Made by a program: the position numbers and the translations under genes. A DNA stretch of 54,963 nucleotides, from the NCBI RefSeq assembly GCF_019890615.1, contig NZ_JAINVZ010000034.1, forward strand, positions 1-54,963, in the 5' to 3' direction. Below, in pieces: positions 1 through 54,963 of this stretch. The notes below the pieces were generated by a model, which was not told where the DNA came from, did not search any database, and saw nothing but the letters and a program-made list of their open reading frames with translations. Origin of the DNA: Streptantibioticus parmotrematis (GTDB lineage: Bacteria > Actinomycetota > Actinomycetes > Streptomycetales > Streptomycetaceae). Each line of letters begins with the position of its first letter. Within the stretch, counting starts at the first letter, position 1.

Positions 1-35
1 AGCGCCTGCGCGACCAACTCCTCACGGAGGCCTGA
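1..35 (+). CDS. 3' end of an upstream gene (partial)
   Basis: The first bases read in one frame as RLRDQLLTEA and then stop at TGA 33-35. The codons have the G/C third positions expected of this genome, so this is probably the tail of a gene that begins before the window. Nothing can be said about its function from ten residues. Confidence 0.35.
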   Translation, partial: RLRDQLLTEA

Positions 36-142
36 CACCGGGCGGGACGCTACGGGGGTGGTGCAGGCGGCAGGTGAGCGGGCAGGAGTGGCTCAGCGCA
101 CCCGTGCCGGTGCCGTTCACCGAGAGATGAGAGGTAGTGCTC

Positions 143-595
143 GTGTCGCAGGTCGAGGAGTCCATCGAGGTCAGCGTTCCCGTCAGTGCCGCCTACAACC
201 AGTGGACCCAGTTCGAGGACTTTCCCCGGTTCATGGAGGGCGTCGAGCGGATCGAACAGCGGACCGCGACCCTGACGCACTGGAAGACGAAGATCGCCGG
301 TGTCGAGCGGGAGTTCGACGCGGAGATCACCGAGCAGATCCCCGACGAACGAGTCGCCTGGACCAGCATCGGTGGTCAGGCCCGGCAAGCCGGTGTGGTC
401 ACCTTCCACCGCATCGACGACACCACGACCAAGGTCATGCTCCAGCTCGACTACGACCCCGAAGGACTGGCCGAGACCGTCGGCGACAAGCTCGGCTTCG
501 TCAAGCGCCAGGTCACCGGGGACCTGAAGCGGTTCAAGGAGTTCGTGGAGTCCCGGGGTGGCACCGAGACCGGCGCCTGGCGCGGCAGCGTCTGA
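143..595 (+). CDS. SRPBCC (polyketide cyclase/START-like) family protein
   Basis: About 150 residues, the full length of a single SRPBCC hydrophobic-cavity domain. The N-terminus (SQVEESIEVSVPVSAAYNQW) followed by FEDFPRFMEGVERI is the usual first strand and helix of this fold, and the C-terminal LKRFKEFVESRG is the long helix. These proteins bind hydrophobic ligands; the substrate cannot be told from sequence. I chose GTG 143 because GAGAGG at 129-134 lies 8 nt upstream; the in-frame GTG at 137 would leave only 2 nt. The gene stands alone and is followed by a strong hairpin. Confidence 0.88.
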   Translation: MSQVEESIEVSVPVSAAYNQWTQFEDFPRFMEGVERIEQRTATLTHWKTKIAGVEREFDAEITEQIPDERVAWTSIGGQARQAGVVTFHRIDDTTTKVMLQLDYDPEGLAETVGDKLGFVKRQVTGDLKRFKEFVESRGGTETGAWRGSV

Positions 596-621
596 CCGGC
601 AGCCAGGCGGTTCGTACGTCT

Positions 622-651
622 GCGGGCCGGGCCACTACAGGCCCGGCCCGC
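622..651 (+). terminator. Hairpin terminator after the SRPBCC gene
   Basis: A perfect 12-bp GC stem (GCGGGCCGGGCC / GGCCCGGCCCGC) with a 6-nt loop starts 27 nt after the stop codon. There is no U-tract, which is normal for actinobacterial terminators. It may also serve the convergent small gene that ends at 734. Confidence 0.7.
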
Positions 652-733
652 GGTGCGGCGTGTGAACGAGAGCGTCGGCGCGCCGGCTCGGAGCATTGCG
701 CCGTGGCGCGCACCGGCTCCGGGAGCAGCGCGC

Positions 734-1066
734 TCATCCGCCGTGTTGATCAGGGGCAGGGTCGTGTTCGTCGGGACCAGGCCGTTTGCCCACCCGCACG
801 ATGACCGCGTCCGGCTGGCCCTGGCGCTCGGCGAGGGCGCGCGCGGAGGCGAGCAGCTTCCTCGTTCCGCAGTGGTCGAAGACGGTGAAGAACAGATGGC
901 GGCCGCCCGGAATCTCCATGACGACGGTCCGCTGACGCCACAGCGGCAGCGCGCGCACCCACCAACGCCATCGGCCCTTCGTCTTGACCACCACCCCACC
1001 AGGATCCACCGGGGAGACCGCGGGCGCGCGCCGGGCAGAGTGGCCACCCGCGCGCACCAAGCCCAT
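734..1066 (-). CDS. Small conserved-looking hypothetical protein
   Basis: I do not recognise a family. The C-terminal part (VVMEIPGGRHLFF, then FDHCGTRKLLASARALAERQ) has the G/C-rich third positions of real coding sequence and looks like a small alpha/beta domain with a basic, Trp-rich N-terminus (KGRWRWWVRALPLWRQR). No membrane segment or signal peptide is obvious. No good ribosome binding site precedes the ATG at 1066, and the true start may be a GTG at the VVVKTKGRW segment. The function is unknown. Confidence 0.55.
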   Translation of the reverse strand: MGLVRAGGHSARRAPAVSPVDPGGVVVKTKGRWRWWVRALPLWRQRTVVMEIPGGRHLFFTVFDHCGTRKLLASARALAERQGQPDAVIVRVGKRPGPDEHDPAPDQHGG

Positions 1067-1098
1067 CGCCAGGACGGCGGCCGAATCCGGCAGCGTCG

Positions 1099-1532
1099 CT
1101 ACCGCGAGTCGCCCGGGCGGATGGTGAAGGCGCGGTCCAGGCCGACGAGGGTCAGGGTGCGCAGGGTGTTGCGGGGGCGGCGGCGAGGATCACTTCGGTT
1201 CCGGCGGCCTGGGCGTGCTGCCGCGCCGCCAGGAGTGCGGTGATGCCGGTGGAGTCGCGGAATTGCAGGCCGGACAGATCGAGTACCAGTTCCTGGCCCG
1301 GCACGAGAGTGAGGTGTTGGACCTGTTCGCGCAGGGCGAGGGAGTGCTTGTAGGAGGCGTGAACCACGTACAGCTCGCGCGGCACAGCGCCCAGCAGCCG
1401 ACAGGCGTGGGCGCGGGAGGTCACGCGGGGCCACGGCGCGGGCGCCTCCGGCCAGTCCTCGCGCACGAAGGACCGCGCCGTGGGTGAATCGTCGGCCGGT
1501 ACGGCTGGCGCCGTACCGGCCGACGCGGTCAC
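1099..1532 (-). pseudogene. STAS-domain (anti-sigma factor antagonist-like) gene with a frameshift
   Basis: One frame encodes a STAS core (ELVLDLSGLQFRDSTGITAL, with the conserved DSTG loop carrying the phosphorylatable Ser, then AARQHAQAAGTEVILAAAP) and stops early at 1152. The expected C-terminal helix and strand, NTLRTLTLVGLDRAFTIRP, continues in another frame to 1099. One missing base near the G5 run at 1173-1177 explains the break. The beginning is also odd: the usual first strands are replaced by a basic, Pro-rich stretch before YKHSLALREQVQ. The nominal GTG at 1532 overlaps the stop of the upstream gene. It is either a decayed anti-anti-sigma factor or a single-base assembly error in a homopolymer. 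Confidence 0.6.
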
Positions 1533-3751
1533 TGCTGGCCGAGACTCCAGTGCTGGAGGGCGGAGGAGGAGGGCGCCTGCTGGGTGACCGGTGAGCCGTC
1601 GGAGGAGGAGGCCGTGGTCAGGAACAGTCCGCTCTTCACCGAGGCGGCGGTGTAGGTGCCGTCGGACTGCCGGGTGAGGGTCCAGTGCTGGTTGGTGCCG
1701 CCGGTGCAGGTCCACTGGATGACGGCGGCGCCGGCACTGGTGGAACCGCCGTCGACGTCGGCGCACAGGCCGGATTCGGCGTTGACCAACTGGTAGGAGC
1801 CGTCGGAGTTCTGGGTGAACTTCCAGTTCTGGTTGGCTCCGCCGTTGGTGGTCCAGGTGTCGAGCTGGACGCCGGTGGTGGTGGAGTGGTTGGGGTCGTC
1901 CAGCGCCTTGCCGCCGATGGAGAGGGTGTGGGTGCCGGTCAGGCCGACGGGGGCGGTGCCGGAGGCGGTGATGGTCAGGGTCTGCTGAGCGGCGGTGCGG
2001 CCGCCTCCGACCGGGTTGCCCGAGTTGTCGGTCCAGGTGCGGACCGGGGTGGTCTCCGAGAGGCGGCCGCTGGTGGCGGACAGGGCCAGCGCCAGGCCGC
2101 TGTAGCGGTTGACGAGGCGGTAGGAGCCGTCGGTGTCGGTGATGATCCACCACTGCTGGCCGGTGCTGGGTCCGCCCGGTCCGGCGGCGCTGACGGAGAG
2201 CGCGGCTCCCCACGCGCGGCCCGCGGTGCCGCCGGAGTCGACGCCCAGCAGCTGTCCGGTGGAGGCGTTGGCGATGCGGTACGAGCCGTCACCGTTCGCG
2301 GTGAACTGCCAGTTCTGCAGAGCCGAGCCGTTGCCGGAGGCGGCCGATGTGGTCGTGGACGCACCGGAGTTCTGCGCCAGGACGCGACCGTTGCCGTTGG
2401 CGATCGTGTAGGTCTTGGCCGGGTCGAAGGGCGAGGCGGCGCGCGTGGCGTTGTCCACGGTCACGTTGACGTATTCCGAGTCGCTGCCGCCGGAGCAGCC
2501 GTAGGAGCAGTAGGAGCGGAAGGACTTGCCCACGACGGTGGAGCTGGTCTTGTTGCCGCTGTCGAGGAACCAGCGGTACCAGGAGGCGGTGTGGTAGCTG
2601 CCGGTGTCGCCGATGGGATACCACTTCTGGGTGGCGAGGTTGTCGGTGGCGTAGTACTGCTGCGGGGCGTTGCCGCTCTGGTCGACCGCCTGCGGCTCGC
2701 CTATGTAGAGGCCGAGATAGGCGTCGTAGGTGATGTCCATGACGAACAGCGGGGAGGTGGAGGGCATCTTCCCGGCAGCGATCTGCTGCTCGGCGGTGCC
2801 GGAGTTGGCCGGGTTGTAGTCCTGCGACGGCGGGACGTAGCCGTTGGGGGCCCCGGAGCCGACGGGGACGATGTCGCTCTCCTTGCCACCGGCGCCGGGT
2901 TGCGACCAGGAGCCGTCGTACCACTTCTGCCAACTGCCGGGCGCCATCTTGCCGCTGATCGGGGCGCGGGCCACGTGCTCGTAGAACGCCACCCAGCCGC
3001 CGGACTTGTCGATCACGCGGGAGCCGTAATAGACGTAGAAGTACCCGGAGGCGGCGTCCACGTACAGACGCTGGTCGCCGTCGCCGTAGTAGTACGTCTG
3101 GTTCGGGAACGCGGCGGTGTCGCCGCGCTTGGTGCTGTAGGGCGACGTGATGACGTGGGACTTGATCGTCCAGTCCTTGCCCTGGTCGGTGGAGACGGCG
3201 TAGTCGATGGCGTCGTAGTGCAGGCCGTCGCCGAAGGGCTGCGGGGTGAACTCGTTGTGGACCAGGCCGTACCAGTCACCGGTGTCCGGGTCGACCCAGG
3301 TGCCGATCAGGTCGCAGTAGTTCTTCTGCGCGTAGCCCGAACCGCTCGGCGCGTAAGTGGCCTCCTTGCCGGTGGGGCTGTTGTTGCACAGCGTCGTCGT
3401 GTCGGGGTTCGTCCCCGCGTCGCTGATCGCGCTGGAGCGGGTGGCGGAGTCGAAGGTGCCGCCCGTGTAGAAATCCCACTCGCGGGCGTCGTTCGCCCCG
3501 TAGTCGGCGGCGGACTGCTGGAAGTAGAAGGTGCCGTCCTTGTCGATGTACGGACTCGCCGGTGAGTCGGTCGGGGACGACCAGGTCCCCTTGGCGCCGA
3601 CGGTGACGGAATAGCCGCTGGTGGGAGGCGTGGCCGAGGCCGGCGCGGCGGCAACGAGCGCGCCGCTGCCCAGCAGCATGGCGGCGACGGCCGTGGCGAC
3701 GGAGCCTGCCCGCCGTCTTCCGGCCCGGCGGACATGCGGGATGAGGGACAC
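1529..3751 (-). CDS. Secreted multidomain protein with propeller-like core and ricin-type lectin repeats
   Basis: 740 residues. A basic N-terminus and hydrophobic stretch ending APASA form a Sec signal peptide. Residues about 40-440 are an Asp/Trp/Tyr-rich core resembling five-bladed propeller glycosidases (YIDKDGTFYFQQ, TWVDPDTGDWYGLVHNEFTP, YYYGDGDQRLYVD, HVARAPISGKMAP), but I cannot assign a glycoside hydrolase family. From about 460 to the end there are repeated ricin B-type lectin modules with QNW/QHW motifs, so it probably binds and perhaps cleaves a polysaccharide outside the cell. The GTG at 3751 is preferred because AAGGAG lies 6 nt upstream; an in-frame ATG at 3766 contains that site. 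A close paralogue is encoded at 14108-16375 in the sugar-transport operon. Confidence 0.8.
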   Translation of the reverse strand: MSLIPHVRRAGRRRAGSVATAVAAMLLGSGALVAAAPASATPPTSGYSVTVGAKGTWSSPTDSPASPYIDKDGTFYFQQSAADYGANDAREWDFYTGGTFDSATRSSAISDAGTNPDTTTLCNNSPTGKEATYAPSGSGYAQKNYCDLIGTWVDPDTGDWYGLVHNEFTPQPFGDGLHYDAIDYAVSTDQGKDWTIKSHVITSPYSTKRGDTAAFPNQTYYYGDGDQRLYVDAASGYFYVYYGSRVIDKSGGWVAFYEHVARAPISGKMAPGSWQKWYDGSWSQPGAGGKESDIVPVGSGAPNGYVPPSQDYNPANSGTAEQQIAAGKMPSTSPLFVMDITYDAYLGLYIGEPQAVDQSGNAPQQYYATDNLATQKWYPIGDTGSYHTASWYRWFLDSGNKTSSTVVGKSFRSYCSYGCSGGSDSEYVNVTVDNATRAASPFDPAKTYTIANGNGRVLAQNSGASTTTSAASGNGSALQNWQFTANGDGSYRIANASTGQLLGVDSGGTAGRAWGAALSVSAAGPGGPSTGQQWWIITDTDGSYRLVNRYSGLALALSATSGRLSETTPVRTWTDNSGNPVGGGRTAAQQTLTITASGTAPVGLTGTHTLSIGGKALDDPNHSTTTGVQLDTWTTNGGANQNWKFTQNSDGSYQLVNAESGLCADVDGGSTSAGAAVIQWTCTGGTNQHWTLTRQSDGTYTAASVKSGLFLTTASSSDGSPVTQQAPSSSALQHWSLGQQ

Positions 3752-4130
3752 GACGGACTCCTTCATTCGAAGCGGACTCAAGGCGGCGCTCCCGCGACTG
3801 CGGTTCCCGGACCGCCGCCCGGACGGGTGGGGTGCGACGCACTGGGAGGACACCGGCGCTCAGGACGAGGTGGGGGCGGAGCGTGCGAAATGAGGGAATT
3901 GCCATGGCTTGATGAGTGGAACTGCTCAGTAGAACTCAGAAGTGAACAGTTTCACACACCGCGCATGTGCAAGGATGATGGAACCGGGGTGAGGCGATGT
4001 CAACCCTCTGTGCCAGGGCCCCCGCGCGGGGACCCACCCCGCTCCCGCGGAGAGGCCTGCTTCGGGGGCCCGGTTGACCGGGTCGAAGCCGGTCGCCCGC
4101 ACACCTTCGCAGGTGTGCTCGTGGGATCGG
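3752..4130. other. Intergenic region upstream of the secreted protein gene
   Basis: No gene is seen in this stretch. It holds the upstream region of the secreted ricin-type gene, the imperfect inverted repeat at 3920-3951, and GC-rich sequence after the stop of the reductase gene. Short open frames here have poor codon use and no ribosome binding sites. Confidence 0.6.
3920..3951. promoter_or_regulatory. Imperfect inverted repeat, possible operator
   Basis: AACTGCTCA and TGAACAGTT are inverted copies (8 of 9 match) separated by 14 nt, in the only relatively AT-rich part of the intergenic region and about 170-200 nt upstream of the secreted protein gene. The placement suits a regulator site, but no regulator is adjacent. 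Confidence 0.3.
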
Positions 4131-7100
4131 CTACAGCAGATGGTGCGATCGAAGGTCCGCCGCGTACTTGGTGATCAGGGCTCGCGACAGGTGGGGGATC
4201 GCGCCGTCCTTGTCGGGGGCGGCGGTTCGCACTGCCTCGCGGAAGCGGTCGGACGGCAGGGCGGGGCCGGGCAGGAGTTCCTGCGGCCTGGTGAAGGCGT
4301 GCAGCAGGGGCAGCAGCGAATGCTGTTTCTGACGGTCGGGCAGGCCGCGCAGCGCGGTCTCGAAGCGGTCGAACCACTCGTCGTAGTCGTGGACGCGTGC
4401 CAGCGGGTGTCCGGCCGCCACCAGCCAGTCGACGAAGGTGTCGAGTGAGATCCCGTCGTCGTGCGGGTTCACGACGTTGAAGGTCCGGTACCCCTCCCGT
4501 GTGTCGTCGCCCAGCGAGGCGATGGCCTGCGCGGTGAAGTCCACGGGGAGCGCGTCGTAGTGGCCGTTGCCCTCGCCTACCCCCCGGCCGTAGAAACTGC
4601 CCGGGGCGATTCCCGTCGCCAGCAGGCTCAGCACGAGGCGTGTGAACACGTCCGGGAGGTTCAGCTGACCCCGGTAGCGCGGGTGCGCGAGGATCAGGTT
4701 CGAGCGGAACACCGCGACCGGCAGGCCGAACGTGTCGTGCGCCTCGCGCAGCAGCACTTCGCCCGCCCACTTGCCGGCCGCGTAACCGCTCGCGTATCCG
4801 TTCGCGAAACCGCCGTCGAGGTCGCGTTCCGCGCAGGCGGTGCGGATGTCCGCCGCCTCGTCGGCCGCCGCCCCGGACCCGGAGACAACGGCGACCGTCG
4901 ACAGGTAGGTGAACTGCTTGAGCCGGGAGGTGACCGCGAGCCTGATCAGTTCGGCCGTCCCCAGCACGTTGGGGCCGAACATCTGGTCGTACGGCAGGAC
5001 ATGGTTGACGAGCGCCGCCGGATGAACGATCAGGTCCACGGTGTCGGCCAGCCGCTGCCAGGTCTCCTCGCCGAGTCCGAGGTCCGTCTCCCCGACGTCA
5101 CCGGCGACCACCTCCAGGTGGTCCGCGGCCACCTCGCGGTAGCGCCGGAGGAGTTCCGGATCGCCGCTGTCGAAGGCCGCGTCGAGGCGGGCCCGGGCCG
5201 ACGCGTCGGTGGTGCCGCGGACCACGCACACCAGTGTGCCTCCGCGTTCCGCGACGCGCTCCAGCCATTCGAGGCACAGGAAGCGGCCCAGGTAGCCGTT
5301 GGCGCCGGTCAGCAGGACGGTCCGTGCCTCGGGCAAGGGGCCGGCGGGTGTGCCGTTCTTCGCGATGGTGTCCGTGTCGAAGAACGCCTCCAGCGTCAGG
5401 TCGCCCGCCCGGAGCCGCGTCGCGTTCGGTCCGTGGACGCTGTCGGCGCTCGGGCGCCGGTGTGACGACGCGAGAGCCGCTTCGACGTGATCGGCCACCT
5501 GCTGGAGCGTGTTGACCGGATGGGTGACGACGCCGACGGGGACGTCGACGTGGAAGATCTCCTTCAGCAACTGGGAGAACGACAGCGCGGAGAGGCTGTC
5601 ACCGCCGAGGTCGAGGAAGCGCGTGCCGGGCTCCACCTCGGCCTGTGGGTGTCCGAGAAGCGCCCCGGCGCACCGCAGGACGGTCTCCCGTACCGGCCGG
5701 GACGCACCCGCCTGGCGCAGTGCCCGGAGTTCGTCGCTCTCGCGCTCGGTCAGCTCGGCGTACAGCGCTTCGAGCCGCTCGCCGTAGCGCCGCGTCAACG
5801 CGGGACGCAGCGGCTTGCGCATGCCGGAGAGCAACCCGTTCTCCTGGCTGAACGGCTCGGTCTCGATGAGGAAGTCCCTTGGTATCTCGTAGGAGTTGAG
5901 GCCCGCCTCGGTGGCGAGGCGGCGCAGGGACTCGTGCAGGACCGGCCGGAGCCGCTGGGCATCGCCGTCGACGCCGTCGAGCGCGTCCTGCGTGGGTACG
6001 ACGACCGCGAGCAGGTAGGCACGGGCACTGCTGCCGTACACGAAGACCTGCCGGATCACCGGACTGCCGGTGAAGAGGGCCTCCAGACGGGAGACGGCCA
6101 CGAACTCGCCCTGGGACAGTTTGATGACGTGGGAGCGGCGGTCGACGTACACCAGCTCGTCGGGGCCGACCTGGGCCATGATGTCGCCGGTGCGGTAGAA
6201 GCCGTCCTCGTCGAAGACCTGGGCGGTGGCATCCGGTCGCCGGAAGTAGCCGGAGACGAGGCGGTCGGACTTGACCAGCAGTTCGCCCCTCGGGTGCGGC
6301 GAGTCGGTGCCGAAGTATCCCAGCTCGGGCACGTCCGCCAGTTTGTAGTCGGTCACCGGCGGGCGCAGCACCCGGCCGTCCAGCAGGACGATCCCGGCTT
6401 CCGTCGACCCGTAGCCGTCGAACATCCTCACGCGCAGGCAGCTCTCGGCGAACGCCGTCATCTCCGCGCTCAGCGGGGCCGAGGCGTTGGCGGCCCACAG
6501 GAGACGGCCGCCCAGGGTCCTGTCCCGCAACTCCTCCTTCACACGGCCCGCCCGCTCGGCCGCATCGCCTCCCGCATCGCCTTCCGCCTCGGTCCGGCGG
6601 GTCAACTCGTTCTGGTAGCGCTGGAAGAGCATGTCGCAGATGCGGGGCACCATCAGGAACTCGGTGGGACGCACCAGGGAGAGGTCCTCGAAGAGGGTCG
6701 ACAGGTCGCTCGACGCCACGAAGCAGGCGATGCCCCCCTTGGCGAGGGTGCCGAACAGCACGCCCCGTCCGACCATGTGGCTCAGCGGCATGTAGTTGAG
6801 CGCGATGGACGGTCGTGTCTCCTGGTCGGGCACGACGTCGACCCAGAACCGCGTGGCAAGACGCTGGCTGTACATGGCCCCCTTGGGGGTGCCCGTGCTC
6901 CCCGAGGTGTAGATCAGCGCACTGAGCGCGTCGACGTCGGCCGCCGGTCCCTCGGGGCTGCGGGGAGCCGGAGGCAGGGTCCTGCCTCGCTCGATGGCGG
7001 ACGCCAGCGTGTCCAGGGTGATGTCGCGTCCCTGCGCCGCGAGTTGGCGTCGTGCGGTCTCCAACGCGTCCTGATGAGCGGTGACGTCGGGATGGTGGCC

Positions 7101-7691
7101 GAGAACGAGGATCCTGCCCAACGACGGTGCGTCCGCCGCGACGTGGAGCGCTACGTCGAGGTGTGCCACGTCGACCGCGAGCAGGCGCGGACCGGACTGC
7201 GCGACGATGGGGGCCAGTTGCTCCGCCGAGGCGCCGGCCTGGAGGGGGACGCTCACCGCACCGGTACGAACGCACGCCAGATCCACCATTGTGTACTCGG
7301 CGCTCGTGGGGCCGAGAATCGCGACGAAGTCGCCCGGGCCCACGGCACCGTCGGGGTGGTGGTGCCATTCGGCGGCCACCGCGCCCACCCGTTCCCACAG
7401 TTCGCCGTAGGTGATCGTGTCGTACCGCCCCAGCAGGCGCAGCGTGGTGCGGCCCGTGTCCGGGTCGGTGACCGGCTCTCTGGCGCGCTCGCCCAGGGCG
7501 GGGCGGTCCGCGTACCCCTCCATCACCGTGGCCACGAGGTCGGCGAGCGGCAGGCCGGGCCGCCGGATCGCCTCGGTGACGGCGTCCAGGGGCGCGGCGG
7601 CGCGGAACTGCGGATCCGTCGCGTACAGGTGGGCGCTGCGCTGTGCGGTGGCCGCGCTGAGCTCGTCGGCCGGGGTCTGCACGACAGACAT
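4131..7691 (-). CDS. car: Carboxylic acid reductase (adenylation-carrier-reductase)
   Basis: 1186 residues, the usual size of actinobacterial CARs. The order is: AMP-forming domain about 50-560 with the P-loop-like YTSGSTGTPKG at 261-271 and GYGSTE at 427-432; catalytic Lys at about 626 in GMRKPLRP; carrier domain with LGGDSL (Ser699 receives phosphopantetheine); then a NADPH-dependent short-chain-type reductase with TGANGYLG at 795-802 and a YAAGK active-site motif. It reduces a carboxylic acid to the aldehyde using ATP and NADPH and needs a phosphopantetheinyl transferase encoded elsewhere. ATG 7691 has AGAGGAG 8 nt upstream, so the extra 12 codons to 7727 are unlikely. It lies downstream of a GntR regulator in the same direction. 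The natural substrate is unknown. Confidence 0.93.
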   Translation of the reverse strand: MSVVQTPADELSAATAQRSAHLYATDPQFRAAAPLDAVTEAIRRPGLPLADLVATVMEGYADRPALGERAREPVTDPDTGRTTLRLLGRYDTITYGELWERVGAVAAEWHHHPDGAVGPGDFVAILGPTSAEYTMVDLACVRTGAVSVPLQAGASAEQLAPIVAQSGPRLLAVDVAHLDVALHVAADAPSLGRILVLGHHPDVTAHQDALETARRQLAAQGRDITLDTLASAIERGRTLPPAPRSPEGPAADVDALSALIYTSGSTGTPKGAMYSQRLATRFWVDVVPDQETRPSIALNYMPLSHMVGRGVLFGTLAKGGIACFVASSDLSTLFEDLSLVRPTEFLMVPRICDMLFQRYQNELTRRTEAEGDAGGDAAERAGRVKEELRDRTLGGRLLWAANASAPLSAEMTAFAESCLRVRMFDGYGSTEAGIVLLDGRVLRPPVTDYKLADVPELGYFGTDSPHPRGELLVKSDRLVSGYFRRPDATAQVFDEDGFYRTGDIMAQVGPDELVYVDRRSHVIKLSQGEFVAVSRLEALFTGSPVIRQVFVYGSSARAYLLAVVVPTQDALDGVDGDAQRLRPVLHESLRRLATEAGLNSYEIPRDFLIETEPFSQENGLLSGMRKPLRPALTRRYGERLEALYAELTERESDELRALRQAGASRPVRETVLRCAGALLGHPQAEVEPGTRFLDLGGDSLSALSFSQLLKEIFHVDVPVGVVTHPVNTLQQVADHVEAALASSHRRPSADSVHGPNATRLRAGDLTLEAFFDTDTIAKNGTPAGPLPEARTVLLTGANGYLGRFLCLEWLERVAERGGTLVCVVRGTTDASARARLDAAFDSGDPELLRRYREVAADHLEVVAGDVGETDLGLGEETWQRLADTVDLIVHPAALVNHVLPYDQMFGPNVLGTAELIRLAVTSRLKQFTYLSTVAVVSGSGAAADEAADIRTACAERDLDGGFANGYASGYAAGKWAGEVLLREAHDTFGLPVAVFRSNLILAHPRYRGQLNLPDVFTRLVLSLLATGIAPGSFYGRGVGEGNGHYDALPVDFTAQAIASLGDDTREGYRTFNVVNPHDDGISLDTFVDWLVAAGHPLARVHDYDEWFDRFETALRGLPDRQKQHSLLPLLHAFTRPQELLPGPALPSDRFREAVRTAAPDKDGAIPHLSRALITKYAADLRSHHLL

Positions 7692-7802
7692 GAGGGGACT
7701 CCTCTGCGGTGTTAAGGACTCGTTCATGTGGCGGGATCTTCACTTCTCGGGGCGAGGGCGAGGGCGGACGGGGAACGGTTGGATGCCAACCCGCTACCAA
7801 CC

Positions 7803-7828
7803 GGCACCGACAGGTGTCATCCGGTGCC
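7803..7828 (-). terminator. Short hairpin between gntR and the reductase gene
   Basis: GGCACCG and CGGTGCC form a 7-bp stem around a 12-nt loop just after the stop of the GntR gene. It could be a weak terminator or part of a control region for the reductase. A second inverted repeat, GGTTGG-ATG-CCAACC, lies at 7777-7791. Confidence 0.35.
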
Positions 7829-7839
7829 TGGGCGGGAGC

Positions 7840-8550
7840 TCACCGTCCCTCCGGCTCCCGCGGTGTCCCGGCCTCGTGGTCGCGGGTGAGCTGGACGATC
7901 GCCGCCGCCGCGTCACGGGCGCCGCCCGCGTCCTGGGCCTCGATCGCGTCGACGAGTCGCGTGTGCAGCCGGGCGTGCTCCTCGGCGCCCGCGACGTCCC
8001 AGGGCAGACCGCCCGGGGAAGCGGTGAGCGCCGTGCCGAGGTAGTCGTAGACCTCGATCAGGAGATCGTTTCCGCTCGCCCGCACGACGGCCCGGTGGAA
8101 CAACGCGTCCACACTCGCGGCCGCGGACCGGTCCCGACCCGCGCAGGCCGCGTCCGCGTCGACCAGCAGTTCTCGCAGTTGGCGCAGCTGATCCTCATCG
8201 CGACGCAGAGCGGCGGCCCCCGAGGCGTACTCCTCCAGGACGGTGCGCAGTTCGAGCACGTTGTCCCGCTCCGCGGAACTCGCCCGCCGCACCATGACCG
8301 ACTGGAGTTCGCTGGACGCGCGGACGTAAGTGCCGTCCCCGATACGGGATTCCAGCAGGCCCAGGTGCACGAGCGCGCCGATCGCCTCCCGCAGCGTGCT
8401 GCGGCCGACCCCGAGCTCCTCCATGAGGGCCTGCTCCGGCGGGATGCGGGTTCCCACCGGCCAGCCGCCTGCCTCGATGTGCGAGCGGAGGCTGTCCACG
8501 AGCTGCGAGGCCAGACTCGCCGTCCTGCGCGGTGTGTTGATGCGCTTCAT
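7840..8550 (-). CDS. GntR-family regulator, FadR/FCD subfamily
   Basis: 236 residues. The N-terminal winged helix-turn-helix is clear (GTRIPPEQALMEELGVGRST, then LREAIGALVHLGLLESR and a GDGTYV wing). The rest is an all-helical FCD effector domain, which usually binds small carboxylic acids, sometimes with a metal. It sits 149 nt upstream of the carboxylic acid reductase on the same strand, so a role in sensing the reductase substrate is a reasonable inference. A palindrome just upstream of its start (8565-8581) is the likely autoregulatory site. Confidence 0.9.
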   Translation of the reverse strand: MKRINTPRRTASLASQLVDSLRSHIEAGGWPVGTRIPPEQALMEELGVGRSTLREAIGALVHLGLLESRIGDGTYVRASSELQSVMVRRASSAERDNVLELRTVLEEYASGAAALRRDEDQLRQLRELLVDADAACAGRDRSAAASVDALFHRAVVRASGNDLLIEVYDYLGTALTASPGGLPWDVAGAEEHARLHTRLVDAIEAQDAGGARDAAAAIVQLTRDHEAGTPREPEGR

Positions 8551-8564
8551 GGACCCACACTATA

Positions 8565-8581
8565 CAAACATCAGACGTTTG
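8565..8581. promoter_or_regulatory. Probable GntR operator
   Basis: CAAACATCAGACGTTTG is a 17-bp palindrome with 7-bp arms (6 of 7 matching) 14 nt upstream of the gntR start codon. It overlaps a TATAC stretch that may be the -10 region. Position and shape fit autoregulation by the FCD-type regulator. Confidence 0.55.
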
Positions 8582-8614
8582 AACATCCGACGCTGCCGAG
8601 TCCGCTCCGGACGG

Positions 8615-9235
8615 CTACCGGTCGCCGCGCAGGTATCCCGTGATCATGGCGACCAGCTCCGTCTCCAGCTTCTCGACCTGGACGGGACGCGGGGTCGCCA
8701 TGAGCTTGTGGGTGTTCAACTCGATGGTTCCCACGACGAGTTCCGCGGCGACGTCGAGGTCCGGCACGTGGACGTCCGGGTGACGGGCGAGCGCGTCGCG
8801 CACCTGCCGAACCCGTGCCGTGCCGTGCCGGTCGATCGCTTCGATCAGGTCGCTGGAGACCGGCGCTTCCTCGATCATGATGCGCAGGAGTTGCGGGTCG
8901 TCGCGGTGGTGGTCGATGGCATCGCGAACCAGGGACTCCACGGCCTTCCGCAGGCTGCCGGGCGTCAGGTCCAGTGCGGCGGCGCCCGCCCAGGCGCCGC
9001 GGTCGACGTGCCGCACCAGCAGCTCGGCGAGGATGGCGTCCTTGTTCGGGAAGTACTGGTACAGCGAACCGATGGACATGTGGGCGTGCTGGGCGATCCG
9101 GTTGGTGGTGCCGGCGGCGTAGCCGTGCTCGGCGAAAACGTGAGCAGCGGCGGTGAGGATCCGTTCGCGGGTGAGTTCGGCGCGTACCTGTTGTGGCTTG
9201 CGACGTGGGGCGAGACGGCGGTCGGAGGAGGTCAT
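8615..9235 (-). CDS. TetR-family regulator
   Basis: 206 residues. It has a typical TetR helix-turn-helix (RERILTAAAHVFAEHGYAAG, then TTNRIAQHAHMSIGSLYQYF and PNKDAI) and a helical ligand domain. ATG 9235 is preceded by GAAGGAG with suitable spacing; the longer open frame upstream crosses the divergent promoter and is rejected. It is divergent from the flavoprotein fusion gene, and a perfect TGAGC/GCTCA palindrome lies between them, so it probably represses that gene and itself. Confidence 0.92.
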   Translation of the reverse strand: MTSSDRRLAPRRKPQQVRAELTRERILTAAAHVFAEHGYAAGTTNRIAQHAHMSIGSLYQYFPNKDAILAELLVRHVDRGAWAGAAALDLTPGSLRKAVESLVRDAIDHHRDDPQLLRIMIEEAPVSSDLIEAIDRHGTARVRQVRDALARHPDVHVPDLDVAAELVVGTIELNTHKLMATPRPVQVEKLETELVAMITGYLRGDR

Positions 9236-9277
9236 CCGTGCTCCTTCGGGACAGCGAAAAAGCGAGTGGTCAGGACG

Positions 9278-9291
9278 TGAGCTTTTGCTCA
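9278..9291. promoter_or_regulatory. Probable TetR operator
   Basis: TGAGCTTTTGCTCA is a perfect inverted repeat (5-bp arms, 4-bp centre) in the short gap between the tetR gene and the flavoprotein gene. Such TGAGC/GCTCA boxes are common TetR-family sites. It lies 10 nt before the first possible ATG (9302) of the flavoprotein gene. Confidence 0.65.
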
Positions 9292-9334
9292 GAATAATGT
9301 CATGAGCTGCGGAAACGAGGCAGGGCATGACACG

Positions 9335-11542
9335 GTGAGTGCGGTGCGCCGGATCTCCTCCGCGGAGGAGGTCGAAGCGATCGTCGGCCGCCCGGCTGCG
9401 ATGATCACGCGCAAGCAGATCGGCGTCCTCGACGCGGGCTGCCGCGGGGTGCTGGAACACAGCCCGATCGCGGCCTTCGGCTATCGGGACGCCGACGGCA
9501 TCGCCCGGACCACCTTCGTCGGCGGCACCCCGGGTTTCGCGCGCGTCCACTCACCGAAGCGGTTCTCCTTCTCCGTGCCGGAGCCGCACGTCTCCTCCGT
9601 ACCGGGGCCGCACGTCTCCTCCGTGCCGGAGCCGCACGTCGCGCCCGGTCCGGTCTCGCTGTTCTTCCTGCTGCCCGGTGTGGGCGAGGTACTGCGTGTC
9701 AACGGCACCGCGGTCACCCACAAGCGGGGTGAGACGGCCGTGGACGTCAACGAGGCGTACGTGCACTGCGCGCAGGCCGTCATCCGCTCCGGCCTGTGGG
9801 AACCGCCCGCCCCGCCCCGGGCGGCCGAACCCGTAGCGGGCGAAGGCCCGTTGACCGGTCCCGGCGTCGGCGACTTCCTGGCCGCCGCGCCCTTCCTGGC
9901 CCTCTCCTCCTGGGACGCCCACGGCGGCAGCGACACCAGCCCGCGCGGAGAACGGCAGACGGTGGCCCGGATCCTGGACGGCCGCACCCTGGTCCTGGCC
10001 GACCGCAAGGGCAACAAGCGCGCGGACACGCTGCACAACCTGCTCCAGGACGACCGGTTGTCCCTCGCCGCGCTCGTCCCCGGCCGCAGCGGCGTCCTGC
10101 ACGTCCACGGGCGAGCCGCGATCACCGACGACGCCGCCTTGCTGGAGACGATGGCGCTGCGCGGTGTGCCACCCCATCTCGCGCTCCTCATCGACGTGGA
10201 GTACGCCGAGGTGAGCGGCAACGACGCCGTCTCCGGTGCGCGCCTGTGGACCCCCGAAGGCCGCACCCGTCACGGCCGGGCACCCGACATGATGGCCCTG
10301 GGCGGCGCCCATCTGGCCGCCAACTCGGCCGAATCCGGGCGCGCTTCGGCATGGCTGATCAAACTCCTCACCTCCGTCCCGGGAGTGACCCGGCTGATGC
10401 GGAAGGCGATGGACCGGGCCTACGTCTCCGGTCTGCGCAAGGAAGGTTACGAGGACGTCCGGGCCCCCGTCGCCCCCCACCGCGACGACGCGCCCCGGGA
10501 GGAGGCGGAGAACCCGCTACGGCCTGTGCGTATCCGGGACATACGGCAGGAGACGCCCACCACCCGAACCCTCGTCCTCGAGGACGCGGCGGGGGAGGCC
10601 CGCCCCTTCACGTTCCGCCCCGGACAGTTCTTCACCCTGGTCGCGGACCTCGACGGCTCCCCGGTCCGGCGCGCCTACTCGGCCTCCTCGGTCCCCGGCG
10701 CGCCCTACCTGGAGCTCACCGTCAAGCACGTGGAGGGCGGTCACTTCTCCACACACGCCCACCGCGTCCTGCGTCCCGGTGACCGCCTCGCCGTACGCGG
10801 CCCCTCCGGGACCTTCCACACTCCGGCCTCCGCCCCCGGCCACCTGGTGCTCATCGCCGCCGGCAGCGGCGTCACCCCCATGATGAGCATGATCCGAACC
10901 CACCTGGCCGACCCGGAACCGCCCGTCAGGATCGACCTGCTCTACAGCAGCCGCGGTCCCGAAGACATCATCTTCGGCGAGGAGTTGACCCGTTTGGAGA
11001 AGGACCGGCCGGGCCGTCTGACGGTCACTCACGTCCTCACTTCCCGCGACGGCCGGCTCGACGCCGAAGGCATCCGTCGATGGGTGACCGGCCTTACCCC
11101 GTCCGGCAGCGCACACCACTTCGTCTGCGGTCCCGAGGCGATGATGGACACCGTCCAGGACGTCCTGCGCCGACTCGGCGTGCCGGACGAACGCACGCAC
11201 CAGGAACGCTTCAGCGGTGGCGTGACCACCTCCGCCGTCGTGGCACCCCAGGAGATGAGGATCGAGAAGAACGGCAGCCTCCTCGGGTCGGCCGTGGTCG
11301 AGCCCGGCCAGACGTTGCTCGACGCCGGTCTCGCCACGGGACTGCCGATGCCGTACTCGTGCACGGTCGGCAGCTGCGGCGAATGCATGGTGCGCCTTCG
11401 CAGCGGAGAGGTCGCGCAACCCGAGCAGACCTGTCTGACCCCGCAGCAGAGGGCCGAGGGTTACGTGCTGGCCTGCGTCGGCTGCCCGTTGTCCCGCGTG
11501 ACGCTCGACATCGGCGATCCGCCGGGCCCCGACGAACCCTGA
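9335..11542 (+). CDS. PNPOx-like / FAD-NAD(P)H reductase / [2Fe-2S] ferredoxin fusion
   Basis: About 735 residues. Two pyridoxamine-phosphate-oxidase-like flavin-binding barrels come first (about residues 20-155 and 175-295). A ferredoxin reductase module follows, with FRPGQFFTLVAD and RRAYSASS for FAD and AAGSGVTPMMSM plus VCGPEAMMD for NAD(P)H. It ends in a plant-type [2Fe-2S] domain (CTVGSCGEC, then LACVGCP). It probably passes electrons from NAD(P)H through FAD to the iron-sulfur centre for an oxidative or nitrosative stress reaction; the acceptor is unknown. GTG 9335 is chosen because ATG 9302 would sit almost on the operator; the start is uncertain. The first barrel contains an 8-residue tandem repeat (9575-9637). 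Confidence 0.85.
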   Translation: MSAVRRISSAEEVEAIVGRPAAMITRKQIGVLDAGCRGVLEHSPIAAFGYRDADGIARTTFVGGTPGFARVHSPKRFSFSVPEPHVSSVPGPHVSSVPEPHVAPGPVSLFFLLPGVGEVLRVNGTAVTHKRGETAVDVNEAYVHCAQAVIRSGLWEPPAPPRAAEPVAGEGPLTGPGVGDFLAAAPFLALSSWDAHGGSDTSPRGERQTVARILDGRTLVLADRKGNKRADTLHNLLQDDRLSLAALVPGRSGVLHVHGRAAITDDAALLETMALRGVPPHLALLIDVEYAEVSGNDAVSGARLWTPEGRTRHGRAPDMMALGGAHLAANSAESGRASAWLIKLLTSVPGVTRLMRKAMDRAYVSGLRKEGYEDVRAPVAPHRDDAPREEAENPLRPVRIRDIRQETPTTRTLVLEDAAGEARPFTFRPGQFFTLVADLDGSPVRRAYSASSVPGAPYLELTVKHVEGGHFSTHAHRVLRPGDRLAVRGPSGTFHTPASAPGHLVLIAAGSGVTPMMSMIRTHLADPEPPVRIDLLYSSRGPEDIIFGEELTRLEKDRPGRLTVTHVLTSRDGRLDAEGIRRWVTGLTPSGSAHHFVCGPEAMMDTVQDVLRRLGVPDERTHQERFSGGVTTSAVVAPQEMRIEKNGSLLGSAVVEPGQTLLDAGLATGLPMPYSCTVGSCGECMVRLRSGEVAQPEQTCLTPQQRAEGYVLACVGCPLSRVTLDIGDPPGPDEP
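9575..9637 (+). repeat. 24-bp in-frame tandem repeat
   Basis: Two full units and a partial third of 24 bp encode VPEPHVSS, VPGPHVSS and VPEPH inside the first PNPOx-like domain. Copies differ at two positions. It inserts a Pro/His-rich loop between predicted strands and looks like a recent expansion. Confidence 0.85.
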
Positions 11543-11585
11543 GGCGCAAGGGGCACCGTGGCCGGATGTCCCTTGCGCCTCAGGG
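11537..11585. terminator. Bidirectional terminator
   Basis: A perfect 16-bp stem (CCCTGAGGCGCAAGGG and its complement) with a 17-nt loop begins inside the stop region of the flavoprotein gene and lies 11 nt from the stop of the convergent monooxygenase gene. Its position fits a terminator serving both strands. Confidence 0.85.
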
Positions 11586-11595
11586 GAGTCGTGGG

Positions 11596-13119
11596 TCACA
11601 GGCCGTTGGTGGAGAAGAGGGCGAGCACGGCGGGCAGGTCGGCGGCCGGGCGGCGGGCGGCGATGTAGCCGTCGGGGCGGATGAGGACGAGTTCGTCCCC
11701 GGTGGACTGGTAGGCGTGGTGGGCGTGGCCGTCGGTGTCGATGACGGTGGCGGGCCCGGTGGCGTCCGGGTCGGTGGTCACACGGAAGGTGCGCAGGCCG
11801 CTGGGGGTCTGCGGGACGGCTGCGGTTCCGAAGGACAGCAGGGTCCAGTGGGGGCCGCGCTGGAGGTCGAACAGACGCACAGGGCGGCCGGTGTCGGCGT
11901 CGGTGCAGGGCGCGTCGGGGGCGCGACCGCCGGCGCCGGGGCCGTGGGTGAGGGCGCTGTCGTGGTAGGCGACGCGCAGGCCGGTGGTGTGCTCGTCGGT
12001 CAGACCGCGCTGCGCGGACGTCCCGTCGTTCGCACTGGTCGCGCGCATGACCTGGCCCAGGCGGGCGGTGCTGTCGTCCAGGACGGCGCGGGCGACGGGG
12101 CGGCGCTCGTGTTCGTAGGTGTCGAGCAGCGCGGGGTCGGCGCCGTCGAGGAGGGCGGCGAGTTTCCAGCCGAGGTTGTACGCGTCCTGGATGCCGGTGT
12201 TCATGCCCTGGCCGCCGGCGGGGGAGTGGATGTGGGCGGCGTCTCCGGCCAGGAGGATCCGGCCGGTGCGGTAGTGGTCGGCCAGCACCACGTTGATCCT
12301 GTAGAGGGAGAGCCATTCGGCATCCTGGATCCCGACCCCGGGCACGGCGGCGCGGGCGGCGAAGATGCGGCGGAACAACTCCAGTGACGGCGCCTCGGGC
12401 TCGGCCTCGTCGGTGGGGATGGACGCCTGGAACTGCCACAGGTCGGTGCCGGGCAGCGGGAACAGCGACAGAAGGCCGTCCTCCTTGCTGGTCCACAGGT
12501 GCTGGCAGTCCCGCGAGAGCCCGGTCACCCGCACGTCGCCCAGGTGCCAGCGCTGGTCCGTGAGCGAGACGCCGCGCAGTTCGATCCCGGCCAGTGCGCG
12601 CACGGTGCTGCGTCCGCCGTCCGCGCCGACGACGTAGCGGGCCCGCACGGTGTGGCTGCCCGTCGCGGTCTCGACGGTGGCCGTGACGGTGTCGCCGTCG
12701 TGCTGGAGGCCGGTCACCTCGCTTCCCCAGTGGATGGTTCCGCCGAGTTCGGCCAGGCGGTCGCGGAGGATCCGCTCGAACTTCGGCTGGGAGAGCCAGA
12801 CCGGCGGGTAGGGGGCCTCCGGGGTGGGTGTCCCGTCGGCGAGCTCCACGGCTTCGGAGATCACCCGGGCGTGGTCGTAGCGGCGGGTGGGGATGTTCAC
12901 CTTGCCCTGGGCGAGGACGCGGTCGACTATGCCGAGGTCGTCGGCGACCTCCAGGGTGCGGGGCTGGATGGTCTTGGCGCGCGAGGCGGTGCTCGGGGTC
13001 GCGGACCGCTCCAGGAGGCGGAAGCCGACGCCGCGCCGCGCCAGCTCGCAGGCGAGGGTCAGGCCGGTGGGGCCCGCGCCGATGATCAGGACGTCGGTGG
13101 TGGTGGCGATCGCGTTCAT
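11596..13119 (-). CDS. FAD-dependent aromatic monooxygenase
   Basis: 507 residues, the size of the class A phenol/polyketide hydroxylases. It has an N-terminal Rossmann motif GAGPTGLTLACELARRG, the middle DG motif (VVGADGGRSTVR) and the FAD ribityl-binding GDAAHIHSPAGGQGMNTG, followed by the C-terminal thioredoxin-like domain of the PgaE/MhpA type. It uses NAD(P)H and O2 to hydroxylate an aromatic or quinone-like substrate, possibly an antibiotic or phenolic toxin. It is divergent from a MarR gene, and a TACCTA/TAGGTA palindrome lies just 9 nt upstream of its start codon, so it is probably MarR-repressed and substrate-induced. Confidence 0.92.
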   Translation of the reverse strand: MNAIATTTDVLIIGAGPTGLTLACELARRGVGFRLLERSATPSTASRAKTIQPRTLEVADDLGIVDRVLAQGKVNIPTRRYDHARVISEAVELADGTPTPEAPYPPVWLSQPKFERILRDRLAELGGTIHWGSEVTGLQHDGDTVTATVETATGSHTVRARYVVGADGGRSTVRALAGIELRGVSLTDQRWHLGDVRVTGLSRDCQHLWTSKEDGLLSLFPLPGTDLWQFQASIPTDEAEPEAPSLELFRRIFAARAAVPGVGIQDAEWLSLYRINVVLADHYRTGRILLAGDAAHIHSPAGGQGMNTGIQDAYNLGWKLAALLDGADPALLDTYEHERRPVARAVLDDSTARLGQVMRATSANDGTSAQRGLTDEHTTGLRVAYHDSALTHGPGAGGRAPDAPCTDADTGRPVRLFDLQRGPHWTLLSFGTAAVPQTPSGLRTFRVTTDPDATGPATVIDTDGHAHHAYQSTGDELVLIRPDGYIAARRPAADLPAVLALFSTNGL

Positions 13120-13128
13120 GGCGTTGGT

Positions 13129-13143
13129 TACCTACCTTAGGTA
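13129..13143. promoter_or_regulatory. Probable MarR operator 1
   Basis: TACCTACCTTAGGTA has inverted TACCTA/TAGGTA arms with a 3-bp centre and lies immediately upstream of the monooxygenase start. It matches the second site 70 bp away. Confidence 0.75.
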
Positions 13144-13197
13144 TCATGTTTCTGGACGGAGGCGATCCCTGTCGGGGTCGGCTTCGAGAACGACAAT

Positions 13198-13214
13198 ATA
13201 CCTACGTTAGGTAT
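13198..13214. promoter_or_regulatory. Probable MarR operator 2
   Basis: ATACCTACGTTAGGTAT has perfect 7-bp arms around CGT and ends 4 nt before the AAGGAGG of the marR gene. With operator 1 it places a matching site next to each start in the divergent gap, consistent with repression in both directions. Confidence 0.8.
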
Positions 13215-13234
13215 CTAACAAGGAGGTGCGGCGC

Positions 13235-13720
13235 ATGGAATCGCGTAGCAACACGGCCGCGGGACTGCTGCCGACGATGCTCCAGCTGCGGACCCTGCTC
13301 AACCGGGGGCAGTTGTACGAGCTGGCCACCAAGGCCGCCGGGGTGGCGCTGGACCGGCCCGCCATGACGATCCTCGTCGTCCTCGACGCCGCCGGAGAGC
13401 CGTTGAGGGTCGGCGAGATCGCCACCCGCATGCAGGTCGTCGGCCCCCACGTCACCCGCCACCTCAACAACCTGGAGAAGCAGCGGATCATCCAGCGCGT
13501 TCCCGACCCGGACGACCAGCGGGCCCGCCTGATCGCCCTGACGCCCACGGGGCAGCGCCTCGTCGACCGCTACACCGGTGTGATCGAAGGCTGGTTCGCC
13601 GCCGCGCTGGCCGAGTGGCCCGCCCGCGACCGCACCGAACTCGCGCGCCTGCTCACTCGCCTGTCCGCCGACCTGACCACGCAACTCGACGCTGTCGCCG
13701 CCGGAGCCGGGAGCGGCTGA
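13235..13720 (+). CDS. MarR-family regulator
   Basis: 161 residues. It has the winged-helix core (LRVGEIATRMQVVGPHVTRH, LNNLEKQRIIQRVP) and the wing signature DPDDQRARLIALTPTG that identifies MarR proteins, flanked by dimerisation helices. ATG 13235 follows AAGGAGG with 9 nt spacing; the earlier GTG at 13226 abuts that site and is rejected. It is divergent from the FAD monooxygenase, with two matching palindromes between them, so it probably represses both genes until a phenolic ligand binds. Confidence 0.92.
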   Translation: MESRSNTAAGLLPTMLQLRTLLNRGQLYELATKAAGVALDRPAMTILVVLDAAGEPLRVGEIATRMQVVGPHVTRHLNNLEKQRIIQRVPDPDDQRARLIALTPTGQRLVDRYTGVIEGWFAAALAEWPARDRTELARLLTRLSADLTTQLDAVAAGAGSG

Positions 13721-13758
13721 CGCGCTCGTCTCGACAACGCCCGTGCCGTCGTCGGTGT

Positions 13759-13778
13759 TTCAGCCAATCCTGGCTGAA
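13759..13778. terminator. 8-bp hairpin after the marR gene
   Basis: TTCAGCCA and TGGCTGAA form a perfect 8-bp stem with a 4-nt loop (ATCC), 38 nt after the marR stop codon. It is probably a transcription terminator, though its low GC content compared with other terminators here leaves an operator role possible. Confidence 0.45.
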
Positions 13779-13932
13779 CGCCGCTCTCGGCGCCGCAAGG
13801 GTCCGTGCACCGCACACCTTCCTCGAACCGCTCAAGTCCGGGGTCCACGAGCCGTCTCAAAGACATGTGTTCGAAGGCCGGGGTGGGGTCGTTGTACCCG
13901 GTGAGTCCGCCCGGACCCTGGAGGAGGCAACG

Positions 13933-14105
13933 ATGACATCCGAACTCGTCCCTGCCCTCCTGCTCCTTCAGCGCTGCAATGCCCGGGCTGCGAAGCGGAG
14001 TTCACCGACGGGACGCCGCTGCACACCGCGGTGCGCACAGCGGGCTTCCGCCCGCCCACAGCCGTGGCCGCCGTCTCCAGGACGACGGCCACGGCCGCGT
14101 TGCTT
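13933..14105 (+). pseudogene. Possible frameshifted small Cys-containing protein gene
   Basis: ATG 13933 is preceded by GGAGGAGG and opens MTSELVPALLLLQ, but codon quality falls after about 13975. In the frame two bases along, high-quality codons encode LQCPGCEAEFTDGTPLHTAV and RTAGFRPPTAVAAVS. Joining the two would give a small protein with a CPGC zinc-ribbon-like motif, so an indel near 13970-13980 is suspected. The restored frame runs into the antisense of the next gene. The evidence is codon bias and the ribosome binding site only. Confidence 0.35.
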
Positions 14106-14107
14106 CC

Positions 14108-16375
14108 TCAGTCGGTGAACCTCAGCAACTGCGCCGAGGCCGGACGGGTGTCCGCCTTGCCCGGGCCCGAGTTGTTCCAGTCGCGTTGCGGTGCGGTGAC
14201 CGCCGGGCCGGAACCGAGGCTGAGGGCCAGGCCGCTGTAGCGGTTGACCAGCCGGTACGTGCCCGTGGGGACCGAGGGGCCGCCGGACGGCGCGGAGCGC
14301 ATGACCTGCTGGATCGACCACTCCTGCCGCGCGGACGGATCGGCGGCCGCGCGGGACAGTGTGGTCGGGGTGCCCCAGGCCCTGCTGCTGACGCCCAGGG
14401 CCTGGTGGGTACGGGAGTTGACGACGGTGAAGAAGCCGTCACCGGTGCTGGTGAACGTCCACTTCGCCGTCGGGCCGACGCGGTCGGCGGTCGTCAGGCC
14501 GTCGCCGGACTGGGCCAGCAGCCGTCCGTCGGACGCCGTGATGCCGTAGGAGGCGCCGCTGCGCACCGGCAGCGCCGGCCGTTCGGCCGCCGTCTTCGCG
14601 GTGATGGTGACGTCGGAGTACTCGCCGTCCCCCGTGGAGCAGTAGTACGCGCAGTAGGAGCGGAAGGTCTTGCCGAGCACCTGCGAGGCGGTCAGGGTCT
14701 TGGAGTCCAGGAACCAGCGGTACCAGGAGGCGTTGGGCAGCGAGGTGACGCTTCCCATGTCGGTCCACTGCTCGGTGGCCAGGTCCTTGGTCGCGTAGAA
14801 GTGCAGCGGCGCCTTGGTGTTGGTGTCCTGCGCGAGGCTGTTCTGCGGTGTGCCGATGTACTCGCCCAGGTACGCGTCCCACGCCACGTTGAGCACGGCC
14901 AGCTGCGACTGGGCGGGCATGGTCCCGCCGCTGGACTGGCTCTGCACGGTGCCGGGGTCGCCGGGCTGGTAGTCCTTGGCCGACGGGACGTAGCCGGTGC
15001 CGCCGCCGTCGGCGGGGATCAGGTCGCTCTCCTTGCCACCGACGCCCGGGCTGGTCCACGAACCGTCGTACCACTTGTGCCAGGAGGAGGGCGCCATCTT
15101 GCCGGAGATGGGGGCACGGGCCACGTGCTCCTCCCATATCTCCTTGTCGTCGGCCTTGTTGAGCACGCGGGTGGCGTAGAAGGCGTAGAAGTAGCCGGTG
15201 CGGTCGTCGACGAACAGCCGCTGGTCGCCGTCGCCGTAGTAGTAGGTCGACTGCGGGTACTGGCCGGTGTCGTCGCGCTGGGTGCTGTACGGCGAGGTGA
15301 TGACGTGGCCCTCGATGGTCCAGGTGTGCCCCTGGTCCTTGGAGACCGCGTAGTCGATGCCGTCGTAGTGCAGGCCGTCACCGAAGGGCTGCGGGGTGAA
15401 CTCGTTGTGCACCAGCCCGTACCAGTAGCCGGTGTCCGGGTCGACCCAGGTGCCCAGCAGGTCGCAGTAGTCGCGCTCCGCGTAACCGGAGCCGCTCGGC
15501 GCGTAGGTGCTCTCCACGCCCGTCGGGCCGTTGTTGCAGCGCCAGGTCGTGTCGTCGTTGCGGTCCTGCGGGTTGGCCGGGTTCACCGCGCTGCTGATGG
15601 GATTGAGCGTGGCGGTGTCGAAGTCGCTGCCCGAGTAGAAGCTCCACTGCCGCGAGTCGGTCTTCCCGTAGAGGGAGTGGGACTGCTGGTAGTAGAACGT
15701 GCCGTCCTTGTCGATGAACGGGTACGCCGGGGTGTCGTCGGTGTTCGAGAAGGGTACGGGCTTGCCGGCCGACAGGTCGTACCGCGCGCCGGGCGCGGTG
15801 GCCGCCGTCCAGCGCTGGCCGTCCTGGGTGGCGTCGCACGCGTCGAGCCCTACGGCCGCCCCGGCGGCGATCGAACCACCTTGCACGGCAAGGCACTTGC
15901 CGGACTCGGCGGCGAAGACGGTGCTGTCGGGCAGGTGGCTGAAGTGCTGCCCGGCGGCCCCCGTGGAGCAGGAGTCCAGCCGGACCGGTGTGCCGTCGGC
16001 GGTCGCGTCACCGGGGATGTCCAGGCACCCGCCGGTCGTCCTGACCTCACCACCGCTCGTCCACGTCCACTGCTGCGTGGCCGACCCGTCGCATCCGGCG
16101 AGGCGCACACCACCGGATCCGCCGCCGTCCAGGCACTGCGAGCCGATGGTGATCGTGCCGGAGCCGGTACTCGTGGCGTTCGCCACCGCGCCGGCCGATG
16201 GTGCGGCGGCCAGCGCGGACAACGCGAGCGCGAACGCCGCCGGGACACCTGCCCAGCGCAGGCCCGCCCTGCTCGTCGATACGCGCCTCGCGTCGGTCCG
16301 CCTCATGCCACTTCGTCCCGCGTCGACCCGCCTCATCCCACTCCACCTCGTGCCGGTCCGCCTCATGTCATGCAC
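14108..16375 (-). CDS. Secreted ricin-type/propeller-core protein, last gene of the sugar operon
   Basis: About 755 residues, paralogous to the product of 1529-3751. After a basic N-terminus and signal peptide ending SAGAVANA come ricin B-type lectin repeats (about 65-215: GGCLDIPGD, QHFSHL, GKCLAVQG). The same Asp/Trp/Tyr-rich core follows (YPFIDKDGTFYYQQ, TWVDPDTGYWYGLVHNEFTP, YYYGDGDQRLFVDD, HVARAPISGKMAP), with further lectin-like repeats at the end. It probably acts on an extracellular glycan whose products enter through the adjacent transporter; the family and bond are unknown. The start is ambiguous: GTG 16375 or ATG 16366, both overlapped by a five-codon frame at 16363-16380 that has the best-placed AGGAG. 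Confidence 0.8.
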   Translation of the reverse strand: MHDMRRTGTRWSGMRRVDAGRSGMRRTDARRVSTSRAGLRWAGVPAAFALALSALAAAPSAGAVANATSTGSGTITIGSQCLDGGGSGGVRLAGCDGSATQQWTWTSGGEVRTTGGCLDIPGDATADGTPVRLDSCSTGAAGQHFSHLPDSTVFAAESGKCLAVQGGSIAAGAAVGLDACDATQDGQRWTAATAPGARYDLSAGKPVPFSNTDDTPAYPFIDKDGTFYYQQSHSLYGKTDSRQWSFYSGSDFDTATLNPISSAVNPANPQDRNDDTTWRCNNGPTGVESTYAPSGSGYAERDYCDLLGTWVDPDTGYWYGLVHNEFTPQPFGDGLHYDGIDYAVSKDQGHTWTIEGHVITSPYSTQRDDTGQYPQSTYYYGDGDQRLFVDDRTGYFYAFYATRVLNKADDKEIWEEHVARAPISGKMAPSSWHKWYDGSWTSPGVGGKESDLIPADGGGTGYVPSAKDYQPGDPGTVQSQSSGGTMPAQSQLAVLNVAWDAYLGEYIGTPQNSLAQDTNTKAPLHFYATKDLATEQWTDMGSVTSLPNASWYRWFLDSKTLTASQVLGKTFRSYCAYYCSTGDGEYSDVTITAKTAAERPALPVRSGASYGITASDGRLLAQSGDGLTTADRVGPTAKWTFTSTGDGFFTVVNSRTHQALGVSSRAWGTPTTLSRAAADPSARQEWSIQQVMRSAPSGGPSVPTGTYRLVNRYSGLALSLGSGPAVTAPQRDWNNSGPGKADTRPASAQLLRFTD

Positions 16376-16380
16376 CTCAT
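16363..16380 (-). other. Possible five-codon leader cistron
   Basis: ATG 16380 sits 7 nt after AGGAG and encodes MRCMT followed by TGA. That TGA overlaps (ATGA) the in-frame ATG 16366 of the secreted protein gene. It may be a translational-coupling leader, or it may mark a small indel or mis-called start. Confidence 0.35.
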
Positions 16381-16408
16381 CGCGGTTCTCCTTTCCGTCG
16401 GATCGGGC

Positions 16409-18454
16409 TCACCATTCGATGACCAGCCACCCTCGATGGGGGACCGGAGGCTCTCCGTCGAGCCGACTGCCCGCGGGCACCGGTTCGGCGAGCGGGGTCA
16501 GCAAGGTGGCGTGGACCTCGTCGGGCGGCGCCGGGAAGTCGACGCGTACGGCCGCCGGATCGGCGCTGCCGTTGGCCACGGCGAGTCGGTGGACGCCATC
16601 CTGATGCTGCGTCAGATGTGGGATCAGGTACGGGCCACCGCTGACCAGTGGGAGTCGTGGGTGGGCGGCTTCGAGGAAGCGGACCATCGCGTGCGCGAGT
16701 CGCTGCCCGTCGTCGTCGCGGGCCAGGTCCTGGGGCCGGGTGGCGGCCAGCACCATCACCCTGCCCCCGAGGTCGTTGACGAAGCCGCAGCGTCCGGCGC
16801 CCCAGTGCGCGCCGTCGGCGGTCACCACCCGGGTCCACACCGTCGCGCCGTCCAGCGGTTCCAGCCTGGCCAGCGCCGGCTGGAGGTTGACGCTCAGCCC
16901 GGTGCCCTCGGACACCCCGGCGTGAGCGGCCTGCGCGGTCACCCGCTCCATGGCGTACGGGCCCGGCTCGGCGTCCTGCTCGCGTGCGACCGTCTCCGTG
17001 ACCCGCACGCCGGTCCAGCGGCCGAAGCCGCGTTCGTCGAGCACGGCCGCCGCGACCCCGTCGAGCAGCAGTCCGCCCGACAGCATCCGGCGCACCTCCT
17101 CGTCGTCGAAGGCCCAGGCGGCCGCGCCGAACAGGGCCTGCACCGGGGCGGGCCGAGGGGTGACCGGGATCCCGTAGCGCAGCAGGAAGTCGGCGGCGGG
17201 CTGCGGGTCGGCGGCCAGCTCGTCCAGGGCGCGGTCCGCGGGCGGCGCGCCGAGCGCCGGGTCCACCAGCAACCCGTTGCCCCGGGCGGCGCCACCGGTG
17301 CGTATCCGTGCCGCGGTGTCCTGGCGGAACGGCAGGCCCACGCCCAGGGCGTCGGCCTCGGCGGACCGCCGGCGCGCGATCCAGTCGAGCGCCGGGCGGG
17401 AGCGGCGCAGCATCGCGCCCACCGCCGGGTAGCGCTCGGCACGGCCGCCGTACGTCGGATGCACGTTGAGCAACAGCGCGTCCGATCCGGCCAGTTGGGT
17501 GGCCACCATCTCCGACCAGGTCTGCGTGTCGGACTTCGACCAGGCGGTGTGCGGCCAGTTCTCGATCTCCGGCTCGCTGTCCACCCCGGCGGGACGCAGA
17601 TGCCGTTGCGCCTCCAGCATCCACACCGAGTAGCTCAACTCCCGCCCGGGGGCGTCGGTGTAGGGCGCGAAGTGCGGGCGGTGCACCGGGGGAAGGCCGT
17701 CGGAGGTCAACGCGTCGAAGAGCGCGGCCCAGTCGCGGCCCTCGACCGAGGCCGGGCCCAGCCGGGAGCTCATCAGGCCGAGCCGGGAGCGGCCACCGGA
17801 GCGTTCCGCGACCTCCCGGGCGACCATCGTTGCCACCTCCATCTGGGCGTCCCGCCAGACCTGTTGGAGCATGGCGCGCAGCGGGTGGGGCGGGCCCGGC
17901 GCGGTCAGGGCGGCCACCGCCCGTTCACGGGTGACCGGCTCCCCGGCGAGCACGGCCAGCCGTTCCAGCATCAGCGGCTCGAAGCCGCCGCCCCAGTCGA
18001 GCGGCAGGTGGTTGTGGAAGCGGAAGTCGTCCTCCAGCCACAGGACACGGAAGCCGAGTTCGGCGAAGCGCCCGTAGTGTCCACGCAGCCAGGCGCGCCA
18101 GCGCGGGCAGGCGAACGACGCCTGGGTGGTGGCCACTTCGCCGCCCGGCGAGACCATCGGCGCGAAGCCGAGGTCGTCGCGGCGGCCGCGGTCGGTGTGG
18201 CCGGTGGTCACCCAGGGGTTGAGGCTGACCTCGATCCCGGAAGCCACCAGCACCTCGCGGGCCACCGCCGCCGTCTCGAACCAGCGGTCCTCGGCCGCGC
18301 CCGCCAGATGCCCGGTGTGCACCTCCTCGGCGCCGATCAGCAGCACGACCTCCGCCACGCCCGCCTCGGCGCACTCCTTCGCCAGCGCCCCGGCGTCCGC
18401 CGCGACGTCGGCGGACGGGTGGATCTGGAACCGCAGGTGGTATCGCGCCGTCAT
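16409..18454 (-). CDS. Large cytoplasmic enzyme candidate, TIM-barrel glycosidase-like, unassigned
   Basis: 681 residues without a signal peptide. The N-terminal half alternates strands and helices like a (beta/alpha)8 barrel, with acidic residues at strand ends (RVLWLEDDFRFHNH; DSEPEIENWPHTAW) where retaining glycosidases such as GH42-type enzymes keep their catalytic acids. The C-terminal part is beta-rich (HRLAVANGSADPAAVRVDFP). I do not recognise the family, and function as a glycosidase is inference. It lies 50 nt after the second permease gene and 33 nt before the secreted protein gene. ATG 18454 has GAGGAAGGA upstream, so the much longer open frame extending to 19327 is not used. It would act on imported oligosaccharides. 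Confidence 0.78.
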   Translation of the reverse strand: MTARYHLRFQIHPSADVAADAGALAKECAEAGVAEVVLLIGAEEVHTGHLAGAAEDRWFETAAVAREVLVASGIEVSLNPWVTTGHTDRGRRDDLGFAPMVSPGGEVATTQASFACPRWRAWLRGHYGRFAELGFRVLWLEDDFRFHNHLPLDWGGGFEPLMLERLAVLAGEPVTRERAVAALTAPGPPHPLRAMLQQVWRDAQMEVATMVAREVAERSGGRSRLGLMSSRLGPASVEGRDWAALFDALTSDGLPPVHRPHFAPYTDAPGRELSYSVWMLEAQRHLRPAGVDSEPEIENWPHTAWSKSDTQTWSEMVATQLAGSDALLLNVHPTYGGRAERYPAVGAMLRRSRPALDWIARRRSAEADALGVGLPFRQDTAARIRTGGAARGNGLLVDPALGAPPADRALDELAADPQPAADFLLRYGIPVTPRPAPVQALFGAAAWAFDDEEVRRMLSGGLLLDGVAAAVLDERGFGRWTGVRVTETVAREQDAEPGPYAMERVTAQAAHAGVSEGTGLSVNLQPALARLEPLDGATVWTRVVTADGAHWGAGRCGFVNDLGGRVMVLAATRPQDLARDDDGQRLAHAMVRFLEAAHPRLPLVSGGPYLIPHLTQHQDGVHRLAVANGSADPAAVRVDFPAPPDEVHATLLTPLAEPVPAGSRLDGEPPVPHRGWLVIEW

Positions 18455-18504
18455 GGCGTCCTTCCTCGTACGACGCTCGCGCCCCGTGGGACGCCCCGGG
18501 CGCC

Positions 18505-19416
18505 TCACTTGACGCTCCCGGAGATCAGGCCGGAGCGCCAGAACCGTTGCAGGGTCAGGAAGAGCACGACCAGGGGGATCACCGAGATCAACGCGGCCGT
18601 GACGACCACGTTGAACGGCACGGCGTTCCCGATGCCGCGCTGCGACTGCCAGCCGACGATGCCGACGGTGACCGGTTGCAGCCGGTCGTCGGCGAGCATC
18701 AGCACGGGCAGCAGGTAGTTGGTCCAGATGCTGACGAACTGGAACAGGAAGATGGTGACGAGCGCCGGTGACATCACCCGCAGCGCGATGGTGGCGAAGA
18801 TCCGCGTCTCGCCCGCGCCGTCGATCCGCCCGGCCTCCAGCAGCTCGTCGGGCACCGAGGCACCGGCGTAGATCCGCGCCAGGTAGACGCCGAACGGGCT
18901 CACCACGCTGGGCAGCAGCACGCCCCAGTAGGTGTTGACCAGATGCACCGGCGAGAACATCAGGTACAGCGGGATCGCCAGCAGCGGCTGCGGCACGAGC
19001 ACCGCGGCGAGCACCACGTTGAAGGCGAACTCCCGCCCTCTGAACGGGTACTTGGCGAGGGCGTACCCGGCGAGCGCCGAGATCAGGGTGCCGGCCGCCG
19101 CGCCGCCGACGGCGTACAGCGCGCTGTTGAGCAGCCAGCGCCAGAAGATGCCGCCCTGCTGGGCGAAGACCGCCCGGACGTTGCCGAAGAAGGCGAAGTG
19201 GCCACCGAACCAGAAGCCGTTGCCGGAGAACAGGCCGGAGCTGGTCTTCGTGGAGGCGACCAGCAGCCACCACACCGGGAAGAGGAAGTAGACCGCGGCC
19301 AGCACCATCACGCCGAGCACCAGCCACCGCGAGAGCGCGAGCGGCGTACGCGGCCGGTCCGGCGGTGTGGTGGTCGTCCCGTTGTCGGGCCGTACGGGAG
19401 TCTCGGTGGCGGTCAC
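18505..19416 (-). CDS. Carbohydrate ABC transporter permease (MalG type)
   Basis: 303 residues with six predicted membrane helices. The inner-membrane permease signature is EAGRIDGAGETRIFATIALR, the EAA loop that docks the ATPase, and the C-terminus (FWRSGLISGSVK) is the usual end of MalG-type proteins. GTG 19416 overlaps the stop of the upstream permease (GTGA), indicating translational coupling. Its partner is the MalF-type permease. Confidence 0.94.
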   Translation of the reverse strand: MTATETPVRPDNGTTTTPPDRPRTPLALSRWLVLGVMVLAAVYFLFPVWWLLVASTKTSSGLFSGNGFWFGGHFAFFGNVRAVFAQQGGIFWRWLLNSALYAVGGAAAGTLISALAGYALAKYPFRGREFAFNVVLAAVLVPQPLLAIPLYLMFSPVHLVNTYWGVLLPSVVSPFGVYLARIYAGASVPDELLEAGRIDGAGETRIFATIALRVMSPALVTIFLFQFVSIWTNYLLPVLMLADDRLQPVTVGIVGWQSQRGIGNAVPFNVVVTAALISVIPLVVLFLTLQRFWRSGLISGSVK

Positions 19417-20354
19417 AGCGCGGCCCCCCGCCGCTGCACCAGGCGCAGGAAGCCGAAGGACAGCACGAAGGCCAGCAGCGCGAGGATCACCGACTCGGTC
19501 GCGGCGTAGTCGAAGTTCCCCGCGTCGACCGCGTCGTAGGCGGCGAAGATGGGGGTGTAGTCGCTGCTCAGGTTGGGCGCGACGTTGTGCAGGATGGCGG
19601 GCTCGTTGTAGAGCTGGGCCGTGCCGATGATCGAGAAGACGGTGGTCAGCACCAGCGCCGGGCGCACCAGCGGGATCTTGATCCGCCACGCGATGCCGAA
19701 CGCCGAGCAGCCGTCCATGGTCGCCGCCTCGCTCAGCTCCGGCGGGATGGCCTGGAGGGCGGAGTAGATGATGAGCATGTTGTAGCCGGTCCACCCCCAG
19801 GTGAGCATGTTGCCGATGGTGGGGGCGAGCAGGCTGTTGGACGTCAGGTCCAGGTGCAGGCCGACGTGGTGGGCGGCGGCGGTGATGGGGCTGAGCCCGG
19901 GGGCCACCAGGAACGACCACATGAGGGCGCCGATGACCCCGGGCAGCGCGTAGGGCAGGAAGAACGCCAGGCGGAAGAACCGCTTGAACAGCGTGCGCCT
20001 GGCGTCCAGCAGCAGCGCGAGGGTGAGCGAGAGGGCGAGCATCACCGGCACCTGGACGACCCCGATGAGCAGCACCCGCAGCAACGAGCCACGGAAACCC
20101 GAATCGTCCAGCGCGGCGCGGTAGTTGGCGAGCCCCGCGAACACCTTGGTGGGCGCGGACAGTCCGAGCCCGGAGCGGTGTTCCTGGAACAGGCTCTGGT
20201 AGACGGTGTAGCCGATGGGCGCCAGGTACATGGCCGCGAACAGGATCCCGAAGGGCGCCAGGAACGTCAGGGCGGTCCTGGCGCGGCGGCGCGAGTGCCG
20301 CGACGTGCGGCCCGGTGGCGCGCCCGCGGTGGTGGGTGGTGCTGCGGTGGTCAC
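19413..20354 (-). CDS. Carbohydrate ABC transporter permease (MalF/UgpA type)
   Basis: 313 residues with six predicted membrane helices after a basic cytoplasmic N-terminus. The EAA loop is ELSEAATMDGCSAFGIAWRI. It forms the heterodimeric channel with the following permease, to which it is translationally coupled. It begins 77 nt after the binding-protein gene. No ATPase gene is present; in Streptomyces such transporters usually share the MsiK ATPase encoded elsewhere. Confidence 0.94.
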   Translation of the reverse strand: MTTAAPPTTAGAPPGRTSRHSRRRARTALTFLAPFGILFAAMYLAPIGYTVYQSLFQEHRSGLGLSAPTKVFAGLANYRAALDDSGFRGSLLRVLLIGVVQVPVMLALSLTLALLLDARRTLFKRFFRLAFFLPYALPGVIGALMWSFLVAPGLSPITAAAHHVGLHLDLTSNSLLAPTIGNMLTWGWTGYNMLIIYSALQAIPPELSEAATMDGCSAFGIAWRIKIPLVRPALVLTTVFSIIGTAQLYNEPAILHNVAPNLSSDYTPIFAAYDAVDAGNFDYAATESVILALLAFVLSFGFLRLVQRRGAAL

Positions 20355-20431
20355 GGTTGCGGTCCTTTCGCGGCCCCGCTCGGGGGCGGTACGGCGTACG
20401 GCAGTTCTGCGCGACGGGGTCGGGACCCTCG

Positions 20432-21739
20432 TCAGCCGGCGGTGGCGCTCAGGCCCTGGTGCTTCATCTCCGAGAGCGTCTTGTCCTGCACCCCGGCCAG
20501 CATCGACGGCAGGGTGGAACCCCCGGTGCCCACGCTGCCGAGGCCGTCACCGAGGTCGGTGGAGGTCTGCGTCATCGTCGGACCCCACTGCCAACTGGTG
20601 TCGATGCGGGCGGACTCCGCCTTGAAGACGTCGTAGATCCTCTGCCCGCCGTAGAAGGCGTCCGGCTGGGAGAGCGCGGGGCTGGTCAGGCCGGAGGTCG
20701 CGGCCGGGTAGATGCCGGTCACCTTCACCAGGTTGTCGACGCTGGCCGCGTCGGTGCTCATCCACATCGCGAACTCGGTGGCCTCCTTGGGGTGTTGGCA
20801 CCCCTTCATGACCACCGTCGCGGAGCCTCCGTCGTCGCCGTATGCGGGCTGCGCCGCGTTCCACACCGGCATCGGGGCGACGGCCCACTTGCCCGAGGTC
20901 GACTTCACGCTCGACGCCAGGATCGGCGCGTCCCACACCGCGTTGACGTCCGAGAGGACCGTGCCGCTTCCCATGTCCTTGTAGAGCGACGGGTCGAAGC
21001 TCGGGTCGGTCTTGAGGAGCTTCTTGTCCAGCAGCCCCTGCCAGTAGTTCGCCACCTTGTCGTTGGCCGCGCTGTCGAGCGACACGTGCCAGCTGTTCCC
21101 CCCGGTGCCGAACCACTTGGCGCCCGCCTGCCAGGCCAGGCCCGCGTAGTTGTACGCGTCGTTGCCGAAGTCGCCCAGGTAGACGCCGGGATCGGCACGG
21201 TGCACCTTCGCGGCGTCGGCCGCGTACTCGGCCCAGGTGGCCGGCGGCTTGTCGATGCCGTACTTGGCGAACAGGTCCTTGCGGTACAGCAGCGCCATCG
21301 GCGCGGTGTCCACGGGCGCGCCGTAGGTCCTGCCGTCGATGGTGACCTGGTTCCAGGTCCAGGCGGCGAAGTCGTCCTTGTCGGGGGCCGCGTACTGGGA
21401 GACGTCCTGGAGCGCACCGGCCGCCGCGAAGCTCGGCAGGGTCTCGTAGCCGACCATCGCCAGGCACGGCGCGTTGCCCGCCTTGGCGGCGGTCAGCATC
21501 TTGGTGTAGCCGCCCTTGGCGCCCGAGGCGGTCTTGTCGAAGGAGACCTGGATGTCCGGGTGCGTCTTGTCGAACAGGGCCACGGACTGGTCGTAGCCGG
21601 GCGCCCACCCCCAGAAGTCCAGCTTCACCTTGCCGGAGGCCTTGGCGCTCCCGCTGTCACTCGCCCCGCAGCCCGCCACGGCGGTCATCGTCACGAAGGC
21701 GACCGCTGCCGCCGCCGCGCGTATCCATCGCACCTTCAC
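20432..21739 (-). CDS. Extracellular sugar-binding lipoprotein of an ABC transporter
   Basis: 435 residues. A signal peptide ends in the lipobox VAGC, with Cys24 lipidated, followed by a Ser/Gly linker and a family 1 solute-binding fold (LDFWGWAPGYDQSVALFDKT at the start, Trp-rich binding cleft). It captures an oligosaccharide and delivers it to the two permeases downstream. GTG 21739 has GAAGGAG at 21747-21753. It is the first gene of the operon; its 5' region has a perfect 16-bp palindrome and a TTAGTTT operator, and the divergent neighbour is a ROK regulator. The sugar is not evident. Confidence 0.93.
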   Translation of the reverse strand: MKVRWIRAAAAAVAFVTMTAVAGCGASDSGSAKASGKVKLDFWGWAPGYDQSVALFDKTHPDIQVSFDKTASGAKGGYTKMLTAAKAGNAPCLAMVGYETLPSFAAAGALQDVSQYAAPDKDDFAAWTWNQVTIDGRTYGAPVDTAPMALLYRKDLFAKYGIDKPPATWAEYAADAAKVHRADPGVYLGDFGNDAYNYAGLAWQAGAKWFGTGGNSWHVSLDSAANDKVANYWQGLLDKKLLKTDPSFDPSLYKDMGSGTVLSDVNAVWDAPILASSVKSTSGKWAVAPMPVWNAAQPAYGDDGGSATVVMKGCQHPKEATEFAMWMSTDAASVDNLVKVTGIYPAATSGLTSPALSQPDAFYGGQRIYDVFKAESARIDTSWQWGPTMTQTSTDLGDGLGSVGTGGSTLPSMLAGVQDKTLSEMKHQGLSATAG

Positions 21740-21760
21740 CGTCGGTCTCCTTCAGGTCCC

Positions 21761-21776
21761 CAGCCCCCGGGGGCTG
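21761..21776. promoter_or_regulatory. Perfect 16-bp GC palindrome in the operon leader
   Basis: CAGCCCCCGGGGGCTG is self-complementary over its whole length and lies 7 nt beyond the ribosome binding site of the binding-protein gene, next to the ROK operator. It could be a second protein-binding site or a stable element in the mRNA leader. Confidence 0.5.
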
Positions 21777-21777
21777 A

Positions 21778-21802
21778 TTAGTTTGAGTAGGATCTAAACT
21801 AA
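21778..21802. promoter_or_regulatory. ROK regulator operator
   Basis: TTAGTTT and AAACTAA are perfect inverted 7-bp arms with an 11-nt spacer. The same half-sites occur in operators of XylR-type ROK repressors. It lies between the binding-protein gene and the divergent ROK gene and overlaps the candidate -10 region. Confidence 0.75.
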
Positions 21803-21817
21803 GTCTGCCGAAGTCAA
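21791..21817 (-). promoter_or_regulatory. Candidate promoter of the sugar operon
   Basis: On the minus strand, TTGACT (21817-21812) and TAGATC (21796-21791) are spaced by 15 nt. The -35 match is good, but the -10 and the spacing are not ideal. The operator covers the -10, which would allow simple repression. Confidence 0.4.
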
Positions 21818-21988
21818 CAGGGTGGACGAAAGAATCAGACACGGGAATCGGACAGAAGCGGGGCGGAGCCCGCGGCCCGGGGGCGGCGCTCAAGCGGCCG
21901 CCCGAGGGCCCGAGTTGGCGGCGGAGCGGCGCCCTCCTGGAGACTTGGCCGGGGGCGGAGCCTCCCGGAGACGACGAGGAGCAGGCTG

Positions 21989-23263
21989 GTGAAGGCGGAT
22001 CTACGCGGCGCGGGCGTACGGCACCTGGCGATGGCGGCGCCCTCCGGGGCGTCCGACCGCGCCTCGGTGCGCAGGGCCAACCTGGGCCTGGTGCTGCGTC
22101 TGCTGCGGGACGCGGGCGCCCGCCCGCGCACCCGCATCGCCGCCGAGACCGGCCTGCCCAAGGCCACGATCACCAACCTGATCGCAGAACTGGTCCAGAA
22201 CGGCCTGGTCCGCGAGGGCCGGACCGAGCGGGACGGCTCGATCGGCCGCCCCGGCCTCACGGTGGAACTCGACGGCCGCGCGATCTGCGGCATCGGCGTC
22301 GAGATCAACGTCGACTACCTCAGCCTGATCGCGCTGAACCTGCGCGGCGACGTGATCGTGGAGCGGCGCGTCCCCCTCGACGTACCGGGGACCGAGGCCG
22401 CGGTGGTCCTCGACACCACCGCCGCGGTGATCCGCGAGACCCTGGACACGCTGCGCGCACGCGGAGCCCGGGCGGTCGGGGTGACGCTCGCCGCGCCCGG
22501 GGTGATCGACCCGGACACCGGGGTCGTCGGCTACGCGCCGAACATCGGCTGGCGCCAGGTCGCCGCGCTCGACGGGCTGCGCGACCGCCTCGGCCCCGGT
22601 GCCCCCCCGCTGGGCATGGAGAACGACGCCAAGCTGGGCGCGGTCGCCGAGTACCTGCTCGCCTCGGCCGCCGACATCCACGACCTGATCTACGTCACCG
22701 GTGAGACCGGCGTCGGCGGCGGCATCATCTCCAGCGGCCAACTCCTGCGCGGCTCGGCCGGGTTCGCCGGCGAGATCGGCCACATGCCGCTCGACCCCAC
22801 CGGATTCCCCTGCGCCTGCGGCCGCCGCGGCTGCTGGGAGACCATGGTCGGGCTGTCCGCCCTGCTGCGCTTCGCGGCCGACCCCGACGACGTCGTCCGC
22901 GATCCCGCCGTCGACCTCGAACAGCGGCTGGCCGACCTGCGCGACCGCGCCGCGTCGGGCGACCCCCGCACCCTGGGCGCGCTGGACCGGGTGGCCGACA
23001 GCCTGGGCCTGGGCCTCGCGCTCCTCGCGGACGTCCTCAACCCCCGGGCGATCGTGCTGGGCGGCCACTTCGCCTACTTCGGCGACTTCCTGCTGGAGCG
23101 CGTCCGGTCCGTCCTCGACGAACGCGTGATGGCCCCCGACGTCGGCGGCTGCGAGATCATGCTCTCCACCCTGGGTTTCACCGCGGCGGCCCGCGGTGGC
23201 GCGTACCACGCCCTGGAGCCGGTCTACCGGGACCCGAGCGGGGCGACGGCGGCGCTGGGGTGA
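21989..23263 (+). CDS. ROK-family transcriptional repressor
   Basis: 424 residues. An N-terminal winged helix (RIAAETGLPKATITNLIAEL, then VQNGLVREG) precedes a ROK sugar-kinase-like domain with GVTLAAPGVID, the ROK signature around TGVGGGIISSGQLLRGSAGF and the zinc-binding CACGRRGCWE. It probably senses a sugar or sugar phosphate and represses the divergent transport operon through the TTAGTTT/AAACTAA site. GTG 21989 follows GAGGAG. The gene is monocistronic. Confidence 0.93.
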   Translation: MKADLRGAGVRHLAMAAPSGASDRASVRRANLGLVLRLLRDAGARPRTRIAAETGLPKATITNLIAELVQNGLVREGRTERDGSIGRPGLTVELDGRAICGIGVEINVDYLSLIALNLRGDVIVERRVPLDVPGTEAAVVLDTTAAVIRETLDTLRARGARAVGVTLAAPGVIDPDTGVVGYAPNIGWRQVAALDGLRDRLGPGAPPLGMENDAKLGAVAEYLLASAADIHDLIYVTGETGVGGGIISSGQLLRGSAGFAGEIGHMPLDPTGFPCACGRRGCWETMVGLSALLRFAADPDDVVRDPAVDLEQRLADLRDRAASGDPRTLGALDRVADSLGLGLALLADVLNPRAIVLGGHFAYFGDFLLERVRSVLDERVMAPDVGGCEIMLSTLGFTAAARGGAYHALEPVYRDPSGATAALG

Positions 23264-23515
23264 GGGAACGGGCTCCTCGCGGCATCGAGGCCGCGGGGGT
23301 CCCCCCGGCCTCCGGTCGGCCCGCTGACCTGGGATTCTCCCGGGGTTGCGGAGGCGGCCGGGTTCACGTACCGGCTCCCCGTACCGCGTGATCCGTTGAT
23401 GGGCGAAGCGACCCCCGGTGTTGTTCAATGAGGTGTGCGGTCAGGGATCTCGGGGCTCCGCCGCACGGGTCCGAGTACGCCGTGGCACCGCGCCGGGGGC
23501 TGCTGAGAGAGCCGT

Positions 23516-25675
23516 ATGGACTCCACACCTTCGTCCTCGTCCTCCTCGCCGTTCGACCTGGTCAGCGGCGCCCTGGGGCGCTACATCCCACGCCGTGCGG
23601 CCGCCGCCGGTCCCGGGGACCCCTCGGGCGGCGATCCCGCCGGTGCGCCGGGAGCGCCCGACGACCCGGAAGCGGGCCCCGCGGACCAGATCCTCGGCGC
23701 GGTCAACCTGGACCGGGACCTGAGGATCACCGGCCGCAACCTGGACGCTCCCGTCTTCGCGGGCCTGGACGCCGCGATCGGCAGCCCCTTCGTCGACCTC
23801 CTGCCTCCGGGGGACGTCCCCACGGTCACGCGGCGCCTGCGGCAGGTCCTTCAGACCGGTCAGGCGCACGTCGCCCGGATCCAGCGCCTGCACCGCGGCG
23901 ACGGGACCGAGCTGGTGGTCTCGATGAGCATCCTGCCCGCCGCGGCGTCCCAGGAGGGCCTGACCGTCTCCCTGATCGCCATGGCCAGGCGGCTGCACCT
24001 GTACGCCGCCGAGACCGCGATCGGCACCTCGCTCGACATCGGCGACACCGCGCACTCGCTGGCGCAGTCCCTGCTGGCCTGGGGAGAGGTGGCCGCCGTG
24101 GACCTCGACTTCGCCGTCTGGACGGGCGAGGGGGTCACCGGACACGGGCAGGGGCGCATCCGGCTGCGGCGGGCGGCCCTGGTGCCGGACCGGGCGTGGC
24201 CCGAGGGCTACGTGACGGAGGGCGAGGACCTGCCCGCTGACGCGAGCCGCCTGCTGGCCCAGGCGGTACGGCGGGACGACGCCCCGCAGGCCATCGTCAT
24301 CCCCGACCGGGAGGCGGTCGAGCGGGTGCTCGGCAGCCCGCGGGTGCTGCGCGCCCTGGTGCCCGGAGTCCGCTCGGTGGGCGTGGCGTGCGTGCCGCTG
24401 GTCCTGGACGGCGTGCCGCCCGTCGTGCTGGGCGTGGCCGAGGTGTGGCGGCGCTCCGACATCCCCTTCCGCGACAGCGAGCTGCTGGACCTCCAGGAAC
24501 TGGTGGCCAGGACCGCCCACCACGTGGACCTCGCCCGCCAGCACCAGCGCGAGCACACGCAGGTGCTGGCGTTGCAGCGCCGCCTGCTGCCCAGGACCGG
24601 CGGCGACACCGTCGAGGTCGCCAGCGTCTACCAGCCCGCCACCCCCGACAGCGCGGGCGTCGGCGGCGACTGGGTGAACAGCTTCCCGCTGCCGGACGGC
24701 CGTACCGCGCTGGTGGTCGGCGACGTCGTCGGGCACGGCCTGGGAGCCGCCGCGACGATGGGCCAGCTGAGCATGGAGGCCCGCGCGCTGCTGTCCGCCG
24801 GGCTCGCCCCCGACGAGGTGCTCGAACACCTGGACGAGACCGTGACGCTGCTGGACGACGCGGAGTCCGGACTGGCGGCCGGCTACAGCGCCCTCGGGTC
24901 GACCTGCTGCATCGTCCTGTACGACCCGGTCAGCCATGAGGTGGCGCTGGCCAGCGCGGGCCACCTTCCGCCGATCCTGGTCTCCCCGGAAGGGGACGCC
25001 GCCCCGCTGGAGATCCGCCCGCACCCCGGTCTCGGTGCCGAGTTCGCGCTGCGGGAGCCGTTCGAGGTGCACACGTTCGCCGCGCCTCCCGGCTCCCTGC
25101 TCGCCCTGTGCACCGACGGCCTGGTGGAGGATCCGGCGGTGCCGATCGACGAGGGCATCGCCAGGCTGGCGGACGCCGTCTCCCGGGTGCACCCCTGGGA
25201 CGGCCTGCAGCAGGCCGCGCGCAACGTCGTCACCGAGCTCGCCCCCGCCCGTCAGCGCGACGACGTGACCTTGCTGCTCGCGCGGATGATCGGCTACCGC
25301 AAGGAGGACTCCGCCACCTGGCGGCTGCCCGCCCGTGACGACGCCCCCGCCCGGGCCCGCGCACACGTCCGCGCGCTGCTGCGGCGCTGGGACACCAGGC
25401 AGCAGACCAGGGACAACGCGATGCTGCTGGTCGACGAGCTGGTCACGAACGTGGTCCGCTTCGCCACGGGTCCCGTCACGGTACGGCTGATCAGGACCGG
25501 GGACGGACTGCTGTGCGAGGTGGGCGACACCGGCAACGGCAGGCCGCGCCTGGGCCGGGGCGGGCTCCTCGACGACAGCGGCCGCGGCCTGCACGTCGTG
25601 CACCGGCTCACCACCCGGTGGGGGGTGCGGTGGACGGACGCCGGCAAGGTGGTCTGGGCGGAGATCGCGAGGTGA
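23516..25675 (+). CDS. PAS/GAF-SpoIIE phosphatase with HATPase domain
   Basis: 719 residues. A Ser-rich N-terminus is followed by a PAS-like segment (about 55-160), a GAF-like region (about 165-335), and a PP2C/SpoIIE phosphatase (about 345-585) with metal-binding GVGGDWVNSF and VVGDVVGHGLGAAA. The C-terminal anti-sigma-type HATPase (about 595-719) has LVDELVTNVVRFA, DTGNGRP and GRGLHVV. It probably both dephosphorylates an anti-sigma antagonist and phosphorylates or binds partner proteins in response to a cytoplasmic signal. The gene stands alone; no partner STAS gene is next to it. Confidence 0.9.
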   Translation: MDSTPSSSSSSPFDLVSGALGRYIPRRAAAAGPGDPSGGDPAGAPGAPDDPEAGPADQILGAVNLDRDLRITGRNLDAPVFAGLDAAIGSPFVDLLPPGDVPTVTRRLRQVLQTGQAHVARIQRLHRGDGTELVVSMSILPAAASQEGLTVSLIAMARRLHLYAAETAIGTSLDIGDTAHSLAQSLLAWGEVAAVDLDFAVWTGEGVTGHGQGRIRLRRAALVPDRAWPEGYVTEGEDLPADASRLLAQAVRRDDAPQAIVIPDREAVERVLGSPRVLRALVPGVRSVGVACVPLVLDGVPPVVLGVAEVWRRSDIPFRDSELLDLQELVARTAHHVDLARQHQREHTQVLALQRRLLPRTGGDTVEVASVYQPATPDSAGVGGDWVNSFPLPDGRTALVVGDVVGHGLGAAATMGQLSMEARALLSAGLAPDEVLEHLDETVTLLDDAESGLAAGYSALGSTCCIVLYDPVSHEVALASAGHLPPILVSPEGDAAPLEIRPHPGLGAEFALREPFEVHTFAAPPGSLLALCTDGLVEDPAVPIDEGIARLADAVSRVHPWDGLQQAARNVVTELAPARQRDDVTLLLARMIGYRKEDSATWRLPARDDAPARARAHVRALLRRWDTRQQTRDNAMLLVDELVTNVVRFATGPVTVRLIRTGDGLLCEVGDTGNGRPRLGRGGLLDDSGRGLHVVHRLTTRWGVRWTDAGKVVWAEIAR

Positions 25676-25732
25676 GGCCGCCCGCCCGGCGCCGTCGCGG
25701 TTACCGTACGGCCTGTCCCCGCGTCGTCGGGC

Positions 25733-26917
25733 CTACAGCCACTCGCCCTCCAGCGCGGTGGCGGTCAGGCCCGGCGCCGCCGCGTACAGGACGGCCCGGT
25801 CGCCCGGCTTCTGCCCGGCGTCGTACGCCCGCCGCATGATGTCGAAGACGGCGGCGCCGCCGCGGTTGCCGGTGGTGTAGCTCGCCCGGCTGTGCTCCAG
25901 CAGTCCCGCCGGCCACTCCTCGGGCATCGTCTGCTCCATGTACTCCAGCACCCGGGTCCCGCCGGGGTGCGCCAGCAGCACGTCGGGGTGCCAGGAGCCG
26001 GGGTCGTCCTGGTGACGGACCCGCAGCCACTCCCACATCGCGGTGACCGTCTCCTGCACGGCGCGGGGCCCGCGCCGGTCCATCACGAAGTGGGCGCCGT
26101 CCGCCCGGGTGTCCAGGCGGTGCAGGTCCTGCGTGCCGGGCAGGGTGTGGTGCCAGGCGGCGTCCAGCCGCAGCACCGACTCGCGCCGCGGGCGGCCGGT
26201 GACCACCGCGGCGACCGCGGTGTCCGCGAACAGCAGCCGGACGATCAGGGACTCCAGGGTGTCGTCGGCGGGCTGGTAGGTGGTGCTCAGCGCCTCCGAG
26301 ATCACGACGAGGACCACCCGGTCCGGGTCCGCGGCCACCAGGTCCGCCGCGAGCGCCAGCGAGCGGGTCCCCGCGATGCACGCCCACTGCGTGGCCGGCA
26401 GCAGCATCACGTCGTCGCGGAGCGGGAGTTCGTTGGCCAGGGCGACGTCGAGGCCCGGCAGCGCCGGGGTGGTGGAGTGACTGGTGATCAGGCAGTCGAC
26501 GTCGGAGGCGTCGAGACCGGCGCTCTGCAGGGCGCCGCGCGCCGCGCGCTCCCCGTAGGACCGCACGGCCTCCCAGGCCGGGGCGGTGCGCTCCTGCACG
26601 GTCTGCGGCGCGGGTATCGCCTCGAGGGCGGCGATCGCACGGTCCACGTCCTGTTGACCGAACCCGTCGCGCGCCAGCGCCTCCCGGGCCGCTTCGGTGC
26701 CGACGCCGCGCAGGGCGCCGCCCGCGCCGGGCGCGACGGCGGCCTCCAGCGGCAGCATCCACCCGCGGCGCTCGATGCCGGTGCTCGCCGCGATGCGGTC
26801 GATCCGCGGCGCCCACGCCGCGTCCGGGTGCTGGTCGCGCACCTGGGCCACGACCTGGCTGGTCTCCACGGCGTGCTCGCCGTTGATCACGGCGGGAGGG
26901 CAGAGGTATGCGGCCAT
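25733..26917 (-). CDS. Type III polyketide synthase (chalcone synthase-like)
   Basis: 394 residues, full length for the family. Catalytic residues fall at Cys180 (ATQWACIAGTRSLALA), His317 (LLAHPGGTRVLEY) and Asn351 (TGNRGGAAVFDIM); the spacing of 137 and 171 nearly equals that of chalcone synthase. The C-terminal AAAPGLTATALEGEW replaces the usual GFGPG loop. It condenses malonyl-CoA units onto an unknown starter. ATG 26917 has AAAGG upstream; the extension to 27040 has no support. It lies 259 nt downstream of an AfsR/SARP regulator on the same strand. No tailoring gene adjoins it. Confidence 0.83.
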   Translation of the reverse strand: MAAYLCPPAVINGEHAVETSQVVAQVRDQHPDAAWAPRIDRIAASTGIERRGWMLPLEAAVAPGAGGALRGVGTEAAREALARDGFGQQDVDRAIAALEAIPAPQTVQERTAPAWEAVRSYGERAARGALQSAGLDASDVDCLITSHSTTPALPGLDVALANELPLRDDVMLLPATQWACIAGTRSLALAADLVAADPDRVVLVVISEALSTTYQPADDTLESLIVRLLFADTAVAAVVTGRPRRESVLRLDAAWHHTLPGTQDLHRLDTRADGAHFVMDRRGPRAVQETVTAMWEWLRVRHQDDPGSWHPDVLLAHPGGTRVLEYMEQTMPEEWPAGLLEHSRASYTTGNRGGAAVFDIMRRAYDAGQKPGDRAVLYAAAPGLTATALEGEWL

Positions 26918-27176
26918 CGCGAGGCACCTTTCTGGGGAAAGCGCGGGAATGCCACGAGCGCTGTGTCGTGGATCACTTCGGGGTGTCCTGTCCGGGAGCT
27001 CGCCGGTGTGATCCGCTTCGCGGCGTGTTGTCCGTTTCAAGGATGGCCATCAAAAGGACATTTGCGCTGTGATGTAGACAACTTGGGCGGCCTTTGTGTA
27101 CGTGACACAGCACACACCGCCGGACCCGCCTCCGCCCGCCTGACGTGGCGCCAGGGCAACAGTCCGACGTCCGGGG

Positions 27177-30100
27177 CTACTTGAGCCGGTCCTCGACTCT
27201 CCGGACGTCGGGGGCCATGCCCAGGAGCCGGAAGATGTCGAGGGCCTGGTGCAGATGGGACGTGCCCTCGGCGGTGTGGCCGGTGTCGAGCAGGATCCCC
27301 CCGACGCCCTCCAGGGCCGCGGCCTCGTCGTCGCGCTTGTCCAGTTCGCGGTTCATCCCGACGGCCTGCCGGTACGCACCGAGGGCTTCCCCGGTGCGGC
27401 CCGCGGCCCGCAGGGCGGCCGCGTAGTGGGTCAGAGTCCACGCCTCGTTGCCGCGTTCGCCTGACTCGCGGAAGCCGCGCAGCGCCTCGTCCAGGTCGGC
27501 CAGCGCGCCCGTGTGGTCGCCCACCAGGCTCTTGACGGTGCCCAGATGGGTCGAGGCGATGGCCTGGCCGCTCGGCTGGTCGAGCCGCCGGTACAGCAGC
27601 AGGGCCCGGGTGAGGTCCTCGGTGGCTCCGGCGTGGTCCCGGGTGAGGTAGCGGACGGTGCCCCGCTCGGTGAGCGTACTGGCCTGCCCGAGCGGGTTGT
27701 CGAGCCTGCGGTAGAGCCGCAGGGCCCGCCCGCCCGCTTCCTCCGCGCCCGGGTAGTCGCCGGTGCGCCGCCTGACGATGGCCAGCGCGGTCAGGGCGTT
27801 GGCCTGCCCCAGCGGGTTGTCCAGCCTGCCGCAGAGCAGCAGCGCCCGGTCGAAGTCCTCCGCGGCCTCCTGGTAGTCGCCGGTGAGGAAGCGCACCGCG
27901 CCCAACTCCCGCAGTGCCAGGGCCTGCCCGGCCTCGTTGCCGACCTGCCGGTGCAGGCGCAGGCCGCGGGTGAGGTCGGCGGCGGCGTCGGAGTAGTCGC
28001 CGGTGAGCTGCCGCACCCGGCCCAGCACCATCAGGGCGTTCGCCTGGCCGAGCGCGTTGTCCAGCAGGCCGTACAGCCGCAGGGCCCGAGTACAGGCCCG
28101 CGTGGCGCCGGGGTAGTCCGCGGTGTGCATGCGGACCCGGCCCAGTTCGGTGAGGGCGTTGGCCTGCCCGAGCGGCCGGTCCAGGTCCCGGTACAGGTCG
28201 AGGGCCCGGGTCAGCGAATCGATCGCGCCGGAGTACTCCCCGGTCAGCTGCCGCAGGCGGCCCACCTCGACCAGCGCCGCGGCCCGGCCGCGGGGGTCGT
28301 GACCGGTACCAGCCAGGTCCGCGGCGGCGGCGTGCAGTTCCAGGGCCCGCGGCCAGGGACCCCGGTGGTACAGGTACGAGGCGAGCGCCGCGGGCGGGGC
28401 GACCGCGCCGTCGGGACCGGCGTGCGCGGCGGCCTGCCGGCTCGCCGCGAGCAGGTTGTCGATCTCGGCGGCCATCCAGCGCTCCGCCGCCTCGCGGTCG
28501 TTGAGCGAAGGGTGGTGGCGCGGGGCCGGGGCGGGGGCCGGGTGATCGGCCGGCAGGGTGCGCAGATGGCGGTCGGCCGATCCCGCGGTGTGCCGGTAGT
28601 AGGCGAAGAGCCGCTCCAGCGCCGCCCGTCGGCCGGGCCCGGCCTCCTCGTGCGCGGCACGGCTACGGGCGTACTCCCGCAGCAGATCGTGCAGCCGGAA
28701 CCGGCCCGGGGCCGACTCGGACAGCAGATTGTGGTCCACCAGCTCGTACAGCAGGCGCCGGGCGGCCCTGAGACCGACGTCCAGCAGCGCGGCGGCCGCG
28801 TAGGCGTCCAGGTCCGGGCCCGGCACGTGTCCGAGGCGGCGGAAGAGCGTCCGCTGCTCGGCGGACAGGTGGTGGTACGACATGTCGAAGGTCGCGGCCA
28901 GATTGCGCTCGCCGTCGTCGAAAGCCTCCAACTCCGCCTGGTCATCGCGCAGTTCGGCCAGCAGGTCGTCCAGCTGCCAGGTGCGGCGATGCCGCAGCAG
29001 GGCGGCGGCGACCCGCAGCGCCAGGGGAAGCCGTCCGCACAGCTCGACCGCCTGCCGCAGCCGCTCGTCACCGGCGGCCAGCCGCTTCACGCCGGCCGTC
29101 GTGCGGAACAGCTCGGTCGCGTCGGCGACCGGCAGGGTTCCCAGGCTCAGCGCCTCGGCGTCGTCCAGCGCCTTGAGCCGCCTGCGGCTGGTGACCAGCA
29201 CCAGGCATCCGGCGTGCCCCGGCAGCAGGGCCCGCGCCTGGGCCTCGTCGGCGACGTCGTCCAGCACGATCAGGGTGCGGGTGCCGGAGAGCAGGGCCCG
29301 GTACCTGGCCGCGCGCGCGTCGAGATCGTTCGGGACGCTGCGCGGGGGCAGGCCGAGCGTGGCCAGCGCGGTGCCCAGGGCGTCGAAGGCGGTGCGCGGG
29401 GAGGCGTCCGCGCTGTGGGTGCGCAGCTCCAGGTACAGCTGGCCGTCGGGGAACCGGTCGGCCAGGCGGTGCGCGGCGTGGACCGCCAGAGCCGTCTTGC
29501 CCACCCCGCCCATCCCGTCGATCGCGCAGATCACCGGAGCGCCGGGACGGTCTCCCGCCCGGACCCGGCCCGCCAGCCGGGCCAGCTCGGCGAGTTCGCC
29601 CGCGCGTCCGGTGAACGCGCCGGTGTCGACGGGAAGATGACGGCGGGGAGGGTCCGAAGGGGCCGGACCGTCCGCCGCCCGCCCGGCCAGCGCGTCACTG
29701 TGGGCCCGGCGCAGGGCGGGCGTGGGCAGTCGGCCCTCGCGGATGAGGGAACGCTCCGCGTGCGACGCCATCCGCGCGGCCTCCGCGGTCCGCCCGGCGC
29801 CGGTGAGCGCCCGGACCAGAGCGGCGGTGACCGCCTCGTCACCGGGGTGCCCCACCGCCAGGTCGTGCAGGAGCGCCACGGCCTCGGCGGGGCGGTCCAG
29901 CTCCCCCTCGATCTCGGCGAGCGTCAGGGCGGCTTCACGCCGTCGGCCCTCCAGCCGCTCGGCGTGCTGACGTAAGTACGGGGTGTCCAGGCCGTCGAGG
30001 GGACGGCCACGCCACAGGGCGAGCGCCTCGCGCAGCCGGTCCGCCGCGATCCCGGACTCCCGCTCCCGACGGGCGGCGCGGGCCTGCTCCACCAGGACGG

Positions 30101-30416
30101 CGAACCGCTCGGTGTCCAGGAGGGCGGGGTCGACCTGCACGCTGAAGCCGGGCCGCCGGGCCAGGAGCCGGATCCGGTCGCCGACCGGCTCCAGCGCCCT
30201 GCGCAGGCCCGAGGCGTAGTTGGCGATCTGCCGGTCGACGGTGTCCGGAGGGACCGAGGGCCAGGCCCACTCGGCCAGGTCGGCGCGCGGCACGGTACGG
30301 CCGTGGTGGAGGAGCAGGACCGCCAGGAGGCAGGTGCGGCGCCGGCTGCCCAATGGGAGCGGCACACCGTGATGCCGGATGGTCAAGTCGCCGAGCAGTC
30401 CGATACTCAGGCTCAT
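27177..30416 (-). CDS. AfsR/SARP-type regulator with NB-ARC and TPR domains
   Basis: 1079 residues. It has an N-terminal OmpR-like DNA-binding domain (SIGLLGDLTIRHHGVPLPLG...), a bacterial transcriptional activation domain to about 245, an NB-ARC ATPase with Walker A GMGGVGKTALAVH and Walker B TLIVLDDVAD, and then about seven to eight 40-residue TPR-like repeats (GDYxxAxxxxxRALxLYRxLDNPLGQA). This is the AfsR layout of global or pathway activators. Codon 148 is TTA (29975-29973 on the minus strand), so translation may depend on the bldA tRNA. The type III polyketide synthase downstream is its most likely local target. Confidence 0.9.
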   Translation of the reverse strand: MSLSIGLLGDLTIRHHGVPLPLGSRRRTCLLAVLLLHHGRTVPRADLAEWAWPSVPPDTVDRQIANYASGLRRALEPVGDRIRLLARRPGFSVQVDPALLDTERFAVLVEQARAARRERESGIAADRLREALALWRGRPLDGLDTPYLRQHAERLEGRRREAALTLAEIEGELDRPAEAVALLHDLAVGHPGDEAVTAALVRALTGAGRTAEAARMASHAERSLIREGRLPTPALRRAHSDALAGRAADGPAPSDPPRRHLPVDTGAFTGRAGELAELARLAGRVRAGDRPGAPVICAIDGMGGVGKTALAVHAAHRLADRFPDGQLYLELRTHSADASPRTAFDALGTALATLGLPPRSVPNDLDARAARYRALLSGTRTLIVLDDVADEAQARALLPGHAGCLVLVTSRRRLKALDDAEALSLGTLPVADATELFRTTAGVKRLAAGDERLRQAVELCGRLPLALRVAAALLRHRRTWQLDDLLAELRDDQAELEAFDDGERNLAATFDMSYHHLSAEQRTLFRRLGHVPGPDLDAYAAAALLDVGLRAARRLLYELVDHNLLSESAPGRFRLHDLLREYARSRAAHEEAGPGRRAALERLFAYYRHTAGSADRHLRTLPADHPAPAPAPRHHPSLNDREAAERWMAAEIDNLLAASRQAAAHAGPDGAVAPPAALASYLYHRGPWPRALELHAAAADLAGTGHDPRGRAAALVEVGRLRQLTGEYSGAIDSLTRALDLYRDLDRPLGQANALTELGRVRMHTADYPGATRACTRALRLYGLLDNALGQANALMVLGRVRQLTGDYSDAAADLTRGLRLHRQVGNEAGQALALRELGAVRFLTGDYQEAAEDFDRALLLCGRLDNPLGQANALTALAIVRRRTGDYPGAEEAGGRALRLYRRLDNPLGQASTLTERGTVRYLTRDHAGATEDLTRALLLYRRLDQPSGQAIASTHLGTVKSLVGDHTGALADLDEALRGFRESGERGNEAWTLTHYAAALRAAGRTGEALGAYRQAVGMNRELDKRDDEAAALEGVGGILLDTGHTAEGTSHLHQALDIFRLLGMAPDVRRVEDRLK

Positions 30417-30654
30417 CGCTTCCGCCCCCCCTGCTCCGGTCACCGATGTCCCGCGCCTCGCCTCAGCGCCTCACCAGCCGTGCGGCGCGTGGACTCACCA
30501 GCCGTGCGGCGCGTGGGCGCTCCACCTCAGTCTGGCCGATCAGCGCCGCGGCCCGCCTCGGTTCACGCCGAACCGACTGTGCGATTCGTGTGCTCCGATT
30601 GTGAAGTGCCGCCGCCACACTGGTCGTTCAGCACCAGAACTGGAGGAACAGACA

Positions 30655-31845
30655 GTGGCGACAACACCGCAGCCGGGCCGCAGGGAAGCCGGACGCCGGT
30701 CCGTGCTCAAGGCCGCCATGGGCCTGACCGCCGGAGCCGTCGGCGTGGGATCCGGCGCGCTCGGAGCCGTACCGGCCGCCGCGGCCTCCGCCGCCGGCGT
30801 GAAGCCCAGGCTCCAGCAGGGGACTGCGCTGGTCCAGGGGGCCGGCGACTCCGCGAGCGCCCAGGGCCTGGGCTGCGGCGACCTGGGCATCCCGTACTTC
30901 CGGGAGCACGACGGTTCCTGGGGCTACGTCTTCGGCGACTCCTGGAACACCCAGCAGCAGGTCGACAGCGGCTACCTCGGGTCGCCGGTGATGCTGAACC
31001 AGGCGTCCTTCGACTCCTCCGGCGCGACCCCGATCTCCTTCACCTGGGCCATGCCCACCTCGGGCCGCGCCGCCCAGTTGTTCGACTACCGGCACCGCAC
31101 GAACAACGGCTACGGCTACGAGGTCAGCCGGATCCCCAACGACTGCATCGAGTTCGGCGGCCGCACCTACATCCAGTACACCTCGGTGGCCGTCTGGGGC
31201 ACGGACCAGGACCCGCTGCCCGCCGGGTACGACGGCTCGCTCATGTCCGGCGTCGCCTACTCCGACGACTACGGCGTCACCTGGAACGACTACGCCTACC
31301 ACTGGCCGGGCGACACCCAGGGGACCGACGAGTCGCTGTACGGCATGTGGTCCTTCGCGGGCATCGACCCCGACGGATGGCTGTACATCTTCTCCAAGCG
31401 GTGGAACGGCAGCCACAAGAACACCGCCGACGGCGGGGCGATCCAGCTGTTCCGCATCCAGCCCGGCGACTTCCGCGCCGGGAACTTCGGGGCCCAGCAG
31501 AACTGGGCGTACGTCAACGGCGCCTGGACGTGGACCACTTCGGCGCCGCCGTCGGTCATCCTGTCCGGCAACAACACCGGCGAGTTCTCCGTCAAGCGCA
31601 TCGGCGACACGTACTGCATGAGCTACTTCGACGTGGTCCTCGGCGCGATCTGCACGCGCACCGCACCCCGGCCCGACGCCGTGTGGAGCGTCCCCGTACC
31701 GCGGATCACCGCGCTGACCGTGCCGAACCTGTACGGCGGCTACATCCACCCCGGCAGCGCGAGCGCCACGTCCCTGACGCTGATCGTGTCGCAGTGGACC
31801 GCGTCGAACTACCGGGTGCTGCAGTTCGACGGAATCAACCCGTAA
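30655..31845 (+). CDS. Tat-exported DUF4185-family protein, possible endo-arabinanase
   Basis: 396 residues. A twin-arginine signal (GRRSVLKAAMGL, RR at 14-15) ends in AAAASA. The mature part is a five-bladed-propeller-like DUF4185 domain with two early aspartates (GCGDLGIPYF at Asp76 and VFGDSW at Asp95) and repeated W-x-D strands. Some DUF4185 proteins have been shown to be endo-D-arabinofuranases (GH183), in which N-terminal Asp residues are catalytic; activity here is inferred. GTG 30655 follows GGAGG by 8 nt. The gene is monocistronic with a strong terminator. Confidence 0.82.
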   Translation: MATTPQPGRREAGRRSVLKAAMGLTAGAVGVGSGALGAVPAAAASAAGVKPRLQQGTALVQGAGDSASAQGLGCGDLGIPYFREHDGSWGYVFGDSWNTQQQVDSGYLGSPVMLNQASFDSSGATPISFTWAMPTSGRAAQLFDYRHRTNNGYGYEVSRIPNDCIEFGGRTYIQYTSVAVWGTDQDPLPAGYDGSLMSGVAYSDDYGVTWNDYAYHWPGDTQGTDESLYGMWSFAGIDPDGWLYIFSKRWNGSHKNTADGGAIQLFRIQPGDFRAGNFGAQQNWAYVNGAWTWTTSAPPSVILSGNNTGEFSVKRIGDTYCMSYFDVVLGAICTRTAPRPDAVWSVPVPRITALTVPNLYGGYIHPGSASATSLTLIVSQWTASNYRVLQFDGINP

Positions 31846-31878
31846 CGCGAGGGGGCGAACCCGGCCGCCCGCCCGTGC

Positions 31879-31912
31879 GAGGACCCCGGAGCCGACCGGC
31901 TCCGGGGTCCTC
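31879..31912 (+). terminator. Strong hairpin terminator
   Basis: A perfect 15-bp stem (GAGGACCCCGGAGCC with its complement) and a GACC loop, 33 nt after the DUF4185 gene. Confidence 0.9.
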
Positions 31913-32080
31913 GACGTCCGCGCACGGTGCCCGCGAGGACGCCCTCGGGCGACGGACGTGGGCCGAACGATCAGACGTCGCTGGTCCGTTGGGGCCGTAA
32001 CGCTCTGCGGGGGAACCGATGACCATCCGTGGACATCGTTATCACGAAGAGGGGTCTTCAGGAGGATGGGGGGAGTCGGC

Positions 32081-32830
32081 ATGCCGGGACACGATGCGTT
32101 AGAGCAGGTGGGGGACGGCGGGGGCGGACGCGCTCAGGCCGTGCGGGCGACGGGCGCGCGGGCGGCGGGGGACGGGACCGGGCGGGGCGTGGTGCGTGTC
32201 GTGCTGGTCGCCGAGCAGTCGGTGACCCGGGCCGGGCTGCGTTCGATCCTGACGTCGGCGCCGGGACTGTGCGTCGTGAGCGGCCACGGAGATCCGGCGC
32301 AGGCCCTCGAAGCGGTGCGCCGGGAACAGCCGCAGGTGATCCTCGTCGGCACGCGGGAAGGCCTGGCGGTGGACGCGGTCGCCGCCCGGCAGCTGCTGGC
32401 CGCGACCGTCGCGCCACGGGCGAAGGCCATCCTCCTGCACCCCGCCGAGACCACCACGGACGTCTTCCAGGTCCTCACCGGAGGCGTGCACGGCTGCCTC
32501 GATCCCGCGGCGGACGAGGAGCAGATCGTCCGGGCGGTGGAGACGGTCGCCATGGGCGGGTCGGTGTTCCTGCCCGCCCCCAGCGTCGAGCAGGCCGAGG
32601 AGCCGCTGGCGATCAGCGGGCCGACTCCGGACGAGGCCCGCCTGACCGACCGGGAGCGCGCGGTCCTGGGCCGGCTCGCCCGCGGGCTGAGCAACTCCGC
32701 CATCGCCAGGGAGCTGTTCCTCGCCGAGGCCACCGTGAAGAAGCACCTGACCCAGGCCATGCGCAAGATCGGCCAGCCCGACCGGCTGCGGGCCGGGCTG
32801 TACGCCTATCAGCACGGCATCTTCCGTTAG
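32081..32830 (+). CDS. Atypical NarL/LuxR-type response regulator
   Basis: 249 residues. A receiver-like domain (about 38-160, VRVVLVAEQSVTRAGLRSIL) precedes a clear LuxR helix-turn-helix (LTDRERAVLGRLARGLSNSA, then IARELFLAEATVKKHL). The phosphorylation site is lost: the acidic pair reads AE, the phospho-Asp position after strand 3 reads VILVGTREG, and the usual Lys is absent (GVHGCLDP). It probably responds to a ligand or to abundance rather than to a kinase, as known for regulators in antibiotic clusters. No kinase gene is adjacent. It lies 226 nt upstream of hmaS in the same direction and may be its activator. ATG 32066 is an alternative start. Confidence 0.82.
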   Translation: MPGHDALEQVGDGGGGRAQAVRATGARAAGDGTGRGVVRVVLVAEQSVTRAGLRSILTSAPGLCVVSGHGDPAQALEAVRREQPQVILVGTREGLAVDAVAARQLLAATVAPRAKAILLHPAETTTDVFQVLTGGVHGCLDPAADEEQIVRAVETVAMGGSVFLPAPSVEQAEEPLAISGPTPDEARLTDRERAVLGRLARGLSNSAIARELFLAEATVKKHLTQAMRKIGQPDRLRAGLYAYQHGIFR

Positions 32831-32852
32831 CCGACGTCAGCTGCCGTCGGCT
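32829..32852 (+). terminator. Hairpin overlapping the regulator stop codon
   Basis: AGCCGACG and CGTCGGCT form an 8-bp stem with an 8-nt loop that begins within the stop codon of the regulator gene. It likely separates its transcript from the hmaS operon. Confidence 0.55.
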
Positions 32853-33056
32853 GAAGCTGTCGTTAGCTGAAAGGCACATGCGGAGGGCGACGTTCGGAGT
32901 ATTCCTCAGGCGCCGTCGAGACCGTACCGGTCGCCGAAGGTGTGTTCTTCGCCGTACCGGCCGCCGGATAATTTGGTGTCGCTCTTTCGGGCCGCCCAGC
33001 CCTGCCCCACGGAAATAGGGCGGGCGGCCACTCGCCCATACCACTGCGGGGGTTTC

Positions 33057-34139
33057 GTGAGCGACTTCACCATCAGCCATGTCGAATTCCACGTGGGCGA
33101 CGCCCGGCAGGCCGCCTACTACTACCGCACCGCGTTCGGATTCCGCACGATCGCCGAAGGCGGCCCGGAAACCGGTCTCGAGGGCCGCAGGTCGGTCCTC
33201 CTGGCCCAGGGCGACATCCGCCTCCTCCTGACGTCCGATCTGACGACGGACGGCCCGGTCGCCCGCTACGTGGCACGCCACGGCGACGGAGTGGCGAACG
33301 TCGCGCTGCGCACCCGGGACGCCGGGCGGGCGCTGCGCACGGCGCTCGACCACGGCGCCGAGCAGGTCACGGGCCTGCACACGGTCGAGCAGCCCGACGG
33401 CACCGTCTCGACCGCCGCCGTGCGCGCGTTCGGCGACACGGTCCACTCCTTCGTGCAATACGAGAACGACGACCAATTACCGGGCCCGTACCTGCGCTGG
33501 GTCGACACCGCGGACGACCGGCCGGAAGAAGGCGAACTCCTCGCCACTCTCGACCATTTCGCGGTCTGCCTTCCCGCCGGTGAACTGAAGAAGACCGTGG
33601 ACTTCTACCAGAACGCGCTGGGATTCAGCGAGGCGTTCGAGGAGTTCATCGAGGTCGGCGACCAGGCCATGGAATCCAAGGTGGTGCGCAGCCCTTCCGG
33701 CGCCGTCACCTTCACGTTCCTGGAACCCGACGTGCGGCGCAAGCCGGGCCAGATCGACGCCTTCCTCGACGCGCACGGCGGAGCCGGTGTCCAGCACCTC
33801 GCGTTCGGCACCTCGGCCATCGCCGGAGCCGTGCGCCGACTGTCCACGCAGGGCGTCGACTTCCTGCACACCCCGGCCACGTACTACGACGCGGTCGAGG
33901 GCCGGGTGGGCCCGCTCGGCGGCGACCTGGACGTGCTGCGCGAGCTGTGCGTGCTCGCCGACCGCGACCAGTGGGGCCTGCTGTACCAGATCTTCACCCG
34001 CTCCCCGCACGCCCGGGGGACGTTCTTCCTCGAACTCATCGAGCGGCGCGGCGCGCAGACCTTCGGCAGCGGCAACATCAAGGGCCTGTACGAGGCGGTC
34101 GAGCGGGCCCAGGTGGCCGCCGGCGCGGGCGCCCGGTGA
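33057..34139 (+). CDS. hmaS: 4-hydroxymandelate synthase
   Basis: 360 residues with two vicinal-oxygen-chelate halves. Fe(II) ligands are His167 (TLDHFAVCL), His247 (GVQHLAFG) and Glu326 (FFLELIERRG), with the spacing of known HmaS enzymes. Where 4-hydroxyphenylpyruvate dioxygenases have NEP, this protein has FLEP, as in hydroxymandelate synthases (IEP), and the end (FGSGNIKGLYEAVE) also matches HmaS. It converts 4-hydroxyphenylpyruvate and O2 to 4-hydroxymandelate and CO2. Codon 141 is TTA (33477-33479), implying bldA control. It is first in a coupled operon: its TGA overlaps the hmo GTG. The ribosome binding site (GCGGGGG) is weak. Confidence 0.9.
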   Translation: MSDFTISHVEFHVGDARQAAYYYRTAFGFRTIAEGGPETGLEGRRSVLLAQGDIRLLLTSDLTTDGPVARYVARHGDGVANVALRTRDAGRALRTALDHGAEQVTGLHTVEQPDGTVSTAAVRAFGDTVHSFVQYENDDQLPGPYLRWVDTADDRPEEGELLATLDHFAVCLPAGELKKTVDFYQNALGFSEAFEEFIEVGDQAMESKVVRSPSGAVTFTFLEPDVRRKPGQIDAFLDAHGGAGVQHLAFGTSAIAGAVRRLSTQGVDFLHTPATYYDAVEGRVGPLGGDLDVLRELCVLADRDQWGLLYQIFTRSPHARGTFFLELIERRGAQTFGSGNIKGLYEAVERAQVAAGAGAR

Positions 34140-35287
34140 CGGCGACCACTGTCGGCCGCCCCCTGACGATCGAGGAGTACGCCCCCCTCGCCCGGGCCCG
34201 GCTGCCCGAGGCGACCTGGCACTACTTCGAGGGCGGGGCCGGTACGGAGAGCACCGTCGAGGCCAACCGTGCCGCGTTCCGCCGGGTCCGGATCCGGCCG
34301 CGCGTGCTGAGCGACGTCTCCCACTGCGACACCTCGACCACGATCCTGGGCGAACCGGCCTCCGCCCCGCTCGGCGTCGCGCCCATGGCGTACCACGAAC
34401 TCGCCTGCGAGGAGGGCGAGGTGGCCACCGTCCGGGCCGCCGGTGAGCTGCGGGTGCCCACCGTGGTCGGCATCTTCGCCAGCAGATCCTTCGAGCGGAT
34501 CGCCGAACACGCCACCGGCCCGGTGTGGTTGCAGCTGTACTGGCTGCACCGGCGGGGCGTGCTGGAGCGCGTGGTGCGCCGCGCCGAGGACGCCGGGTTC
34601 CGCGCCCTGGTGCTGACCGTGGACACGCCGCGGCTGGGCCGGCGGCTGCGGGAGGCCCGCCACGGCTTCCACCTGCCGCCGCACATCACCGCGCCCAACC
34701 TGGACGGCGAGGTCACCGGGTTCCTGCACGAACACGAGGACGGCAGTTCGGCCCTCTCCCGGCACGCCGACGCGTTCATCGACCCCTCGCTGAACTGGTC
34801 GGACCTGGACTGGCTGCGCTCCCGCACCCGGCTGCCGATCGTGCTCAAGGGCGTGCTCTCGGCGGCGGACGCGGCCCGCGCGGCCGACCTCGGCGTCGAC
34901 GCGCTGATCGTGTCCAACCACGGCGGCCGCCAACTCGACGGTGCGAGCGCCACGTTGGACGCGCTGCCGGACGTGGTGCGGGCGGTCGCGGGCCGCTGCC
35001 CGGTCTTCCTCGACGGCGGAGTGCGCGGCGGGACCGACGTGCTCAAGGCGCTCGCCGCCGGGGCCCGCGCCGTGTTCGTCGGCCGCCCCGTGCTGTGGGG
35101 ACTGGCCGCCGCGGGCGAGGCCGGAGCGCGCGACGTGCTCACGCTGCTGCGCGACGAGCTGGAGGACGCCATGGCCCTGGCCGGCTGCCCGTCGCTCGAC
35201 TCCCTCACCCCGGACCTACTGGACCGAGGGGCCGCCGCGGTCGCCCCCGCCGCCTCGTACGACGAATCCCCGGAAGGACGACGATGA
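34136..35287 (+). CDS. hmo: 4-hydroxymandelate oxidase
   Basis: 383 residues, an FMN-dependent alpha-hydroxy-acid oxidase. Key residues are Tyr30 (WHYFEGGAG), Lys238 (VLKGV), His262 and Arg265 (VSNHGGRQLDG), and the phosphate-binding LDGGVRGGTDVLKALAAGA. It oxidises 4-hydroxymandelate to 4-hydroxybenzoylformate, the second specific step of 4-hydroxyphenylglycine formation. GTG 34136 overlaps the hmaS stop, and its own stop overlaps the ATG of the next gene. Confidence 0.9.
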   Translation: MTATTVGRPLTIEEYAPLARARLPEATWHYFEGGAGTESTVEANRAAFRRVRIRPRVLSDVSHCDTSTTILGEPASAPLGVAPMAYHELACEEGEVATVRAAGELRVPTVVGIFASRSFERIAEHATGPVWLQLYWLHRRGVLERVVRRAEDAGFRALVLTVDTPRLGRRLREARHGFHLPPHITAPNLDGEVTGFLHEHEDGSSALSRHADAFIDPSLNWSDLDWLRSRTRLPIVLKGVLSAADAARAADLGVDALIVSNHGGRQLDGASATLDALPDVVRAVAGRCPVFLDGGVRGGTDVLKALAAGARAVFVGRPVLWGLAAAGEAGARDVLTLLRDELEDAMALAGCPSLDSLTPDLLDRGAAAVAPAASYDESPEGRR

Positions 35288-36195
35288 CCGAATCAGCGTT
35301 CCGCCTCAGTGACGAAGACCGCGCGCTGCTGCCCTCCGAGGAGGAAGTGGCGTTCTACCAGGAACACGGCTGGTACCTGTCGAAGAAGCTGCTGACCGAC
35401 GGGGAGGTCGACGCGCTCGACGCCGCGGCCGACCGCTTCTACGCCGGACACCGCGACCGCACCCTGCCCGTGCGGCCGCCGCGCCTGGCCTACTGGGAGC
35501 CCTCCCGAGGCGACGTGCACCGGCACAACGACTACATCTTCTACGAGGACGACACCGTCCGCCGCATCCTGTCCAAGCCGCTCATCGGCGCGGTCGCCGC
35601 GCGGATCGCGGAGACCGGTCAGATACGGCTGTGGAACAGCACGCTGATCCACAAGCCGCCGCGCCCGGAGGACGAGGGCAACATCGTGCCCTGGCACTTC
35701 GACCGGCACTACTGGCAGACCTGCACCTCCGACGAGATGCTGACCGCCTTCGTCCCCTTCCACCACTGCGACGAGGAGCTGGGGACCATCACCATGGTCG
35801 ACGGCAGCCACCGCTGGAAGGAGATCGGCGGCAACGACGCGACCACCCGGCACTTCGCCGAACGCGACCGCTCCGAGCTGGACGAGATGCTGGAGGAGAA
35901 CGCCGCGTTCAACAACGAGACCGTCCGCAAGGTGCCCGTCGTCATCCCCAAGGGGCACATCAGCTTCCACCACTGCCGCACCTACCACGGCAGCGGGCTG
36001 AACCGCGGCACCCGCCCGCGCCGCGCGATCTCCTTCCACCTCCAGGACCAGGCCAACCAGTGGCGGCCGTTCCGGATCTCCACCGGCGAGCAGGTCGTCT
36101 ACAACAACGACGTCCTGGTACGGAAGACCGCCGACGGCCACCCCGACTACGCGGACCCGGACTTCTGCCCGGTGCTGTGGCAGGAGCAGCCGTAA
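35284..36195 (+). CDS. PhyH-like Fe(II)/2-oxoglutarate dioxygenase
   Basis: 303 residues. The metal triad is visible as His138-x-Asp140 (VPWHFDRHYW) and His235 (TYHGSGLN), with Arg246/247 to bind 2-oxoglutarate. It belongs to the phytanoyl-CoA dioxygenase family, which hydroxylates or otherwise oxidises small molecules and free or carrier-bound amino acids. It is embedded between hmo and hpgT with overlaps on both sides (ATGA and TAATG), so it must be co-translated with the pathway. It is not one of the four enzymes needed to make HPG, and it probably modifies the product or an intermediate. No adjacent carrier protein is seen. Confidence 0.88.
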   Translation: MTESAFRLSDEDRALLPSEEEVAFYQEHGWYLSKKLLTDGEVDALDAAADRFYAGHRDRTLPVRPPRLAYWEPSRGDVHRHNDYIFYEDDTVRRILSKPLIGAVAARIAETGQIRLWNSTLIHKPPRPEDEGNIVPWHFDRHYWQTCTSDEMLTAFVPFHHCDEELGTITMVDGSHRWKEIGGNDATTRHFAERDRSELDEMLEENAAFNNETVRKVPVVIPKGHISFHHCRTYHGSGLNRGTRPRRAISFHLQDQANQWRPFRISTGEQVVYNNDVLVRKTADGHPDYADPDFCPVLWQEQP

Positions 36196-37514
36196 TGGCG
36201 CGGCCCGGACCGGACGCCGAACTCACGTCGGCGCAACTGCACTCCTCGCTGTCGGACCCGTTGCTCGACGTGATGAACTTCCTCAACGAGGTGACCTCGC
36301 GTCACCCCGAGGCGATCTCGTTCGGCCCGGGCCGCCCCTACGACGGGTTCTTCGAGGTGGACCGGATCGGCGACTACCTCACCGCCTACACCCGCTACCT
36401 GGAGACCGACCTCGGACGCACGCCCGAGGAGGTGCGCACCGCGCTGTTCCAGTACGGGCGCACCAACGGCCAGATCAACGACCTGGTCGCCCGGACGCTC
36501 GCCAACGACGAGGACATCCACGTCGATCCGGCGCACGTCGTCGTCACCGTCGGCTGCCAGGAGGCGATGCTGCTGGTGCTGCGGGCGCTCGTCACGGGTC
36601 CCGACGACGTGGTGCTGGTGACCGATCCGGGGTACGTGGGCATCACCGGCGCGGCGCGGCTGCTGGACGCCGAGACGGTGCCGGTGCCCGAGGACGAGGC
36701 GGGGCTCGACCCCGACGCGCTGCTCGCGGCCGTCCGGGAGGTACGCGCCCGGGGCAAGCAGCCGCGCGCCGTCTACGTCATCCCCGACTTCGCCAACCCC
36801 TCCGGCACGTCGATGCCGGTCGACCGGCGCCGCCGCCTGCTCGAACTCGCGGCGGAAGAGGACCTGTTGCTGCTGGAGGACAACCCGTACGGGTTCTTCA
36901 GCCGCACCGGGGAGCACCGGCCCACGCTGAAGTCGCTCGACACCCGCCACCGGGTCGTCCACTTCGGGTCGTTCGCCAAGACTTGCTTCCCCGGCGCCCG
37001 CGTCGGCTACGTCATCGCGGACCAGCCGGTCGTGACCGCGAGCGGCGCGCGCACGGTCCTGGCGGACGAACTGTCGAAGATCAAGAGCATGGTGACGGTC
37101 AACACGCCCGCCCTCGCCCAGGCCGTGATCGGCGGGATGCTCGTTTCCTACGACTGCCGGCTGCGCGAGGCCGACAAGGACCTCGTCGACTTCTACCGCG
37201 GCAACATGGAAGCCCTGCTGGCCGCGCTGGACCGGCACCTGCCGCAGGACCGGTGGCCGGTGCGGTGGAACGTGCCGGACGGCGGCTTCTTCCTCTCGCT
37301 GACCGTGCCGTTCGACGCCGACGACGCGTTCCTGCGGGAGTCGGCCGGCGACCACGGGGTGATCTGGACCCCGATGCGCTACTTCCACCTGGGCAGCGGC
37401 GGCGAACGGCAGATCAGGCTCTCCGCCAGCTACCTCACGCCGCACGAGATCGACGAGGGGGTGCGGCGTCTCGCCGGGCACGTCATCGAGCGCCTCACCC
37501 AGGGCGACCGATGA
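36195..37514 (+). CDS. hpgT: 4-hydroxyphenylglycine aminotransferase
   Basis: 439 residues, a fold-type I PLP aminotransferase of the length of HpgT/PglE. PLP Lys262 (GSFAKTCFPGARVGY), the Asn-Pro pair at 201 (DFANPSG), and Asp229/Tyr232 (LLEDNPYGFF) are in place. Neighbouring hmaS and hmo make the expected substrate 4-hydroxybenzoylformate, giving 4-hydroxyphenylglycine; in known systems tyrosine is the amino donor, regenerating hydroxyphenylpyruvate. Its ATG overlaps the preceding TAA, and its TGA overlaps the pdh ATG. Confidence 0.88.
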   Translation: MARPGPDAELTSAQLHSSLSDPLLDVMNFLNEVTSRHPEAISFGPGRPYDGFFEVDRIGDYLTAYTRYLETDLGRTPEEVRTALFQYGRTNGQINDLVARTLANDEDIHVDPAHVVVTVGCQEAMLLVLRALVTGPDDVVLVTDPGYVGITGAARLLDAETVPVPEDEAGLDPDALLAAVREVRARGKQPRAVYVIPDFANPSGTSMPVDRRRRLLELAAEEDLLLLEDNPYGFFSRTGEHRPTLKSLDTRHRVVHFGSFAKTCFPGARVGYVIADQPVVTASGARTVLADELSKIKSMVTVNTPALAQAVIGGMLVSYDCRLREADKDLVDFYRGNMEALLAALDRHLPQDRWPVRWNVPDGGFFLSLTVPFDADDAFLRESAGDHGVIWTPMRYFHLGSGGERQIRLSASYLTPHEIDEGVRRLAGHVIERLTQGDR

Positions 37515-38617
37515 GCGAGACCCCCCTGCGCACGGCCGCCGTCGTCGGCACCGGCATGATCGGCACCTCCGTGGCCCTCGCCCTGACGGAACGCGGCGTC
37601 ACCACGCACCTGATCGACCGGGACCACGCGGCGGCCCGTACCGCCGCGGAACTCGGCGCCGGTACCGCCGAGTTACCGGGCTCCCCGGTGGACCTCGCGG
37701 TGCTGGCGGTGCCGCCCGCGAGCGTGGCGGCCGTACTGGAACAGCACCAAAGGAGCGGACTGGCCCGCACCTACACCGACGTGGCCAGCGTCAAACGACC
37801 GCCGCAGGCCGACGTGGAGGCCCGCGGCTGCGACCTGGCCTCCTTCGTCGGCGGTCACCCCCTGGCCGGACGGGAACGCTCGGGGCCGCTGGCCGGACGG
37901 GCCGACCTGTTCGGCGGCAAACCCTGGGTGCTGACGCCCGGCCGGGCGACGCGCCGGGCGGCGATGGCCCGGGTGCTGGAACTGGTCAGGCTGTGCGGCG
38001 GCGTGCCCGTCGTGCTGAGCCCCGACGACCACGACGAGGCCGTGGCGCTCGTCAGCCACGCACCGCACCTGCTGTCCAGCCTGATGGCGGCCCGGCTGCG
38101 CGGCGGCCCGCACTCCTCGGTCCGGCTCGCCGGTCAGGGACTGCGGGACGTCACCCGCATCGCGGCGGGCGACGCCGCTCTGTGGACGGACATCCTGGCG
38201 TCCAACGCCCCGGCTGTGGCACGGGTGCTGGGCGACGTGGCCGACGACCTCGCGGAGGTGCTGACCGCCCTGCGCGGCCTGGCGTCGGTCGACGCCGTCA
38301 CCGCGCGGACCCATCCGGCCGCCGCGCACCTCACGGCGCTGCTCGCCCGCGGCAACGAGGGACACGCGCGAATCCCCGGCAAACACGGGGGAGAGTCCGT
38401 AACGTACTCATCGGTTCGGGTCGTTCTGCGGGACCGGGCGGGCGAGTTGGCCCGGGTGCTCACCGACGCGTCGGGCACGGGGGCCAACATCGAGGACATC
38501 CGTCTCGACCACGCGACGGACGGCGACACCGGGCTCGTGGAACTGCTGGTGGCGGGCGAGTCCGCCGACGCGCTCGCCGCCGGACTGCGGCGCCGGGGCT
38601 GGCCCGTCCACGAGTGA
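37511..38617 (+). CDS. Prephenate dehydrogenase with C-terminal ACT domain
   Basis: 368 residues. An N-terminal NAD(P) Rossmann motif (VVGTGMIGTSVALAL) and TyrA-type catalytic region (GGHPLAGRERSGPLAGRADL; DDHDEAVALVSHAPHL) precede a C-terminal ACT module (VVLRDRAGELARVLTDASGT), which often binds a feedback amino acid. It supplies 4-hydroxyphenylpyruvate from prephenate, the entry step of the HPG pathway, as pathway-specific Pdh does in glycopeptide clusters. Codon 55 is TTA (37673-37675). The start overlaps the hpgT stop. Confidence 0.9.
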   Translation: MSETPLRTAAVVGTGMIGTSVALALTERGVTTHLIDRDHAAARTAAELGAGTAELPGSPVDLAVLAVPPASVAAVLEQHQRSGLARTYTDVASVKRPPQADVEARGCDLASFVGGHPLAGRERSGPLAGRADLFGGKPWVLTPGRATRRAAMARVLELVRLCGGVPVVLSPDDHDEAVALVSHAPHLLSSLMAARLRGGPHSSVRLAGQGLRDVTRIAAGDAALWTDILASNAPAVARVLGDVADDLAEVLTALRGLASVDAVTARTHPAAAHLTALLARGNEGHARIPGKHGGESVTYSSVRVVLRDRAGELARVLTDASGTGANIEDIRLDHATDGDTGLVELLVAGESADALAAGLRRRGWPVHE

Positions 38618-38682
38618 CGGCGCGGGACGCGACAGAGACGACACCGGCCGGACGTGACGAGCGATTGCGGAGGAGTACGACC

Positions 38683-39714
38683 GTGCGGGCAGCAGTGATG
38701 TTCGGAGCAGGCGACGTCCAGGTGAGGGAGGTGCCCGATGCCCGGCTGACCCGGCCGACCGACGCGGTGGTGCGGGTGACCCACGCCGCCGTCTGCGGCA
38801 GCGACCTGTGGCGCTACCAGAAACTCGCGCCGACGCCCGACGGCGTGCGGGTCGGGCACGAGTTCATCGGCGTGGTCGAGGAGACCGGCGCGGACGTCAC
38901 CTCCGTGCGACGCGGCGACCTGGTGCTGGCGCCGTTCAAGTGGTCCGACGGAACGTGCGAGTTCTGCCGCGCGGGACTGCACTCGTCGTGTCTGAACGGC
39001 GGGTTCTGGGGCGGGGAACTGGACGGCGGGCAGGGCGAGGCCGTGCGGGTGCCGCAGGCGGACGGCACGCTGGTCAAGCTCGATCCGGAGCCGGACGACC
39101 CGCGGCTGCCCGCGGTGCTGGCGCTGTCCGACGTGCTGTGCACCGGCCACCACGCCGCCAAGGCCGCGCGGGTCGGACCCGGCACCACCGTCGCCGTGGT
39201 CGGTGACGGCGCCGTCGGCCTGTGCGCGGTCCTGGCCTGCGTCCGCCTGGGCGCGGACCGGGTGATCATGCTGGGACGGCATGCCCGGCGCACCGACCTG
39301 GCCCGCCGCTACGGCGCCCACGAGGTGGTCGCCGAGCGCGGCGAGGCCGCCGTCGAGCGTGTCCGGGAGCTGACCGGCGGGCACGGCGCGCACGCCGTGC
39401 TGGAGTGCGTGGGGACGGGAGCGGCGCTGCGCGACGCCCTGGACATGGCCCGCCCCGGTGGCGCGGTCGGCTACGTGGGAGTGCCGCAGGACGGCGAGGG
39501 CGTCGACGTGCGGCGCTTCTACCGGCGCAACGTCACCCTCGCGGGCGGCGTGACCCCGGCGCGGGCCTACGTGCCGGAGCTGCTGCCCGACGTGCTGTCC
39601 GGACGGCTCGACGCCTCCGCGGTCTTCGACCGCACCGTGGCGCTGGACGGTGTCCCGGACGGCTACAAGGCGATGGCGGAGCGCGAGGCCCTCAAGGTCC
39701 TCATCCGCCCCTGA
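38683..39714 (+). CDS. Zinc-dependent alcohol dehydrogenase, last gene of the HPG operon
   Basis: 343 residues, MDR superfamily. The catalytic zinc region is VCGSDLWRY (Cys38) and VGHEF (His59-Glu60). The structural zinc loop DGTCEFCRAGLHSSC keeps three cysteines with Asp in place of the first. A Rossmann motif VVGDGAVGLCAVLA follows. GTG 38683 has GGAGGAG 7 nt upstream and gives the standard N-terminus; the GTG at 38614 overlapping pdh is rejected. It lies 65 nt from pdh and before a strong terminator, so it is probably part of the operon. It may reduce or oxidise a pathway intermediate, for example an alcohol created by the dioxygenase; the substrate is not evident. Confidence 0.9.
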   Translation: MRAAVMFGAGDVQVREVPDARLTRPTDAVVRVTHAAVCGSDLWRYQKLAPTPDGVRVGHEFIGVVEETGADVTSVRRGDLVLAPFKWSDGTCEFCRAGLHSSCLNGGFWGGELDGGQGEAVRVPQADGTLVKLDPEPDDPRLPAVLALSDVLCTGHHAAKAARVGPGTTVAVVGDGAVGLCAVLACVRLGADRVIMLGRHARRTDLARRYGAHEVVAERGEAAVERVRELTGGHGAHAVLECVGTGAALRDALDMARPGGAVGYVGVPQDGEGVDVRRFYRRNVTLAGGVTPARAYVPELLPDVLSGRLDASAVFDRTVALDGVPDGYKAMAEREALKVLIRP

Positions 39715-39722
39715 ACCCACAC

Positions 39723-39776
39723 CGCGCGGGCGCCTCGGGAACGGCGAAAACCAGCCGTTCCCGAGGCGCCCGCGCG
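39723..39776. terminator. Very strong bidirectional terminator
   Basis: A perfect 23-bp stem ending in CTCGGGAACGGC, with an 8-nt A-rich loop, lies 8 nt after the dehydrogenase stop and 3 nt from the stop of the convergent phzF-like gene. Confidence 0.95.
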
Positions 39777-39778
39777 CG

Positions 39779-40573
39779 TCACGCCCTCAGTTCGCCCTCG
39801 AACACCGTCACCGCACGGCCCACCAGCGCGACCCGCTCACCACGCAACGCGACCCCCAGCTGCCCGCCGCGCGGCGAGAGTTGACGTGCCGTCAATTCCG
39901 TACGGCCCAACCGCCCTGCCCAGTAAGGGGCGAGAACGCAGTGGGCGGCGCCGGTGACCGGGTCCTCCGGGATCCCCGCGGCGGGGGCGAAGACCCGGGA
40001 GACGAAGTCGTGGTCCGCGCCCTCGCGGGCCCGTGCGGTGACGATGACCGCCCGGCCGCTGAACTCCGCCAGCGCGGCGATGTCCGGGGCCAGTCCGCCG
40101 ACCGTAGCCGCGTCCCGCACCTCGACGACCAGGTCGTGGCTCGCCCGGCCGGTCCACACCGGTTCGGTGCCCAGCGCCTCGGCCAGCCGCTCCGGCACGG
40201 CATCCTCGGCCGGCGGATCCACGGGGAAGTCCAAGGTGACGCGACCGTCACCCGCTGGGCGCGCCGTGAGCACACCGCTGAGGGTGTCGAACGACACGGC
40301 GGCGTCGGGGGAGACGCCGCACGCCGTGTACAGCACGTGCGCGGTGGCCAGGGTGGCGTGACCGCACAGACTCACCTCCACCGTTGGAGTGAACCACCGC
40401 AAGCCGTAAGTGCGTTGATCCACCGGGTGCACGAACGCCGTTTCCGAGAGGTTGAGTTCGGCGGCGACCCGCTGCATCCAGGACGGATCGGCCGGGGCGT
40501 CCAGCATGCACACTCCGGCGGGATTCCCGGCGAAGGGCCGGTCGGTGAACGCATCGACGATGAAGGCGCGCAT
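39779..40573 (-). CDS. PhzF-family isomerase/epimerase-like protein
   Basis: 264 residues of the two-domain PhzF/DapF-like fold. The N-terminus (AFTDRPFAGNPAGVC), the catalytic-Glu motif NLSETAFV, the LCGHATLATAHVL loop and C-terminal EDPVTGAAHCVLAPYW are all family signatures. These enzymes isomerise small acids by proton transfer; most members outside phenazine clusters have no known substrate. It is convergent with the HPG operon and divergent from the exporter gene, so membership of the cluster is possible but unproven. Confidence 0.92.
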   Translation of the reverse strand: MRAFIVDAFTDRPFAGNPAGVCMLDAPADPSWMQRVAAELNLSETAFVHPVDQRTYGLRWFTPTVEVSLCGHATLATAHVLYTACGVSPDAAVSFDTLSGVLTARPAGDGRVTLDFPVDPPAEDAVPERLAEALGTEPVWTGRASHDLVVEVRDAATVGGLAPDIAALAEFSGRAVIVTARAREGADHDFVSRVFAPAAGIPEDPVTGAAHCVLAPYWAGRLGRTELTARQLSPRGGQLGVALRGERVALVGRAVTVFEGELRA

Positions 40574-40810
40574 GCTCGCGACGTTACGGAACGGCCGGGC
40601 GCCCGAGGGCGGAACAGGCCCGAGCGGCGCTCTTCGGAGCAGGGCCGATCGCCCATTGGAGAGGGACGAACGGTCCGAGAGGGGACTGTCTGCGTGCCCC
40701 GCGGATCGTTAGCATCACTGATCGACCGCTCGCCACACCGATGGCGTTCGCCACCACACCGTCGCCGTGACGGCGGGCGCAGGCCGCACCCGCCCGGCGG
40801 AAGGGCAGGT

Positions 40811-42085
40811 ATGCAGACCACGCAAGCCAAGGTCCCGCCGTTATTGCTCGCGGTGCTCATCTCCCTGAGCGTCGGCGGACTGATGTCCTCGGACATCAAC
40901 CTCCCCGGGCTGACCCGGACCGCCCACGCGCTGGCCACCTCCACCTCCGCGGTCCAGGCGACGTTCAGTCCCTACCTCGTGGGGCTGCTGGTGGCCCAAC
41001 TGCTGTACGGGCCCTGGTCCGACGCGGTCGGGCGGCGCCGACTCGTCATCGGCGGGTTCTCGCTCTACGCGGTCGCCTCGCTGGCCTGCGCGCTGTCGCC
41101 GGACATCGCGGTCTTCGCCGTCGCCCGGCTGCTCCAGGCGCTCGGCGCGGGCGCGGGCCTCGTCCTGGCCCGGGCCATCGTGGGCGACCTGTACGGACAG
41201 CAGACCGCGGCGCGGGTGTTCACCACGATCATGCCGGTGGTGGGCGCGTCACCGGCGATCTCCCCGCTCATCGGCGGCTACCTCACCACGTACCTGTCCT
41301 GGCGCTCGCCCTTCGTGCTGACGGCCGTGATCGCGGCGGTCACCGTCATCGTCGTGGTCCTCAAGGTGCCGGAGTCCCTGCCGGACGAACGACGCGCGCC
41401 CAGGCTGCGCGCGACCGCGGGCAACTACCGCAGGCTGGCGCTGAGCGCGAAGTTCTGGGGCTACGGGCTCAACCTCGGCGTCGGCTACGCCGTCTACACC
41501 GGCTATCTGGTCGCCTCCCCGGTGATCTTCCAGCGTCTGGGCATGAGCACCGAGGTCAACGGCTACTGCTACATCAGCATCGCCGCCGCGTACATCTCGG
41601 GAAACCTCGTCTCCCGCCGCCTGCTCGCCCGGTACTCGGTCGACCGGTTGCTGGCCCGGGGCCATCTGATCTTCTCCGGCGGCGCGTTGCTCCTGCTCGC
41701 CGTCGGACTGACCGATCCGCACACCCCGTGGCCGCTGCTGGTCCTGATGACCGTCGTCACCATCGGCAACGGCTTCCTCTTCCCGATGTCCGTGACCGGC
41801 GGGGTGACGTCGTTCCCCACCATGGCGGGGGCGGCCTCGGGGCTGCTGGGGGCGGTGCAGATGGCCGGGGGCAGCCTGTCGTCGCTCCTGGTGAGCAAGA
41901 TCCCGCCGGACACCCGGTCCTTCGCGATCCTGGTCGCCGCCTTCGCGTTCGTCGGCCTGGCCGCGTTCCACGGCCTGCGGGCCCTGTCGGCCCACGCGGC
42001 CGCCGCGTCCCCGACCGCCCCCGCCACCACTGGCGCGTCCGCGCCCGCCTCCACCACCGCAACCGCATCAGCGAACGAAGACTGA
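40811..42085 (+). CDS. MFS drug-resistance-type exporter (Bcr/CflA-like)
   Basis: 424 residues with 12 predicted membrane helices, DHA1 type. Motif A is visible as YGPWSDAVGRRRLVIGGF, and the motif C-like region is VVGASPAISPLIGGYL. The Ala/Thr-rich tail is cytoplasmic. It probably exports a small molecule by proton antiport. Codon 11 is TTA (40841-40843), the same rare codon found in hmaS and pdh, which ties its expression to the same developmental timing. RidA follows after 12 nt. Confidence 0.9.
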   Translation: MQTTQAKVPPLLLAVLISLSVGGLMSSDINLPGLTRTAHALATSTSAVQATFSPYLVGLLVAQLLYGPWSDAVGRRRLVIGGFSLYAVASLACALSPDIAVFAVARLLQALGAGAGLVLARAIVGDLYGQQTAARVFTTIMPVVGASPAISPLIGGYLTTYLSWRSPFVLTAVIAAVTVIVVVLKVPESLPDERRAPRLRATAGNYRRLALSAKFWGYGLNLGVGYAVYTGYLVASPVIFQRLGMSTEVNGYCYISIAAAYISGNLVSRRLLARYSVDRLLARGHLIFSGGALLLLAVGLTDPHTPWPLLVLMTVVTIGNGFLFPMSVTGGVTSFPTMAGAASGLLGAVQMAGGSLSSLLVSKIPPDTRSFAILVAAFAFVGLAAFHGLRALSAHAAAASPTAPATTGASAPASTTATASANED

Positions 42086-42097
42086 GGAGAAACACCG

Positions 42098-42568
42098 ATG
42101 GGCCAGGTCTCCCGCCGCCTCACCGACATGGGACTGACGCTTCCGCCCCTGCTGCCGAAGCTCGCGAACTACGTGCCGACGAAGACGGTCGGCGAACTCG
42201 TCTTCGTCTCCGGGCACGGCCCCCTCAACCCGGACGGGTCGGTCAAGTACCGGGGCCGCCTCGGGGACGACTTCACCGTGGAGGACGGCAAGGAGGCCGC
42301 CCGCCTGGTCACGCTGAACATGCTGACGGCCCTCCAGGCCGAACTCGGTGACCTGGACCGTGTACGGGAGTTCGTCAAGCTCCTGGTCATGGTGCGGTGC
42401 ACGCCCGAGTTCGAGGAACAGCACGTGGTCGCGGAGGGCGCCTCCGACCTCCTCACCGAGGTCTTCGGCACGCAGGTCGGCTCGCACGCCCGCTCCGCCG
42501 TGGGCATGATGAGCCTGCCGTTCGGCATCGCGGTGGAGATCGAGGCGGTCGTCCGCATCACCGCCTGA
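42098..42568 (+). CDS. RidA/YjgF-family protein
   Basis: 156 residues, somewhat longer than classic RidA (about 130), with the family core VGELVFVSGHGPLNPDG and the C-terminal trimer-forming segment (GMMSLPFGIAVEIEAVV). The classic catalytic Arg region reads HARSAVG. RidA proteins hydrolyse reactive enamines or imines from amino-acid metabolism or act as specialised enzymes in biosynthesis. It is coupled to the exporter gene (GAGGAG, 12 nt gap) and would fit a pathway that handles an unusual amino acid. Confidence 0.88.
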   Translation: MGQVSRRLTDMGLTLPPLLPKLANYVPTKTVGELVFVSGHGPLNPDGSVKYRGRLGDDFTVEDGKEAARLVTLNMLTALQAELGDLDRVREFVKLLVMVRCTPEFEEQHVVAEGASDLLTEVFGTQVGSHARSAVGMMSLPFGIAVEIEAVVRITA

Positions 42569-42620
42569 ACTCCCTGACCCACCCCGCCCGCAGGGCGCGC
42601 CGCTTCCCTCCTCGGACGCA

Positions 42621-43001
42621 TCAGACGAAGAACGCGTTCATGCCCTGGACGTCCGACAGGTAGGTCTCGATGTTCGCGATCCTGCCGTCGCGCAGTCGGC
42701 AGACCGTGGACAGGTACTCGTCGAGGCGGACGTCGCCCCTGCGGGCGGTGTTGTGCAGGGACAGGGCCATGTTCTCGCGGCTGACCAGGATGTGCAGCAG
42801 CTCGAAGTCGAGGCCGTAGGACGCGATCTTCCGCGCGCGCTCCACGACCGCGTCGGCGCCGTCCGCCGTGCCGGAGATCGCGTTGTCGCCGGGGAGCGTC
42901 CACACGCAGTCGTCGGTGAGCAGGCTCCTGATGCCGTCCCAGTCACCGGTGGTGAGGAAGGCGTGGAACCCGGCGGCGACCTGCGCGCGGACCTGGAGCA
43001 C
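42621..43001 (-). CDS. SnoaL-like / NTF2-family protein, possibly 5'-truncated
   Basis: About 126 residues of an NTF2-like cone fold (FLTTGDWDGIRSLLTDDCVW, TARRGDVRLDEYLSTVCRLR, DGRIANIETYLSD). Such proteins are cyclases, isomerases or ligand-binding proteins. The only near start, GTG 43001, has no ribosome binding site, and its first nine codons are antisense to a TetR-type coding remnant. The original 5' end was probably lost at a junction near 42975, so the gene may not be expressed normally. Confidence 0.65.
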   Translation of the reverse strand: MLQVRAQVAAGFHAFLTTGDWDGIRSLLTDDCVWTLPGDNAISGTADGADAVVERARKIASYGLDFELLHILVSRENMALSLHNTARRGDVRLDEYLSTVCRLRDGRIANIETYLSDVQGMNAFFV

Positions 43002-43310
43002 GTGGCGGTGTGGACCCTCGCCGACCTGTCCCGGCCGGGAGGCGTGGCGTTCTTCCGCGCCGAAGTGGCGCCGGACGTGGACGAGCGGCGGGCCGGGCTG
43101 CGCGAGTGCCTGGAACGGGTCAGCTCCCGGTTCCAGGCCGCCCTGGACGCCGCCGCCCAACGGGGCGAGGAGACACCCGCGTTGGGGCGGGTGCTGGACC
43201 GCGTCGTCGCGCCGCTCTACTTCCGCGTGGTCTTCTCCGTCCCGGAGACGGACGAGGACTACGCGCGCGGTCTCGTCGCCGACCTGTGCGATCCGCCCGC
43301 GAACGACTGA
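42975..43310 (+). pseudogene. C-terminal remnant of a TetR-family regulator
   Basis: 111 codons with good codon bias encode the ligand-binding half of a TetR protein (GDLRADLEHVAVWTLADLSR, VDERRAGLRECLERVSSRFQ, LDRVVAPLYFRVVFS) and a normal C-terminus. The DNA-binding half is absent: upstream in this frame the sequence is antisense to the SnoaL-like gene. No start codon with a ribosome binding site exists at the junction. It is a broken regulator left by a deletion or rearrangement. Confidence 0.75.
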
Positions 43311-43403
43311 CTCCCGGCCGACGATCACGAACGAGCGTGAACGCCGGCCGGGAGGCCAGGGGACGTACGAGGACCGTCGGACGGCCCGGAAGGGATCGGT
43401 GGA

Positions 43404-44336
43404 TCAGCTCGCGGGGACCGGCTCGTCCACCGTCGGCCGCTCGGCCCGGTCGCGCTTCGTGCGGCCGGAGCCGCCGTTCAGGAAGCGCTCCAGCAGGGCG
43501 CCGAAGGCCAGGGCGATCGTCGTCCAGATGAGCAGCTGGTTGAGCAGCGAGTACCAGCGGAACTTCCACAGCACGTCCGCGTCGAACCCGGGATAGACGA
43601 TCTGGCCCGGCGCGATGGACTTGCCGTCGATGACCAGGGACCTGGACAGGATGTTGACGATCGGCTGCGGTGTCTCGGTCGCGGCGCGGGCATAGCCGAA
43701 CTGGTGGGCGGCGTCCACGTTCGCCGACAGGTCGCCGAGCGAGGGCAGCAGCCCGATCAGCACGCCGTACACCACCAGGAACGCGATGCCGGACAGCACG
43801 ACGGAGGTCGTCATCGTGTAGCGGCGCGAGAGCCGCCGGGCGAGGTGGACCGCCAGGCCGAGCAGGACGAGCGAGCAGCCGACCATCGCCAGGTACAGGT
43901 GCCCGCGGGTCGTGATCGTGAACGTGTGCCCGATGGCCGGGGGGTTGGCCGGGTACTTCACGTACGGCAGCACGAAGACGCCGAGGAAGCCGAAGCCCGC
44001 GATCATCCACACCAGGTTGCGCGGACGCACCTGGAAGCGGCCGTGCAGGACGACGTACGCGACGGCGACCAGGGCGCCCATCGCGGCGGAGAAGAGGATC
44101 AGGCCGGTGGCGATGCCGACGGTGGACTGGATGGAGCGGGAGAAGATCTCCGGCCCGTCCGGGGCGACGGCACGGCCGGCCGCCTTGTTCAGCTCGGCCA
44201 GGATCGCGTCACGGCCCGACTCGTAGTCGATGGCCTTGTTGATCACCGGCTCGGCGAAGATGCGGGAGAAGGCGAAGGCGAGCACGCCGGCGAGCGCACC
44301 CGCCAGCGCACCGCGCAGGATGGCGCGTATTTCCAC
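43404..44336 (-). CDS. cbtA: CbtA-family cobalt transporter
   Basis: 310 residues with about six membrane helices, matching CbtA (RGALAGALAGVLAFAFSRIF at the start, GLLPSLGDLSANVDAAHQFG in the middle). With CbtB it forms a predicted cobalt uptake system serving vitamin B12 synthesis. It follows cbtB by 15 nt and shares its cobalamin riboswitch. The C-terminus is a charged, Arg-rich tail. Confidence 0.9.
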   Translation of the reverse strand: MEIRAILRGALAGALAGVLAFAFSRIFAEPVINKAIDYESGRDAILAELNKAAGRAVAPDGPEIFSRSIQSTVGIATGLILFSAAMGALVAVAYVVLHGRFQVRPRNLVWMIAGFGFLGVFVLPYVKYPANPPAIGHTFTITTRGHLYLAMVGCSLVLLGLAVHLARRLSRRYTMTTSVVLSGIAFLVVYGVLIGLLPSLGDLSANVDAAHQFGYARAATETPQPIVNILSRSLVIDGKSIAPGQIVYPGFDADVLWKFRWYSLLNQLLIWTTIALAFGALLERFLNGGSGRTKRDRAERPTVDEPVPAS

Positions 44337-44351
44337 GGTGGTGACCCCTGT

Positions 44352-44582
44352 TCAGTGGCAGGGGAAACCGAGGAAGTGCCGCGAGTCGTGCACCCACTCG
44401 TGGATCACCATGGTCTTGCCGAACACCGAGGTCATGCCCTCGTCGACGCCGACGAAGTAGTACGCCGCCAGCGCCAGGAAGACGGTGAGGCTGAGGACGG
44501 CGATGACACGGCCGCGCGAGATCGCCTCGGGTGAGACGTTCACCTCGGGGATCGGGTTGGCGCCGTACACACTGGACGTCAT
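44352..44582 (-). CDS. cbtB: CbtB cobalt transporter subunit
   Basis: 76 residues: one membrane helix (VIAVLSLTVFLALAAYYFVG) and a short outer tail with His residues (VIHEWVHDSRHFLGFPCH) that marks CbtB and probably binds the metal. ATG 44582 has GGAGGAG at good spacing; the longer frame runs into the riboswitch and is rejected. First gene of the cbtBA operon. Confidence 0.9.
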   Translation of the reverse strand: MTSSVYGANPIPEVNVSPEAISRGRVIAVLSLTVFLALAAYYFVGVDEGMTSVFGKTMVIHEWVHDSRHFLGFPCH

Positions 44583-44611
44583 GGTGAGCTCCTCCGGGGA
44601 TGGTGCGTCCC

Positions 44612-44758
44612 GCGTTGCAGGGGTCGAAGCGTCATGACGGGAACGTGTCTGACTGACCTCCCCGGAAGGAGGATCACAGTGGCGCCACCGTGCCGGACTC
44701 ACACCGGCTTCCGTGCCCTGTCATGCACTCGGAGTGTAGGGGCGCTGCGGTAGGCTGC
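44612..44758 (-). promoter_or_regulatory. Cobalamin riboswitch upstream of cbtBA
   Basis: Read on the minus strand, the leader contains GGAAGCCGGTGTGAGTCCGG followed by CACGGTGGCGCCACTGTGA, the conserved core and B12 box of cobalamin riboswitches, with the downstream GGTCAGTCAGACACG segment. It lies between the divergent FhuF-like gene and cbtB. High B12 would shut off the cobalt transporter. Outer limits are approximate. Confidence 0.93.
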
Positions 44759-44808
44759 ACAATCCCGTGGCTGGCGTGCGAGACCAGCGCACGGGAGCGG
44801 AGGACGAA

Positions 44809-45639
44809 GTGCGCGGGGAGCGTGGGGAGTTGGACCCGAGTGGACATCGGTCACAGGGTCGGACGGACGAAGGCCCGCAGCGTCACGACCATGTGAGCCA
44901 GGACACGATCCGGGGTGCGGTGACGCCCGAGGAGGCCGCCCGGGTCGCCGCTCTCGGACCGTTCTTCGCCTTCGAGGTCCATCCGAAGGGTTCCGTCGCG
45001 CCGGAGCCGTGGCGCGTCCTGTCCGACCTCTTCGAACCCGGTTCCGGTGCCTTCGCGGAACGGGTCGCCGCCGTGCGCGCGTTCCTCGCCGCGGGCGGCG
45101 GACGGGCTCCGGAGGAGATCGAGGAGCGGGTCGCCGCGTCGGTGACGCACCTCGGGCTGGTCTCCCGGCTGCTGTCACCCGTGCTCGGGTGCGCCGCGGC
45201 GCTCGGGCGGATCCCCTCGCTCGACCCGGAACGGGTGCGCTGGCAGGCCGAGCTGGGCGGCACCTTCCCGCTGTCGCTCCCCGAGGACGCGTTCGGCTCC
45301 GGCGAGGACGTGCCGCTGTCCGCCGTCGTCGACGGGGCGCTGCGGCCCCTGGAGGCGGTGGCGCTGCCGATGTCCGTCTCCCCGCACATCCTGCGCGGCA
45401 ACGCCGCCTCCGCCCTGAACGGCGCCGCCCGCGCCGCCGCGCACTCCTCCTCGCCGCATGCGGACCGGGTGCGGGCGGTCGCGTCCGAGCTGCTGGACGA
45501 CCCGTACCTGGCGGACGCCTTCAGCGACGAGGACGGGACGTTCCGCCGCCGCAGCTGCTGCCTGATCTACCGGGCCGCCCCGGATGGCGCGGGCGGCCTG
45601 TGCGGCGACTGCGTCCTGGCCGGGGGCGGCGGGGCCTGA
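44809..45639 (+). CDS. FhuF-like siderophore-iron reductase
   Basis: 276 residues. The C-terminus has the FhuF [2Fe-2S] motif (RRSCCLIYRAAP, then LCGDC: adjacent cysteines and a CxxC), with 13 residues between the pairs. The rest is the helical FhuF domain (PLSAVVDGALRPLEAVALPM, SPHILRGNAASALNGAARAA). It would release iron from imported ferric siderophores in the cytoplasm. GTG 44809 has GGAGG 5 nt upstream; GTG 44893 is closer to where homologues begin. It is divergent from cbtBA. Confidence 0.82.
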   Translation: MRGERGELDPSGHRSQGRTDEGPQRHDHVSQDTIRGAVTPEEAARVAALGPFFAFEVHPKGSVAPEPWRVLSDLFEPGSGAFAERVAAVRAFLAAGGGRAPEEIEERVAASVTHLGLVSRLLSPVLGCAAALGRIPSLDPERVRWQAELGGTFPLSLPEDAFGSGEDVPLSAVVDGALRPLEAVALPMSVSPHILRGNAASALNGAARAAAHSSSPHADRVRAVASELLDDPYLADAFSDEDGTFRRRSCCLIYRAAPDGAGGLCGDCVLAGGGGA

Positions 45640-45684
45640 CGCACGGGCGCCTTCGGCGCGCAACCCGCGTCAGCGAGCGAGTGG

Positions 45685-46662
45685 TCACGCACGCCCTCCC
45701 AGCCAGCCCCGGGTCGCGGCCTGGACTCCTGCCTGGAAGCGGGTGGTCGCGTTCAGCAGGGTCATCAGGGTGTGGATGCGGCGTACCACCGTGCGTTCCG
45801 TGATGCCCAGCGTGCGGGCGATCGTGCGGTCCTTGGCTCCGGTGGCCAGCAGGCGCAGGATGTCCCGGTCGCGTGGGGAGACGGTGTCGCCGAGGGGGGT
45901 TCGCCCGGTCGAGCCCGCGCCGAGCGGTGTGGCGCGCTGCCAGAGCGTGTCGAAACTCAGCACGAGGGCGTCCAGCAGCGGCGAGGACCGCACCAGCAGA
46001 CGGGTCGCGGCGTCGCTTCCGGTGAAACTGATGGGGACCAGCGCCTGTTCGCGGTCCACGATCAGCATCTTCATGCGTGCGTCGGGCAGGCTGCGGGCCT
46101 GTTCGCCCGCCTCCAAGTACCGTTCCAGCAGGGCCAGCCGCCCGCTGTCGGCCAGCGCCTGGGCGTGGTAGATCGCCCGGTAGGTCACCCCCCGTTCCAG
46201 CGCCTGGATCTCGTTGGTGTTGAGCCCGCTCGCCAGGTACGGCGGGCTGTCGATGATCAACACCTCCTGCCGCGCCCCGAGTTCGAGCCGGGCGAGGGTG
46301 TGCCACACGGCCTCCGCCCCCTCGACCAGTTCGATCAACGGGCTCTGGGCGCCGGTCGTCTGCGCGCGCACCGACAACGCGCGTGCCTGCACCCGGAGTT
46401 GGTCCAGCTCGCGGTGGTGCTGGATGACCAGGGAATCGAGCGCCACTTCCGGCGGCGCGGCGACGTAACGGATGGGACGGCCGACGAGCTGGTTGCACAG
46501 ACCCGCGGAGGTCAGCCGTCGTAAGGACTGCCGGACGGTCGACGCGGACAGTTCCAGCGCCTGCGCGAGGTCGGCGGGGGTGACGTGGGCGTGGGAGAGC
46601 AGCCGCAGATAGACGTCGCTGTCGGTCTGGCCGAGACCGACCGGTTGGAGCAAGTGGGCCAT
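45685..46662 (-). CDS. TrmB-like / LuxR-type transcriptional regulator
   Basis: 325 residues. An N-terminal winged helix of TrmB type (SDVYLRLLSHAHVTPADLAQ, ELSASTVRQSLRRLTSAGL) is followed by a phospholipase-D-like sensor region (EVLIIDSPPYLASGLNTNE; RMKMLIVDREQALVPISF) and a C-terminal LuxR helix-turn-helix (SPRDRDILRLLATGAKDRTI, GITERTVVRRI). This double-DNA-binding layout is frequent in Streptomyces next to secreted peptidase or secondary metabolite genes. Its target may be the sedolisin gene upstream on the same strand. Confidence 0.88.
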   Translation of the reverse strand: MAHLLQPVGLGQTDSDVYLRLLSHAHVTPADLAQALELSASTVRQSLRRLTSAGLCNQLVGRPIRYVAAPPEVALDSLVIQHHRELDQLRVQARALSVRAQTTGAQSPLIELVEGAEAVWHTLARLELGARQEVLIIDSPPYLASGLNTNEIQALERGVTYRAIYHAQALADSGRLALLERYLEAGEQARSLPDARMKMLIVDREQALVPISFTGSDAATRLLVRSSPLLDALVLSFDTLWQRATPLGAGSTGRTPLGDTVSPRDRDILRLLATGAKDRTIARTLGITERTVVRRIHTLMTLLNATTRFQAGVQAATRGWLGGRA

Positions 46663-46864
46663 GCGCGGACCTTAGGCGGCGAGGGGTGGGGGGAAGAAGG
46701 GTTGCGGACGGGGGATTCTCGGGAGCGCTGCTCCCCGGTTGCGATGGCCGGACGGACATGACCCGGTTCCGGGGCGGCGAGGCCACCGCCGTCCCGGAAC
46801 CGGGCGTGTGGGGGAGGGAAGGCGCCCGTCAGGGCGTCAGGGCGCTATGGCGTCACGACTTCAT

Positions 46865-46898
46865 GGCGTTCACCACGTCACGGCGTTCACCACGTCAC
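46865..46898. repeat. 17-bp perfect tandem repeat
   Basis: GGCGTTCACCACGTCAC occurs twice head to tail immediately beyond the stop of the sedolisin gene, within a wider run of GTCACG/GGCGTCA-like motifs (about 46830-46910). Confidence 0.8.
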
Positions 46899-46902
46899 GA
46901 CG

Positions 46903-48678
46903 TCAGGCGAGGATGGTCCACGTGAAGGTCGTCGACCCGTTCGCCCCGCCCGAGTCGGTGGCCGTGACCTTGACGGTGTAGTCGCCGGACGCGGTCGGGG
47001 TGCCGCTGATGACGCCGCTCGTGCTGATCCGCAGTCCGGACGGCAGCCCGGTCGCGCTGTAGGTCAGCGGGAGGTTCTTGCTGTCGGTGGCGCTGATCCG
47101 CAGGGAGTTGATGGCATAGCCGGTGATCCACACCTGGTCGCCGGGGTTGCCGACGGTCACCGTGCCGCTGCCGCCGCCGGAGGTGACGGTCCAGGTGAAG
47201 GGCGCCGAACCGGTCGCGCCGGTGCTGTCCTTGGCGGTCACCGTCACCTGGGAGGTGCCGGCCGCGGTCGGGGTTCCGCTGATCGTGCCGCTGGAGGAGT
47301 CGATGGACAGCCCGGCGGGCAGTCCGCTCGCCGACCAGGTGTACGGCGCCGTGCCGCCGCTGGCGCTGTCGCGTACCGGTGTGATCGCCGTGCCGACGGT
47401 GCCGTTCTGGTTACCGGGGTTGGCCACGGTGACACCGGTCGTGCCGCCGCCCGGGGTGAAGGCGCTGACGCCCTCCGGCGTGCCCAGGCCGGTCGGCCCG
47501 TCCCAGCCGGTGCCCGCGTCGCACAGTGCCGTGCCGCAGTCGCCGTTGCTCCCCGACGTCACGTCGTTGAGCGCGCCGCGGTGCGCGTACGGGTAGGAGG
47601 CCGGGTCGTCATTGGCGCCCGGGGTGCCGGCCAGCGCGTACATCGCCGTGATCAGCGGGGTGGCGAGGCTCGTGCCGCCGTACTGCTGCCAGCCGGGAGC
47701 GCTGTAGGTGTCGTAGATGGCGATGCCCGTGTTGGGGTCGGCGTCCGCGGAGATGTCCGCGGTGCCCTTCTCGGAACCGCAGGCGCTCACCACGCCGCTC
47801 TGCCAGCTCGGTTGCTTCTCGTACGCCGAGCAGCCCGACCCGGCGCCGCTCCACGCCGACTCCGTCCAGCCCCGGCTGCCGCCGCCCCTGCTGAGGGAGG
47901 TGCCGCCCACCGCGAGGGTGTAGCGCGAGGAGGCGGGGTACTGGGTTCCCATGCTGTAGCCGTTGTCGCCGGTGGCGAACGCGAACAGCACACCGGGCAC
48001 GTCGAAGTGCGAGTCGCTCGACGTCTCGCCCGAACTCTCGCTGTCGCTCCAGGAGTTGGAGACGAACTTCGCGCCCAGCTTCACCGCCTCGTCGTCCGCC
48101 GCGTAGAGGTTGTCGTCGTTGTTGTCGTTCGCCTCGACGAGCAGGATGTGGCAGGACGGGCACGCGGCCGAGACCGCGTCGAGGTCGAGGGTGATCTCCT
48201 CGCTCCAGCCGGAGTCGCCCTGCGGCGGGGTGGTGCCGCCGGTCTGGTCGACCTTGGTGAAGCAGCCGCTCGCGGTGGTGCAGGCGGGCAGCCCGTACTG
48301 GCTGCGGTACGTGGCCAGGTCGCTCGCGGCGTTCGGGTCGTCGTAGGCGTCCACGATCGCGACGGTGGCACCGGAGCCGCCGCTCGGCAGGTCGTACGCG
48401 GACTGGATGTCGGAAGGACCGAAGCCGGAGGGCGCCGCGGGGCGGGCCCCCGTACCGCCGCGCGCACCGGGCACGCCCTCGGCCCAGCACCGGGCGTGCC
48501 CCGCCCCGGCGTCGGCGCAGGCGTGGGTGTACGAGGCGGAACCGGACGCGGGGGAGGAGGCGGCGGGCGAGGCGGCGGCGGCCGGCATGCTTCCTGCTGC
48601 CGCGAGGGCGAACACCGTAGCGATGGCTGCCAGCAGTGCGGGACCGGAGCGGCCCGGCATTCTGGGTATCGACGTCAT
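46903..48678 (-). CDS. Secreted sedolisin-type (S53) serine peptidase with two Ig-like domains
   Basis: 591 residues with a signal peptide ending about PAAAASPA. The catalytic domain (about 85-405) has the Glu/Asp pair in WSEEITLDLDAVSAACPSC, an oxyanion Asp region (FVSNSWSDSE), and the Ser in GGTSLATPL, as in kumamolisin-like peptidases. Two putative Ig repeats follow (LPAGLSIDSSSGTISGTPTA and LPSGLRISTSGVISGTPTAS). The long propeptide of classic sedolisins is much reduced. It would digest protein outside the cell. Confidence 0.9.
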   Translation of the reverse strand: MTSIPRMPGRSGPALLAAIATVFALAAAGSMPAAAASPAASSPASGSASYTHACADAGAGHARCWAEGVPGARGGTGARPAAPSGFGPSDIQSAYDLPSGGSGATVAIVDAYDDPNAASDLATYRSQYGLPACTTASGCFTKVDQTGGTTPPQGDSGWSEEITLDLDAVSAACPSCHILLVEANDNNDDNLYAADDEAVKLGAKFVSNSWSDSESSGETSSDSHFDVPGVLFAFATGDNGYSMGTQYPASSRYTLAVGGTSLSRGGGSRGWTESAWSGAGSGCSAYEKQPSWQSGVVSACGSEKGTADISADADPNTGIAIYDTYSAPGWQQYGGTSLATPLITAMYALAGTPGANDDPASYPYAHRGALNDVTSGSNGDCGTALCDAGTGWDGPTGLGTPEGVSAFTPGGGTTGVTVANPGNQNGTVGTAITPVRDSASGGTAPYTWSASGLPAGLSIDSSSGTISGTPTAAGTSQVTVTAKDSTGATGSAPFTWTVTSGGGSGTVTVGNPGDQVWITGYAINSLRISATDSKNLPLTYSATGLPSGLRISTSGVISGTPTASGDYTVKVTATDSGGANGSTTFTWTILA

Positions 48679-48900
48679 GATGCCCCTTCGAAACCGTGGG
48701 GGAGCCCGTGATCGGGTGGCGATACGCTAGGGCCGGGGCGGCGCCACGACAGCGTGTGAACATGACAATGTCGGAAACAGGACACGAGCCCGTCGGTTCG
48801 GCCGCCTTCCGCTGGGCCTTTCGTCCGGCAACGTCCCCGCCGATCCCGGCGCACCCGGTGGCGGCGGTCGCCCTGTCCCGCTGCTGGCATGATCGAGGGC

Positions 48901-49611
48901 ATGAGCGAGCGAACGATTGCGGCCTGCGACGGGGCCGCGAAGGGCAACCCGGGGCCTGCGGCCTGGGCCTACGTGGTCGCGGACGCCGCCGGTGTCCCGC
49001 AGCGGTGGCGGGCCGGTGCCCTCGGGCACAGCACCAACAACGTCGGCGAACTGACCGCCCTGCGCGAGGTGTTGGCCGCCACCGATCCGGCCGTATCCCT
49101 GGAGGTCCGGCTCGACAGCACGTACACCCGGGACTGCGCGACGAAGTGGCTCGCCGGATGGAAGCGCAACGGCTGGAAGACCGCCGCGGGCAAGCCGGTG
49201 GCGAACCGCGAGCTGATCCAGGCCATCGACGAACTCCTCCAGGGCCGCGACGTCGTCTTCACGTACGTCCGCGCCCACCAGGCCGACGGCGACCGTCTGA
49301 ACGCGATCGCGGACAAGGCCGCCAGCGACGCCGCCCGCACGCAGGAGTCCGCCGAGGGGACCGCGTCCGACCTGCCCGTCCCCGACCCGGTCCGCGTCGC
49401 CCCGCCCCGTGCGCGCGCGTCGCAGGAGGGCGGCCCGGGAAAGAAGGCCGCCTCCGCCCGGAAGGGCTCCGCCCCGGGAGGCACTCGTACGCTCGCGGCG
49501 CGCTTCCCCGGCACCTGCCCCTGCTCCCGCCCGTACGGCAAGGGCGACACGATCACCCGGGTCGGCGCGTCCTGGGGCCACCCGGAGTGCGCCGGCGCGT
49601 TCGCCTCGTGA
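48901..49611 (+). CDS. rnhA: Ribonuclease HI with Cys-containing C-terminal extension
   Basis: About 236 residues. The first 140 form RNase HI with the D-E-D-D active site (ACDGAAKGNPGPAAW; STNNVGELTALREVL; VRLDSTYTRDC; IADKAASDA). A Pro/Ala/Lys linker leads to a 40-residue domain with CPCSRPYGKGDTITRV and WGHPECA, a possible zinc-binding module not found in the standard enzyme. It cleaves RNA in RNA-DNA hybrids. ATG 48901 follows GAGGG; ATG 48889 is possible. It is divergent from the peptidase gene. Confidence 0.9.
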   Translation: MSERTIAACDGAAKGNPGPAAWAYVVADAAGVPQRWRAGALGHSTNNVGELTALREVLAATDPAVSLEVRLDSTYTRDCATKWLAGWKRNGWKTAAGKPVANRELIQAIDELLQGRDVVFTYVRAHQADGDRLNAIADKAASDAARTQESAEGTASDLPVPDPVRVAPPRARASQEGGPGKKAASARKGSAPGGTRTLAARFPGTCPCSRPYGKGDTITRVGASWGHPECAGAFAS

Positions 49612-49768
49612 TGCGGGTCGCGGCCGCCGTGACGTGGGCCGCGAGCGCGGTCACCGTGACGTACGTCGCGATCGAAGAGGCGGTGCGTGGGCAGGTATGC
49701 CAGTGACGTGAGTTGGCGTACGCGACGAGTCGGCCCCGCGCCGGGGCCGGACGGAGACGGAGACAGCG

Positions 49769-50215
49769 ATGAGTGAGCGGACGGCCGGTGGGCGGATCGT
49801 GGTGGGGGCCGACGGTTCGGCCGCGTCCCGTGCGGCGCTGGCGTGGGCGGTCGGGCAGGCGCGGCTGACCGGGGCCTCGGTGGAGGCGGTCATCGCCTGG
49901 GAGTACCCGGCGGGCGTGTACGCGGGCTGGTCCGCGCCGCTGCCGGACGTCGACTTCGGCGAACTGGCCGCCAAGACGCTGTCCGAGCTGGTGGCCACCG
50001 TCGCCGCGGGCGAGCCGTCGGTGGAGGTCCGCCAGACGGTGGTCGCCGACAACGCGTCCCGGGCCCTGCTGGACACCGCGCGCGGCGCCGACCTGCTGGT
50101 CGTCGGCAACCGGGGACACGGCGGCTTCACCGAGGCGTTGCTCGGCTCGGTCAGCCAGCACTGCGTTCAGCACGCCGACTGTCCGGTGGTCGTGGTGCGC
50201 GGCGAGAAGGAGTGA
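49769..50215 (+). CDS. Universal stress protein (UspA family)
   Basis: 148 residues, one Usp domain. It starts IVVGADGSAASRAALAWA and contains the ATP-binding GNRGHGGFTEALLGSVSQ and the final strand CPVVVVRG. It belongs to the ATP-binding class of small stress proteins, often induced in stationary phase or hypoxia. Monocistronic. Confidence 0.94.
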   Translation: MSERTAGGRIVVGADGSAASRAALAWAVGQARLTGASVEAVIAWEYPAGVYAGWSAPLPDVDFGELAAKTLSELVATVAAGEPSVEVRQTVVADNASRALLDTARGADLLVVGNRGHGGFTEALLGSVSQHCVQHADCPVVVVRGEKE

Positions 50216-50481
50216 GCGGGCGACGCGTCGGGGTGGGGCGTGCGATCGCGGCCCGGGCTGGGGCTCGGGCCGCGACGCGCACGGCGCGTTGTCCGGACAC
50301 ACGCCTGTGACCTGCGGTAAGTCTGGTTCATATGACCGTACTGCCGGTTCCGGGGCCTTCCAGTCGATATCCTCGGTCGGGAGCACCGGCTGAAACGGTC
50401 TCAGACATGGCAGGCGGGCCTGGGCTGGTGCGGCGTGCCCGGAGGACGAGCGCCCCGAGCGGCAGAGGTCAATAGCGGATC

Positions 50482-51759
50482 ATGAATCAGGACGGGCACC
50501 CGGGCCGGTACGACGGCCCGGATGACACGACGGACGACCAGCCGGGCATGCGGGGCCTGCTCGACGCGGTCCTGTCGATCAGCCGCGAGCTGGACCTGCC
50601 GGTGGTGCTGCGCCGCATCGTCAGCACCGCGATGACGCTCGTCGGCGCGCACTACGGGGCGCTGGGCGTCCTGGACGACACCGGCGAGGAACTCGCCGAG
50701 TTCATCACCGCGGGCCTCGACGACGAGGAGATCGCCTGCCTCGACGGCGTGGAGCTGCCACGCGGCCGCGGTCTGCTGGGCCGCCTCATCAGCGACCCGC
50801 GGCCGCTGCGCGTCGAGTGCATCCCGGACCACCCCGGCGCGGTCGGCTTCCCGCCCGGCCACCCGCCGATGCGCACCCTGCTGGGGGTCGCCATCGCGGT
50901 GCGCGGCACCGTCTACGGCAACCTGTACCTGACCGACAAGGCGGGCGGCAAACCGTTCGACGCGGGTGACGAGGCGGTGGTGACCGCGCTCGCCGGCGCG
51001 GCGGGCATCGCCATCGAGAACGCCCGGCTGTACGGGCGGCTGCGCGCCGGGGCCGAGCGGTTCCAGCGGCTGCTGCTGCCCAGCCTGCCCGACCTGTCGC
51101 CGTTCCGTTGTGCCGCCGTCTACCGCCCCGCCGCCTCGCCGTCCCTGCTGGGCGGTGACTGGTACGACGCGATGACGCTTCCGGACGGCTCGCGCGTGCT
51201 GGTCGTCGGGGACGTCGTCGGCCACGACCTGGACGCCGCCGCCACCATGGCCCAGGTCCGCAACATGCTGCGCGCCCTGGTCCATGACGGTTCCGCCTCG
51301 CCCGCGACCGTCCTCGCCCGGCTCGACAGCACCCTGCACGCCGTCGAGCCCGCCGTCATGGCCACCGTGTGCCTGGTCCGCCTCGAACCGGCCCTGGACG
51401 GCGGCTGGCTGATGCGCTGGAGCAACGCGGGCCACCCGCCGCCGCTGGTGCTGTCGCCCGACGGTGCGGCCTCCTACCCGGACGCCCCGGCCGACCTGCC
51501 CATCGGCGTCGACACCGCCATCGCCCGCAGGGACCACGCCCTGCCGCTGGCCGCGGGATCGACGCTGGCGGTCTTCACCGACGGCCTGATCGAACACCCG
51601 GGGCAGTCCATCGAGGAGGGCCTGCGCCTGGTCGCCGACGCGGCGGCCGCTGCCGGGGCGCGGGATCTGGACGTCCTGTGCGAGGCGCTGGTCGCCGCGG
51701 GCCCCGGCGACGGCCACGACGACCTGGCGATCCTCGCCCTCGGCACCCCGCGCGCCTGA
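50482..51759 (+). CDS. GAF-SpoIIE (PP2C) phosphatase
   Basis: 425 residues. A DevS-like GAF domain (about 25-185; AHYGALGVLDDTGEELAEFI, FPPGHPPMRTLLGV) leads to a PP2C domain with LLGGDWYDAMTLPDG, VVGDVVGHDLDAAATM and GHDDLAILAL. It likely dephosphorylates an anti-sigma antagonist in response to a small molecule or redox signal bound by the GAF domain. There is no HATPase domain, unlike the larger phosphatase at 23516. Confidence 0.92.
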   Translation: MNQDGHPGRYDGPDDTTDDQPGMRGLLDAVLSISRELDLPVVLRRIVSTAMTLVGAHYGALGVLDDTGEELAEFITAGLDDEEIACLDGVELPRGRGLLGRLISDPRPLRVECIPDHPGAVGFPPGHPPMRTLLGVAIAVRGTVYGNLYLTDKAGGKPFDAGDEAVVTALAGAAGIAIENARLYGRLRAGAERFQRLLLPSLPDLSPFRCAAVYRPAASPSLLGGDWYDAMTLPDGSRVLVVGDVVGHDLDAAATMAQVRNMLRALVHDGSASPATVLARLDSTLHAVEPAVMATVCLVRLEPALDGGWLMRWSNAGHPPPLVLSPDGAASYPDAPADLPIGVDTAIARRDHALPLAAGSTLAVFTDGLIEHPGQSIEEGLRLVADAAAAAGARDLDVLCEALVAAGPGDGHDDLAILALGTPRA

Positions 51760-51827
51760 TCCCACGCCACTGATTGCACGGCCCTGATCCCACGAACCGG
51801 ATCCCACGACCCCTCGCGGGTCCCACG
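51758..51827. repeat. Degenerate 14-bp periodic repeat
   Basis: GATCCCACG occurs at 51758, 51786 and 51800, with a degenerate copy GATTGCACG at 51772 and GGTCCCACG at 51819, giving a 14-bp spacing for the first four copies. It begins at the stop codon of the phosphatase gene. Confidence 0.7.
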
Positions 51828-52398
51828 CGTCTTCGCACCGCTCACGCTTCCTTGTGTCGCCGCCCTCCGGACGGTGACGTGGCGACCGCGAGTGAAGTCC
51901 CTGCGAATGATTTCGTACAGAACGCGCCGGGACGTGGGCGGAATGTCGGGACATGCCGCGCGTGCGGTGTGCTGTGGTGGCTGATTCGCCAGTAGGGCCA
52001 CGGAAGTTGTGTGTTTTCTGTGACGAGGCTCGGTATAGCGTTCCCGATCAGGTGCCCGTGTGACGCGGGCGGCCCCTGACCAGGGCCGTTGAGTGTCCCG
52101 GAGCGGAACCGCCAGGACTGTACCCGCCGAACGGAGGGTGAGAGCGTGCTGGTCGTCCAAGGTCTACGGGGCCCGGGGGCGATACACGAGCCGGCCGGTC
52201 GCACGGCCGGACCGGGAGCGTCGAGCCGACGATGTCCGGCGTGCCGCCGATGTACGCCGTGCCCCTGCCGACGCCGTCTCTTCACGTCCCGCACGCCCGT
52301 CTGCTCCCGGACCGATGTCGCCGGACGCACGCGAAGACGCTGACGTCCGCGCTCCGTTGGTCCCCCCGCCACGCCGACCTGAGCAGCACTCAGGAGTC
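51760..52398. other. 639-base region without a convincing gene
   Basis: The stretch holds the 14-bp periodic repeats at its left end and the promoter region of the twin-HAMP gene. An AT-rich segment around 52003-52040 (TTGTGTGTTTTC, GGTATAGCG) is the best promoter candidate. The open frame that continues upstream of the twin-HAMP gene has Arg/Pro-rich, low-quality codons and is probably not translated. Confidence 0.5.
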
Positions 52399-54888
52399 AT
52401 GAACCGTCGCGCAACGACACCGTCCCCTCGTCCGTCCCGCCGTCATCGCACCCGCCTGCGTGCCGACATGCCGCTGCTCGGGGGTGTGCGTCCCCCCGTC
52501 GCGGCCCTGCTGTGCCTGCTTCTGGCCGTCTCGGGAGCGACCGCGCTCGCCATCGGCACGGTGCGCCCACGGGCGGTACCGCAGGCGCTGCCGGACGCCG
52601 AACGCCAGATAGCCGCCGACGCCGCGGCCTCCACCCGTGCCGACATCGAGGCCAGGGCGGGCGAACTGCGCTACACCGCCTCGGCGTACACCCCTGCCAC
52701 GGGCACGGCGCCCGCGGCATCGCTCACCGCCGTGCCCCCCAAGGACCCGTCCGTGCGCGGTGTCGCGCTCTTCGACCTGCGCACCGGCGGCAGGCTCGCC
52801 GCGCGGGGCGAGTCCTTACCCCTGGCGCCGTCCGACGTCCGCGGCGTCCCGGAGCGCGAAGGCCGTACGATCGCGCCCCGCGTCGTGCGCGCCGGAACCG
52901 GCCTGAGGCTGCTGCTGTTCGCCAGGGTCACGCTCACGCCCCCCGGCGACCAGGACGACCAGGGGCAGGTGCTGAACGGGCTGGCGCCCGCGCACCGCAA
53001 GTGGCTCCTGGCCGTCTCCGAGGCCCTCACCGCCCCGCCGGTGCACGGTCCGACGCGCGGCGTCCAACTCCTCACCCGTGACGGCACGGTGCTCGCCCGG
53101 ACCGATGCCCCGCAGGAGACCCCGGCGTTCCCCACGCCCGCGCACCCGGCCGCGGTGGTGTCCGTCCGGTCGCCGCACCCGCCCACGGCGGTGTCCGCTC
53201 GGTCGCCGCACCCGACCCCGGTGGTATCCGTTCGATCGCCGCTCCCGGCCCGGGAGTCGTCGGCGCTGGCCACCCGGGCGGTCGCCGCCGCCTCGGCGTC
53301 CGCCGCGCCCGGCCCGGCGTCCGGCGCGCTCCTCGGCGACACGCACGGCGACCGGCGCACGATCGCCGGCTGGGCGTCGGTCGACGGCGTGGGCGGCGGG
53401 AAGGACGCCTCGGGCCCCGGTCTCGTCGTCCTCACCACCTCCTCGACGGCGACGGCCACCGAACACCACGTGCGGCACCTGCGGTGCGCCCTGGTGGCCG
53501 GCGTCCTGCTCGCGCTGGTGGCCCTGCTCGTCACGGCGCTTCTGGTGTTCGGGCTGCAACGTCCCCTCATCGGACTGCATGTGACGGCACGTCGGCTGGC
53601 ACGGGGCGCTGCCGGAGGTCCGCAGGCGCGAGAGGGCGATCTGGCGGTCCCGGTGCCACTGCCACGGTTCGGTGAACCGCGGCGGATCGCCCGGGCGCTG
53701 GAGTCGCTGCGTCTCCAACTGCTCGGCGGGAGCGCGCCGTCCGAGCCCGCCCCGGCACGGATTCCGGTGGGCACCCGGTTGGTCGTCGTCGTGGCGGCTG
53801 TGCTCGTCGCGGCCTGGTCGGTGCCCATGCTGTGCGTCGTCAACCGGGCCGACCCCCGCACGGCCGTCCCCACGGCGGTCGTCGGCGACCAGCGGGACCG
53901 CACGATGGCGGCGGCTGACCGGGTACGCCGTTATCTCGACCGTTCCCAAACCGACCTGGCCGCCGCGGCCTCCGCCCTCGCCGGAGGGGACGTCACGCGA
54001 CGCACGGCCGTCCTCAAGCGCGTGCTGGCCGAACACACCGAGTACCGCTCGGTGTACGTCCTCGACGGCACCGGCAGGATCCTCACCCGGCGCGGTGCCA
54101 AGCCGCTGCGCACCCTCGTCCACGCGCCCACCGGCAACGGCGTCACCCTCGTGAACGCCTCGGGCCGCATCCCCGCGATCGCCGCCTACGCGCGGACCGG
54201 GAACCCACCGCGACCGCACGGCCGCGCCGCCGTCGAGGCCGCCAGGGGCGCTCCCGCCGTGCTCTTCGCCGAGATCGACGTGTCCGTCCTCGATGCCATG
54301 CTGGAACGGCCCGGCCTCGGCCACGTCTGGCTCACCGACGAACACCACCGGGTGCTCGCCGCGAGCGTCGGCTTCCGCGCGTTCCAACGCCTGCCCGGCC
54401 ACGACCTCGCTCGACTCGCCGCGCGTAAAGGCGACTTCGCGACGTTGCCCGGCGCGGCGCGGTCCGCGTTGATCGACACGCGTGGCGCCACCGCCGACGG
54501 CGCCTCGGTCGCCGCCGCCGTGCCGCTCGCACAGGCCGGGCCGACCACCGCACTCGGCTGGCAGGTGGTGTCGGCCGAGCAGGCGTCGGCCCTCAGGCTC
54601 GGCGCGTTCGCCGTCCAGTGGCACACCATGCTGACCGGCCTGCTCGCCATCGCCGTCGGCGCCGTCTGTCTGGGCTGGACCCACCTCGTGGTGGTCCGCC
54701 CGCTGCGGGCGCTCACCGCGACCGCGGAGCGGCTGGCCGCCGGTGACCGGCGCAGTGTGATCTATCCGGCCAACCACGACGAGATCGGCTCGGTCACCCG
54801 GGCCCTCGAACTCGTCCGCCAGGCCCTGGTGACCCGCGACAGAGCCACCGATCCGCAGTCCCGCACCGTTCCCGCTGAGACCCACTGA
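52399..54888 (+). CDS. Twin-HAMP membrane sensor-like protein without an output domain
   Basis: 829 residues. Two successive units each have an N-terminal membrane helix (VAALLCLLLAVSGATALAIG; LVVVVAAVLVAAWSVPMLCV), an outer sensor-like region and a second helix followed by HAMP-like sequence (VARPLxxL-type: FGLQRPLIGLHVTARRLARG; VVVRPLRALTATAERLAAGD with NHDEIGSVTRALELV). There is no kinase, cyclase or methyl-accepting domain, so it may act through a separate partner. Codon 140 is TTA (52816-52818). An 11-residue repeat lies at 53155-53253. ATG 52399 is preceded by AGGAG at only 2 nt, so the start is uncertain. Another reading frame starts 37 nt downstream of its stop. Confidence 0.72.
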   Translation: MNRRATTPSPRPSRRHRTRLRADMPLLGGVRPPVAALLCLLLAVSGATALAIGTVRPRAVPQALPDAERQIAADAAASTRADIEARAGELRYTASAYTPATGTAPAASLTAVPPKDPSVRGVALFDLRTGGRLAARGESLPLAPSDVRGVPEREGRTIAPRVVRAGTGLRLLLFARVTLTPPGDQDDQGQVLNGLAPAHRKWLLAVSEALTAPPVHGPTRGVQLLTRDGTVLARTDAPQETPAFPTPAHPAAVVSVRSPHPPTAVSARSPHPTPVVSVRSPLPARESSALATRAVAAASASAAPGPASGALLGDTHGDRRTIAGWASVDGVGGGKDASGPGLVVLTTSSTATATEHHVRHLRCALVAGVLLALVALLVTALLVFGLQRPLIGLHVTARRLARGAAGGPQAREGDLAVPVPLPRFGEPRRIARALESLRLQLLGGSAPSEPAPARIPVGTRLVVVVAAVLVAAWSVPMLCVVNRADPRTAVPTAVVGDQRDRTMAAADRVRRYLDRSQTDLAAAASALAGGDVTRRTAVLKRVLAEHTEYRSVYVLDGTGRILTRRGAKPLRTLVHAPTGNGVTLVNASGRIPAIAAYARTGNPPRPHGRAAVEAARGAPAVLFAEIDVSVLDAMLERPGLGHVWLTDEHHRVLAASVGFRAFQRLPGHDLARLAARKGDFATLPGAARSALIDTRGATADGASVAAAVPLAQAGPTTALGWQVVSAEQASALRLGAFAVQWHTMLTGLLAIAVGAVCLGWTHLVVVRPLRALTATAERLAAGDRRSVIYPANHDEIGSVTRALELVRQALVTRDRATDPQSRTVPAETH
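53155..53253 (+). repeat. Three 33-bp in-frame repeats
   Basis: Three successive 11-codon units encode VVSVRSPHPPT, AVSARSPHPTP and VVSVRSPLPAR in the outer part of the first sensor unit, forming a Pro/Arg/Ser-rich linker. Confidence 0.85.
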
Positions 54889-54924
54889 CGCGACCCCCGC
54901 GTCCCGGCCGCAGAGAGACGAATC

Positions 54925-54963
54925 GTGTCCTTCCTCTATGTCGTGCTCCTGCTGAGTTGCGCT
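54925..54963 (+). CDS. Start of a membrane or exported protein gene (partial)
   Basis: GTG 54925 follows an AGAGAGACG site and opens MSFLYVVLLLSCA, a hydrophobic start that suggests a signal anchor or signal peptide. It is cut by the window end and lies 37 nt after the twin-HAMP gene, so it may be the missing partner in the same operon. Confidence 0.4.
   Translation, partial: MSFLYVVLLLSCA

Follow-up and report, generated by a model that had tools for sequence, protein, structure and literature searches.

4-Hydroxyphenylglycine (HPG) is known mainly as a building block of large peptide antibiotics, and NRPS clusters of the glycopeptide and CDA types contain the same HPG enzyme families (hmaS, hmo, hpgT, and pdh), with the same inferred route, as the Streptantibioticus parmotrematis locus described here. 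This ten-gene block (31958-42568) differs from those clusters in having no NRPS, and in the addition of a PhyH-family oxygenase, a zinc-type dehydrogenase (ADH), a PhzF-family isomerase, a Rid-family protein, and a Bcr/CflA-family carrier. It looks like a cluster that would make and export a small oxidised amino acid derived from HPG by way of an uncharacterised oxygenase.

Organization of the locus

The window, which is the whole stretch of DNA analysed (54963 bases), is the entire contig C28. Six genes with family matches are read from it on the + strand, in the order HmaS, Hmo, PhyH, HpgT, Pdh, and zinc ADH. As the preliminary description had stated, the first five form an overlapping chain, with gene calls giving successive overlaps of 4, 4, 1, and 4 bases; 65 bases separate Pdh from the ADH gene. 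The 23-bp terminator that it placed after the ADH gene is also present, as a terminator-like hairpin (39723..39776, no strand assigned) between two convergent genes, a perfect inverted repeat with arms of 23 nt each (39723-39745 and 39754-39776) that are 100% complementary. The co-inherited unit is larger than the segment originally noted (33057-39714) and spans 31958-42568, with a regulator gene on the 5' side and PhzF, exporter, and Rid genes on the 3' side. The LuxR/NarL-type regulator (31958..32830, +) has a GerE domain and a copy, 68–75% identical and at the same position, in all five of the other block loci; its start is uncertain, and the conserved portion begins near 32100. Beyond the hairpin are genes coding for a PhzF-family isomerase (39779..40573, -; PF02567, TIGR00654 above cut-off; 74–77% identical), a Bcr/CflA-family efflux MFS transporter (40814..42085, +; TIGR00710 above cut-off; 82–87% identical), and a Rid/YjgF-family protein (42098..42568, +; 85–87% identical), all three having counterparts in 5/5 block loci. 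The Rid/YjgF-family protein scores above the cut-offs of PF14588 and PF01042 and below that of TIGR00004, and a role in imine or enamine handling is suggested.

The order of the ten genes is kept in five other Streptomyces (loci L039–L043), with flanks that mostly differ and are alike only among L039–L041; neighbouring genes in these loci were called by GC3 bias and their starts are approximate. No NRPS motifs are found within 10 kb of the block in any of the five.

HPG-type pathway enzymes

The HmaS protein (33057..34139, +) has as its nearest solved chains 3zgj and 2r5v, which we take to be the synthases of S. coelicolor and Amycolatopsis. Its motifs, FGSGNI and VTFTFLEPD, differ from FGKGNF and VKFPLNEPA in the genome's own HPPD, which is encoded elsewhere and is 40% identical; HmaS thus has the Ile in FGSxNI and lacks a Pro/Asn pair in the VTFTFLEP stretch, as in synthases. 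PMC3720870 names Ile355 as one of the gate residues in S. coelicolor Hms, and the HmaS isoleucine would correspond to it by number matching. HmaS also scores above the cut-off in the NCBIfam 4HPPD equivalog family, so the name HmaS rests on the residues and the nearest structures, which point to an enzyme of the 4-hydroxymandelate synthase type and not an HPPD. A family member carries the PGAP name hppD.

Hmo (34136..35287, +; PF01070) is an FMN-dependent 2-hydroxyacid oxidase and probably a 4-hydroxymandelate oxidase, matching 5zzp at E 2.4e-88, slightly behind lactate and glycolate oxidases. The PLP aminotransferase (36195..37514, +; PF00155) matches aminotransferase chains and is assigned by family only to class I/II, the name HpgT being given from context. 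Pdh (37511..38617, +; PF02153/PF20463) is above the cut-off of the NCBIfam prephenate dehydrogenase model, and the zinc-type medium-chain dehydrogenase (38683..39714, +; PF08240/PF00107) is block-specific, being seen only in the five block loci among 72 PhyH loci.

The PhyH-family oxygenase and its pairing with HmaS

The PhyH-family Fe(II)/2-oxoglutarate oxygenase (35284..36195, +) matches PF05721 at E 2.1e-22 and has both the HxD...H iron triad and the 2-oxoglutarate arginine, the residues H138, D140, H235, and R246 being invariant in 41 sequences. The predicted model (mean pLDDT 92.4) and structure matches confirm the PhyH fold, which is shared, together with HxD...H and Arg, by SnoK, SnoN, MysH, GriE, H11, and human PhyH (VIA Z of about 22–26; Foldseek E 1e-14 or better). 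These are about 15–26% identical to the protein, and the fold alone assigns no substrate. H11 and GriE, which hydroxylate free amino acids, are among the nearest folds. The VIA Z ranking itself is topped by RESC14, an RNA-editing complex protein. 4-Hydroxymandelate, 4-hydroxybenzoylformate, and free HPG are equally good candidate substrates.

PhyH occurs almost exclusively as a partner of HmaS. The two genes are adjacent at 70 of 72 loci, and in 394 genomes an HmaS match lies within 3 kb of 99/111 PhyH matches, with PhyH within 3 kb of 99/149 HmaS matches in the family sample; these counts are lower bounds, as five candidates per genome were scored for HmaS (cut-off E 1e-76) and at most five for PhyH (cut-off E 1e-30), and one of 112 PhyH rows, a 252-base fragment of G073, was dropped. 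PhyH is 59–91% identical over 71 actinobacterial or proteobacterial loci, which, together with the invariant active site and the adjacency to HmaS, argues for a required step. The pair occurs with four outputs: the block described here, an EamA exporter, ketosynthase lines (45/72 loci), and ATP-grasp ligases. Minimal EamA-exporter loci, with no adenylation motif within the locus, account for 16 of the 72, and a further operon of this type is on a plasmid of S. angustmyceticus.

Nine of the 12 PhyH matches (of 111) with no HmaS match within 3 kb were read (L180, L190, and L191 were left out), and none of the nine offers a substrate hint. Three (L181–L183) are still ketosynthase-type clusters, two (L188 and L189) have PhyH proteins merely 43% and 40% identical, and L184–L187 have a different gene setting, so the PhyH family can act outside an HPG-type pathway. 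When PhyH linkage is mapped as a label on the HmaS, Hmo, and HpgT trees (the Hmo tree being a quick version) it requires 4 changes, compared with shuffled means of 18.6, 15.4, and 10.9, and 0/500 shuffles are as low as 4. The PhyH-linked L087, L089, and L197 lie among unlinked rows, so the label arose at least twice. As a guide to the intermediate used by PhyH the three trees do not discriminate.

Proposed pathway

We lean, with slightly more confidence than doubt, towards reading 31958-42568 as a compact NRPS-free cluster in which an HPG-type arylglycine would be altered by PhyH, reworked, and exported as a small product. From their families, Pdh would provide 4-hydroxyphenylpyruvate, HmaS would convert this to 4-hydroxymandelate, Hmo would oxidise it to 4-hydroxybenzoylformate, and HpgT would transaminate the latter to a 4-hydroxyphenylglycine-type amino acid. 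The near-constant pairing with HmaS suggests that PhyH acts on this pathway, oxidising one of the intermediates or HPG itself to an altered arylglycine, which in other bacteria would be exported or built into larger molecules. Here the ADH, and probably also the PhzF isomerase and the Rid-family protein, may rework it by redox chemistry, isomerisation, and imine clean-up, and the Bcr/CflA carrier would export the resulting small molecule, whose likeliest role is that of an antimetabolite or signal. This reading is also favoured by the invariant iron and 2-oxoglutarate residues of PhyH, by the minimal EamA-exporter relatives, and by the presence of H11 and GriE among the nearest folds.

The preliminary description had proposed that HPG is made free and then oxidised by PhyH and the dehydrogenase. 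An HPG-type pathway that includes PhyH and is untied to a known NRPS is supported by the HmaS residues, the ten-gene block, the pairing, and the failure to find a common NRPS among the matches listed; free HPG as the PhyH substrate and ADH as the next enzyme are not. Its speculative forphenicine-type product is unsupported. Forphenicine has an extra formyl carbon (para) and a meta hydroxyl, and family matching recognises no candidate one-carbon supplier among the block genes; of three open-access papers that name forphenicine, none has a title concerned with how it is made.

The occurrence of the HmaS–PhyH pair with four outputs suggests a shared, undescribed PhyH-modified arylglycine. A broader view, which we put forward tentatively and hold at somewhat less than even, is that HmaS and PhyH define an extension of the HPG pathway that has stayed hidden although it is widespread among actinobacteria, and that yields one undescribed oxygenated arylglycine (possibly ring-hydroxylated or dearomatised) with lineage-specific fates: free export, joining by ATP-grasp ligases, carrier loading with ketosynthases, and, in this block, reshaping by ADH, PhzF, and Rid to a small NRPS-free antimetabolite. 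Titles and abstracts of the open-access literature yielded no account of HmaS paired with PhyH, and the PhyH–HmaS partnership and its four outputs are new. Should the product of PhyH prove to be a new amino acid, then many clusters at present taken for ordinary HPG clusters are wrongly interpreted, and both this non-proteinogenic amino acid and the enzyme that forms it would become available. Since the HPG enzymes lie in a compact synthetase-free cluster, a small molecule is to be expected as the product, and simple heterologous expression should give access to it.

Alternative explanations

The block could be an ordinary precursor operon that supplies HPG, or an oxidised form of it, in trans to an NRPS or to a freestanding adenylation enzyme elsewhere in the genome. 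The window does lack an NRPS, and its sole adenylation protein (4131-7727) is carboxylic-acid-reductase-like, as first noted, with AMP-binding, carrier, and NAD_binding_4 domains; the window being one whole contig, this absence alone proves little, and all 38 condensation-domain matches in the genome lie on other contigs. Of 31 adenylation domains found by motif in 18 regions, 30 were partly read, and a freestanding enzyme at the end of C1 (L150:1114-2829:-) has the code D-L-F-M-A-G-L-A-C, which agrees with the HPG code at five of the nine positions; the L322 with C/W331 pattern is missing from the other 29 of the 30, and the enzyme has no orthologue in the five other block carriers (best 39% identity). 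The genome also encodes a giant ten-module NRPS that has orthologues, confirmed as such, at about 71% in S. nigrescens, NRRL S-337, and S. sioyaensis, and S. endophytica has condensation-domain and thioesterase matches that fit it, among the matches listed. This co-occurrence first suggested the giant NRPS as the in-trans partner, but the link was removed because the NRPS is also present, at 76–79%, in five of five genomes that had been selected as having a close thioesterase and as missing from both the HmaS and the PhyH match lists, and because S. alanosinicus, the closest block carrier, has no orthologue: in 12 of its condensation-domain contigs there is no match of at least 55% over 300 aa to the NRPS-region ORFs of our genome that were tested, and its best thioesterase match is 36%. 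Other thioesterase carriers, such as G133 and G057, do have HmaS. In L039–L041 the matches listed include a small NRPS pair at a distance of ~20 kb from the block, which was compared through the S. endophytica copy (L273) only. No NRPS common to all block carriers was found among the matches listed, and we consider use of the product by an NRPS in trans unlikely.

Plain L- or D-HPG could instead be the exported end product, with PhyH, ADH, PhzF, and Rid in side or clean-up roles. L-HPG is the drug oxfenicine, and the block contains both the HPG enzymes and an exporter. Freestanding non-proteinogenic amino acids are mentioned as antimetabolites in PMC7089894. The conservation, invariant residues, and HmaS adjacency of PhyH argue for a required step, making this quite improbable. 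Least credible, with only a very slight chance of being correct, is that HmaS works as a catabolic HPPD in an operon for tyrosine degradation: the NCBIfam score and the PGAP name on a relative favour this, but the synthase-type residues, the separate HPPD, and the presence of prephenate dehydrogenase, regulator, and efflux carrier genes in the block do not. The same HPPD labels count against the NRPS-free cluster that we prefer, as do the PhyH matches away from HmaS, including L184–L187, the HPG-like code of one of the genome's own adenylation enzymes, and the many loci in which the pair accompanies ketosynthase lines and not a free amino acid.

Comparison with known systems

The closest relatives of the block are the HmaS-Hmo-PhyH-HpgT-EamA operons of S. 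noursei and 15 other loci and of the S. angustmyceticus plasmid, for which we know of no compound. They share the core of the block, with the same gene order in 13 Streptomyces loci and in L087 and L089, and are sister to it in the HpgT tree (100/96) and the quick Hmo tree, but have an EamA exporter where the block has ADH, PhzF, Rid, and the Bcr/CflA carrier.

Core operon and conserved block

Five core genes overlap in a chain on the forward strand, hmaS (33057-34139), hmo (34136-35287), phyH (35284-36195), hpgT (36195-37514) and pdh (37511-38617), and a 65-base gap precedes the sixth, encoding a zinc dehydrogenase (ADH; 38683-39714), directly after which lies a perfect 23-bp inverted repeat; sequence reading and family matches thus bear out the organization given in the preliminary description. 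The genome search proposed there located the same gene order in five other species. A PhyH search yielded 72 loci from named genomes, the sample for all locus counts, and five of these (L039-L043) carry the core genes in identical order: S. nigrescens, S. endophytica, Streptomyces sp. NRRL S-337, S. alanosinicus and S. sioyaensis. In all five, a LuxR-type regulator precedes the core, and the genes that follow it encode a PhzF-family isomerase (opposite strand), an exporter of the Bcr/CflA type and a protein of the Rid family; the block proteins are 68% to 91% identical to those of the window. Among 28 non-core window genes compared with these loci, these four are matched in 5/5 and two further genes have 35-37% matches in L043 only; as for the flanks, only L039, L040 and L041 resemble one another. 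Because the four extra genes match throughout while the flanks mostly differ, the co-inherited unit is 31958-42568.

The LuxR/NarL-type regulator (31958-32830) has VILVGTREG at the position usually occupied by the phosphorylated Asp in receiver domains, and it may therefore be atypical, perhaps ligand-sensing; the S. alanosinicus regulator has an identical VILVGTREG. Elsewhere in the window, a type III polyketide synthase-like gene (25733-27040) adjoins a large regulator (27177-30443) that by eye resembles BTAD/NB-ARC proteins, neither conserved with the block in the five loci compared. The region 4131-13720 encodes a carboxylic-acid-reductase-like protein, a regulator of the GntR type, a flavin/iron-sulfur oxidoreductase and an FAD aromatic hydroxylase accompanied by a MarR regulator, none seen in the five block loci.

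HmaS, PhyH and the proposed pathway

The genome encodes the window HmaS and one separate HPPD, its catabolic relative (40% identical). HmaS has the motifs FGSGNI and VTFTFLEPD where HPPD has FGKGNF and VKFPLNEPA, and the Ile of FGSGNI would correspond to a gate residue of S. coelicolor Hms (PMC3720870). These active-site residues predict a 4-hydroxymandelate synthase type, although the NCBIfam model that the protein passes bears the name 4HPPD.

In PhyH, the HxD...H triad and an Arg (H138, D140, H235, R246) are invariant in an alignment of 41 sequences. The confident structure model (mean pLDDT 92.4, pTM 0.91) has SnoK, SnoN, MysH and human PhyH among its nearest folds, together with H11 and GriE, which hydroxylate free amino acids; this is consistent with, though no proof of, a small substrate.

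Judging by family, Pdh would convert prephenate to 4-hydroxyphenylpyruvate, HmaS would convert this to 4-hydroxymandelate, Hmo to 4-hydroxybenzoylformate and HpgT to 4-hydroxyphenylglycine (HPG). An engineered phenylglycine route combines HmaS, Hmo and an aminotransferase (PMC7089894). PhyH would insert oxygen before or after transamination, ADH, PhzF and Rid could provide later redox, isomerisation and imine chemistry, and Bcr/CflA would export the product. Such chemistry would, speculatively, suit a partly dearomatised ring; forphenicine, suggested earlier as a product class, finds no support.

PhyH as a partner of HmaS

In 70/72 loci, PhyH is preceded within about 2.5 kb by HmaS, the exceptions being L109 (a 41% cyanobacterial relative) and L110. 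Across 394 genomes of the family, among the matches listed, 99 of 111 PhyH matches have an HmaS match within 3 kb, and 50 of 149 HmaS matches are without PhyH. Sorted by marker genes, with domains verified in examples, the 72 loci comprise 45 with ketosynthase lines, 16 with an EamA exporter after hpgT, five with the ADH/PhzF/Rid block, four with ATP-grasp ligases and two with neither. Of these, the EamA type has the simplest make-up, an exporter added to PhyH and the HPG genes, and it recurs in S. angustmyceticus on a plasmid of 616 kb. A PhyH-modified arylglycine shared across locus types is the likeliest meaning. Since S. nigrescens (L039, L048) and NRRL S-337 (L041, L053) hold both block and EamA-type operon, the block's extra genes are suggested to alter the product.

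The ATP-grasp ligases accompany hmaS-phyH-pdh-hpgT-hmo (L059, L063, L066, L107), with a luciferase-like oxygenase additionally in the first three; from gene content, these loci likely join the same amino acid into a small peptide without an NRPS. L104 belongs to a contig whose title gives Burkholderia multivorans, a non-actinobacterium (contamination possible), and has hmaS-phyH-hpgT-EamA, with hmaS cut by the contig end, and a weak Hmo relative (41%). PhyH relatives 53-59% identical occur without HmaS in L184-L187, perhaps another small-molecule cluster; L184 and L185 contain thymidylate synthase-like, B12 radical SAM, HAD, FemAB-like and MFS genes. A 43% identical PhyH on a Planktothrix agardhii plasmid (L275) lies near aminotransferase, alkene reductase, SDR, L-aspartate oxidase and asparagine synthase genes.

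Could an NRPS act in trans?

The claimed absence of an NRPS near the operon holds for the window contig, which has none of the 38 C-domain matches in the genome (7.4 Mb, 83 contigs); the window is the entire contig, so this absence needed testing by other routes. HPG or a derivative could be used by an NRPS encoded elsewhere in the genome. Motif searches of the NRPS regions covered located 31 adenylation domains (30 partly read); among them, a freestanding enzyme (L150:1114-2829:-, at the end of C1) shares five of nine positions with the HPG code, which slightly weakens an NRPS-free cluster as the explanation and raises the in-trans alternative. This enzyme could serve its own strain alone, but in the five other carriers of the block no protein matches it above 39%, so it is not a partner common to them.

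The other candidate is a giant NRPS with ten modules in two proteins (C1:460711-500923; L133-L135), accompanied by a beta-lactamase-like thioesterase. Three block carriers share it at about 71%, and a fourth has corresponding C-domain and thioesterase matches; however, the thioesterase occurs in 47/394 family genomes, and the NRPS is present at 76-79% in 5/5 genomes selected to have a close thioesterase but no HmaS or PhyH match. S. alanosinicus, whose PhyH is closest to the window's (91%), has no match of at least 55% over 300 aa to the ORFs compared from this genome's NRPS regions, and none of its 12 contigs listed with C domains has the 437 kb of its block contig. In L039-L041, the block has a small pair of NRPS genes about 20 kb away; the copy compared, that of S. 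endophytica, has no orthologue among the ORFs compared from our genome. An NRPS in trans is thus unlikely, given the unshared adenylation enzyme, the giant NRPS in genomes lacking HmaS and PhyH matches, and S. alanosinicus without an orthologue; we moderately favor an NRPS-free cluster that would export a small product derived from a PhyH-modified arylglycine.

Comparison with known systems

In titles and abstracts of the open-access literature, no NRPS-free use of HPG enzymes alongside a dedicated PhyH was found. The HPG enzymes themselves are already known, and there is a real chance that a new amino acid lies behind the cluster.
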